64,000 nt of DNA from Coffea arabica. Lineage: Eukaryota; Streptophyta; Magnoliopsida; Gentianales; Rubiaceae. The stretch spans positions 4,526,001 through 4,590,000 of the forward strand of contig NC_092310.1 of assembly GCF_036785885.1 (NCBI RefSeq). The letters run 5' to 3'. Positions 1 through 64,000 of the stretch are shown piece by piece. The position numbers and the translations under genes were made by a program. The notes below the pieces were generated by a model, which had not been told where the DNA came from, did not search any database, and saw only the letters and a program-made list of their open reading frames with translations. Within the stretch, counting starts at the first letter, position 1. Each line of letters begins with the position of its first letter.

Positions 1-112
1 AATTTTTTTATATTCCTATCTATCTTTTTATCTTACATACATCACATCGCAAAAAGTGCTACCGTAATTATTCCAAATAATATTTCAAATAACATTCTAT
101 CCAAACAAACCC
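1..112. repeat. End of a MITE-like dispersed repeat
   Basis: AT-rich noncoding sequence of the style GTGCTACCGTAATTATTCC followed by CTATCCAAACAAACCC, which I recognise only as the look of a short plant terminal-inverted-repeat element. It stops where Helitron coding sequence begins at about 121. It may be an insertion that separates the Helitron from its missing 5' part, or simply the window edge inside a repeat. The other end is outside the window. Confidence 0.3.
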
Positions 113-120
113 ATTGTTAT

Positions 121-3100
121 TTGCTCCAAATGTGCGAAGGTACTAGATCAATGCTTTTACACACAGGCAAACTTCTTCAACAATTTGTAGTTGATATATA
201 TGTTAACATTGAAACCTATAGACTGGACTTTCATAGGATAAAGCAGGCTAATATTAGAATAGAAATGCTACAAAGTGTAATCGATCGTATATCTGGTGGT
301 AGTACAAAAGGAGGACAAGTTGGGCGTAAAATTTATCTTCCAACTTCTTTTATTGGTCGACCTAGGGATATGCAGCGCCGATATGTCGATGCAATGGCTT
401 TAGTGCAGAGGTATGGCAAACCAGATATTTTTCTTACCATGACTTGTAACACTACTTGACCAGAGATTCAACAAAACCTAAAATATGGAGAGGAAGCTCA
501 AGATAGACTTGATTTAGTGGCAAGAGTTTTTAGAGCCAAATTTCACATTTTTAAATCAGAGATTGTGAAGAAAATTTTTTCTTGGTGAAGTATCAACTCT
601 TGTTTATGTCATTGAATTTCAAAAGAGGGGTCTTCGTCATACACATATTTTGGTTATACTAAAGCCACAATTTAAGCCATTAAATGCTGAGTCCTATAAT
701 AGAATAGTTTCAACTGAAATTCCAGATCCACATACTCAGCGACATTTGTATAATCTTGCTATTAAACACATGATGCATGGCCCGTGTGGTAGATTAAATG
801 AAAGTAATATTTGCATGAGGAATGGCTTGTGTAAAAACCATTTTTCAAAAGATTTTAGCAAACATACTGTCAACACGAAAGATGGCTATCCTTGCTAAAG
901 AAGAAGGCTGAATGGAATTTCTGTGATGGTATGCAACCACTCTCTTGACAATTGATGGGTTGTTTCTTACAATCCATATCTTCTTCTATGAATTGACTAT
1001 CATTTAAATGTTGAAATTTGTTCCACGATTAAATTAGTTAAGTATTTGTACAAGTACATTGATAAGGGTTATGATCGTGTTAGCTTCCATGTAGTATTGG
1101 CCTATCGAGAGATAGTCTAGAAATTGTTAATGAGATAAGGGAATTTTAGTCTGGTCGATGGATTGCAGCAGTAGAGGCGTTTTGACGTATTTACAAATTT
1201 GCTTTGAATGAAATGACATCTTCTGTTTATACATTACAACTACATCTACTTGGATAGTAGATGATTTTTTTTTCATAAAAATACAGATTTGGCAGAACTA
1301 CTGGACCATGTCGATTTCTCCAAAACCATGTTAACAACCTTTTTTAAAATGAATAAGAGAAACAAAAAGGCCTAGCAGCTTAATTGTTTATATCGTGAAT
1401 AACCATAACATTTTGTATGGAAGGTTAAGAAGAAAAAGTGGACTTCTAGAAAGCAAAAAATGTTATTGGTCGACTAGTTACGGTTAGTCCAACTGAGGGA
1501 GAAAGGTATAATTTGAGATTATTGTTGTCTCATATTTGTGCACCAACGTCATTTGAGGATCTTTTAATTGTTATTGGAAAGCATTTACTATCATATAGGG
1601 AAGCTGCTTTCCACAGGAGACTTCTACAATCGGATACGTATTTAGAAGACACTCTTCAAGAGGCAGTGAGTTTCCAGATGCCATCTTCACTAAGAAGTTT
1701 TTTTTTAGTTTTGTTGGCATTCTGTTCTCCCAATAATGCAAAGGCTTTATGGGAAAAATTTGAAGATGAGCTTTCAAGTAATATTGTTAACCCTGAGAAT
1801 CTCATCGGCTATTCTTCCCACATGTAAGAATATCTGTTTTGTCAGATATCAATACATATTTAGAACAAATGGGTAGAAACATAAATGATTATCATTTAGT
1901 GCCTGATGATTTTTGCTTGAACAGTGATGAGCATGCTACAAAAGAGGTAGAGTGTGAAAAAATGCCCATTTTTCAGAAGAGGATTTACTTTTTTCTAGAA
2001 AATTGAATATAAGCTAGAAACATGCATATGACATCATTTTAGTTCAAGTATTTTCAAATGCTTCTAAGAGTTTCTTTGTTGATGGTCTAGGTGGAACTGG
2101 AAAAACTTTTCTTTATCGTTCTATCCTTGCAACACTTAGATCACAAGGTCATATTGCACTTGCTGTTGCATCGTCCAGTGTCGCTGCATCTATTCTTCAA
2201 ACAGTCCATTCTAGATTTAAGATTCCTCTTGATCTATCCAGCAATAAAACATGTCATGAGTTCAGTGGTTAGGTTTATTATGTTAGCAAAGTTAATCCTT
2301 TGGGGATAAAGCATCCATGGCTAAAAGAGAAACCATAGTGGCATTTGACATGTTACTTAGGGATATGATGGATTGTGATGAATCTTTTGGTGGAAAAGTG
2401 GTTGTGTTTAGACGTGATTTTCGTCAAACCCTTCTTGTGATACAGAGTGCTTCAAGAGTTCAGCAAGTTGAGTCTAGTTTTGTTAATTCTTCTTTGTGGA
2501 AACTCTATACAACGTCAGATTAACTGAAAATATGAGAGTAATTCAAGATCCTTATTTTTGTGAATTTCTTTTAAGAGTAGGTGAAGGACGTGAACCGGAG
2601 GATGAAGATGGAAAAATAACTCTTTCTCAAGAAATATCAATTCCCTTTGATAGCAGGGAATCTTCTCTTAATAAGTCGCTTATTTGTCTACATTATATAT
2701 TACCAAAACTATCAAAATATGTACATGTTTCACTACTTATACAATTTATCTTTATTAGGTTGATAGATTTTATTTTCCCAGACCTTCAGATGTATTTATT
2801 AGATCCATATCAGATGATCGACAAATGCATCATCACAGCAAAGAATACATCTGTCGATGACATTAATGAGATAATGATTCAACGGTTTCCTGGAGTAGTG
2901 CATGTTTATACTAGCACAGATAAAACTCTTAATGAATTTGATCAAGGTGATTATAAGACTTCTCAACTCATTGAACCCTAGAGGATTGCCTCCTCATGAG
3001 CTGGTATTAAAAGAAAACTGTCCTGTAATTCTCCTTAGAAACTTGAATCCCACCAAAGGCTTGTGCAATGGAATAAGACTTATAGTTAGAAAATTACATG

Positions 3101-3135
3101 GATATGCAATTTGTGCAGAAATTGCAGTAGGATAG
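121..3135 (+). pseudogene. Helitron Rep/PIF1-like helicase remnant
   Basis: Pieces in several frames match the Helitron RepHel protein in order. The Rep N-terminal region (HTGKLLQQFVVDIYVNIE) lies at 121-460. The HUH nickase motif reads RHTHILVIL, with the two histidines at 638-646, and is followed by the cysteine-rich MHGPCG...CMRNGLCKNHF stretch (770-850). A mid-region lies near 1500-1830. A PIF1-type helicase follows: Walker A GLGGTGKTF near 2083-2110, the LTENMR motif near 2521-2535, and the C-terminal GLPPHELVLK...VILLRNLNPTKGLCNG part (2983-3070). Known family function: nicking and unwinding for rolling-circle transposition. There are numerous stops and frameshifts and no continuous frame, so it is not functional. 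Confidence 0.8.
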
Positions 3136-3781
3136 CATCAAGAAAAGATAGTTTTGCTGCCTAAGATACCTCTCTAGACATTTGATAATTTTCTATCTGA
3201 ACAAGTATCAAGGTTTAGAGATTTTCTATCCTGGTTACATTATACCAGATCATGTTGTATCCATGGCACTTTGCATTTTCCATTTGATCACACATCTGGT
3301 TTATGCTGATTCTATTCCAACACAATACACTCCATTTGCTGTATCTATGTTCTTAACAGAACAAAAGTTCTGGTTAGAAAAATGCTTCCAAAGCACTGCA
3401 TATTTAATGTTTAGTAAGTTGCTGCTGTTATTTAGCGATTCAAGCTTTGATAATGGATGTTTAGCCATAAAAATGATATTAAGCAACTGGCTCCACTTAT
3501 CAAGATTTGATAATGAATGTACTTCGGCTACCTCCGTTTGATGTTCAGCTTTGATAATAGATGTTCCAACGGAATGTACTTATTAAGCTTTGATGTTTAG
3601 CAATAAAATTGATGCTAACTTTGGTTACTTCGATTACAAAAAAAGACATGGATGATATAACTTTTTAAGCCATCTTGAATTATCATTATATCCTATCTGG
3701 AACTGTTCCATTACACATTTAGCCCAAGTCTTGGCTATAATTTGCTTGCTATTTGGCTACTGAGGATATTGGCCTGAATAG

Positions 3782-5405
3782 TGATAGGGTGCGATTTTAT
3801 TATTTATTTTATTATTAATTTCTCCTATTACCTGACTCAATGTGGATTAATTGCTGGATTCTACTCACTTTTAGTACTTGGCATTTATTTCAGGGAGTAG
3901 AACGAAAATATAATAACAAGTGCTAATTTGGCATGAAAAGAGTCCAAATGATAGAGCTTGTCCTAGGGGTATTTTTGGAACAACAAAACGTGAGCCCTTG
4001 CTGGGCAAATTGGGCCGAAGTCTTCTTTTCGGCAGTGAGCCGCCGCACATCAAAAGGGAAGCAAGGGATAAAAACCAAAGAGATTGCAGAGGACAAGGGG
4101 GCTATCTTGCTTCCTTAGTTTTTCGTCTTTAGCTTAGCCTTACTTTTTCACTTTTTTCTTCTTCACTGGTGGTAGTTATTCTCCACGGATGTGAGGAGAA
4201 ACAATAGAGAGTAGCTTTGACTTTTCCTTTCGTCTTTTGTGGTTGCCACTACGCATGCCAGGAGCTTTTCACCAATTAGACGAATTGAGTTCTTCCTAGT
4301 TTTGAAGTACAATGGCCGCAGTTATTCCTTCCATTTTGCATGGATTTTGTTCATCAATTATGAACTAATTTCCTCACTCTAGTCAAGGGACAACGGATGC
4401 TTTGGGTCGCCTAAAATTGTGAGAACGATTTAATTTAATTTTTTCCTTTTATTCATTGGTATTCGCATATTCCTGGATTGCTATGCTTATGGTTATTTAA
4501 TTAATTGATTGTCTTGGATCCGGATAATTAATTGATTTGGTAACCTATTGTCAATTAGGGCATAAAATCCGTAATTGTTTAATTGTCCTGAAATAGTGAC
4601 AACTGGCACGATTAGATTCGTGTCAGGGGGATATGCGGGCTAATCTGAAATAACCCTGGTAGTGCGTTATTTGCTTAGAATATGGCTCCTCTAATACGTA
4701 AGACAATTGGGAAATTAAATCTTACGGGCGTATCTAGGATTATTTCCTAATTAGAGCAGTGATTAACGGGAGTACCTTAATCACCGACACAGTAAGGAGG
4801 GGTTGATTGACATCGCTAGTTTGGTAGTTATAACATATTTATTGATAAATAATTGGAATTGCCTTTGCTTCGATGATCAATTAGGTGAACCATTGCTGAA
4901 GTTATTTCTTGGCTAGATCGTTAATTAATATTATCTTGATTTTAGTGAATTGCCGTTTGATTTTTAGTTGCCCATGTTATTTTATTTTTAATTGTCTTCC
5001 TGTTTTAATTGTTTTGGATCTTTAATTATTGGCACGTTAAGTTTGGTGAATTGCCATTTAATTTCTAGTTAGTTAATTATTTTTATTTTCTTATTTGAAT
5101 TTCTTCGATTGTCATCGTTTCTACAAAACTTCCCCCTTTGTTACTTTGGATTTCTTAAGAGACAAATATACCCAGTCCCTGTGGATACGACCCTACTTGC
5201 CTTGTCTACAAATTCATAATTAATTGTGAAAAATAACCATATCATTCGGGTATATCGGATCAAGCAAACTCTTCGGGAATAGGGTGAATCAAGTAACCCA
5301 TTGCACACCTAGAGTTCTTGCTCCAGTACTTGGAATTGGGTTTTGGTCACTTTAACTGGCAATTAGGTTTCTTTTTATTATTGTACAGGCTTCGACACCC
5401 TGTCA
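3782..5405 (+). mobile_element. Solo LTR of an Athila-like Ty3 element
   Basis: It starts TGATAGGGTG and ends CACCCTGTCA, i.e. with near-inverted termini. It is flanked on both sides by the same 5 bp, AATAG (3777-3781 and 5406-5410), a perfect target-site duplication. Its length (1624 bp) equals that of the LTR at 58917-60540. The two share blocks such as GCAAACTCTTCGGGAA and AAGTAACCCATTGCACACCT near their 3' ends but are diverged elsewhere, so they look like sister subfamilies. No internal region remains, so this is a solo LTR left by LTR-LTR recombination. It lies inside the Helitron tail. Confidence 0.88.
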
Positions 5406-5857
5406 AATAGCATTTTGGGTGGTGCATTTTTTTTTAATCTAGTATGATGGTTGTAATCATAAGCATTTCAATGAACCATCAAGGCAGAAAAATTAGCTCT
5501 TCAAGCTTTACGGAGAATGTTTCTTTCTTGCTTTTCTGCCTTTGTTGCCTTCTGCTAATTATAATCATTGGCAAGATCAACTTGTGAGGTGCTCTTTCTT
5601 TCCTTGCTCTATATTATATCTACGTTGGCTTCATTTTTGCATCAGAAATAGTTTTGCGAAAACTGAAAGTTGGTGGTTGCCATTGACCAGAAGCTTGGTG
5701 AGAAACGGCGGCTAAGAAGTATCAACACAACTTTAGACTTGTAGAATACTTATACTAAAAAAATATACTTTTCTACATAAATTGTTATTTTTATTACTTC
5801 AAAATTAGGCAGGGTATTTTACATTTCCGTCACGCAAAGCGCGTTTATGCTTGCTAG

Positions 5858-7586
5858 TTCTGTAAAACATGCATATGTGGAGCTATTGAGGAGTAAAGCT
5901 TCTACTATTGCATCTATTGCTTTCTCTCTTTTTTTTTGGTTTATTTTGAAAAATCATTAATAATTTGAAAAGAAAAAAAATAAACTAATCTATGTTTGGC
6001 AAAGGAAGTAGAAACAAAAGAAGTTATGAGAAGCTCATTGTGATAATGGTGGTTCTGTAATTTATTTCGGATAATGATTTTTTTTGGTCGATAATTTCTG
6101 GGTTTTGAATGAGGCTTTTTTGGAAGGAATGGATACACAATATGTTTTCTATCATAAGAAGAAGAAAAGAAAAAAAAGAAAACACCTTCATGATTTATTG
6201 TGGATGGATGAAAATACCTTCTTGATTATTGTATATGAACCCCTTTCTTTTTGGACATGTCTAAACATAAAGAATAATTTAGAATAAGAATTTTCTAGAT
6301 AATAAATAATTCAGTTGCATTAAAAATATAAAATTTCTTTCTTATTTCCCTGGATGTAACGAGAAATGCAAAGAATGCTTTAGTGCGGTTTGTTTATGAT
6401 ATCATCTTATCAAGAAGTTTTTAGAAAACAAGTAATTTTATTTATGTTAAAACAAATAATCATCTTAAAGATATTTTTGGAAAAGAAGTATTCAATTAAC
6501 TATCATGCTTAGAGAATGATTTACCTATGTAGCAATATAAACATATTAGGCATCTGCTTCTTCCTTTTCACTAAGTCTGATAAAACTGAAGTCTGAAATT
6601 TGAAATCTGGAGTCTGAATATATTAAATTATTGAATTATTAAGTATTAAATTTAATACATTTGAGTGCATATTACATTCAGTGATAAGTGCATAATTTAT
6701 TACTTAATTTTGGGAGCAAGTTTTGCCTAGATAATTCAGTGCAATTTAATCAATTCAAATGTTCAATTTTTCGTTATCAAGCAATTTGAATATGTTAAGA
6801 TATGAATACATTAAAATAAAAGCCAAACTGGGTTATGAAACAGGGTCCAAATCTTTGTAATAGTTATAGAATGATTTATTCATATTAGTTTGAAATATCA
6901 AATCTATTTTCCCAAGCATGAAAGGATGCATAGTTTTTTTTTTTCTTTTTGGGTGAAAGGATATATAGTTCCAATATCCAATTAAAAACTAAATAGTAAA
7001 GGAAGTCCACAAGTAACATTCTCATATATTAAAAAATGAGCAAGTGCTAAAATAAATAATTAATCATAATCAATTACCAATACTAGTGGAGGAAACAAGT
7101 GACAACAAGAAAAGAGAAATTACAGATAAAAAGATAAGAAAACTTGAAGGAAAAAGTGGTGTTAGAGGAGTAAGAAATGTGAGGAGGATATTTTGAAAGA
7201 GTAGTGAAATTCTATGCAACTTCGACAGTCCAAACTACATAAGATACCTTGAAAATATAAAAGAAGGCAGTTATTTAGATTGTTCATCCCCTTTTATACC
7301 CTAAATCTTGCCTGTGGACTTACTTTTGCCTTTTAATTTATGACCATTATCTATCTGGTACAACTTTCAGTACAAAAGAGTTGTCCAAAATGCAATTTCA
7401 GACCACATTGTTACATTTTTATGGCATTAGGGATCTATTTTTCCACAACTGAGCGACTAAAAGAGGGGAAAAAAAAGTAATGGAATTTGAGGGCTCATTT
7501 GAGGATTTTTCGAGAGTGGTTGTTGCAGTGTTTAATTTGACAAATATATTTTACTTATATATTAGTTCGTCTAAAATTAACGAAAC
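5858..7586. other. Intergenic, AT-rich, no gene seen
   Basis: About 1.7 kb between the Helitron end and the tRNA pair. I see homopolymer runs and a purine-rich stretch (6157-6180) but no protein domain, RNA gene or clear transposon ends. Short open frames here have no recognisable motifs. Confidence 0.6.
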
Positions 7587-7659
7587 GGGGATGTAGCTCA
7601 GATGGTAGAGCGCTCGCTTAGCATGCGAGAGGTACGGGGATCGATACCCCGCATCTCCA
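7587..7659 (+). tRNA. tRNA-Ala-AGC: tRNA-Ala (AGC), copy 1
   Basis: A 73-nt cloverleaf can be drawn. Acceptor stem GGGGATG/CATCTCC with discriminator A; D arm GCTC...GAGC; anticodon stem CTCGC/GCGAG around loop TTAGCAT, so the anticodon is AGC (alanine); T arm CGGGG/CCCCG with loop ATCGATA. G3:U70, the identity pair for alanine tRNA, is present (third acceptor base G opposite T). No intron and no encoded CCA, as expected for a nuclear tRNA gene. A T-run that can end RNA polymerase III transcription lies at 7665-7668. Confidence 0.95.
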
Positions 7660-7791
7660 GTTTCTTTTAGCCTCTGCAGTCTGCACTTTTGGCCACGACC
7701 ATACAACAAAATCTTCGACTCAGAATTTTGCCCAAAGACCGACAGCCACCTGAATCTAGACATACTTACACCGCAATACGACAGAGCACAT

Positions 7792-7864
7792 GGGGATGTA
7801 GCTCAGATGGTAGAGCGCTCGCTTAGCATGCGAGAGGTACGGGGATCGATACCCCGCATCTCCA
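7792..7864 (+). tRNA. tRNA-Ala-AGC: tRNA-Ala (AGC), copy 2
   Basis: Identical to copy 1 across all 73 nt by eye, with the same AGC anticodon and acceptor stem. A TTTT polymerase III stop lies at 7871-7874. It sits 205 bp downstream of copy 1 in the second unit of a tandem duplication whose spacer has diverged while the tRNA has not. Confidence 0.95.
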
Positions 7865-8163
7865 GTTTCCTTTTGGCCTCTGCACTTTTGGCCACAACCA
7901 TACAACAAAATCTTCGACTCAGCATTTTGCCCAATGACCGACAGCCACGTCAATCCGGACACTCGCACACCGCAGTGCGACGAGGCACACTGCTCCAGAC
8001 TACAACTCAGCAGATAAGGCCCAACCCTCGTATTATTATTTTTTTCAAATATCTTTTTCTGGTCAAATTCTGAATGGAAAGATTCTTGCCTTGATCTGAA
8101 TCGAAGTTTTAGAAAGATCCCACGAGAGCATCAACAAGAGAAAGAGAGGAAAAGGAGAGAATT

Positions 8164-11100
8164 ATGGGGAAGACGGTGAGGAAACTGCAAGTGGTGTCAC
8201 CAGTGCCAGCAGATATTGATATAGCTAACTCTGTTGAACCTCTGCACATATCTGAGATTGCCAACGAACTCAATCTTAGTCCCCAGCATTATGATCCTTA
8301 TGGCAAATACAAGGCCAAGGTAATGACCGGTTACTGGATGTAAATGTGCTTTTTTCTTTGATTCGCGTTTGTCTTGCTTATGGACTTTTTCTTGATTGGT
8401 TCTTGGAACTTTAATGTGTTTTGTTTTCTGGGTTCTGCAGTAAAGGTAATCTAGGTGAGCATAACTTGTTAAAGTTTGTGCTTTTGTGTGTGTCCATGTA
8501 TTCATGTCCTTGTAATTCTTGCAGTTTAAACGTTCAGTTTTATGTGCCTTATCTAATATTACAAGTATTTATCTTTCTTGCACAAGGGGTGTTTTTTGTT
8601 GTTTTATTTTTCATGCTTGATTGGTTTTTGGTTTTTCGTACTTTAATCAGTTGTTGTCTCTAGGTTCTGAATTAAGAGTGATTTAGACTATCATATCATA
8701 ATCAAGGTAATGTATTTGTAAGTATACGTTTTATGTTCCTGTTAAAATCTTGCAAGTACTATATTTCCTGCAAAAAGATTGAGTTTCTTCGTTCATGGTT
8801 GATCACAAGGTGTCCTTCGATTGGTTGAATAATTCTTTGTGTTGCTTATGGTATAATTGAGGGCTGCGTGATGGTAGAAAATGTCATTGTAGGTTTTATT
8901 ATCAGTGCTTGATGAGTTACAAGGAAGTGAAGATGGTTACTATGTGGTTGTTGGAGGAATTACTCCAACTCCTCTTGGAGAAGGCAAATCCACCACTACT
9001 GTTGGCCTCTGCCAGGCATTGGGAGCATTTCTTGATAAAAAGGTAAAAATGAACTTTAATTGTCAAATTAGGTACTACATTTGATTTTGGCTGATGAATT
9101 GAGTCTCAAATAAGGAGGAACCTATATTTATCTATTGTGCTTGTATGTCTTTGGGCATCATTTTTCCATGGACACCCCATTGTTGTAACATGAATGAGTT
9201 TGGATAATATGGGCAAAACAGTATAGTGTGGAAAGTTTGCAATTATTTTATACCTCTGTATGTTTACTTTGTTGCATCTTATCTGGTGCTCTTAGGTTGT
9301 CACATGCCTTCGTCAACCATCTCAAGGGCCAACATTTGGAATTAAAGGTGGTGCTGCTGGTGGCGGCTACAGCCAAGTGATTCCCATGGATGAGTTCAAT
9401 CTTCACTTAACTGGGGACATCCATGCAATAACAGCTGCAAACAACCTTCTTGCTGCTGCAATTGATACAAGAATCTTTCATGAATCTACTCAAACCGATA
9501 AGGGTCTTTTCAACCGGTTATGTCCTCCTGACAAGGAAGGAAAGAGGAGCTTCAGTAACATTATGTTTAGGCGTTTGACGAAACTTGGTATTTCCAAGGC
9601 AAGACCAGAGGAACTTACTCCACAAGAGATTAAGAAATTTGCTAGGCTTGATTTTGATCCTAGTTCTATCACATGGAGAAGAGTAATGGATATTAATGAC
9701 CGTTTTTTAAGGAAGATAACTGTTGGTCAGGGCCCTGAAGAGAAAGGGATGGTGAGAGAAACTGGATTTGATATTTCAGTTGCTAGTGAAATAATGGCAG
9801 TCCTAGCTCTAACGACTTCATTAGCTGACATGAGAGAGAGGCTTGGGAAAATGGTTGTCGGAAATAGCAAGGCTGGTGATCCCATTACAGCTGATGATCT
9901 GGGTGTTGGGGGTGCTTTGACTGTGTTAATGAAAGATGCCATCAATCCTACACTAATGCAGACTCTTGAGGGCACCCCTGTCCTTGTTCATGCTGGCCCT
10001 TTTGCAAATATTGCTCATGGAAACTCGTCCATTGTTGCTGATAAGATTGCATTGAAGCTGGTGGGACGTGGAGGATTTGTAGTCACAGAAGCTGGTTTTG
10101 GGGCTGATATTGGAACTGAAAAGTTCATGAACATAAAATGTAGATACAGTGGATTAACACCTCAATGTGCTGTCATTGTGGCAACAATTAGGGCCCTCAA
10201 GATGCATGGTGGAGGGCCAGAAGTTGTAGCTGGGAAACCTCTTGATCATGCTTATCTGACAGAGAACGTGGCACTTGTTGAAGCTGGCTGTGTGAATCTT
10301 GCCAGGCATATTTCAAATACAAAGGCCTATGGTGTAAATGTTGTAGTTGCCGTGAACAAGTTCGCAACTGATTCTGAAGTTGAACTAAATGCTGTAAAGG
10401 CTGCAGCACTTTCAGCAGGGGCATTTGATGCTGTAATCTGTACTCATCATGCTCATGGTGGGAAAGGAGCGGTTAGTCAATTAACGTTATTTGTGACACG
10501 TGCATATTGTTTGTTTATGCTGTCATCTGCTTCATTCAGTAAATTTTCTGATGGGGGAAAATACCAAGAGCTAACAGTCTAATCCTCGCAAATACCCTTT
10601 TAAGATAGAGGAGAAATTAAAACAAAACCAGAAGACAGTAAACTTCATAAAATTCATAACTGAACTTCACCTACGAACTGTTGAATTCTAATTAATGCTT
10701 GTAGAATCCCTAGTAAATTTTGATCACAAACAGTTCACTGATTGTTCCAGAGATTTACCTTGTTATCAGTCACTTTTCTATCTCAGTATGCTTCTATTAT
10801 TTACTTTTTCTTACCCACGTTGACATGACACGTATATTTCGCTATTAATTTGGTAACTTTACTGTTCAACACCGAGGGACCTGAAATTTGATGAGTGATT
10901 GTTTCTTCACCTTATCTCTTTCTAAGCTACCTTCTGTTATGTCTGGACACTTGTATATTGCAAGATATGAAGTAAGGAGGTAGTCTTATCGGGCAATATT
11001 TCTTTGTGTATAAATGCTGATGGTTCTCAATCGATATTCCCTTTTTTTTTTGTATTGTTTTGCAGGAACTGCCTGTAAGATTGTGTATACACATGGGTTC

Positions 11101-13822
11101 ATGGAATGTGGTTTAAGAAATATAAGTAGAGGAAAGAAGGAAAATGGAGACTGTTTTGAAGGAAAATAATCTAACAGGCTATTCTACTTCGCTTCCATGT
11201 ATATATACAAGGATCTGATAGCACACTATATACTTTTACTGTGGAGCCTTGAACCACCAGAACTGAAAGATAAATACTGTTAATGGTCCAATGATGATCA
11301 TAATTGGACAAAGCTTTCATTAGTAGCTGATCAAATAATTTGACTGTTTCTTGCTTTTATCAATAAGTCTCTAGTTCTGGTGGCTTTTAGTATTTGATTA
11401 GCAGAACTAGCAACTGGGTCATTGTAATAAGTTTATCAGTGATTGCAGTGTTCTATTCTAGCTGCATGTCTATACTGCTTAAATGCTGGTTGGCATCATA
11501 TTTGGAGCCTGTGTATCCAGTCATTGGAACAAGCACTTGCCTAACCCTTAAATAGGTTGTTTCCCTGGTGTCAAGAAAAAGACAGTGTTCTGGAAGAGGA
11601 TATGCGATGTTTCCCATGTTGGAAACCAATCATGTAACCATTCTTCCTGACAAACTTAATTTCACTTATTTAACAAAAAAATCACATAGAAGAATATAGT
11701 CATTTATGCATCACAAGAGTTACTAGAGGAGGTGAAGTAACCAAGGCAAAGTGATTCTGGGGTGTCATAATTCAGTATCACCACTATGGATAGCTAAAAC
11801 AAGGATTACTTTCTTCTAAAGGCTTGTTTTTGTTGTCTACACTTTTTCAAGAAATACAAGGGCAAGTTCTCAATGCACTTATTTACCTCTCTGAGACCCT
11901 TTAACTGGCCCCTTGGGAATTTGAAAGAGGCCTAATATACCATGTTACTCTGGAAGCAAGTATAATTCTGCAAAATTATACTCTATAGTTTGTATCTGTC
12001 CACAATACTTAGGAATGAAGCAAAAGCTGTGCAATATTTCTGGTAGTTTTATCCCTTAATTGGTTGGAGATAAGGTAAACTATGTGTCACCAAATGCTAC
12101 TGTGGTTCATAGCAATCGTGCTATTTTCTGTCTGAATGTGTCGTGAAAGGTTACACTTATCAGTTTTAAATTCTATTTGAAATGTTGCTTTATTTGGGAT
12201 GAGTTCATCTTGATCCTATCTCCAGGTCAACCCACAAAACTGTGGTTTAGGATAATTACTTTATGACCTGGAGTCTTATGCTATCCGCTGCTCCAGTGTT
12301 CATTTTTTTTGATTGGAAGATAAGGGTAGGCTATCTTTTAGAGGATTTACAACCCTTTAATTTTTTCCCCTCTGGGTCCTATGGAATGTCCATTAAGCTT
12401 GCTTGCTATCTGCAAACATCTGTCTTCTTGCTGGGCATGCTGTAAGCTTTTCTTGGAGTATCAGCTCCATTTGCCCAGTTGGTTCCTTCAGATGAATCCC
12501 AAAATCAATGATCATGGCCAAGGAATTGAATGTCCAATAAAGTTGAGAAAAAGCATCCTCATGTAACATGATTTGAGTTAGCTTTAGAGACAAAATAGTA
12601 TTGGTGTTTTATTTCCAGTTTCCCTATCCTTCACATAAAACCATAACCTTCATTCCTGATAATCCTCATCCTAGGTGAATGATCTGAATCTTTCTGCTGC
12701 TACATCTGTTTTTTCAAGCATAGCATCTGGTAGGAGCGAATTAAAATTTTGGCAAAGATGGCGCATATAAATGATCAAAGTGTGTTGCTATTTTATCCTT
12801 TGGGTAAAATATCTTCATTTTGCTTCAAAAGGCAGGGCAAAGAAAGTTTTTAATGGGGTAGGCATGTGGTAGTGCATTATTAGCCTTTCCTTTTCTTGGT
12901 GTATGATGTCATCTATCTGTATCTGAAGCTTTGAGATTGTTAAAAAAATTGATTATCAGTATTAAAGATATATGATCTTCTGTTTTTTTTTTCCTTCTTC
13001 TGATTTCTCAGGTAGACCTGGGGGTTGCAGTTCAAAGAGCTTGCGAGAATATTGCACAACCATTGAAATTCTTGTACCCTCTGGATATGAGCATCAAAGA
13101 AAAAATAGAAGCCATAGCAAAGTCTTATGGTGCTAGCGGTGTAGAATACTCAGAAGAGGTATACTCTGCTTTAACATTCATTATTTGGAGTTCTTCCACT
13201 TTCTTTTTATTTTTTATTTTGCAATCTCTAACAAATTAATGTTGAAATAATTTTCTTTGACATCTTCATCACCTATTCCCAACATGCCTTGGTGGAACCA
13301 GGCTCTTGATGCAAATGAAGCAGAAATTTCATGTTATTAATAACATATTTTTGCCATAAAAACTTTGATTTTTAAGAAATTGGAGGTTGACTTCGCTATA
13401 TGCTTTAAAGTTCCAATCTGTGAAAGAAGTGTTGGAGCTAATGGCCTATCAGCTGTAGCGTTAATACCACATTGAAATAGTGGGAGAGAAGTTCTTACTA
13501 ATTTTGCCAACTTCCTCTATTGTTCTCAATTCCTCTTTCATTTTCATGAACATTGTGGCTTCTTTGGAATACTTCCTCTTTGAGCCTAGACCTTGTTGTT
13601 GCTTTTTGAAACTCTTTATATTATGCTCTGTTTCCTTGAGCCTAGACCTTCTTCTTGTTTTCTGAATTCGTTATCCTACTCTCTGTTTGCTAGAGTCTAG
13701 ACCTTTTTATTGTTCTTAAATTACAAGGCTGCTTAACTGAATTGAGAATGATAAAAGTAGAGCAGCTTATTCTCCTTTCAGACTAACTACCTACTGTTCT
13801 CTTACACTATAATCATTAACTG

Positions 13823-13867
<45 letters not shown>

Positions 13868-14315
13868 TAGAGCAACATATTATCTTTTCAGACTAACTAC
13901 CACAAGTTCTCTTACACTATAATTGTTAACTGTATATACACACAAACAAACCACGCATACATTTTTAGTTTTTCAAGTTCTTGAGTAATATGATAATTTT
14001 GGGTTTCTTCCATTATAAACATTTTTTTTGGGTTGTTAGGCTGAGAAACAAATTGGGATGTACACCAAGCAAGGATTTGGCAGTTTACCAATCTGCATGG
14101 CAAAAACACAATATTCATTTTCACACAATGCTGCAGCAAAGGGAGCTCCAAGTGGATTTGTCTTACCAATCAGAGATGTAAGGGCAAGCATTGGAGCTGG
14201 ATTCATTTATCCTTTAGTTGGGACAATGAGTACAATGCCTGGCCTTCCCACAAGGCCTTGCTTCTATGATATTGATCTTGACACCACCACAGGAAGGGTT
14301 ATTGGTCTTTCTTGA
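8164..14315 (+). CDS. THFS: Formate--tetrahydrofolate ligase (10-formyl-THF synthetase), five exons
   Basis: Catalyses ATP-dependent formylation of tetrahydrofolate to 10-formyl-THF in one-carbon metabolism; the plant enzyme is typically a cytosolic, monofunctional protein. Exons read by me: 8164-8319, 8893-9042, 9296-10471, 13012-13158, 14040-14315. All introns are GT-AG and phase 0, giving 634 aa, the usual plant length. The start is the first ATG ([11 protein letters not shown]) after a purine-rich leader. Family signatures: the ATP-binding P-loop [11 protein letters not shown] (residues 76-86), [19 protein letters not shown] at the start of exon 3, [10 protein letters not shown], the [10 protein letters not shown] junction between exons 3 and 4, and the C-terminal [13 protein letters not shown]. 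No targeting peptide is visible. Intron 3 is long (2540 bp) and intron 4 holds repeats. A polyadenylation-type AATAAA lies at 14462-14467. No lesion seen; looks functional. Confidence 0.96.
13573..13725 (+). repeat. Three degenerate ~57-bp tandem units in THFS intron 4
   Basis: The stretch GAG(C/T)CTAGACCTT occurs three times, about 55-58 bp apart, each followed by a T-rich tail and a variant of CTCTGTTTCCTT. Purely intronic, no known role. Probably replication slippage. Confidence 0.6.
13750..13938 (+). repeat. Direct duplication around a (TA)20 microsatellite in THFS intron 4
   Basis: A ~75-bp segment (AAAGTAGAGCAGCTTATTCTC…TTAACTGTAT) occurs before, and a close copy after, a (TA)n run at 13826-13865. 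The two copies share CTTTTCAGACTAACTACC and GTTCTCTTACACTATAAT. Intronic. Confidence 0.7.
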
Positions 14316-15468
14316 GAATTAGTCATCAACCTCAAACTGGGAACCTGTAGAGGCCAATCAAATGATTCAGGGCAGAATGCGAACTCAACTGGAGTACATA
14401 ATTTTTATGTGCATGGTATGGTTTCATTCTCATGTTGTATCCTGTATAACCTCAATCGAAAATAAAGAACTTTGTTTTCTTTTGCTGACATTTCTTGGAA
14501 AATTTTCAATTTGAGTTGGATGTGCTGTGCTCTATCCCATGAATTATCATGCTTGTTGGGTGGTACCCCAAGAGTGTCCTGAGGACTGCTATATGCGCTT
14601 TATAGTTCTGAATAATATTCCACAAGAATTTTCAAGGAGAAAGAGTAACATGATAAATAGCCTTAGTAATCTATATTAGGGTGGAAGCCCTGATGCAGTA
14701 CCAGGTTCTGACTTCTAAAGTTGTAAGGGAGTGTATTGATTGTGTTTTGGTTTATCTTGCATGATTCGATCAATGTTTCAGCTGGAAAGGTAAGTCTTGC
14801 ATACCACAGTTATGTAATAGTGGTTTTAGTCCCCAAAAGAGAAAGCTAAAAGTGACTTTATTTGTTTCACGCTGTTATAAATCATCTCTTCAGCAAGTAT
14901 TCTTGGTACTAATCAGCTTCTTTCTGCATCTTTTCCATCTGTGGATGTTTTAAATTGTCCAATCAATTTTGTAAGCATTGTCATTCAATCTTATTGGCAA
15001 TTGAATGGTTTTATATATTTAAGTTTATATTACTGGTGATAATTGTTTATCAACAAGAACATATGATCTTCTTGGTGGCAGATATCATAATACTGATTAC
15101 CTTGGATTACTTCAATACTTGATTCTACATTTAGTAGATCAAGGCATTGTGATACATAGAGCATTAGCAATCATAGGAACCACTTTTACCATACCATCAT
15201 TATTGAATGAAGACAATGGACGAAGTTGGCACAATGCAAAGATCTAGACTGGGGAGGAAAGAGGGCAAGAGCCGATTGTCCCAATAAGTAGGGGCAGTAA
15301 ATGCCCGAAAGACATCATAAATCACAACCGTAGAACATTAGTTTACAGTATTAAAGAGTGACTGAAATGTTACAAAGCAAGAGTTTCGATTAACAGGCTG
15401 CTTTACTACTTAAAATCTGAGTAAATTTTTGCTAGTTCTTGATACTATTGGGTTACAAACAAGCAAAT
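14316..15468. other. THFS 3' region and intergenic spacer
   Basis: Begins with the THFS 3' untranslated region (AATAAA at 14462). The rest shows no coding motif or clear repeat ends. The convergent peroxidase gene ends at 15469, so the two genes face each other tail to tail across about 1.1 kb. Confidence 0.6.
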
Positions 15469-18039
<2,571 letters not shown>

Positions 18040-18387
18040 GCTTAAACTTGGATTTTTTTTTTCTGATACTCACATTCTTGGCTTTTGCCAATTTTGATTC
18101 AATCTTCATATTTGCATCCTTTCAAATGTTACTGAAGTGCCATGCTTAGGTATACAAATTTGTTGAGTGGAATATTCCCCTCATCAAGTTAAGCTCAATT
18201 TAAGTTTTCTAAACTTGAATTTGAACTCGAGATTAATTGAGTACCTCTTGTTACAATTTTCAAGCTAACTCAATTTTGATCTGAAAAAGCTCAAGACGGT
18301 AATGGATCTGAACTTTGAGTTACTAAAAGGAGTAAATGTGGCTCAATTTCATGACAAGCTAGTATGGTAATTTTCTAGCTTCAAACA
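18040..18387 (+). repeat. Upstream repeat shared with 37390-37881 (block A)
   Basis: ACTCAC(A/T)TTCTTGG…TTTG(C/T)CAA and TGCTTAGGT, then a run of AGCTCAA/AACTCGAG-type words, occur in the same order near 37420-37800. Both copies end at an LTR element insertion, after which sequence related to the DUF241 blocks follows. It is either the left part of the segmental duplication or a dispersed repeat next to both copies. Confidence 0.5.
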
Positions 18388-19221
18388 TGTTAGGTTCATG
18401 AGTAAAAAGTCATATCTCACATTGGTCTGAGAGATGAAGAAAGAGCAATTAATATGTAAGGGTCCAAGATCTAATGACTTAAGTTTTTGGGTCAGAGTTG
18501 GATTTCTGACTTAAGTTTCATGAGTAAAAAGTCATGTCCCACATTGGTCTGAGAGATGGAGAAAGAGCGATTAATATGTAAGAGTCCAAGACCTAATGAC
18601 TTTTAAGTTTTTGGGTCACAGTTAGGTTTTTGACTTACGTATTGGGCTCTTTAATTGATTCTCTCGAAATGTTTCCCTCTATTGAATTGGTATCAGAGTT
18701 TCAGGTTACAAGACTAGCCTACTCATGGGCAAGTGGATTCTTCTCGGAGTTGGACCGGTAAAAATTCTCTTCTTGGTAGTAGCCCGAAGTGCTAAGGAAA
18801 TTGGCTAGTGTTGGACCAGGTGCGCCATAGGTTTGGCAAGGGGTCCGATTGGTGTTAGATCAAGGAGCCGAGGGTTAGCAGGGGTCTAGAATGCAATTTG
18901 GATGTTGAAGAAGAGTGGGTCTATATTTGGGAAAAGAGGTGACCTAGGTGATAAAAATGAGTTTGCATTAAGTGTTAAAGTGGGTTCGAAGAAGGGCCTA
19001 CAAATTTGGATTTAATGTGGGGGTTACTCATGCAAGGGGAGATTTGTTAGGTACAAGAGTAAAAAGTCATATCTTACATTGGTTCGAGAGATGGAGAAAA
19101 CACGGTTAATATGTAAGTAAGGGTCCAATACCTAATAACTTAAGCTTTTAGGTCAGAGTTGGATTCTTGACTTGCATATTGGACTCTTTAGCTAACTCTC
19201 TCGAAGTGTTTCCCCCTATCA
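18388..19221 (+). mobile_element. Short TRIM-like LTR element
   Basis: The left LTR (18388-18685) starts TGTTAGG. It is followed by a primer-binding-type TGGTATCAGAG (18688), about 350 bp of noncoding interior, a purine tract (CAAGGGGAGA), then a second LTR (19045-19221) starting TGTTAGG and ending CCCTATCA. The left LTR is longer because a ~122-bp unit inside it (GAGTAAAAAGTCAT…) is tandemly doubled. No protein is encoded, as in TRIM elements. The outer boundaries are less certain than the LTR match. Confidence 0.6.
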
Positions 19222-19228
19222 AATAATT

Positions 19229-20095
19229 TGTTAGAAAATTGGTTTAATTTCTTTTAGGTAGATTTCTTGTTTTGTGTGGAAGTAACTAATTTTCTAATTG
19301 ATTTTAGTTATTTGAAATAGTAGTCAAGAAATTTCCTATTTTGTTTAGAATTAGAAGTTATTTCCTATTCTGTACAAGTTTAGGAATTATAATTGATTTG
19401 TTGTTGTTATTTGGGTTTTTGGCTAAATAATGTTTTTTATAAATAGGTGGTTGGTATACTACACACAAGAACACACAAGGAGCACAAAAGGGCAATATGT
19501 AGTCTTATACATGGGGGTGAGAGAGAGTTCTTGGGAGATGAGAAATGGTATACAAGGGTTGGGTTTGGGTTCAAGTTATATTCTTGTATAGGGTTTTTCT
19601 CTCATAATAAAAAACAGGTTTCTCTCCGTGGACGTAGGCTCAATGGTAGAGCCGAACCATATTAAATATTATGTGTCATTTATCTTTCATGCTTGTGGCT
19701 TGTTTGTCATTAAATTATTGTATACTTGATATCTCAATAGTTGTTTGTTCTGCCCTTGGATGGGTTAATACCACTTTGTCCCCCCAAACTTTGGACGATT
19801 ACCCACTTCAGTCCCTAAACTTTAAAATGGGACACTTAAGTCCCTAAACTTATAAATACCTCCCACTTAAGGAAAATTGTTAACAAATTCTGAATGCCGT
19901 TGGTGGTCGAAGTGTCCCATTTTATAAGGGTTTAGGGATTTAAGTGTCCTATTTTATAAATTTAGGGACTTAAGTGGGAGGTATTTATAAATTTAAGGAC
20001 TTAAGTATCCTATTTTGAAGTTTAGGGACTGAAGTGGGTAATCGTCCAAAGTTTGGGGGGACAAAGTGGAATTAACCCGCCCTTGGATCCTAACA
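19229..20095 (+). mobile_element. Solo-LTR-like Copia remnant, split by a MITE
   Basis: It starts TGTTAGAAAATT and ends TCCTAACA, inverted termini. It contains the CTCTCCGTGGACGTAGGC…GAGCCGAACCA block that I associate with plant Copia LTRs, plus a TATA-like TTATAAATAGG near 19437. Without the MITE (19762-20078 plus one 10-bp target copy) it is about 540 bp. The 5 bp after its end (AAACA, 20096-20100) does not match the 5 bp before 19229 but does match the 5 bp before 18388. Confidence 0.5.
19762..20078. mobile_element. Mutator-type MITE with perfect 10-bp target duplication
   Basis: 317 bp. Ends GGGTTAAT…ATTAACCC. The halves are long inverted repeats (ACTTTGTCCCCCCAAACTTT against AAAGTTTGGGGGGACAAAGT; over 100 bp pair). 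It is flanked by GCCCTTGGAT at 19752-19761 and again at 20079-20088, a perfect 10-bp direct repeat, the size expected of Mutator-like elements. The interior repeats 'TTTAGGGACTTAAGTG' words. Noncoding. Confidence 0.9.
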
Positions 20096-21282
20096 AAACA
20101 AATTAAAAAGATACAAAGCCTGATTAAACTCAATAACCTCAAGAACCAAACACCAAAGGCTCAAACTCGAGTCACTAAGCTGTTGGAGCAGCATGAGGTC
20201 AATCGAGGTGGGGGCTAAACAGCTCTTGAGTTGTTTGATTCGTTGCTTTCAGAAGGGAATACGAACTTGGATGAATGCAATAAGTCCACAGTTTCAGATG
20301 GCAGGTGGCAGCATCTACCTTAATCTTCTGAGATGATCCTCAGTCTTAGCAGTCATTGTATGAGAACCAGATGGCAGACTCTTTTAAATTTTAATTGTGC
20401 ATGGCAAGTTGCTTTGATAGTTGATATAGAATCAGCTATTTTTGCTGCCGAAGAAAGTCTGCAGAATGCATAAATAAGTTTCACAGTTGCTAGAGGATCA
20501 ACTCATCTCCTTGGCACCTTTAATATATGCAAATTCAAGATTAAAAATGGCAAGGAACAGAAAGAATATTATCCAACTCAACATGTCTCCTACCCAAATA
20601 AAAATGATTAACACACAGGTCTGCCTCCTAACATGGAGACAAGAATTGGTCCAGGTCTTTATCACATTTCTTGAAGCTAACAATCACGAATACCACAGTT
20701 CATATTAGTAGTTCAATTGTTCATCCTCCAGATGTATAAATCAGCTTGCAAGGTCAATCATCTGCTTGTGTTACCCAAAAAGAAAAAAGAAAAAAAAAGA
20801 AGAAGAGTACTTCTAATGTATAAGATAAATATCATCTAATGCTAGAATCAACACAGTTGGCACAGGAGGAAAGAACCAGCTTCATTATGAGGCCATGATG
20901 GTGGGTAACATGATTTGGCAAGTGTAAAAAACATGCATTCATGGCTAATTAGAAATATCCATGAGCAGTCAATGATTCCTATTGTCCCCCAGAAATTAAA
21001 ATAGCACAAACATTTCTGACTTCTTTATTGATTAGCTAGCATGTGATGCTTTAAGTTTTTAAATTAAACAACCAGCACGAGTGCAAGATCGGCATAGAAC
21101 TAGAGCTGGTGATACAAACGGTGGATGCATTGATAATCTATTGCCAATTTGGATCTCAGTGCTGGATGCATCTTCTGAGATCCGACATCAATTAGACAGA
21201 ACAAAGGACAAATGGAAAAGTTAATAAAGCCATTACAACTAGACAAAGAGAGGATGAGATTCCTTTTGTTTTCTTTATGACC

Positions 21283-21289
21283 TATATAT
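21283..21289 (+). promoter_or_regulatory. TATA box, DUF241 copy 1
   Basis: TATATAT 100 bp upstream of the ATG at 21383, just after the conserved GAGGATGAGATTCCTTT block that also precedes the TATA of copy 2 (45651-45660). Conservation between duplicates supports a core promoter. Confidence 0.55.
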
Positions 21290-21382
21290 GCAAATGGAGA
21301 GGCACTCTGATTCCAACATCTTCACAGGCTTCTTAGGCTTAACATTCCCATCAAATAGTTGCATTCTAGTTCAGGGGAAAAA

Positions 21383-22246
21383 ATGGCAACCTCTATTCCA
21401 AATCCAAAATTCTCTAGCCATTCTCGTTCAATCAGTTTGCCTTCTTCATCTCATCCACTTATTGTTACTACTGAGGAACATCTGCAAAAATTGAAGTCAT
21501 CAGAAGGGGCATCCTCAACTTCACATTCATTGGCATGCCAAAAATTGGATGGCCTCAAGAACTTGTACGAGTGTCTGGACGATGTGCTTCAGCTCCCTTT
21601 GAGTCAACAAGCTCTCTCAAATGAAAGACTTGGAACATGGGAAGAAGAGGTCTTGGATGGATCTCTTAGGCTGTTGGACATTTGTGGGGCACTAAGAGAC
21701 ATCTATTTACAGACAAAGGAAAGTGTGCAGGAACTTGAATCATCTCTACGGAGGAAAAGAAGTGGAAATTTGGACAATGAAGTCTGCTCATTTATGATCT
21801 GCAAAAAGAACTTGAATAAAATGATAAGCAAATGCTACAAGGAATTGAAGAAAGCAGAGAAGAACTGCAACTTGGCAGTGGTAAACAAAGATTCTGCCGT
21901 GCTTAACCTGATCAAAGAAGTTCAAGTTGTTAGTCTTCCGGTGTTGGAGTCTGTTCTATCTTTCCTTTCTGGATCAAAGGCAGGGTCACATCCAAGAGGT
22001 TGGTTCTTGGTCTCAAAGTTATTACAGCAAAAGAGAGCATCACAGGGAGGAGATTCCAGCATTGCTGCAATTGAGCAAATAGAAATCCAGTTGCATCTCT
22101 TGAACAAAAATAAGTCAAACAAGGATGTACTTGAAAAACTTGAGGGAGTGGACTCGAGCATTGAAGAATTAGCAGAGGTGCTTGAAATTGTGTTCAGGCT
22201 TTTGCTTAAAACCAGAGTTTCCCTTCTCAACATTGTCAACCACTAG
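21383..22246 (+). CDS. DUF241 family protein, copy 1 (intact)
   Basis: Single-exon gene of 287 aa. The ATG follows an A-run (AAAAAAATGGCAACC) and gives MATSIPNPKFSSHSRSISLP. The Ser/Pro-rich, His-containing N-terminus, the SCQKLDGLKNLYECLDDVLQ-like block (residues ~50-70), LDGSLRLLDICGALRD, the SSLRRKRSG motif, and the C-terminal SSIEELAEVLEIVFRLLLKTRVSLLN all match the plant DUF241 layout and usual 270-300 aa length. The C-terminal part is rich in heptad-like leucines, suggesting coiled coils. No signal peptide or membrane segment. The biochemical function of the family is not established and I do not assign one. This is the only one of three local copies with an unbroken frame. Confidence 0.9.
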   Translation: MATSIPNPKFSSHSRSISLPSSSHPLIVTTEEHLQKLKSSEGASSTSHSLACQKLDGLKNLYECLDDVLQLPLSQQALSNERLGTWEEEVLDGSLRLLDICGALRDIYLQTKESVQELESSLRRKRSGNLDNEVCSFMICKKNLNKMISKCYKELKKAEKNCNLAVVNKDSAVLNLIKEVQVVSLPVLESVLSFLSGSKAGSHPRGWFLVSKLLQQKRASQGGDSSIAAIEQIEIQLHLLNKNKSNKDVLEKLEGVDSSIEELAEVLEIVFRLLLKTRVSLLNIVNH

Positions 22247-22950
22247 TTTAGGTCACAATCAGAATGGCTTTTCAAAAACCATGCACCTCAATTTTGTTTA
22301 CGTTAACCTTTGTACAAAGTGTACATATATACACACATCTCAGAAATGATTACAGTACTGAAACTGTTTATCTAATTTGAGCGTATTTGTTCCTTTGCCT
22401 GTCCATTGATCTTTGCACTTAGCTTTCCAGAAATTAATTCCAGGGCCAATAAAAAAAGAATCTCACACATAGCTTTTCAATATTACTTAAATTGTTGCAT
22501 GAGTATTCTTTTCAATATTACTAAAATCATTAGTGAAACAGTTTAAAATCTTCAAATATAGTTCCAAATGTCAAAATAGTCAGTCTGCTTGAAAGCACCA
22601 TGGCCATGAGAATAGGCATCAAATAAACTCTAAAATTAGAAAATTTGAATGAGATAAAAAGCCTACATCTCAATGCTTTTCTGACCGAGATTAAGAAACA
22701 GTCTCTCCCATTCTCTCTCTCTCTCTCTCCCTATTGTTTAAGGTCAAACTATCCTGACTGACAGAAATTGGTGCTATTGATCCATCAAGCTCAAACTGAC
22801 GTTGCCAAACAAATTTATAACCTAAATCCTGTATCCATATATCTCGGCTGATATTTGTCAAAATTTTCATAACATACAGAAAAATGCATCATAAAGATGC
22901 ATCTATTTAAGTCGTTCTTAATTCTGAATTGTTGACATTATTTTCGTACC

Positions 22951-23060
22951 AGGTGGAGGAGCTGACATTTAAGGGGAAATTTTTTGCTAAAACAGAACTT
23001 GAAAATGGGAAAACTTGTCAAACTTTCCAACTATGTCCGGGGCATATTTTGCTGGGACTG
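22951..23060. other. Spacer between DUF241 block A and minisatellite element
   Basis: Short AT-rich spacer with a weak match to the downstream flank of block B (GGAAATTTTT…CTAAA(A/G)CAGA). Nothing else seen. Confidence 0.4.
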
Positions 23061-23199
23061 TGCTGCAGTGCCGACAAATCACCTCACGAAATACTAAAAT
23101 AATGCTAGTTACAGGTAGTCGTCTAACTTACTCATCTTTAGCGACAATTTTGATCCATTAGCATTTTTTTATTCTATTAAAATAATGATTATAAATCCT

Positions 23200-24120
23200 G
23201 TGTAAGTTTTATAGCTAAAATGGTAAGTTTGTGCACTAAACTAGTAACTTTAATCATTCATCAATTTTACCATTTTATTTGTAAAATTTACCATTTTTTA
23301 ACAAAAACTTACCATATTTGAATTAAACTTACTAATTATAATTATTGTAACTTTCTTAAGTAAAATGGTAAGTTTGTGAAATAAAGTAGTAAGTTTGAAC
23401 AATTCACCAAATTCACTATTTTATTAATAAAACTTACAATTATTTGACTTAAATTTACATTGTAAGTTTTTAGAATAAAATGGTAAATTTTTGTAATAAA
23501 GTACTAAGTTTGAACAATTAGCCAAATTTACCATTTTATTAATAAAAGTTGCCATTTTTTGACAAAAACTTACTATAATTTGAATTAAACTTACAGATTC
23601 AAACTATGATAAGTTCCTCGAGTAAAATGGTAAGTTTGTGCAATAAAGTAGTAAGTTTGAACAATTAGCCAAATTTACCATTTTATTAATAAAAGTTGCC
23701 ATTTTTTGACAAAAACTTACTATAATTTGAATTAAACTTACAAATTCAACCTATGAAAAGTTTCTCAAGTAAAATGGTAAGTTTGTGGAATAAAGTAGTA
23801 TGTTTGAACAATTCACCAAATTTATCATTTTATTATTAAAAGTTGCCATTTTTTAACAAAAACTTACTATAATTTGAATTAAACTTACTAATCCCAACTA
23901 TGGTAAGTTTCTTGAGTAAAATGGTAAGTTTGTCCAATAAAGTAGTAAGGTTGTTCCAATCACCAAATTTACTATTTTATTAGTAAAACATACCATTTTG
24001 GGACAAAAACTTACTATTATTTGAGTTAAATTTACTGATTCTAACTTTTGATAACTTTGTATAGTAAAATAACAACTTTGGATCATCCGTAAAATTTATC
24101 ATTTTGTTTGGAAATAAAAT
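23200..24120 (+). repeat. Minisatellite, ~147-bp unit, about six copies
   Basis: Unit core: AAAATGGTAAGTTTGTG(C/G/A)AATAAAGTAGTAAGTTT, then CCAAATTTACCATTTTATTA, TTGCCATTTTTTGACAAAAAC, TTACTATAATTTGAATTAAACTTAC. Unit anchors near 23595, 23743 and 23890 give a period of 147-148 bp. GTAAGTTT and its complement AAACTTAC alternate, so each unit is partly self-complementary. Confidence 0.85.
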
Positions 24121-24658
24121 AAAATTTATGTATTTTAATCCCAAAACTTATCATTTATCTAGAAATACTTACTAATAGTGATAAATGCACACTTAATGTA
24201 TGTGAAATAAAAAATACATACTATTTATTGTGAATGAATTTTATATAAAATTTTTTATTGTTAAAGCAAATTCTAATTTTTAAATTATTTTCACAAAATG
24301 ATTGTTGTGTTTGTAGTTATTGCTTAGAAGTGTTTATGTTGAAAAAATATGCTTAAATAATTAACTTGATGCTCATAGGTAGTTATCTTGGCAATATTTA
24401 TCTAGGTAGTTAAAGTTTCTATAAGGACAAAAATGAAAGTACACAAAGTAACAACCAAATGTTTATACTAAACTTCCTTCTCTCCCTTTATATATAGTAT
24501 AGATGATAATCAGTTTACTTAATATTATGTCCATGAAATTTTTAAGAGTGTGGAAGATTTTGTTCAAAGCCACAAAATAAGATTATCATCATGAATAGCA
24601 TTTCTAGTTGTACAAAGGATTAATCTCTATTGTAGTACTTGGGACTATATAAAAAAAA

Positions 24659-26014
24659 GGAAAAATCGTTCAAAACGTCCCTTATATTTTATAAAATGGC
24701 TTTTTTTATCCCTCACTTTTAAAAGTATACTTTTACATCTCTTATAAATTCCCATTGGTCAAATTTGGTCCCTATCTAGGTTTTCGACTAGTTTTTTGTT
24801 GGAATCCACCACGTGCCTTGCACGTGATTATTTTTGAAGGGCAAAATTATCCAATCAAAATTTATATAATCCGATCCATAGTCCCTCACATTTCACAAAA
24901 TAAATTTTTTTATCCTTCATATTTTACAAAATAAATTTTTTCATCCCTCATTGATCATGTGTACGAATAGTTTTTTTTAGACTCATGTATATATCTATTT
25001 GATTGCACTTGAATAATACGAATAGCATGTAATATATCTCTATTTGATTTTGCCTGAACGTACTGTTCAGATGACATTAAATAGATATATACATGGATTT
25101 AAAAAATTTGTTAGTTTTTCACTCATGTTCATTCTCTTTTACTCGAAAATTGAAAATAAAGAAGACATTTAATTCTAAATATTATCAAGTATTTATATCG
25201 AATTAAATTTGGACAGAAAAATAAACAAAGAAAAGTGTGACAAAAAAAGTAAGTGATTGACACTTTCAAATTTTAAAACAATCACAAGGTAAGAAATTCA
25301 ATTATTCATCTTAAAGGTGGCGAGTAAAAATTTCAGATTTAAATTCCAATTTGTTAGCATGACTATAAAATTCAAATTAGGACCGATTAATTAGATGATC
25401 TTATTACACAACTCAATAAATGAATTATTACCAGAAGAGAAAGACTACAAATATTGAATAGATTCATATGGTAAAATCAAATATATATATATGGATTTAA
25501 AACAAAATTGTTAGATTTAAATCTATGTATATATCTATTGAATAGCATGTATACAATTAAAATTAGTCTGTTTAGGTGAAATCAAATAGAGATATATTAC
25601 ATGCTATTCGTACTGTTCAGGTGAAATCAAATAAATAAATAAATATATATATATATAAATTAAAAAAAAAACTATTTGTTCACATGGTCAATGAGGGATG
25701 AAAAAATTTATTTTGTGAAATGTAAGGGATTAAAAAATTTATTTTATGAGATATGAGAGATGAAATAATTCATTTTGTGAAATGTAAGAGACTATAGATT
25801 GGATTACATAAATTTTAATTTGATAATTTTGCTCCTAAAAAATGATCACATTTAAGGCATGTGATAAATTCTGGTAAAAAATTAGTCAAAAACCAAGGTA
25901 GGGACCAAATTTGATCAATGTGAATTTGTAAGGGACATAAAAAGATAATTTCAAAAGTGAGGGACACAAAAAGTCATTTTACAAAATGTAAGGGACGTTT
26001 TGAATGATTTTCTC
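24659..26014. mobile_element. Long-TIR Mutator-like element without coding sequence
   Basis: 1356 bp. The left end GGAAAAATCGTTCAAAACGT and the right end (reverse complement GAGAAAATCATTCAAAACGT) begin inverted repeats that can be followed for roughly 430 bp, including the shared words CAAATTTGGTCCCTA, ATAGCATGTAATATATCTCT and CATCCCTCATTGA. Flanks TAAAAAAAA (24650-24658) and TAAAAAATC (26015-26023) agree at 7 of 9 bases, a decayed 9-bp target site. It lies inside the minisatellite element and so is younger than it. Confidence 0.72.
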
Positions 26015-26374
26015 TAAAAAATCATTTTCAATAATATTCTTTTAAAAGAATATTGGACATTTTTTGGGTAAAATTAATGAAATAATTGGTAACTTTCATT
26101 GCAAAAATGGTAACTTGTTGCAATAGAAGGTAATTTTCATTGGAAATCAAAGCTTACTATTTTTATGGCTAAATTTACCAATTTTATGGTCATATTTACT
26201 ACTTTACTTGCTTACCTTACTTTTCAAGTTCACGGGACTTGAAAACCTAAATAATTGGTAACAAAATGGTCGCTAAAAGTACTAGTCTAGACTGTGGGAT
26301 TTGCTTACAATTAGGTTTTTCAGTATTTTATTATTAAATATTTACAAGTGAAGTCACGATAAGTCACCACAGCA

Positions 26375-27476
26375 TTTTATAATTGCTTTAACCAACTCAA
26401 ACTAATAAAAGAAGAATGCGAAGATCCTCTTGTATGGGTGATTGGTAGAGTTCCGTTGCAATTTTAGTACTTTGCTGGTTGCAAATCTCCATCTCAAATC
26501 TCAACTACAATTTCTATGTTGTATGTTGTAATTCACCACTCCCGTCCTGGAAAAATTCAATGAGTTTTCAGAAGCCATCATCTTCATTGCAAAATACAAA
26601 ACATGCTGCCCAACTACATTCTGCCATAAGTTGGAAAGGAATCAGGAAAAGAACAAGTCAAATTCTTTTTCTTATTTTGTGTCTGTTTTTGAAATTATGT
26701 ACAGCCAAACAATTGTATTGAAAAAATAACTATTGCACACTTCATTTTAGCCAATAAGAAACAGCAAAATTCCTGTATCACCACCAAAAGAAAAAAAAAT
26801 TTCCATCAAAAAGTGCTGAGGGCTGCCCGCGCACCCTAAGCATGGTTAGGGAACAACGTATTGAAAGGAGAATCGAGCGAGGAAAAGAAAGGAACAAGTC
26901 CGTAGCCTTTCTTTGACACGTGTCTATCTTATAGTCGGTAGTCACGTACTGTAGTCTTAGTCAACAAGAAAATGGCGAAAAATTCATTAAATATAGTCTG
27001 CAAAAGACTGCTTTGTACCTGTTTTAATCATCTGGTAAGAATCCCCGCTTTGATTGTTATTTTTAGAAGTTTTCGTAAAAAAAATATTATCGTGATTTGA
27101 TGTATTGTAAAAAATACTATAAGAATACTGTAAAAAAATAGTAAAAAAAAGCTCAAACTTTTCCTGTTTTAGCAAGTCCCTTGTCTTACATGCGAGGGAA
27201 GCAAGAGATGATGTTTTGAAAAACACGTGACATTGCTAGAAGCTCATAAAAATCAAGTTCTTACTCACATTCAAATTCCTAGCAAGAAAGAATTATAGTT
27301 TAACCTAGATTCAACATCAACCTATCAAGAACTGAGATTCAAATTCTAAAGTTTGAGCATAAGTTGGGATCAGTTTGCAAGAAATAGATAGACTTCAAGA
27401 TTACTAGTATCAATAATTTGTTCTTCATTTTTTAGAAAACATACTCATTCATCCCAAGTAGTTCATCTCCAAAGAT
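26375..27476. other. Intergenic, no gene seen
   Basis: Open frames of 60-80 codons here lack recognisable motifs. A G-box-like ACACGTGTC lies near 26917 without a gene start nearby. Poly-A/T runs near 27070-27150. Confidence 0.5.
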
Positions 27477-27668
27477 CCGTTTGTATTGGTCATTTTTTCA
27501 AAAACAAGTTTTTAAATACAATGTTATAATAATACACAATAACTGATAAAACATCTCATCCACATAATATATCAAATATTTCAAAAAACTTTTATAGTAA
27601 AAATTTTCATGTGCATTGTTACAGTAAAATTTTTTAAAAACACTCCAAAAAACAGCTAATTGAAACGG
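27477..27668. mobile_element. Small MITE-like repeat
   Basis: The left end CCGTTTGTATTGGTCATTTTTT and the right end, reverse-complemented (CCGTTTCAATTAGCTGTTTTTT), form imperfect inverted repeats around ~190 bp of AT-rich sequence. No clear target duplication. Noncoding. Confidence 0.45.
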
Positions 27669-28426
27669 AGCTGCTTTTGACATATATTCAATAATTGAAA
27701 TTTGATATTTTAAGCAGAATAAATCAACTATAATGTTAGGAGTTCACGTCCCCTGTCACAGGAAAATAATTTCCCGGCCCTCCCAAGTTTAATTACAAGG
27801 GAATCACATTACACCATATCAATTTCGATTGATGCTGCCCAGTAGCACAATCACTGAAGAAGTTTAGCTAAAACTCAAGGCTTAAAAGCTAATTTCAGTC
27901 AAAAAAAGGAAAAAGAAAAGGATAAAGAATGAGAAAACAAATTACACAAGTAAAAGGTAAATCAAGCACACATAAATGATTCAAAACAACAAATCATAAA
28001 ATCTCGAAGAGAAAGCACAAATTTTGAAAAAAAAAAAAAAGGACAAGGAAAGCCTAATCACCAAAAATCTCACTTGTAGCTCAAAAATTACAATCAAGAA
28101 GAAGCACTTCAAATACGATGCTGTCGTGAACAAACAAACATCAATTGTCGACAGAAATTGGTTGATTAGAGACACCCCAATCACCAAATTCGGGGAAGAA
28201 AAAAGACACCATGAGAATAATGAGGAATTACCATTCTCTAAGCTGAGACGACTAAAGAGTAGTAGTAAATTTCATCGAGTGCATGATAAAGAAATACGAG
28301 TGTAGAGACCGTTGGCGCTCGACTTCTCTTCTTCACAATTGAGAGAGGAGTGAGTGGGTGACTCAGTCGTGATTGTGAAGGAATGAATGAGAAATTTCTA
28401 AGTTTGTGATGAATTTTAAAAAAATT
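27669..28426. other. Intergenic, no gene seen
   Basis: AT-rich; a 93-codon lysine-rich open frame at 28024-28305 starts in a poly-A run and has no domain I recognise. Treated as chance. Confidence 0.5.
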
Positions 28427-28460
28427 CAACAAAAGGGGTGATTGTGGCGAGGAATTCTGT

Positions 28461-28580
28461 CGGGGGTCTTCGCATTCGTGAAATGCGAGCTCAGGAGAGT
28501 TCGCATTTCACGAATGCGAGCTCTGTTGAGAGCTCGCATTCCTGAAATGCGAGCTCAACAGAGCTCGCATTACAGAGATG
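28461..28580. repeat. Left palindrome array (AGCTCGCATT hairpins)
   Basis: Successive near-perfect hairpins of the form AGCTCGCATTTCACGAATGC then GAGCT, with arms AGCTCGCATT/AATGCGAGCT and 2-5-base loops. At least two full hairpins plus half-units alternate around GAGCTC sites. Confidence 0.85.
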
Positions 28581-29631
28581 CAAATTTTTTTTCTTTTTTT
28601 TTATCTACATTTTTGTTGCATTTTATATACTATATAACTAGATATGGTTTTGGGTTTTTCTTTTATATTGCACACCGACAAACAAGAAGAAGGATTAAGG
28701 AAGCATCTTTGATTCTGAAATTGAAAGGACAATGAAGCAAGTTTGGTCGTATCCCATTCCCATGGGGTGCCGTCAATGTTCATTTGCATCCGCATATACA
28801 GTAATAGTATCTATATGTCCCACAGTTTTAGTCTTCAACTACTGTTTTTTAAGTAAGATATAGCAGCCTAGACTGTCTCTGAGATTACTCTCTTGTCCGT
28901 GCATCACTTCAATTGTTCTTCCTGTCGAACCGTATACACATAGCTCCCTAGCTGGCTAATTCATGTACTAATAAATCAGGCCAGGCTCCTAACAATTCAA
29001 CTAATAAATCTCACTTTTCCCCAAGCTGTTCATAGCATGGAATGGGGTGGTGTATGTAGCTCATTTTAGTATAATGATAGATCAGCGGGCGTTCCAACCC
29101 CCGGTTCTATGTACACACTACCAGTGTATGGAGTCGGGAATCTGGAGACGCATTATTATAATTGATGTTATTAAGTACACACGAAAGAGAGGTAGGAGAA
29201 AAAGCAACAAAAAAACTACAGAGTCTCTCGATCACAGAAAAGAATGGAACTTCTGTTCAGGCCGGGGTACACTATATGACTCTGCAGAGCTGCAAATATG
29301 CGATTGGAGCTGATGTATTCATTTGTCAAAAAGGGCAAAGGGGACACAAGTGGCATGCATGCAGTAGTGTTTGATATTCATCTCTCCTTAATAAAACGAA
29401 CACTTGTCACTCATGCACTCTCCTGCGCGACTTATAATATCTTCCCGACTCCATTTTGTATCCCTGTTAGTGTTGAGTTAGGTTCCATTTCCTGGCATTC
29501 CATTTGGCCTGCAGTCCGGGGGACATCTTCACTAACAACAGCAAGTAGGAATTGAATATACTTTTAATGCTTCTGGATTCCTAGCGGTTGAACTCTAGTC
29601 GTCTATGGACAGTGGGAGCTGGGTAGTGGGA

Positions 29632-29717
29632 GCTCAGTGAGCTCGCATTCTGAAAATGCGAGCTCAATTGGAGCTCGCATTTCCAGCTCACTGAGCTCGC
29701 ATTCTGAAAATGCGAAG
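29632..29717. repeat. Right palindrome array (AGCTCGCATT hairpins)
   Basis: GAGCTCGCATT-CTG-AAAATGCGAGCTC occurs first; after a half-unit (GAGCTCGCATTTCC) a second GAGCTCGCATT-CTG-AAAATGCGAAG follows. The last unit is the mirror of the first unit of the left array (GGGTCTTCGCATT), so the two arrays are inverted relative to each other. Confidence 0.85.
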
Positions 29718-29758
29718 ACCCCCATTTACAGAAACTCCTCCAGGAAACGCCCTTGTTG

Positions 29759-30924
29759 TAGAATTCTTTTTTTTTTCCATCACAAACTAAGAATTTACCC
29801 AGGAATGAATTGCTTTGGAGAAAGAGTTTGCGATAGGTTAGAAATGATAATGGATTTCAAAGGACGCCAGTAGTGGACGGAAACGAAATTCCTTGATTAG
29901 GCCTATACTCAAAGACGTCCAAAATGTGGGTGAATTTTATATCCTTCCCTTGCAAAAAATAACTACGGCTGTCTTTAAATATTAAAACATTATTCAACTT
30001 TGCTTGTTTTCTCTGATTATGGTTTACGCGACATGGATTGACCTTACGGATGTTGATCCTACGGATGATATAAATAGTGTTGTCTTTCACGGTATGAACA
30101 TCAACCTGTTTCCCAAAAAAAAAAATGCAAAACTCATAATTCTGCTTGAGGCCAAATTGACTGTGGCAGCATGCCATATCCTGGCCTCCTGGCCTCATTG
30201 TAACATACTGTAAGCGTCAACCTGTCTATAGTTAGCAAATATGTTGTTTGTCCATAGATCAATAAATCTTTCCCAAAAAACGGAAGTTGATTGTTGTAAT
30301 TTTTTTATGTGGGACTTTAGCTGTAACTCACTGGATGCACTTTTTTCTTGACATCTGGGTTAATTCTCTTGATCCGTTAATCTTCTGTAAGCACTTAGAA
30401 GTATTTTTAGAGCATGCTAATTGATGCTTAAAAGACAAAGTTGAAACTCTCTCTCTTACAAAAAAACATCTACCTTCTAGTGGGAAATTCAGTAATATCT
30501 TCTTCCATAAACTTAAAAATTAAGGATAGTTTCTGGTTTTCAGTTTATTTAGCACCGCAAGTGTTAAATTTTCAATCCTATCATTACAATTCTATGATTT
30601 TATATCACAAAATTGCAAACTCCGGTCTCAATGCTGGTAGGATTGCTAATGTAGAATGTTATTTGGAGCATTAGACTCTTGCGATTTATGTGTACGTTTT
30701 AAGAAATAGAATGTTTTGATACTTGTAGTCCATGAATAGACCTAATTCCATATTTGTGGAACTTATCTTGAGCTCATGTTGTGTTGCGGATGGAAATTTC
30801 CATACGATTTTCTGCATCTAGTTGATAATTGAATGTTGACAAATAAGATGAACAACATCCGTTGGCTAAATATCTTCTTACAGTGCATGGCTAATCGATT
30901 GTGGATCTTCCTGTCAGAGCATAT
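29759..30924. other. Intergenic, no gene seen
   Basis: AT-rich. The repeats CGGATGTTGATCCTACGGATG near 30047 are too short to classify. No domain in any open frame. The last part may include intron sequence of the oxidase fragment that follows. Confidence 0.5.
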
Positions 30925-31164
30925 CAGGTTTTTTGAGATCCATGTATGCCCTGGTTACCCTGGACGAAGACTGCATTTCTCCGATATGGCTACCTGTCAG
31001 CAGACAATGCTGCAGCAGTGAGAAAAGAAGTTGCAAAGCTTTGCCGGGAACTGAGACCACATGCACTTTCGTTGGTCAGCTCCTTTGGCATTCCTGATGC
31101 GTTCTTGAGCCCTACAGCTTTCAATTGGATCGAGACAAACTCTTGGTTCTCTGTTCAACACTAG
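30925..31164 (+). pseudogene. C-terminal fragment of a peroxisomal acyl-CoA oxidase (ACX3-like)
   Basis: Reading in two frames gives GFLRSMYALVTLDED and then FLRYGYLSADNAAAVRKEV…LRPHALSLVSSFGIPDAFLS…NSWFSVQH followed by a stop. This has the look of the last exon of plant long/medium-chain acyl-CoA oxidases (first step of peroxisomal beta-oxidation). The two parts are joined by a one-base frame change near 30970, and no upstream FAD or catalytic domain exists in the window, so this is a stranded terminal exon. No peroxisomal SKL-type end is seen (ends VQH); that targeting would normally be N-terminal in ACX3-type proteins. The paralogue assignment is from memory. Confidence 0.6.
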
Positions 31165-32077
31165 CTTCTTGTATGTGATAATATTTGCATGTAATGCAAG
31201 AAAAATCATAACATCTCCGGCTCATAGTGTCTGCCAACAAGTTCACAGTCGTTATATAAACTCTTGTAATCTGATTATTTGAATTATTCATCGTGTATTG
31301 TGTATATTGTATTTGCAACATTCAGTTGACTGTGTTGTTTAACATTCGTTAATTGCCATTTTTAGTCAAAGGGTCTTTAGATATTGGCATTGTCAAATTA
31401 TACAACCAACGCTGTTGTGATGCGTCCACGGGAATTTACATTCTTGTTCTTTTCTTGATTCTCTCATCAAGCTGAATTATTTTCATCAATTCAGTAGATG
31501 GGAAAAATTCGATTTCCAGGCCCTCTACATTATTACAATACAATATTCATGGATGATGTATTGGTGGAGACGACAATTTGGACGTATGGTTAGGCATTTG
31601 CATATAGTGCATTATCTTCTCTGATAACTGGAGCCCAGGTTTGGACACACTTAATAATAGTTATTGACCATTATGAGGTTGAAATTTCAATGGTGGGCGA
31701 AACTTTTCATCCCTTTTCTTTAATTTTTCATGCCTTTAGTCTGGAAGTCTCACCCATTCCTTCTTTAAGTTACCACATTGCATCCGAGACTTTTATACTA
31801 TGCTAATTATTGTTATCATAAGCACTATTTTTGCTTTAACATGTGAAGTCCCTACCAAAAGCGAAGGGAAAAAACAAAAAAATATACTGCTAGATTATAA
31901 TAATTCTTTCAGTGGAGTCTAGGAAATTTCGTTTTGGAAAAAAAAAATAAAAGATAGGTAATGGATTCATTGCTTTGTAACTCTAGCTGTTGAATGTTGA
32001 GCATCTCTTGCTGCAAAAAATAGTCCAACTATTCAACCAAAGCATTTTACCTTCATCTGTTAAGAGTTTCACAGAAG
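31165..32077. other. Spacer upstream of the NLR gene
   Basis: Oxidase 3' flank, then AT-rich sequence up to the NLR start. No convincing TATA box or other gene. Confidence 0.5.
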
Positions 32078-35000
32078 ATGCCTGAAGCTGTACTCAGTTT
32101 TGTTAGTGTAATCTTGAATAAGATACTTTCACTAGCTGCCGACGAGGTCAGCCGGGTATGGGGTGTCAAGAAAGACCTTGAGAAGCTTGCTGAGGAAGTA
32201 CAGATGATGGAAGCTTTGATTCTTGATGCTGAAGGCAAGCAATCAACAAGCAAAGCCGTGCAGCTTTGGCTGAAAAGGCTCCAGTCCATAGCACGTGATG
32301 CGGAGATCGTGTTAGATGACTTCGGATATGAAGTTCTGCGGCAGAAGGTTGAGAATCGGAAGCGCGACAAGGTACGCAACTTCTTTTCTTCCTCAAATCC
32401 TATTTCCTTTCGTCTAGAGATGGCTAACAAGATCAAGAATGCTAGCGCATCTCTAGAGGAAGCGTACAGACGTGCAAATCAAATAGGGCTTCATCCAGTT
32501 CAACTACCCATGACATCTGCTGATCACAAAGAGGATCGGTGGACTGATCCTTTTGTGGAAGAGTCAGAAATGGTGGGAAGGGAAGTTGAGGTATCTCAAG
32601 TTGTAAGCATGTTAATTAGCTCAGACTATAAGAAGGATTTACCTGTCATCTCAATAGTTGGGATGGGTGGCCAGGGTAAAACAACCCTTGCACAGCTGGT
32701 GCTAAAAAAATGACAGTGTAGTGAAACATTTTGATGAAACAATATGGGTTTGTGTGTCTGATGATTTCAAAGTGGAAAGGCTGTTGAATGAGATGCTACA
32801 ATCCCTTAAGGGAAAAAGTGCTGACACAACAAACAGGGAAACATTGGTGAAGGAGCTTCAAGATAATCTGAAAGGAAAACGTTACTTGCTTGTGCTTGAT
32901 GATATTTGGAACGAGAATCGACAGAAATGGGATGGCATGAGGAGACGTTTGTTGGCAATAGGGGGTGCTTCAGGAAGCAAAATATTGGTTACCACACGTA
33001 GTGATGAGGTAGCCTCAGCAATGCAAACATCTGGTTTGCATCATCTAGACATCCTCTCAGATGATCATAGCTGGATGTTGTTTGAAAAACTAGCTTTTGC
33101 AGATGGTGGTGCAAGAAAGACTCAAGATCTGGTGGACATTGGCAGAAGGATACTGAAAAAGTGTGGCGGTGTGCCATTAGCGATCAAAGTGATTGGGGGT
33201 TTGTTGTATTCCAAAAAGGATGCCTCGGAATGGTTGAAGCTTGAGAAGAGTGAAATATGGAATGAGTCGGCCAATAATGAAGGTGGAGTCATTTCTGTCC
33301 TGATGCTGAGTTGAGAAAACTTACCTTCATTGTCAGTGAAACAATGCTTTGCAAATTGTTCCATTTTCCCAAAGGACACTGACATGGAAAAACAAAGCTT
33401 GATACGGATTTGGATGGCCCAGGGATTGATTAATGATGCCAAGGGAGGTCATTTGCAAATGGAGGATGTAGGCAGTGACTATTTCAACATATTGCTTCGG
33501 AGTTCTTTGTTGCAAGATACTTCTGAGAATTCCATTAACGGAATCAAACGCTGCCGGATGCACGACCTTGTGCATGATCTTTCATTGCAAGTGTCAAATA
33601 ATTGTCTCTTAAATACAGAGGATGGCATGGTAGTCAGTCATGATGATGAAGTATTGCATTTGACCATCATTCTGAGTCGAGGGATGGTGTTAAAGAATAT
33701 CAAAGGGATACCTCCAAATTTGCAAACGCTTTATCTTGTGGGTCATGGTATTTTGTTCGAAGACATCTTGGAAACATCTAGATATCTTTGTGTGTTAATA
33801 GTAGATTGCTGGGATGCTACTCATCTCCCGAATGCAGTTGGTAATATGAAACATTTAAGATATCTTGATATCAGTAAAACTCGTATCATCACTCTGCCAG
33901 ATTCCATCACAAAGCTCTACAATTTGATGACCTTGAAAGTAGTTTACTTGACAGAGATACCTAAGAAGTTTAGCAATTTAATTAACTTGAGGCATCTCGA
34001 GTTTTCCGAGTTTCATTTGCAGACCCGATGTTTGTTCCCGGGAATTGGGCAGCTGGCTAATCTTCGGACATTGCCCCATTTCGTGGTAAGCCAAGACAAG
34101 GGATGTCAACTTGAGGAGTTGGAACACTTGCGCAACCTCCGAGACAAGTTAGAAATATTTGGACTTGAGAATGTGAGCAGCTTTGAATCAGCAGCAAAAG
34201 CAAAGTTGTCCGAAAAATCAAGCATTCAAGGTTTAAGACTTTCATGGAATGACAGGAGCGAAGATTGTGACGACAACAATATCAATACTGTCATGGAAGG
34301 TCTTCAACCTCACCCAAACTTGAAAAGTTTAGCCATTAACGGTTTCAAAGGTTCAAGGTTTCCGTCGTGGATGGTGGCAAAGGATCATTTGATACTTCGG
34401 AATCTGGTACGCCTCAGGTTGGAGAAATTGGGTAAGTGTGAACAAGTACCACCACTAGGGGACTTGCCTTGTCTCGAGTCCTTAGCGATGTTCTCCTTAC
34501 ACAATGTGAAGTGCATTGGGGCTGAATTCTATGGTCTTGAACATCTCGATATTAATGCAAGGAGCAGCAGTTGTAGTAGCAGTAGCAGTAGCAGAGCGGT
34601 GAAACCAATCACTCTGTTTCCGAAACTATGGCGTTTTGAGTTGGAGGGCATGGGAAGTCTAGAGGAGTGGTCAGATGCAATGGTTCCCTCGGATTCTTCT
34701 TCATCAATTAAGGTATTCCCTAATCTCCGGGACTTGAGAATCCAAAGGCTCCCCAAGTTGGCAGTTTTACCGGATATGGAGAACTTGACATCTCTTAAAT
34801 CCTTACACTTATGGGATTGCGGAAGTTTGTCTTGTATAAGGAATTTGAATAGCCTTACATCTCTTGAATCCTTAGCCGTAGCAGACTGCCCTGCTTTAGA
34901 TGCTTCTCTGGACATGAAAAACCCCCAATCCCTACGTACTCTAACCATCTTAGGATGTGATAACTTGAATCCTTCATTGAGTAATAATCTTGAGAAGTTC

Positions 35001-35549
35001 ACATCGCTTGAGTGGTTGTGGATCCGTTCTCATGGCCCTGGTTGTTGGGCAAAGGGTCTACACCATCTAGCCAACCTCCACAAGTTGGACCTCGGTGGTT
35101 TCTCTGATGACCTTGATCATTTCCCGTGGCCAGACTCCATCACCAACGTTGCCAGCGGTGCCAAGAATGATGCTGATTCTGCAAAACAACATCTCGTCTC
35201 TCTGGAGCGTCTTGAATTGCGTGGATGGCCAAAAATCTCGTCTCTCCCAGACCAAATTCAGCATCTCTCTACCTTGAGAACCTTAAAGATACGGGAGTTT
35301 GAGGGGTTGGAAGTTCTTCCAGAGTGGATAGGTAGCCTTCGGAATCTCCGAGGATTGTGGATTGCTCACTGCTCTAACCTCAGACAATTACCCTCTGCAG
35401 AAGCAATACGACACCTCACCAATTTAAATCGACTAGTTATCCACTACTGTCCTCTTTTAGCAGAGAGATGCACCAAAAGAAGTGGCGCAGAGTGGCTCAA
35501 AATTGCACATATTCCCGATATTGGTATCTATCCGTTCAACAAAGTTTGA
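32078..35549 (+). pseudogene. CC-NBS-LRR (CNL, RGA-type) disease resistance gene, two lesions
   Basis: Single-exon NLR, normally an intracellular immune receptor. The start is MPEAVLSFVSVILNKI. Coiled-coil N domain (~residues 1-150, with a VQLWLKRLQSIARDAEIVLDD-like EDVID region). NB-ARC follows: P-loop VGMGGQGKTT (~32657), kinase-2 LLVLDDIW (~32890; the final W marks a CNL), RNBS-B GSKILVTTR (~32980), GLPL-type GGVPLAIKV (~33166), MHD motif RMHDLVHDL (~33556). Then a long LRR region to 35549, with a Ser-rich insert (SSSCSSSSSSR, ~34565). Lesions: one extra A in the A-run at 32705-32711 shifts frame just after the P-loop, and an in-frame TGA at 33312-33314 replaces the Tyr expected in LS-Y-DNLP. 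The LRR part is open for 739 codons. Either a young pseudogene or, for the A-run, a possible sequencing error. Confidence 0.93.
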
Positions 35550-37389
35550 CCCGTTTCGCGTTCGGGAAACAAACCCCTCCCCCCAACCTGTAAGTCGTTA
35601 ATATTTCCAATGTTTTAATCTACTTATTCGGTTTGTTTATAATTCTATTACTCTTGTTTTTTCTGGGGAAGGAACAAGGAAATAAAAAACACTACTGCTT
35701 CCTTAAAAATGCTACTATATTACTGCCAAATCCTGACTCTTCCTTCAATTGCTCTTTACATTTTCCTTTCCATACATTCTTTCCTCCTCCTTATCATTCA
35801 TTCTTTTTTTTTTTCAGTGGTCAGAATCAAGGCAATTTATTCATCGTCTTCCATGTTGTGAAAAGAAAATGCTCATCCATCACAAAAAAGAGCAGTTTTC
35901 TCAAGCTGCCTTATGGATGCCAGATGTCTGCTGATTGTCTCATTTATTCTTGGATTTACCTGCTTTCCCCTTTGAGGTGCATTTCTGTTTCTGTTTCAAG
36001 CTGTAACTTATGAAGATGGACACGAATCAGAAAAATGAAGACAGATTCAAGTGTTGATAGACTTTTTCTTTTTTTCTTTTTAAATAAAAAGATTCATTAC
36101 ATCCTCTCTCTCTCTCTCTCTCTCTCTATCTGTTTTTTCTTTTGTGGGTGAACACTGATATTGAATTGCTAGATTAGACATGTGCATGTATTTTAAAAGA
36201 AAAATTACAAATGACTAGGAACTGAATAAAAATTTTCATTTCAAAGTATCCAAGTATAGGTATTTCTCTTGAGCCAAAGGTAGTCTTACCAGCGTTGCAA
36301 CTGCATTTGATCCTAAACAACTTATCTACTTGACCCTTTGTCAGTCATGATGGATTCCAGGGATTCTTTATATGAGAAGTTGGAAACCTTGTACAAAAGT
36401 AACAAAACATGAGTTTATTATTTTCTGCAAACCTCAACGGTCTAACCGTTGATGCATTGCTAAGTAAACCAAATAAAGTAATATCAATCTGATTACAGAC
36501 GCTATTATTTTTCTGTCAGTGGAAATGGCAGATTTTGTTGTCTAAGTGCTTCACAACATGCTTTTCTTCAGAAATGAGTTGAGAAAAGTAAGTTCAGAGT
36601 CATATGAAGCTGAAGCAAAAGCAATCAATGAAGCAACTCATTAAAGAGGTAACGTTTCATCTTCAAATGTGCGTTTAACTACAGATGTTCCTGAAGCATA
36701 CCAGAATACTCATTAATTTTCAAAAAATGCAATGTTAAGTATGTGTCCCATAACTGATGTAATGTTGTAAACTAAGGTCCCCGATTTGGCTCATTGATCC
36801 TTGAGATAGCTGAGTTTGTCAATGTAAACAAACAATTTGAAATCCCTTGACTTAATTAGAAGGTCTGACTCAAAAACGATGATTCGTTATCTCTGTGGTT
36901 GTTTTAGAAGGCCTAAACTTTTTCTGCATGTTATATGCCAGCCAAACGCTTGCAAAAGAAAATCACTACATGGTCTGTTTTACTCTTAATGAACTTGCCG
37001 TTTTCAGCAACCAAACCATAGTCAGTACGTCTCACATAACCTTTGAAGTAAAGGTGGCAGTTTGAAATCACTATCATGGTTTTAGTTCCTTGGTAAAAAG
37101 TCTAGTCGATTTTCATCATTCTATGACTTAAAGCAGTAATTCTGCTTTTCACATGGATAACCATATGAAACAAAATGCAAAACCTAGATACTATCCAATT
37201 ATAGATGCTTATATATATCTTCTATTAGTTTCATGGATGAGCTATCTAATCATTTGAGCAAGAGATACTAAAAGTGAAGCAAACTTTCTTCAAAGGATTG
37301 ATGCTTGTATATTTCCATTAGTTTGAATCAGCAGTTTCTGCTGGAGGTGTAATACACTACATATAAGAGGAAGGGGTCACACAATATTT
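35550..37389. other. NLR downstream and intergenic region
   Basis: Contains pyrimidine-rich stretches and a (CT)12 microsatellite at 36104-36127. A 126-codon open frame at 35633-36013 is low-complexity and unrecognised. No gene assigned. Confidence 0.55.
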
Positions 37390-37881
37390 CACTTTTTAAT
37401 TTGGATACGTTGTTCTAATACTCACTTTCTTGGTTTTTGTCAACTTTGACTCCAATAAAACATTGCGTCCTTTATAAATATCACCCAAGTGACATGCTTA
37501 GGTCTGCAATTGTCTGGAATCCAATCCCAAACTGAGATCAGGTCTACTCGAATTTGCCAAACTCGAAGAGGTCAAGTTTGGCTTGACTTGTCACATTTTT
37601 GAGCAACTCAAGTTTGGCTTGAATTAGCTCAACAGGATAGTGAAGCTCGATGTTTAGGAAAGGAGCAAATGTGGCTTAATTTCATGAGCCGATCATCAAA
37701 GACTCAATTCATTAGCCTGTTTAAGCAGCTTGAGCTTTCTCACCAATAGTTAAGTTGAGCTGGGAAGAGCTCATGAGTTGATTGGTTTTTCTGCAGTCCT
37801 AGTCATACAGGGTGGTTGAGCTGGGGTACTTGATATTGCCTAATGGCCGTTCTTCCTTCCGTTATACTGTTGTCAACACAC
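37390..37881 (+). repeat. Upstream repeat shared with 18040-18387 (block B side)
   Basis: AATACTCACTTTCTTGGTTTTTGTCAACTTTGACTCCAAT-type sequence, TGACATGCTTAGGT and AGTTTGGCTTGA words match the order seen at 18060-18370. It ends at the Copia insertion (37882), beyond which the DUF241 block continues. Confidence 0.5.
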
Positions 37882-38507
37882 GGTAAGACTTACCTCCTTT
37901 AGAGGCAAATTATGACCCACATGATTGATTGATATTCTAATTAATTGATTGACAATTAATTGGTATCTCCCATTAGGCAATGATTGGTGATTGGTATCCT
38001 AATTAATTGATTGACATCTTGTCAATAATTAATTAGTATATTCCATTTGTTAGTGATTGATTGATATCTATTATTAATTGATATTTTATTCAATTAGTTA
38101 ATCAATCAAATCAATCAATTAGTCAGAAAATATTAATTTCAATTATGGATTTTGGCAAGAGTTCCTTGATGGAAGGAAACCCTAGAGATTTTTGTATTTG
38201 CCAGTAAGGGTCCCTAGCCTAGCTTGCCAGTAAGGGTCCCTAGCCTAGCCTATAAATAGCCTGTGGTATTCCATCAATTATACACTTTTTTGGTTAGGCA
38301 TAGGCTAGAAGATCCCTACTCTAAATTCTCCTTCTACTTTTCTCTTCTTCTACACATCTACATAGTCTCTTTGTCTACACAGACAAGAACAAAGTAAGAA
38401 GACAAGGAGTTGCAAAGATCAATCTCTGTTCAACAACAATAGTTGGAGGTAAGTCATTTAAATTTCCGCTGCGTAGTACAAGTTATTTGTACTTATTTGA
38501 ATTAACA
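37882..38507 (+). repeat. Left LTR of the Copia element
   Basis: 626 bp, ends TTGAATTAACA. Rich in (A/G)ATTGATTGATA words. It contains two copies of CCAGTAAGGGTCCCTAGCCT where the right LTR has one. A TATAAATAGCC promoter-like motif follows. Confidence 0.9.
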
Positions 38508-41500
38508 TGTGGTATCAGAACCACCCTCTAGCCATGTTGTTTAATATATAACTTCATGGTTTGTTGGCAATCTGAGAAAAGTTATATAGATTCATTTAAT
38601 ATTGAATGAATCAAATTCAATTTGTCATGGGATCTATGTATCCATTATCTCAATTATTGAGAATTAATGGCTAATTCCATGTCTATGTATCATCCTTGTG
38701 ATGATTTATTTATCATGCAAGTATGTGACAATTAATTTTCATTTGGTTATGCTTGTATATAACAACATAACTAATTTTATCTTGCATGAATTATGATTAG
38801 TATACTTATGCCTTTTGACTTTGCATCATGTATGCTAAATGAAGGTTGAACTTTGCTTTTGAGGCTCTTTATGAGTTCTATTTAAATAACTCCATGCCTC
38901 TTGAAATTATTGGTTAATAATTGGCATAGCAAGTTGCTTGTTTCACCTAATTATTTAAACTATAATTTGTGACATTTATCAACCTTTCATTTTGTCACCT
39001 TTATAGATGTTATCATAAAGATTTTGCATCTTGTATTTAAGAGTAGCCACAACATCTTATATGCTTGATGTTTAGAATTTTAATCACATAAATGTCTTGT
39101 GATTACTTGAATAACATCTAATTAAGTAAACAATTAATTTATTAAAATTATCACTTGGCCCACAGGAAAGTGATAGTTTTAATAAGATTAGTTGAAATAA
39201 GATGGTAAATTTAACATTGTGCTAAGAGATTTTCCTAGACCCACAGGTATGGAAATTTCTATTTTTGTTAATAGTTTTAATTTACCAGTCTTATTATAAA
39301 GAAAGTAAATTCAATGCGTGTTTGGCAACCTCTACCCACAGGAAGGTTTTGAATTTATTATTTGAATTAACATTGGTTAATTCAATCTTTATGTCTTAAA
39401 TTTCATAGCAATAATGTATGTTTATTCTTGGATATTGCAGTTTTTTCTACCACTACTCTTTTTAATGATTCATCTCGTATTCCAATGCTATCCGGTGAAA
39501 ACTACACTGAATGGAAGGACAAGATTCTTCTAACTTTGGGGTGCATGGATCTTGATTTGGCCGTTCGTGAGAATGAACCACCCATTTTCACGGATTCTAG
39601 TTTGCCAAATGAAAAGGCTGCTTATGAGCGGTGGGAGCGATCTAATCGCCTAAGTTTGATGCTCATTAAGTCGCATATCAGTCAAAGCATTAGGGGTTCA
39701 ATTCCTGATTGTGACCGGGTCAAAGCTTACATGAAAGCAATTGATGAACAATTTGTAAGCTCTGACAAGGCTTTGGCTAGCACCCTTATGAAGAAACTTG
39801 CAAGCATGACACTTGACAAAAGTAGGAGTGTGCGTGAGCACATTATGGAAATGAGGGATATTGCGGCTTAATTAAAGTCCCTTAAAGTTGAGATTTCTGA
39901 ATCATTTCTTGTACATTTCATTCTCAACTCTCTTCCGTCGGAATATACTCCGTTTAAGATCTCTTATAACACACATAAAGAAGAATGGTCAATTAATGAA
40001 CTATTGACCATGTGTGTTCAAGAGGAGGAGAGATTGAAATATGAGACACCAGAAAGTGTTCATCTAGTGACTCATGGTAAAGGAAACACAAAGAAAGGAA
40101 AAGGCAAGAGTGTTCTTATGAAAAAAGATGGCAATGAAGACAAATGCCGTTTTTGCAAAAAGAAAGGACACTGGAAGAAAGATTGCCTCAAGTACAAGAA
40201 ATGGCTCGAAAAGAAAGGTAATCTCACCTTTGTGTGTTATGAATCTAACTTTACTGAAATTTCTGATAATGCTTGGTGGATTGATTGTGGTTCTACAATT
40301 CACATTTCCAAAACCATGCAGGGCTTTCTGAACCTAAGGAAGCCATTGGGAAGTGAACAAAGCATCTATTCTGGAAATCGGACGCATTCATCTGTTGAAG
40401 GCGTGGGGACCTGTAGACTCATTTTAAAGACCGGTTTTCAATTAGATCTTGAAAATACTTTTTATGTTCCATCCTTTTCTAGAAATTTGATTTCTCTTTC
40501 TAGACTATCTATTATTGGATATGATTCCAATTCTCATATTTTAACTATGAATCTTTTAAAAAATAATAAAATTATTGGTTCTGCCAATTTGGATGGAATG
40601 TTATTTAAACTTGAGTTAGACCCCACATATGAATATAGCCTTTTAACTGTGCATGGTATTGGTACTAAACGCAGTATTATCAATGAGAACTCTCTAAAAC
40701 TTTGGCATAGGAGATTGGGACATATCTCCATTGATAGAATCAAAAGGTTGGTGAATGATGGAGTCTTACAGACTTTAGATTTCACTGACTTTGGTACTTG
40801 TGTAGGCTGCATAAAAGGTAAGCAGACTAACAAGACCTCAAAAGGTGCCAAAAGAAGTTCTCAATTACTTGAGATTATACACACAGATATCTGTGGATCT
40901 TTTCCTACCCCTTACTTGAATGGTCAGAGATATTTTATCTCATTTATAGATGATTATTCAAGATTTATGTATCTCTATCTCTTGTTTAATAAATCAGAAG
41001 CACTTGATGCTTTTAAAATTTTCAAATTAGAGGTAGAGAAACAAAAGGAAAAGAAAATCAAAATTGTGAGATCAGATAGGGGTGGCGAATATTATGGAAG
41101 GCACACAGATAAAGGACAGGCATATGGTCCATTTGCTAAGTTTCTCCAAGAAGAAGGTATTGTTGCTCAATATACAATGCCTGGCACACCACAACAAAAT
41201 GGTGTAGCCAAAAGGAGAAATAGAACTCTCATGGACATAGTTAGAAGCATGATTAGCCGTACCAGTTTACCTTTATCCTTATGGAGTGAAACTTTAAAAA
41301 CAGCTGTGTATATTTTGAATAGGGTACCATCCAAGGCTGTGCCCAAGACGCCTTTTGAGATTTGGAATGGATGGAAACCTAGTTTAAAACATTTACGCGT
41401 ATGGGGTTGTCCAATTGAAGTGAGGGTATATAACCCACACATTAAGAAATTGGATGAACGTACAATTAGTGGCTTCTTCATAGGCTATGCTATTAACTCC

Positions 41501-43892
41501 AAAGGGTTTAGATTTTACTGTCCTTCACACACTAAGAAATTGGATGAACGTACAATTAGTGGCTTCTTCATAGGCTATGCTATTAACTCCAAAGGGTTTA
41601 GATTTTACTGTCCTTCACACACTCCAAATATTGTTGAAGCTAGAAATGCTAAATTTCTTGAGGAGCATGAAATCAGTGGGAGTGGTTCTCAAAAAGTGGA
41701 ATTTGAAGAAGTAAAGGATGCACTTGTGCCAACTTTACATGATCTAGTTGTTATTCAAAATATTGAAGAGCAACCAATTGAGCAACCTCCACTTGAGCTA
41801 CCACAACAAGAACAATCAACAATAGTTGATCCCACTAATCAAACTTCCCATGAAACAGTGGGAGTTAGAAGATCTACAAGAATTAGAAGGCCAGCAATTT
41901 CTAGTGATTATGAAGTATATCTCCAAGAGTCTGACTGTGATGTTGGACTTAAGGATGACCCTAATTCATTTTCACAAGCCATGAATGGAGAAAACTCCAC
42001 ATCTTGGTATAATGCCATGAAAGAAGAAATGGAATCAATGGCTAAAAATAAAGTCTGGGATCTCGTTGAATTACCCAAAAAGGTCTCTATTGTGGGTTGC
42101 AAATGGGTTTTCAAAACCAAAAGAGATTCAATGGGTAATATCGAACGATATAAAGCTAGACTTGTAGCCAAAGGTTTTACTCAGAAGGAAGGCATTGACT
42201 ACCATGAAACCTTCTCTCCTATTTCAAAGAAGGATTCATTGCGTGTTATCATGGCAATAGTAACCCACTTTGATTTGGAGCTACATCAAATGGATGTGAA
42301 AACGGCATTTCTTAATGGGAATCTTGAATAAGAGGTATACATGTGTCAACCTAAGGGTTTTGTCAATAATGATAACAACCAACTTGTTTGTAAGTTAAAG
42401 AAATCTATATATGGACTAAAACAGGCTTCCCGTAAATGGTATATTAAGTTTCACAACGTTATCTCTTCATTTGGTTTTGTAGAGAATATTGTTGACCAAT
42501 GCATATACCTTAAGATAAATGGGAGTAAATATATCTTTTTAGTCCTATATGTAGATGATATTCTTCTTGCAAGTAATGATATGGGTTTGTTGCATGAAAC
42601 TAAAATGTTTCTTACACAAAACTTTGAAATGAAGGATATGGGTGAAGCCTCTTATGTCATTGGCATAGAGATTCATAGAGATAGAACAAGAAAAGTTCTT
42701 GGTCTGTCTCAAAAGGCCTACATTGAAAAGGTTTTGGAAGGATTTGGAATGAAGCACTACTCTTCCATTGCAGCTCCCATTGTCAAAGGAGAAAAATTCA
42801 GTTTGGATTAATGTCCTAAGAATGAGTTGGAACGAAAAGAGATGGATAGCATTCCGTATGCTTCACTTGTTGGAAGCCTTATGTATGCTCAGGTTTGTAC
42901 CAGACCTGATATTGCTTTCATAGTTGGAATGCTAGGTAGGTATCAAAGTAATCCTGGAAAGGATCACTGGAAAGCTGCCAAAAGAGTTTTGAGATATCTG
43001 CAAGGGACCAAGGACTACAGATTTACACACAAACAGTCTGATTATTTAGAGGTAGTTGGATATTCTGATTCGGATTTTGCTGGATGTGTGGACTCAAGCA
43101 AATCTACTTCGGGGTACATTTCCCTTCTTGCTGGAGAAGCAGTGTCTTGGAGAAGTATAAAACAAACAATTGTTGCATCATCCACAATGGAAGCAGAATT
43201 CATTGCTTGCTATGAGACTACATCACAGGCTTTATGGTTGAAGAACTTCATATCTGGCATAAAAGTGGTAGATTCAATAAGTAGGCCACTGAAGATCTTT
43301 TGTGACAACTCTGCTGCTGTGTTCTTTGCTAAGAACAACAAGAGTGGAAGTCGAAGTAAGCATATCGACATCAAGTTCGTAATGGTCAGAGATCATGTTA
43401 AAAAACAAGAAGTAATCATTGAGTACATTAATACTGAATTAATGATTGCTGATCCTATGACTAAAGGACTGCCGGCAAAAGTCTTTCAGGATCATGCAAC
43501 TCATATGGGACTCAGTAGCTCGTGCTAGATTATTTCTATTTTCTTGACCATTTGTGTCTAGACATTTGTTATTAATGTTTGCGCGCATTAAAATTGATAC
43601 ATGTATAAAGAAGTGATCTTTTGATTCATAAAGTTGGACCTTGAGTAACTTATATGAAGTTATTCATAAAGTTCTTTTAAAGCACTTAATTAGGAAGTAT
43701 AATATATTGTAATACATGGAAGGAAGTGTTCGCAATAAGAACATAACCGCCATGATTCGAATATTATCATTTTCTAATTAAGCAACTGCTCATAACTGTC
43801 GAGTCTATTGAGTGACAATAAAAACTTATGGCCACTTAAGCATCTAGTCACTCAAAGTTATCTGACTATGGCATGTGGGTCAAGTGGAAGAA

Positions 43893-44492
43893 TGTAAGAC
43901 TTACCTCCTTTAGAGGCAAATTATGACCCACATGATTGATTGATATTCTAATTAATTGATTGACAATTAATTGGTATCTCCCATTAGGCAATGATTGGTG
44001 ATTGGTATCCTAATTAATTGATTGACATCTTGTCAATAATTAATTAGTATAATCCATTTGTTAGTGATTGATTGATATCTATTATTAATTAATATCTTAT
44101 TCAATCAGTTAATCAATCAAATCAATCAATTAGTCATAAAATATTAATTTCAGTTATGGATTTTGGCAAGAGGTCCTTGATGGAAGGAAATCCTAGAGAT
44201 TTTTGTATTTGCCAGTAAGGGTCCCTAACTTAGCTCATAAATAGCCTGTGGTATTCCATCAATTATACACTTTTTTGGTTAGGCATAGGCTAGAAGATCC
44301 CTACTCTAAATTCTCCTTCTACTTTTCTCTTCTTCTACACATCTACATAGTCTCTTTGTCTACATAGACAAGAACAAAGTAAGAAGACAAGGAGTTGCAA
44401 AGATCAATCTCTGTTCAACAACAATGGCTGGAGGTAAGTCATTTAAATTTTCGCTGCCTAGTACAAGTTATTTGTACTTATTTGAATTAACA
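43893..44492 (+). repeat. Right LTR of the Copia element
   Basis: 600 bp, starts TGTAAGACTTACC and ends TTGAATTAACA; about 97% identical to the left LTR by eye. Confidence 0.9.
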
Positions 44493-45650
44493 CACACAAG
44501 TTCAACTTCAACCTCACTTGTCAAATGTTGCTTACAAAAGGCAATTTGTAGTTGGATAAACGCAATACATACTCTGCTTCTAAGGGTGTGGGGGCATCAT
44601 CACTCATCAGACTTCAATCTTCTGAGATGGGATCTATATTGCAAACTGTTCAATTGTTTATGGCGAGTTGCTTTGCCAGTTGATAGAAAGTAGAAACTTA
44701 GCCAGTTTTGCCATTGAACGAGGTATGAAGAATGTATACACTACTTTGACGGGGCGGATGTTCATCTCTTTGGAATCAGCTATATATTCAAATACAAGAT
44801 TACCATTGGAAAGCAACAGAAAGAGTACTATCCAGCCCAACATATCTGCTACCCAAAATTAAAATGATCAACACACAGCTCTGTCTCCTACAATTGAGAC
44901 AACAATTGGTCCAGCTCTTTATTATATTTCTTGAGGCTACTGCCTATATGATCTGAAAAGCAAAAGGAATCTTAACAGGAAGTAGTTCTAGTTACATAAT
45001 AGGTTTTCAACCCCTAGATGCATCCATGAGTTCTTAAGGTCAACCATCCTTTCGTGCTACCGGAAAATTTTTAAGTTATTGTGTTGCATAAAATAGATGA
45101 TGGGGTTAGCACTTCTCAATCTCTAGAATAAATACAGGATGGACATGGTTGTTTCCTGGGGGAGGAACCAGCTACATTACTCTTAATTGCTTGCTGCAGC
45201 TGCACAGAGAGACCAGGACTGCACATGCTGGATTTAGTATTATAGCAATAATAAACACGGGGAGTAACATGATCACATGAACAATGGCTAAGCAACATGA
45301 CTTGATCAGCATCTAGAACACGCATGCACGGCTAATTCAACATAGGCAACGATTCCTATCGTCCCCTATCAATTAACATAGCACGAACATTTCTGATGTC
45401 TTCATTGATTAGGCAGCGTGTGATGCAATTCTGTACAAAATTAAACAGCCAACACGATCAGCTTTGTATCGGAGCTGATGATCCAAATGGTTGTCACACA
45501 AATATTCTACTGCAAATTGGGATCTCAATACTCGATGCATCTTCAGAGATCCGACATCAATGAGACAGAAAATGAGGACAAACAGAACTTAATCGGCCAT
45601 TACAACTAGACATAGAGAGGATGAGATTCCTTTCGTTTTCTTTACCAGCA

Positions 45651-45660
45651 ATATATATAA
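45651..45660 (+). promoter_or_regulatory. TATA box, DUF241 copy 2
   Basis: ATATATATAA, 92 bp before the ATG at 45752, preceded by the block GAGAGGATGAGATTCCTTT shared with copy 1. Confidence 0.5.
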
Positions 45661-45751
45661 GTGGATAAGGTATTCTGCTTTCAACATCTCAATAGGCTTC
45701 TAATACTAAACCTTCAACATCTATTTGCTACATTCTGGATAAGGAAAAAAA

Positions 45752-46613
45752 ATGGCAACCTCTGCTCCAAATAGAAAATTCTCCAGTCATTCTCGTTCCA
45801 TCAGTTTGCTGCCTTCATCTAACCCTCTTATCGTGACTGCTCAGGAAGATCTGGGAAGATTGAAGTCATCAGTAGCTGCATCCTCACCTTCAAACTCATT
45901 GCCATGCCAAAAGTTGGATGGCCTCAAGAACTTGTACGAGTGCCTGGATGATGTGCTTCAGCTCCCTTTAAGTCAAAGAGCTCTGTCCAATGAAAGAATT
46001 GGAAAATGGGAAGAAGAGGTCTTGGATGGATATCTCAGGTTGTTGGACATCTGTGGAGCAGTTAGAGACATATATTTACTGATAAAGGAAAGTCTGCAGG
46101 AACTTGAGTCATCTCTACGGTGGAAAAGGAGTGGAGACTGGGCCAGTGAAGTCAGCTCATATATGATTTCCAATAAGCACTTGAATAAAATCATCAGCAA
46201 ATGTTACAGAGTTGAAGAAAGCAGAGAAGAACTGCAACTTGGCAGTGGTAAACAAAGATTCTACCATGGTTAGCCTGATCAAAGAAGTCCAAATTGTTAG
46301 TCTCCCAGTGTTGGGGTCTGTTCTGTCTTTCCTTTCTGGATCTAAGGCGGGGTCACAACCAAGAGATTGGTCCTTGATGTCAAAGTTGATGCAACACAAG
46401 AGACCATCACACAGAGGAGACTCTGAAATTGCTGCGATCGAGCAAATAGAAATTGAGTTGCATCTCCTGAACAACAATAAGTCAAACAAGGATGTACTTA
46501 AAAAACTTGTGGCAGTAGACTCCAGCATTGAAGAATTAGCAGAGGTGCTTGAAATTGTGTTCAGGCTTTTACTGAAAACCAGAGTTTCCCTTCTCAACAT
46601 TCTCAACCACTAA
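45752..46613 (+). pseudogene. DUF241 family gene, copy 2 (one frameshift)
   Basis: Starts MATSAPNRKFSSHSRSISLL and matches copy 1 closely throughout. Near 46206-46213 the sequence TGTTACAGAGTTGAAG stands where copy 1 has TGCTACAAGGAATTGAAG, a net loss of 2 bp. This shifts the frame, and the original frame then closes at 46271-46273 after 173 codons. The C-terminal half is still open and conserved in the shifted frame (46212-46613), including SSIEELAEVLEIVFRLLLKT. One lesion only, so a recent loss. A truncated protein with the N-terminal half could still be made. Family function unknown. Confidence 0.88.
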
Positions 46614-47470
46614 TCTAGGTCACAATCAGCATGGATTCTCAAATACCATGCACCTCAATTTTGTTTACATTACCTTTGTACAAAATTGTACATATATAAA
46701 CTCATCTCAGAAATGAATACAGTACTGAAACAGGTTTTCTAATTTGAACTTGTTTGTTCCTTTGCTTGTCCATTGATTTTTGCCCTTAGCTTTCCTGAAA
46801 TAAATTCCACGGTTGATCAAAATAGAATCTTGCAGTAAACAAGCTTTATATTCTGTGATTCTTTTGTGTGAGGGTGTCTGGGATTGGAATAGAGTTAAAA
46901 CCTTCAAACAAAGTTTCAAATGTCCAGCAGACCATCTGCTACTTGGCAAAGGATTGTCGCTATGAGAATGGGAATGATAGTCTACCTAAATTTAGAAAAA
47001 TTAGACTCCAAATTAAGAACTGTGCACCTTAATGTTTTTCCTAGAGAGAATAAGAAACATTTTCTTCTACGTTTACAGTGAAAGCATCATGACAGAAAGA
47101 AATTGGTACTATTGACCCATCAAGCTCACATTGGATTTACTACTTAACTCTTTCTTTCAATTTCCTGAGTTCAAAACTCTCTTGTATAACCTTTTTCACT
47201 ATAAAGAGTTTTTCATATTATTTTCATAATCACCCCCAAGGCTGATGAACCAAGTCACTCACATGCATGATACAACAGGAAATTTTTCGACTAAAGCAGA
47301 TTTTGACAGCATAAGTAGTACTGACAGCTTTATTGATGTGGTTCCTTCTTTTCTTAGACTGGCGATTTTGCCTGAGGAAGACTAGTTTGTCAGTGGAAAG
47401 GGAAATACAGAAAATTGACATCACAGAAGCTGAGATAATTCAATCTAAATGCTTCATAAAATACTTTTCT

Positions 47471-47944
47471 GCAGATCTTCGCCTTTCCAGATTCCACAGT
47501 TCTTTGTTTAGGCTAATTGGTCCGTGGAATGGTAACACAGGTTATTGCATAACCTGGCACAAGATATGCATACAGGAACAAAGATAAATTCTCGAAGGCA
47601 ATTCTGAAATTTTTTGTCTTAGCTATTTAACTCTATAAAAATAGATTGATAATCCTTCTTCATTTGTTACACCTGACATTGATGTCAGCAGACAACATAC
47701 AAGGGAAATGTTTCTTTAGACGCAAAAAGAGAATAAAACATAACATGGTCACGCCCTGGGATTCCCCAACCTTTACATGATTGATGAGTTTTGAGGCAAG
47801 ACATCAGAAGGAATGAAATAAAGGACATTGGAGTTGGAGTTGCAAGAGAGAGGAAGTTATGTAATGTGGGAGAAATCTATATGACGAGGTTTTTACTCTA
47901 CACCAAATTTTAAAAATCTAATTACCCTGTTTTCTGCAAGTATA
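47471..47944. other. Spacer between block B and the Copia fragment
   Basis: AT-rich sequence with no domain or RNA gene. Its right side abuts the truncated Copia fragment without visible element ends. Confidence 0.45.
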
Positions 47945-49980
47945 TAGATCATTTATTGAGCATAAGAAAGAGAATTAACTTTATATGGTCCCCAAATGTC
48001 ACAGTGAATTAATTCAAAAAGATAAATTGTAGAAATAGAGCTGCTAGGGAAAGAAAGACGAATTTGTCGTGCAAGAGCACAAACATCACATCTATTATTC
48101 TTTTCAAAAGAAAAATTCAACAAGCTTTTGGACATAAAATCCAATCTGGAAAAGGATAGATGACCCAACCAACATACCACAAATCAGTGAAAGGAACCTG
48201 TGAAGAATGACTATGAGTACTAAGTGCTGTTGTAGCCATTGGTTTGTGAGAAGCCATTGCAATGAAGTAATAAAGGCCTTGATGTTGTTTAACTAAGCCA
48301 ATCATCCTCTTTGTCATCATGTCCTGCTAGATACACCAATATGGAGAAAAGGTTATGAAACAATTGAAATCTCACATAAGTCGACTCACAAAGATCAGAT
48401 CCACTTTACAAATAGGGACACTATGCACATTTTTTAAAGAAAAGGATGAATCTAAGGGTAAAGTCCTAGTTGAAACAATCGGAAACTTGTCTCCATTTGG
48501 TATAAGAATTGGTGGCAAAATAAATTTTTTTGAAGTTGGTGACCAAGTAAGATGATCTAAGGCACCACTATCAACAACAAGTGTTTTCTAGATAAACCTG
48601 GAGATACTTTAGTGATGTTCACCTTCGGATAAGAAGTAGAAAAGTGCTCTCCAATGGAGGTTACTGATTTATTATGCACAATGGATAGAATTTGCTGTGA
48701 TTGCAATTTGGACAACCCATTCGTTGTACTTTGAACATCAAGAAACCATCTTTAACATTGTGAATCGTAAATGAAAAATTTCCTTTGATTTTTCAAGAAT
48801 GTCAATGCCTCGCTTTAGGTTGGATAGATGTTTTTGGATGTCTAGGAGAAGATCCATTTAATTTCCAGCATGTTTTTATAGTGTGGTAATCCTTGTCACA
48901 ATAATCACAATGTAAATGTTTACAATTAGAGAAATTAGAGTGAGAAGAGAAACCTTGTTTGCTTTGAGTGGCAAAAAATTGTAGAATCGGGCTGTTGAAT
49001 ATGCATGGCATAATTCAGGACTATCTCCCTTGCAATACCTAAGTTATGCTGTTTTTCTTCCTTTGTAACAGGAGTATGCTTATCCGACATCCGACAAAGT
49101 TTCCATCAACAGGAATTGGCCACGAATTGCAGTGTAGGACTTATTAAGGCCCAAGAAAAATTGCATCAATAGGCGTTGCTTATTACCTACTCTGCAAGTG
49201 CAAACTGCATCATTATATGAAGCCAATTTATCTTGAAATTTTTTGTGCAATAAGCAGCAAATGACATTTGATCTTGGGTAAGACATGCAATATCTAGATT
49301 TATTTCGAAGATTCATGGTGGCTACTTTCAGAAAAATGACTCTTTATGTCTTCCCAGACTTTTCGTGCCATATTAGAAAAGATGACACTATCGACAAGAT
49401 CAGGTGTCAAAGAATTAATAATCCAAGAAAGAACCATGTCATTACATTTTTTTTCATGATGCATAATCTTCGATTGGGACTTTGCTGTTCTGATGGAATT
49501 TCGAGAGTTTCATCCACAAATTCCAACTTAGATTTGGCGTTTAAAGAAATTATCATAGCCCATTTCCAAGTAGGATAATTCTCTCCATTAAAGGGCTTTG
49601 AAACAAGAGTCATTCTAGAATAATCGGAATGATGAAGAAAAAATGATGGGTTGGATTGACGGCATCTGATTTGTTGGCACTTGTGATTGCTGAGAAGCTT
49701 TTTCAGCCATTGTTATTAAAATTTGATCGAAGAAGAGGAGAAATATAGCAGGGGATCAAATGTCCTCTGATACCATGAAAAGATGATAGAAAAAAGGGAT
49801 ATTTCTTTCATATACATTGAATGGGGACAATCCACTTTTTATAGAATTACCATATCTAATTCTACTAATTCCTATAATTGTGCTAAATTATGCTAAGCTA
49901 TCAATTTACAAAATCTTTCCTAATTACATTCTATTTGCAATAAAATCTATGTCATTAATTGTGTACTTGCCTTCTCAACA
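47945..49980 (-). mobile_element. Truncated Ty1/Copia element, minus strand
   Basis: Reading on the minus strand: LTR 49980-49776 (TGTTGAGAAGG…ATCTTTTCA, 205 bp), primer-binding-type TGGTATCAGAGG (from 49775), gag-like PFNGENYPTWKWAM (near 49590), a zinc-knuckle-like CDYCDKDYHTIKTCWKL (near 48900), and GAG-pre-integrase plus the first part of integrase (CDVCALARQIRLSFPSS, FELIHCDIWGPY near 48000). Nothing of reverse transcriptase or a second LTR follows, so the 3' half is gone. The coding remnant is broken many times and looks old. The LTR abuts the remaining DUF241 copy 3 sequence at 49981. Confidence 0.82.
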
Positions 49981-50616
49981 AAGTCAACAAGCTCTGTCCA
50001 ATGAAAGGATTCGAAAATAGGAAGAAGAGATCTTGGATGTATCTCTCAGGCTATTGGACATTTGTGGAGTAGTCAGAGGTATATATTTACTGATGAAGGA
50101 AAGTCTGCAGGAACTTGAGTCATCTCTACGGGGTAAAAGAAGTGGAGACTTGGCCAGTGAAGTCAGCTCATATATGATTTCAGATAAGCACTTGAACAAA
50201 ATCATCAGCTAGTGCTACAAAGAATTGGAAAAAGCTGAGAAGAACTGCAACTTGGCAGTGATAAACAAAGATTCTGCCATGGTTAGCCTGATCAAAGAAG
50301 TTCAAGTTGTTAGTCTATCCGTTTTGGAGTCCGTTCTGCCTTTCCTTTCTGGATCTAAGGCAAGGTCACAGTCAAGCGGTTGGTTCTTGGTCTTAAAGTT
50401 AATACAACAGAAGAGAGCATCACATGGGAGTGACTCTGATATTGCAGCAATCAAGCAAATAGAAATTGAGTTGCATCTCTTGACCAACTATAAATCAAAC
50501 AAAATAATACTTAAAAACTTGAGGCTATAGACTAGAGAATTAAGAATTAGCAGAGATGCTTGGAATTGTGTTCAGGATTTTGCTGAAAATCAGAGGTTCC
50601 TCTTCAACATTCTCAA
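49981..50616 (+). pseudogene. DUF241 family gene, copy 3 (5'-truncated, stops)
   Basis: Picks up inside the family sequence at QQALSNERI, so about the first 75 codons are missing, cut at the LTR of the Copia fragment. In-frame stops at 50018-50020 and 50210-50212 and a further break near the end leave no usable frame, though ESLQELESSLRGKRSG, KAEKNCNLAVINKDSAMVSLIKEVQVVSL and EIELHLL remain clear. The gene's 3' end and its flank continue beyond two later insertions, at 52699. Confidence 0.88.
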
Positions 50617-50625
50617 TTAATAGTT

Positions 50626-50858
50626 GGGAAAATCGCCAATTTAGTTCTCAAACTATTTTACTAAAGCCAATTTGGTCCCTCAATATTTTATCGCACGAAT
50701 TAAGTCCCTTAACTAAAATTCTTGTGCCAATTGAGAACTTATACGATGTCGCCACCCAAAAAACATGTATCTGTATAGAAACCAACGGCGAGGCAGGGCC
50801 TTTTTTGGAAGTACACATCCTAATTTCTACGGCAACCAAGACAGATCCCATTTTGCAT
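50626..50858 (+). repeat. Left terminal inverted repeat of the Pack-MULE
   Basis: Pairs with 52170-52402. Shared words include TCAATATTTTATCGCACGAA, ACTAAAATTCTTGTGC and GAAACCAACGGCGAGGCAGG; similarity fades after GACAGATCCCATTTTG. Confidence 0.88.
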
Positions 50859-50903
50859 TCAAATTGGGGAAACCTGTGAAATTAGGGGTTTTCCAAGATA
50901 TAA

Positions 50904-51629
50904 CCCATTTTGCATCCAAGACGCAACCCCAGTTGTAGCGCTCGGAGAGACTCGCCTAAGCAGCCGCCGCTGTCGCCGCCGAGAAGGAAAATGGAGTCGG
51001 CGAGGACCGTGAAAGATGTTTCTCCTCATGAGTTCGTCAAGGCTTACGCCGCTCACCTCAAGCGATCCGGCAAGATTGAGCTTCCACCTTGGACTGATAT
51101 TGTGAAGACTGGTACACTTAAAGAGCTTGCACCTTATGATCCTGATTGGTACTACATTAGAGCTGCTTCTATGGCAAGGAAAATCTACCTGCGGGGGGGT
51201 CTTGGTGTTGGTGCCTTTCGCAGGATTTATGGTGGTAGCAAGAGGAATGGCAGTCGTCCACCCCATTTTGGGAAGAGCAGTGGTTCTGTAGCTTGTCACA
51301 TTCTTCAACAATTGCAGGCCATGAAATTTATTGACCATGATCCCAAGGGTGGAACGAGAATCACATCAAATGGCCAAAGAGATCTTGATCAAGTTGCTGG
51401 AAGAGTTGCTGTAGCTCATTAATGGAATTCAGATTTGGTGACCTGATGAACACCTCAAATACTTGTGTCCATGACCCCAGATGTTTGTTCCATTTGTAGA
51501 TTCAGCATCCTTCAGAATCATATTAAATTTCTGGTTTAAAGGGAAGAATTCTTGAATGTGCGACCGATTTTGAATGTACAACTTTTCCCTTACAATTTGA
51601 TTAAAAAAAAACCCCATTTTGCATCCAAG
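50904..51629 (+). repeat. Retrocopy boundaries: 17-bp target duplications and poly-A tail
   Basis: CCCATTTTGCATCCAAG at 50904-50920 and again at 51613-51629; the second copy directly follows the A-run at 51603-51611. This is the pattern of LINE-machinery retroposition. A weaker version (CCCATTTTGCATTCAA) occurs at 50848-50863, inside the end of the left inverted repeat. Confidence 0.85.
50991..51422 (+). CDS. RPS19: 40S ribosomal protein S19 (intronless retrocopy, intact frame)
   Basis: 143 aa, starting [20 protein letters not shown] and ending GRVAVAH, the normal full length of plant S19. Conserved core [18 protein letters not shown]…[11 protein letters not shown]…SRPPHF, then [11 protein letters not shown]…[20 protein letters not shown]19 is part of the small ribosomal subunit head and is needed for 18S rRNA maturation. 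Plant S19 genes normally have introns; this copy has none. A 5' leader (50921-50990), a 3' UTR and an A-run (51603-51611) are included, and the whole is bracketed by the 17-bp direct repeat CCCATTTTGCATCCAAG (50904-50920, 51613-51629). It is therefore a retroposed mRNA, now inside a Pack-MULE. Every codon reads; expression is unknown. Confidence 0.9.
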
Positions 51630-51754
51630 CCTCATTTTTTGCCTTTTCAAGCTTTTTTGAATCCTTGGACATATTACATGAGTCCTCTTCTTCATCCATT
51701 CCTTGCTCTGCTGTGCTGCCCGTATTAAGTCCTCAAACTATCTTGCTTGGGGAC

Positions 51755-52160
51755 TGATGTAATACGAACTCCAGAGGGACCTGCTTGGGGTTGGTCTTGT
51801 AGGCGAAGTAGGGGTAGGCATTGATGAGGAAAGGGGAGCCAGTCTTGAGGTGGAAGTTGAGGATGGCGGTCAAACAGGGGGCGAGGTCCGGGCGGAACCT
51901 GCCGGCGGAGGGGGTGTAGAAAGTCTGGAGGATGGCAAGGGAGTGGGCGGTGGTGACGGAGACCTTGTCCTGGAGGTTGAGGGAGCAGAGGACGGAGTAG
52001 ACGCTCTGCATAGTGGGGAGGAGGTTGGGGGAGAGGGAGGTGTCGTTGAAGGTGAGGACCTCGTTACCGACGGTGATGCAGGTGATTCTGGTGGCGGGGA
52101 GGAAGGGTTGGACGTTGGCCTTGACCCAGGCGAATGTGCAAAGAACCTGGAAGTACTACT
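51755..52160 (-). pseudogene. Glucan endo-1,3-beta-glucosidase (GH17) fragment captured in the Pack-MULE
   Basis: The minus strand encodes about 130 codons in one frame: FAWVKANVQPFLPATRIT, then CITVGNEVLTFNDTSLSPN, LCSLNLQDKVSVTTAHSLAI, SAGRFRPDLAPCLTAILNF and GSPFLINAYPYFAYKTNP. This is the central part of plant GH17 enzymes, with the catalytic-acid VGNE motif. The N-terminal signal peptide region, the nucleophile region and any carbohydrate-binding C-terminus are absent. The left boundary runs into TIR sequence and the right stops after PLEFVL. It is GC-rich compared with its surroundings. No start codon context; not expected to make an enzyme. Confidence 0.85.
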
Positions 52161-52169
52161 GAAACCGGT

Positions 52170-52402
52170 CCCAAAATGATCGATGTCTTGCTCCGGTAGA
52201 AAATTATATTTTGGTGTTTCCAAAAATGCCCCTGCCTCGCCGTTGGTTTCTGTACAGATACATGTGTTTTGGGTGGTGACATCATATAAGTCCTCAATTA
52301 GCACAAGAATTTTAGTTAAATGACTTAATTCGTGCGATAAAATATTGAGGGACCAAATTGACTTTAGTAAAATAGTTTGAGGACTAAATTGGCGATTTTT
52401 CC
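52170..52402 (-). repeat. Right terminal inverted repeat of the Pack-MULE
   Basis: Inverse of the left repeat with about 10% differences, ending GGCGATTTTTCC next to the TTAATAGTT target copy. Confidence 0.88.
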
Positions 52403-52414
52403 TTAATAGTTTAG

Positions 52415-52689
52415 TTACTTTAGTAGGATTGAAAGATGAACCAAACTATTTGATACTTGAATCAAGTTCGATTTGGTAAGACCTTGTTTGAGAGTGGTTT
52501 GCTAACTATTCAATCAAATTTGAATAGCATTTTGTGTTTGATAACTTTCAAATTCGATAAAAAAAACTCTTTCAAATTCGGTTCAACAATTAATCAAGTC
52601 AAGTTTGAATAAAATTTCAAACTCATTAAAATAATCAAACAAGTTTGAACACTAGAATATTTGACTTGATTAGCCTTGTTTACGCCCTT
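52415..52689. mobile_element. ~275-bp noncoding insertion next to the Pack-MULE
   Basis: Flanked by ATAGTTTAG at 52406-52414 and 52690-52698, a 9-bp direct repeat (8 bp without the first A). Removing the insert restores the AATAGTTTAGGCACAATC arrangement seen in copy 1 (ACTAGTTTAGGTCACAATC). The insert is AT-rich with (A/G)AACTCGAT-type and CAAGTTTGAA words. No clear inverted ends, so the superfamily is open. Confidence 0.6.
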
Positions 52690-52698
52690 ATAGTTTAG

Positions 52699-53034
52699 GC
52701 ACAATCAGCATGTCTTCTCAAATACCATGCACCTCAATTTTGTTCATATTAAACTTTGTACAAATTTGTACATACATGCACACATCTGAAAAATGAATAC
52801 AATACTGAAATAGTTAATTCAATTTGATCTCCTTTATTCCTTCAACTGTTCATACTTAACTGTTGTCACTTAGGATTCAGAAATTAATTCTATGGACAAC
52901 CAAACTAGAATCTTGTTAAAGAAAAAAAGGAAAAAAAAAAACTAGAATCTTGGGCTTTAGACTTTTTGATAATTCTTAAATAGTTTGAATAGTCTAATAC
53001 AAGGAGTTGTATTGGGGTAAGGAAACTAGAATTG
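52699..53034 (+). repeat. Block C downstream flank of DUF241 copy 3
   Basis: GCACAATCAGCATG…CAAATACCATGCACCTCAATTTTGTT and CAGAAATTAATTC align with the 3' flanks at 22250-22440 and 46615-46810. This proves that the interrupted third copy belongs to the same duplication. Confidence 0.8.
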
Positions 53035-54122
53035 TGCTACAGTGATGACAAGTCACCTCACAAAATACTAAAATAATGTTCGTTATTGGTGGTTGTCTAA
53101 GTTACCCATCTTTAGCAACAATTTTGGTCCTTTAGCGTCATTTCTGATTCCATTAAAATAATGATTATAAATTTTGTGTAAGTTTTTTTTAACTAAAATG
53201 GTAAGTTTGTTCACTAAACTAGTAACTTTAATCATTCATCAAATTTACCAATTTATTTATAAAACTTACATTTTTTAACAAAAACTTACCATTATTTCAA
53301 TTAAACTTACTAATTATAATTGTTGTAACTTTCTTAAGTAAAATGGTAAGTTTGTGAAATAAAGTAGTAAGTTTGGACAACTCACCAATTTACCATTTTA
53401 TTTGTAAAACTTTCTATTTTTTAACAAAAACTTACCATTATTTCAATTAAACTTACTAATTATAATTGTTGTAACTTTCTTAAGTAAAATGGTATGTTTG
53501 TGAAATAAAATAGTAAGTTTGGACAATTCACCAATTTACCATTTTATTTGTAAAACTTACCATTACTTCAATTAAACTTACTAATTATAATTGTTGTATC
53601 TTTCTTAAGTAAAATGGTAAGTTTGTAAAATAAAGTAGTAAGTTTGGACAATTCACCAATTTACCATTTTATATGTAAAACTTATCATTTTTTAACAAAA
53701 ACTTACCATTATTTCAATTAAACTTACTAATTATAATTGTTGTAACTTTCTTAAGTAAAATGGTAAGTTTGTGAAATAAAATAGTAAGTTTGAACAATTC
53801 ACCAATTTACTATTTAAATTGTAAAACTTACCATTATTTGAATTAAACTTACTACTTACAAAGTAGTAAGTTTCATTGGGGAAGTAGCAACATTTGATAT
53901 TTAAAGAGTAAATTTCATATCACACTTATAACTTATCAATTTTATTACCAAAATTACTATATTACCACCTAATGTTATTTTGAATATTGGAAACCTGAGT
54001 GAACAGTAGTGCAATTGTCGCTAAAGATACCAATCTTAGATGTGGGGACCGCTATTAACTGATTGTACCAGTATTTTAATGTAAAATATTCCCAAATTAT
54101 GGTAACAATCGGCACTGTAGCA
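53035..54122. mobile_element. Inverted-repeat minisatellite element (copy B)
   Basis: 1088 bp. Left end TGCTACAGTGATGACAAGTCACCTCACAAAATACT; right end, reverse-complemented, TGCTACAGTGCCGATTGTTAC, then AAAATACTGG. Same interior as 23061-26374: tandem units of GTAAGTTT/AAACTTAC words with periods of 146, 125 and 146 bp (anchors 53311, 53457, 53582, 53728). Noncoding. Confidence 0.68.
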
Positions 54123-54955
54123 TTATCTAGGAAACTAATTCTTTAGGAAACTAGTTTCTAGTTTCCATTAGGATTGGTTCAACCTCTTTGTCTATCTATA
54201 CCCTTTTAAACTTTTGCTGGCAACATAATTGACAAACAATTTTAAGTGAAATCTTTGGTGGAAAAATTTGAGAGCAAATAGGTCATAATTTTGGTTAGAA
54301 AGAAAAAGGAAAAATCATTTTTGTCCTCCATCTTTTGTGTGTGATTGTCTAAATTAGCTAGCACTAAGTGAAAGCTAATTTGATCTTGGAGGTTTTGAAT
54401 AAAGGGTTCATGTGGATCACCGTTAGAAGTCAAGAGTTTGAGTGGTTACGTGGATCTCTCGCCTCCCTCTATAACAAATGCTTCAATTATTCATGTGTTT
54501 CTTCTTTGATTAAGGTAATACACTTGAACATTCTTTTAGTTGTGTGTGATTTATCAAGACTAAAGGTCTGAGGAATTAAAAATTTAATTTTTCGCTGGTT
54601 TTATCTTTGTGATTCCTTACAAAATTTTCATGAGCTACATAATAATATGTGATTTAAAGAAGTGTCCTTGGGTTGTTTTTAATTCCCTGAGCGCAGAACT
54701 CTCTAATATGATTTTTTTCACTATAAATAATTCTCGAAATTATTTTGATAATCACCTCCAAGCAGATGAACTGATATATAAATGGAGTTTTTTTCTTTTT
54801 TCTTTTTTTTTTTGGAAAGCCGAATTCAACAATATAATAAGCTGGTAAATTATGCAACTTTGTCTGAGCAGATTTTTCTCTCAGTGGGAAAGGAAATACA
54901 GCATATTGACATCACAGCAGCCTAGAGAATTCAATCTAAATGCTTCATAAGATTC
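54123..54955 (+). other. Rest of block C flank, no gene
   Basis: AT-rich. The part 54660-54955 aligns with the downstream flank of block B (AACTCTCT(A/T)…TTTTTTCACTATAAA, GATAATCACC(T/C)CCAAG, GGAAATACAGCATATTGACATC). It ends exactly where the Ty3 LTR begins. No protein domain in the open frames. Confidence 0.6.
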
Positions 54956-57900
54956 TGTTAGGATGGCGGGTAATAGAATCAGGGATTTGTAAATTGGGAA
55001 AGGCCAAACGATGTCGTTTTGATTAATTAGGATTTAAAAGTCAGTTTAGTCGGTTAGTGGCTGAGTCACACGAATTGTAATAAATGCGAGGCCCACTGCT
55101 TTGCAATTCATCAGAGTAATAACAGAAATCTGTTTCTTCCTCTCTCCAATTTCCCTCTCTCTCTCTCTCTCTTTCTTACTTCTCCTTACTTCTTAATCCT
55201 TTCCAATTGAATGATTAATCACTGCCATTGCATGATTGATCACTTCAGTTCTTAACAATTGGTAATCAGAGCTTTAGATCCTTGGAGTGCGAACGAATCC
55301 ATGGTAGAAGGCACTAGATTCAAAACTCTAGAAGAACAAGTGAAAAGGCAAGAAGGCAAGCTTCAAGAGCTGATGGAATCCTTGCTATCACATCAATCCG
55401 AACAACAACAACTGAAGAACAACCTAAAGAAAGAACTGGAAGAGAATAATAAGCGAATGGAGAATCTGTTAACAGGAATGGAGCAGAATTTCAACAAATC
55501 CTTGGATCAGAAGTTCAACGCACTTCTATCCAAAATGACTTCTGCACAGGACAAGATCGCGGACAAAGAAGGAATAGTTGTGGTGGATTAGTCGCCAATC
55601 CTACCTACATCTCCAGCTCATCAGAGACTACAACATGAAGGAGAACAACAGCAGCATTTCAGAAGAGATTGGGATAAGTATTAGCTTCCAAATCCACCTA
55701 AGATAGATTTGCAGCTGTTTACTGGAGAAAATCCTAGGGAGTGGTTGCGCAAATATGATAAATACTTTATGAACTATCAAATTCTGGAAAACCAGAAGGT
55801 TGAAGTTATAGAGATGTACTTAGAAGGCAAAGCTGCTAAGTGGTTCCAAGGGGTAAAAATTGAGAAACCTGGATCAGGTTGGACAGAATTTGGAGATCTG
55901 CTATGCAAAAGGTTCATTGACAGTATTTGCAAGGATGTTGTGGAAGAATTTAATAAACTGCATCAAGAGGGCAGTGTGGAAGAATATCAGGAAAGATTTG
56001 AGGAATTGAAACCATTGATGTTGACTAAGAATCGAAAACTGGATGAAAACTAATTTACTTCTAGCTTCATCAGTGGCTTGAAAGAGGAAATCAAACCTAT
56101 GATTAGATTGCTGAAACCTGCTACTTTAACTGAAGCTTTTGAGTTGTCTCAGTGGCAAGAGCACTCACTCAAAATACAGAGTAAAAATTCCAAGGAGAGC
56201 TCCAAATAGGTGGTGGAAAATCGATTTGGAATGACAAGGGTGAATACATCCGCTGTAGGCAGCAACACCTATAAGGTTCCTATCAATAATACCCAAAAAA
56301 ATCTTAGGTTCAGCACCAAACTGCAGGAGGACACTAAAGAATTCAGGAAGATCTCAGCACAAGAGCTGCAATACAAAAGAAGTAAATGACTGTGCTTCAA
56401 GTGTGGGGAGAAATACACCATAGGTCACCAATGTAGGTTGGGACATGTAACCTGCATGATACTAGATGATGAAGAAGATGCTGTGTTTGAAGATGCATTA
56501 GGAGAGCAGGATGAGCAGACAGGAAATGCTGGTCAAACCATGGAACTGTCCCTGCATGCCTTGTCTGAATCACTGAAAAGGAAGACAATTACATTGACAA
56601 GCATCCTAGATGGTGAAAAAGTTTTTATACTAGTAGACACTGGGAGCTCAGATAGTTATATCAACAGTGAAATGGTCATTGGAATGGATATTGACTACAG
56701 ATGGGTGGACCAGCCATTCTCTGTCATCATGGAAAATGGAACTAGTGTATCCAGCAATGCTATCTGTCCTAATGTGCACTGGAAGATTAATCAACATAGT
56801 TTCAGATTCAATTTAAAGGTGATGGAGCTAGGGGGATGGGATATAATATTGGGAGTAGACTGGATGACACACTTCAGTCCTATCACATTTGACTTTCAAC
56901 AACTCAGGATATCACTGCATAATTAGGGAAATGAAGTTCACTTGCATGGACAGGCAGAGGACTGTGATATGGATCTGATCAAAGGGAAGGATTTGAGGAC
57001 ATTTATTGAGTATAAGAGGCAAATGTGCATGGCATTGAAATGTAAAAGTAATACAGAAGAGGGGGCAGAAACTATACCACAAGAAGTAGGAAAACTACTG
57101 CAGGAATATGATGATGTATTTCAGAAACCAAAATCTTTACCTCCTAGCAGAAGTGTATATCATGAAATTCCTCTCAAACCAGAGGCACAACCCTTCAAAT
57201 TGAAGCCTTACAGGTACCCTCACTGTTATAAGGAGGAACTAGAAAGGCAGGTGACAGAAATGCTTCAAACAGGGGTAGTCAAGTACAGTAACAACCCTTT
57301 TGCTTCCCGTGTGCTGTTGGTTAAGAAGAAGGAGGGAACTTGGCGGTTCTGTGTGGATTACAAGAAGTTAAATGAAATGACTATTAAGGACAGGTTCCCA
57401 ATTCCTAATGTAGATGAGTTATTGGATGAGCTAGCTGGTTCTGTCTATAAAACTAAGCTGGATCTCACAGCAGGAAACCATCAGATCAGAGTTAAGCTTC
57501 AGGATACTTTCAAGACAGCTTTTCAAACTCACTGTGGACATTTTGAGTTCCTGGTCATGCCTTTTGGACTCACCAATGCACCAGCAACATTTCAGTCACT
57601 GATAAACCAGGTATTCCAACCCTACTTGAGGAGATTTGTATTGGTTTTTTTTGACGATATTCTAGTATATAGTCCTACACTAGATGCTCATATACAACAT
57701 TTAAGGACTGTACTAGAGGTATTAAGGAAACACCAACTCTATGTGAAGAAGTCTAAGTGTGCATTTGCTTAGAAGAAGGTGGATTACTTGGGGCATACCA
57801 TTACTGATAAGGGTGTCAGCATGGATTACTCAAAAATCAGTAGCATCCTCCAATGGTCTGTTCCTCAATCAGTCAAGGAATTGAGGGGTTTCCTAGGTCT

Positions 57901-58916
57901 CACAAGGTATTATAGGAGATTTATAAAACACTATGGCCTTGTGTGTAAACCACTCACAGAACTGTTAAGAAAAGACAGTTTAAGTGGAACAGTCAGGCAC
58001 AAGAATCCTTTGATCAATTGAAGAAGTTAATGTACTCAGCTCCAGTACTTCAGTTACCAGATTTTCAGAAACCTTTTGTAGTGGAGACAGATGCTAGTGA
58101 GGGAGGAATTGAGGCAGTATTAATGCAAGAGGGACATCCCATTGCTTTTTTGAGTAAGGCCTTATCAGTCAAGAATCTGGGACTCTCAGTTTATGAGAAG
58201 GAGCTCTTAGCTTTAGTTATGGTTGTCACTAAATGGAGACATTACCTAGTGGGAAGTCATTTCATTATAAGGACTGATCATCAGTCACTAAAATACCTAT
58301 TGGATCCGAAGCTGAACACTGCCATTCAATACAAATGGATGACTAAGCTATTGGGATTGGATTATGAGATACAATATAAGAAGGGAACTGACAATCAAGT
58401 GGCAGATGCGTTATCCAAGAGGCATGAATCTATACCCTTGGAAGAGATGGGAACCTGTCTAACTATTTCATCTGTCAAGCCTGGATGGATTGAGGAGTTG
58501 CAGAATAGCTATGAAGGTGATTCACATTGTCAAGATATCATGAGCCAACTGGTTCTAGACTCCAATTCACATGCTGACTAAACCTTGTTGGATGGGATCC
58601 TGAAGTACCAAGGGAGGATCTATATAGGGAATGCCAACAACATCAGGAACCAGATAATTCAGACATTACATGACTCAGCTATAGGGGGCACTCTGGTCAG
58701 AAGAACTGTTGGTAGAAACTCAAGTCCCTATTCTATTGGCTTGGTATGAAGCAGGAAGTGATAACCTATGTGCAAAACTGTGATGTCTGTCAAAGGAACA
58801 AATCTAAACATGTTCCTTACCCTGGGCTGTTACAACCAATTCCAGTACCTAAACGAGCATGGCTTCATATCTCTATGGATTTTATTGAGAAACTCCCTAA
58901 GTCACAAGGGTATGAT
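54956..58916 (+). mobile_element. Ty3-type (chromovirus-like) element, 5' half, split by an Athila-like insertion
   Basis: LTR 54956-55257 (302 bp, TGTTAGGATGG…TTCTTAACA), then a primer-binding-type TGGTAATCAGAGC at 55260. The interior in order: gag (55.3-56.2 kb) with a CCHC knuckle, protease (VDTGSSDSYIN near 56640), reverse transcriptase (VDYKKLN, MPFGLTNAPATFQ, FFDDILVYS near 57650), RNase H (ETDASEGG near 58090) and the zinc-binding start of integrase (NCDVCQR near 58780). At 58916 the integrase is cut by the next element. The 3' part and right LTR are outside the window. Broken in several places. The short LTR, Met-type primer site and RT type suggest a chromovirus of the Reina/CRM sort, but the clade is not certain. 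Confidence 0.88.
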
Positions 58917-60540
58917 TGATAGGTTGTATTTTAGTGGGTATTTTGGGCATTATTGCACAACTAATTGATTAAATATTTTCACTATTTGGGTGGATTCTAC
59001 TGATATTTTGTTTTGATGCTAATTGCAGGAATGGTTGCTGAAAAGTGCTTAAATTCAACTTTTAGAAGAGTCATCGGACGTGGGGCCCGTTTGAGAAGCT
59101 GAAGAAACCTAATTGTAATAGATTTTATTTTAATATATTTCTAGGGAGTCTGGCTGCAATTTTTGGAAGAAAGTAACAATTTTTGGCTATTCGGGGATAT
59201 TATTTATCTCGCTCGCGCAGCTTAGGTTAGACGGTTCTTTTTTCTCTTTGTTTTGGTTTTTTCTTTGGCTCTGGATTGAGACAAAACAGCCGCAGCTGTG
59301 TAGGGAGAAAGGGACAGCCACTTTTGTTGACTTTGGGGATTCTATGAACTATTGATGGTTCTTTGACCAAATTGAGAAGTGAAAAACAATTGCAATCTTC
59401 CAATCTCTCGTATGTTTCTTGCGTGAGAGAAGAGAGAAAGTAAAAGTGAGCCGCAATCGTGGACTTTGGTCATTGCTTTTCATTCTGGCTTTGACCGAAG
59501 GAAATTGAAGCAATCGTAATCCATTGTCGCCCTTTTCTCTCTTCGGTTGACCGAAGTGAACGAAGGTCAAGTCTTCCGTTTGCTGTGATTAAGGAATCGA
59601 TGGCTTCTTCCAACCCTGTACACGCGGCCTGTTCAGTAATGGGGAACTAAACCCCTAATTCTAGTCAAGGGAACTACTGACGATTTGGTTCAGCAATTAC
59701 TGTGAGATCGAATTTATTTTAACTATTCCCTCCATTTATTAATATTTATATATTTCCGGTTTCTACTTGTTATAGCCTTATATATGATTGATTAGTGCGC
59801 AATAATTAATTGTTTATATAGGCTATTTTGCTATATAGGGGTAATTGAATCCGTAATTGTTCGTTATCTTTATCTCAGTAGCAACTGGCACAATTGGATC
59901 TGTGTCAGGGGAATATTTGATCTGGCTTGAATGAACCCTCGTAGCGTGTTTGTTAGTCAGGATTGGGCCTTTCTAATTACTAATGCAATCTAGAAATTGA
60001 ATCCTACGGTCGTACCTAGGGTTGTTTTTGGGTTAGAGAAGTAGCTAACGGTCGTACCTTGGCTATCGATAAATTAAGGAAGGGTTGGTTGTTTAGCGCG
60101 TGCGAGACAACTAGAACCAATCTATTAATAAAGGTTGGAATTATTTTTGCATCAATGATCAGTGCATGAACCATTTCTGAAGTATACCCTTGGCTAGAGT
60201 TTCTCTTAGTTATTTCTTTTAATTAATTATTTTCTGCATTTAATTTGTTCAGTTGGCTCTTGATACCAAAACCCCCCCCATTAATCTTGATTTGAAAAGG
60301 AACAAATATCTCTCCAGTCCCTGAGGAGACGACCCTGCTTACCACTGTCTACTAGTTAGGGAGTTCAGTTAAATAATTTATTCAGGTATATCGGATTAAG
60401 CAAACTCTTCGGGAACAGGGTGAATCAAGTAACCCATTGCACACCTAGAGTCCCTGCTCCAGTACTCGAATTGATTACTAGCTGTTTCAGGTGGTAGTTA
60501 GGATTAATTTATTATTATTGCACAGGTTCGGCACCTGTCA
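58917..60540 (+). repeat. 5' LTR of the Athila-like element
   Basis: 1624 bp, TGATAGGTTG…GCACCTGTCA. Same length and terminal sequence type as the solo LTR at 3782-5405. Confidence 0.88.
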
Positions 60541-60545
60541 ATTTT

Positions 60546-60563
60546 TGGCGCCGCTGCCGGGGA
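60546..60563 (+). promoter_or_regulatory. Primer-binding site (tRNA-Asp type)
   Basis: TGGCGCCGCTGCCGGGGA begins 5 bp after the LTR end. It is complementary, with one mismatch, to the 3' end of plant tRNA-Asp as I remember it (…CCGGCAACGGCGCCA). Typical of Athila/Tat. Confidence 0.8.
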
Positions 60564-63500
60564 CTGGCGTCTGAATTATTTGTTTCTTTTTTTAATTTAG
60601 TTTTTATTTTGTTTTATTATATTTTTCTTTTTCTTGGTACTTTTGCTAGTTTATGCCCCGTTCTTCTCGCACAGGTAACTTGGTATACGATCCTGAGGTT
60701 GAGAAGGCAGCACGTAGGCGAAGGCAAGAGACCAGGAGACAAAAAGAAGGGTTCTCATTTTCTGAAAACGAGTCAATAGAAGACGAATTGAGCATGGCCA
60801 ACACCCAGACATTACGGGAGTTGGCTACCCCAGAACTGACTCATCAGCCCTTGTGCATCACGTTCCCAACTCTGGCTGAGAATACCTCATTCGAGTTGAA
60901 ATCGGGGTTGATTCAACTCCTACCTTCGTTCCATGGCCTTTCTGGTGAGGAACCCCACAAACATATCAAGGAATTCGAAGTGGTTTGCTCTAGCATGAAA
61001 CCCCCTGCGGTCACCGAAGAGCAAATACGACTCAGGGCTTTCCCTTTCTCTCTCAAGGATGCAGCGAAGGATTGGCTATACTACCTACCTGCAGGTAGTA
61101 TCACCACGTGGGCACAGTTGAAAAAGAAATTTCTGGAAAAATTTTTCCCCGCATCCCGGGTTGCGAGTCTGAGAAAGGAAATATGCAGTATCAAGCAGTA
61201 CTCCGGGGAATCATTGTACGATTATTGGGAAAGGTTCAACAAGTTGTGCAAAGGATGCCCACAGCATCAGATTAGCGAACAACTGTTGATCCAGTACTTC
61301 TATGAAGGGCTCCAGTCAACTGACAGGGGTATTATTGACGCTGCGAGTGGAGGAGCCCTGGCGAACAAGACACCGAGGGAAGCATGGGACCTTATTGAAG
61401 CCATGGCAGAAAACTCTCAGCAGTTCGGCTTCCGTGAGAACACTCCTACCCGTAGAGTCAATGAAGCAGAGACGTCATCCATCCAGCAGCAACTGTCAGA
61501 GTTGACGTCTGCTGTCAGGCAATTGGCCATGAGAGACACACCCCGAGCAAAGGTGTGTGGAATCTGTACTAGCATGGACCACTGCACGGATTCGTGCCCC
61601 ATTCTGCAAGAGGATGGGACGGAACAGGTAAATATGGCCGGAGGCGTGCCCGCGCCCCGCAGGCAGTATGACCCGTATTCCAACACATACAACCCCGGTT
61701 GGAGAGACCATCCCAATCTCAGTTATGGAAACAGGCAACAAGGTTCATTCCCAAATCGTCCACCAGGATTCCACCAGCCTTGGCAACCAAAATCTCAACC
61801 CTCATCCTCCAATTCAGGGAGCTCCTTGGAGGATCTAGTCAAGAACCTGGCCACGACTACTACTAACCTGGTCACGACTACTACACAGCTTCAAGAGGAG
61901 ATCAGATCATTGGCCGTGAAAACCGAGCAGCTCCAGCAGGGCACCAAAGCTGACAAGAAGGACCAAGATGTTCGAATAAGTCAACTGGCAACTGCCATCA
62001 ACCGCTTGGAATCCCACGTTTATGGGAAACTGCCATCGCAGCCCCAGGAAAATCCCAAGAATGTAAGCGCCATGACACTGAGGAGTGGTAAGGAGTTGGA
62101 AGGGGCTAAAGTGAAAAATTCGAAAAGCAAAAGCGAGGAGGAGATAGAAAGGGAAATTGAGAAGGAAGGACGCATTCGTGAGGATCCTAAGGTAACCTCC
62201 GCCTCTCCACTCGCTATTAGCTCTAACTTACCCCCTTTTCCGTGCAGGTTGGAAAAGACAAAAAAGATAGAGAAGGAAAAAGAGCTCTTGGATGTGTTTC
62301 GAAAAGTGGAGATCAACATTCCCCTGTTGGATGCAATCAAGCAGATACCAAAGTATGCTAAATTTTTGAAGGACTTGTGCACCCACAAGAGGAAGTTAAG
62401 GGGAGATGAACGAGTGGCGGTGGGAGAAAACGTGTCAGCTATACTCCAGAGAAAGCTCCCACCAAAATGTGGAGACCCAGGTATGTTCACCATTCCCTGC
62501 AAGATAGGAGGTACTCCAATTAGGAAAGCAATGTTGGATTTAGGGGCGTCAATTAATGTTATGCCTAAGACAATTTATACTTCTCTAAATCTTGGCCCGT
62601 TAAAAGGCACAGGCATTATAATCCAACTTGCAGACCGTACCAATGCTTACCCAGAGGGGTTAGTTGAAGATGTTTTGGTACAGGTCAATGAGTTAGTTTT
62701 TCCTGCAGATTTCTATGTCCTAGACATGGGGGATGAAAGGGCACTAAATCCATCTCCTATTTTATTGGGTAGACCATTTTTAAGCACTGCTAGGACGAAA
62801 ATAGATGTAAATGAGGGTACCTTGTCGATGGAGTTTGATGGGGAAATTGTAAATTTTAATATTTTTGAGGCGATGAAGTACCCAAATGAGACTAACTCTG
62901 TTTATGCTTTAAGTGTTGTTGAGCCCCTTGTACAGGAAATATTTGAATTGGATGGGGTTGATGCACTGGCAGTGGCATTGACCAAACATCTTGAGTTGGG
63001 AGCAACTCTTGATGTAGAAATAAATGATGAGCTATACCACGCTGTTGGAGCACTGCATTCGCTCCCACCAATTTCCCCAAGGTATGAGTTTACTTCTGTT
63101 TTTGTACCAGAAACTCAAGCAAAATTGTTGCCTTCTATTGTGCAGGCACCTGAGTTGGAGCTCAAACCTCTCCCAAAGCATTTGAAGTATGCTTTTCTCG
63201 GGGACAATGAGACACTGCCGGTCATCATATCTGCACACCTGTCACCAGGGCAAGAAGACAGACTAATTCGTCTCCTTCGGGATCATAAGGAGGCGATTGG
63301 GTGGAGTGTAGCAGACATCAAAGGTATTAGCCCCTCCTTATGCATGCATCGGATCCGGCTTAAGGATGATGCAAAACCAGTCAGACAAGGGCAACGGAGA
63401 TTGAACCCACTAATGATGGAAGTGGTCAAGAAGGAGATACTTAAACTCCTAGAAGTGGGGATCATTTTCGCCATCTCAGATAGCCCCTGGGTGAGCCCGG

Positions 63501-64000
63501 TGCAAGTAGTCCCGAAAAAGGCGGGAGTTACAGTTGAAGAGAACCAAGGGGGTGAGATGGTCCCGGTGAGGAAACCCACAGGATGGCGCCAATGCATTGA
63601 TTACCGGCGTCTGAATGCGGTGACGAAGAAGGACCACTTCCCTCTGCCTTTTATTGATCAAATGATAGAAAGGTTAGCTGGCCGGGTCTATTATTGTTTT
63701 CTTGATGGTTTCTCTGGTTATTTTCAGATTGCAATAGCACCAGAGGATCAGGAGAAAACTACCTTCACCTGCCCCTTTGGTACATTCGCCTACCGGAGGA
63801 TGCCTTTCGGCCTTTGCAACGCCCCAGCAACTTTCCAGAGGTGTATGGTAAGTATATTCTCGGAATATGTAGAAAAGATTATTGAGGTGTTTATGGATGA
63901 TTTTAGTGTGTATGGAGATAGTTTTGATGAATGCATGGATAATCTAGCTTTAATTTTGAAGAGGTGCATTGAGGCGAATTTAGTTTTAAATTGGGAAAAG

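Follow-up and report, generated by a model that had tools for sequence, protein, structure and literature searches.

Pack-MULEs are flanked by target-site duplications (TSDs) of about 9 bp, MER20 is an element of the hAT type, and plant eS19 genes generally have introns. In PMC4151081, processed pseudogenes are defined by the absence of introns, by poly(A) and by TSDs of 5-20 bp. For plants, PMC7935947 states that poly(A) was not discriminative for retroposition in the species studied, and that retroposition contributed modestly to the pseudogenes of four of five plants, with grapevine as the exception. Captured sequences in maize transposable elements can, according to PMC13317346, serve as siRNA reservoirs against their donor genes. 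The closest parallel that we found in print is the ARF6 retrogene in MER20 (PMC8277862). Here we describe a locus in a stretch of 64,000 bases with 36.7% GC (the window, meaning the whole of the DNA analysed), at which, with a probability of roughly 80%, a processed eS19 retrocopy, derived from an mRNA, is nested within a non-autonomous Mutator-like element, a Pack-MULE that also carries a fragment of a GH17 gene.

Ends, insertion site and class of the element

The MULE-like element occupies 50626-52402 and is delimited by terminal inverted repeats (TIRs), recovered by repeat comparison at 50626-50858 on the plus and 52172-52402 on the minus strand, with the TSD TTAATAGTT directly outside them at 50617-50625 and 52403-52411 (9 of 9 bp identical). 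With gaps allowed, the TIRs are 87.6% similar over 234 alignment columns, and their outer 185 nt are 93% complementary, the 13 differences being nine transitions and four transversions. The TIR divergence, K2P = 0.074, was not converted to years, since the ends of a MULE need not be identical at the start. A second full copy of the TIR was not found within the 64,000 bases; the other TIR-like matches in the window are short and weak, the best by E-value reaching 67.5% over 77 nt (48773-48840), and exact matches to one TIR pattern in viral contigs numbered zero. A TIR-like piece of 24 nt (83-88%) lies inside the element at 51724-51747, beside the GH17 fragment.

To assess the coding content, 14 translations overlapping the element were scanned with Pfam at E up to 0.1, namely S19, GH17, two short pieces and ten frames of 49-191 aa. 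The matches were to S19 and GH17 only, and none was to a transposase. The GH17 (beta-1,3-glucanase family) piece is an open frame on the minus strand at 51742-52131 that matches PF00332 at positions 71-195 of 306 (E 5.8e-24), and among solved structures it recovered seven distinct sequences at E up to 0.001, the best at 3.5e-25. It is a fragment, typical of Pack-MULE cargo. Between this fragment and the S19 unit are internal bases 51630-51735, without a Pfam match in the scanned frames. The original prediction had described inverted ends of about 230 bp, a perfect 9-bp duplication, no transposase and two host sequences in opposite orientation, all of which were borne out, with the eS19 frame on the plus and the GH17 fragment on the minus strand. 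Two further candidates were set aside. A captured minus-strand exon around the S19 insert gave, with the insert removed, an open stretch of 54 codons, both parts of which lack a Pfam match. A bacterial sigma-70 scan returned one site against 0.6 expected; such a bacterial model is meaningless for a plant host and was not used.

The surroundings of the element permit a direct view of the site before insertion. BPS1 (PF03087)-like copies are present at 21359-22246, as an open frame that covers the whole profile, and, in broken form, at 45743-46618 and 49981-50616. The left flank of the element (49981-50625) is 85% identical to 45970-46618 and 83% identical to 21602-22251. Homology to both paralogues ends at the MULE and restarts at 52691, from where identity is 77% to 46611-46832 and 79% to 22244-22463, and the paralogue segments that match the left and right flanks directly adjoin each other with an overlap of 8 bp. 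Once the MULE, one TSD copy and a 276-bp insert are excised, the remaining sequence is collinear with each paralogue through the region where the BPS1 frame ends. Because two BPS1-like paralogues in the window display the site without the element, the MULE insertion is real. The MULE entered a BPS1-like copy at its 3' end, and this copy is itself broken by in-frame stop codons.

The 276-bp insert, at 52415-52690, has an 8-bp duplication, TAGTTTAG, on both sides and is missing from both BPS1 paralogues; its right end resembles what we take to be a hAT-type MITE end. It is probably older than the MULE, since its left duplication shares bases with the TSD copy on the right of the MULE. Aggregated, the long TIRs, the 9-bp TSD, the host gene fragment, the lack of a transposase match and the empty sites in the paralogues support classification of the element as a Pack-MULE.

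The gene content of the window is of plant type, comprising BPS1, NB-ARC/LRR, copia-type and other retroelement pieces. Related tandem arrays with spacings of about 125-148 bp are found at 23052-24210 and 53148-53960, downstream of two BPS1 copies, an arrangement near BPS1 copies that suggests a segmental duplication. A CC-NBS-LRR gene (Rx_N, NB-ARC, WH_DRP and LRR) extends across three consecutive open stretches at 32024-35549 and is probably broken. Pieces of a copia-type retroelement are distributed over 37937-44028, with a shared 17-bp word on both sides about 6 kb apart that is compatible with LTRs, and another retroelement, at 56390-58581, has protease, RVT_1 reverse transcriptase and RNase H pieces in three open stretches. 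At 9296-10582, an open frame of 428 aa matches the formate-tetrahydrofolate ligase profile at positions 90-418 of 556.

The eS19 unit and its origin

The S19 cargo has a different anatomy. Its open frame of 143 codons (50991-51422, plus strand) matches Ribosomal_S19e, PF01090, at profile positions 1 to 135 of 137 (E 9.7e-55), which places it in the eS19 family and rules out a bacterial-type uS19, and its best matches among solved structures, at E of about 1e-80, are to what we take to be plant chains. The frame is uninterrupted through the entire protein, in agreement with the complete 143-codon frame of the original prediction. In front lies a putative 5' untranslated leader of 70 nt (50921-50990, 64% GC), whose left border is set by a repeat, and behind it a putative 3' untranslated trailer of 180 nt (51423-51602), followed by an A9 tract (51603-51611) that may be the remnant of a poly(A) tail; all are on the plus strand. 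GC content steps from 64% in the leader through 47.5% in the coding sequence to 36% in the trailer, with the TIRs at 37-39%. Searches for eS19 relatives in viral and in bacterial/archaeal contigs confirmed none from 13 and 39 pattern matches, respectively.

Just outside this leader-frame-trailer-A9 unit lie two copies of the direct repeat CCCATTTTGCATCCAAG (50904-50920 and 51613-51629, plus strand), identical at 17 of 17 positions and putatively a retroposition TSD. Neither the A9 tract nor the 17-bp repeats that bracket S19 had been part of the original prediction. When 65 nt from each S19 border were compared, the longest exact match was 17, whereas none of 500 mononucleotide shuffles gave one longer than 10. 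Exact direct repeats of at least 17 bp within 1 kb form 47 runs in the window: 33 belong to the tandem arrays at 23.2-24.0 and 53.2-53.9 kb, the S19 flank is one, and 13 are located elsewhere. With 13 other runs outside the arrays, the argument consequently depends on where the repeat lies and not on how long it is. A third, imperfect copy of the motif, CCCATTTTGCATTCAA, is situated where the left TIR meets the interior (50847-50862, plus strand) and shares 15 of 16 bases with the repeats that flank S19; it leads us to read the motif as element sequence that predates S19, not as flank of a donor locus. The 17-bp flanks fall within the 5-20 bp expected of the TSDs of a processed retrocopy, with the nearby third copy left unexplained.

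Retroposition of a whole spliced mRNA routinely copies entire frames, which would account for the completeness of S19. In the course of events that we favour, LINE machinery acting in trans, the likeliest agent in plants, would have reverse transcribed an eS19 mRNA, and the cDNA would have inserted at the CCCATTTTGCATCCAAG motif inside the MULE, thereby duplicating it. The GH17 piece would have been acquired separately, by ordinary MULE transduplication, and the S19 copy may have arrived either after the MULE had reached its present site or earlier, to be carried along. Several observations count against retroposition. The A tract, albeit in the expected place, is just 9 long, an A9 begins at 19 plus-strand positions in the window, and poly(A) did not discriminate retroposition in the plants of PMC7935947; the left border of the leader is defined by the repeat alone; and the third motif copy could mark a recurrent junction sequence instead of a TSD. 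The target of a classical L1 nick is expected to begin with an A-rich run. The duplicated motif has no such leading run and one extra C (51612) separates the A9 tract from its right copy, both of which likewise speak against retroposition.

Two other routes into the element have to be weighed against insertion of an mRNA copy. According to the original prediction, S19 was captured as other Pack-MULE cargo is, by transduplication of a genomic eS19 gene, and was unusual in being complete. The element is indeed a Pack-MULE, one with a second host fragment in it, and Pack-MULEs can hold several fragments. A genomic capture is not expected to yield an extent from leader to A tract, an uninterrupted frame and an adjoining 17-bp direct repeat, features that fit retroposition instead; we consider this route very unlikely. 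The Pack-MULE part of the original prediction stands, its account of S19 as ordinary capture is not supported, and of the two cargoes only the GH17 piece fits such a capture. The MULE may alternatively have captured a pre-existing S19 retrocopy along with its flanking duplications, or have copied RNA or cDNA by template switching during gap repair. The third partial motif copy and the TIR-like 24-nt piece in the element hint at patchwork repair of this kind, and the ARF6 retrogene in MER20, as described in PMC8277862, is explained by near-complete capture or by recurrent retroposition, the same ambiguity. The motif, however, matches the element's own inner TIR edge at all but one of 16 bases, which favours a target within the element, and a route by capture or template switching is in our judgement unlikely.

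Function and fate of the S19 copy

To evaluate the protein, six solved eS19 chains were compared (8auv, 7qiy, 9vth, 9h3g, 22tu and 3j6x), the first four of which we take to be from plants, three of these being closely alike, and 22tu and 3j6x to be human and yeast, respectively, an assumption also drawn from matches to query sequences. Of the 50 invariant columns, the S19 copy keeps 48, and on this count it falls outside functional eS19: at residues 102 and 122, where all six chains have Arg, it has Cys and Thr (R102C and R122T). 9h3g, the fairest comparator, departs from the other functional chains at 1 of 51 columns, and the three mutually close chains depart from the remaining ones at 0, 1 and 0, so that single departures are seen in two of the four and none in the other two. 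The human chain departs at 9 of 59 columns and the yeast chain at 26 of 76, numbers that reflect their distance. Measured against the four plant chains and human, the S19 copy departs at 4 of 76 columns (K42T, R102C, R122T and A141V), and 9h3g, measured against the three close chains, the S19 copy and human, at 1 of 73. In human eS19 the residues aligned with the two lost arginines are R101 and R121, both of which appear in Table 1 of PMC8181406 as contacting the 18S rRNA element h41es10. The codon for Cys102 is TGT, one transition from CGT, and it would represent CpG decay if the parent codon was CGT.

The divergence of the S19 copy as a whole is less distinctive. 8auv differs from it at 19 of 142 positions and from 9h3g at 18 (141 compared), and among 118 plant-only columns the S19 copy and 9h3g have eight private changes each. 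Since this total divergence is ordinary, decay is suggested and not demonstrated. Most likely, S19 persists here as a still open but non-functional or weakly constrained copy, which probably does not work as a ribosomal protein; loss of the two arginines speaks against production of S19 protein, whereas the ordinary divergence does not.

That the copy is instead a working retrogene, under purifying selection and expressed from the element, concerns its fate and is compatible with a nested retrocopy. The frame has stayed intact for 143 codons, and its total divergence resembles that among functional plant eS19 proteins. At 3.7% neutral substitutions per site, half of the TIR divergence, simulation gave an intact frame a probability of 0.53 when indels were left out and of 0.06 when they were assumed to occur at 0.13 per substitution. 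PMC7935947 moreover cites only 17.4% of Arabidopsis retrocopies as retro-pseudogenes, so that intact retrocopies are not rare in plants. On the other hand, Cys102 and Thr122 delete two arginines from one rRNA contact patch, and in the same kind of simulation a young neutral copy (0.5-1% divergence) would probably be intact, with probabilities of 0.70-0.47 including indels. We consider a working retrogene unlikely.

Implications and comparison with known systems

For annotation, the locus illustrates a trap, in that finding a whole gene between the ends of a MULE does not by itself show that the MULE captured it. Should the S19 unit have travelled with the element, the locus would offer a clear example, from a plant, of a full-length retrogene mobilised by a DNA transposon. 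It is improbable, although worth stating, that the Pack-MULE interior takes up whole spliced mRNAs, by retroposition or RNA-templated gap repair, and moves them, so spreading complete retrogenes and not exon pieces alone. The most concrete possible role of either cargo would be that of a putative siRNA reservoir against its donor genes, and the antisense effect on a GH17 gene that the original prediction raised is conjectural. Among the matches listed for Pack-MULE, retrogene and retroposition, in a survey that was not exhaustive, we saw none that describes an S19 retrocopy nested in a Pack-MULE of a plant.

The locus is a composite of two well-known processes, Pack-MULE formation and retrocopying. 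With the Pack-MULEs of plants it shares the long TIRs, the 9-bp TSD, the GH17 host fragment and the lack of a transposase match, but it differs from them in its complete S19 unit, which has the anatomy of a retroposed mRNA and not of a captured exon. With processed retrocopies, as characterised in PMC4151081, it shares the flanking 17-bp direct repeat; its uninterrupted frame and its A tract may be further similarities. Unlike these, the S19 unit sits inside a DNA transposon and its A tract is short. The ARF6 retrogene in the human MER20 Pack-TIR (PMC8277862) is likewise a near-complete retrogene within a TIR transposon, attributed to capture or retroposition, but there the element is human, whereas here a plant MULE is involved that carries a second, unrelated cargo.
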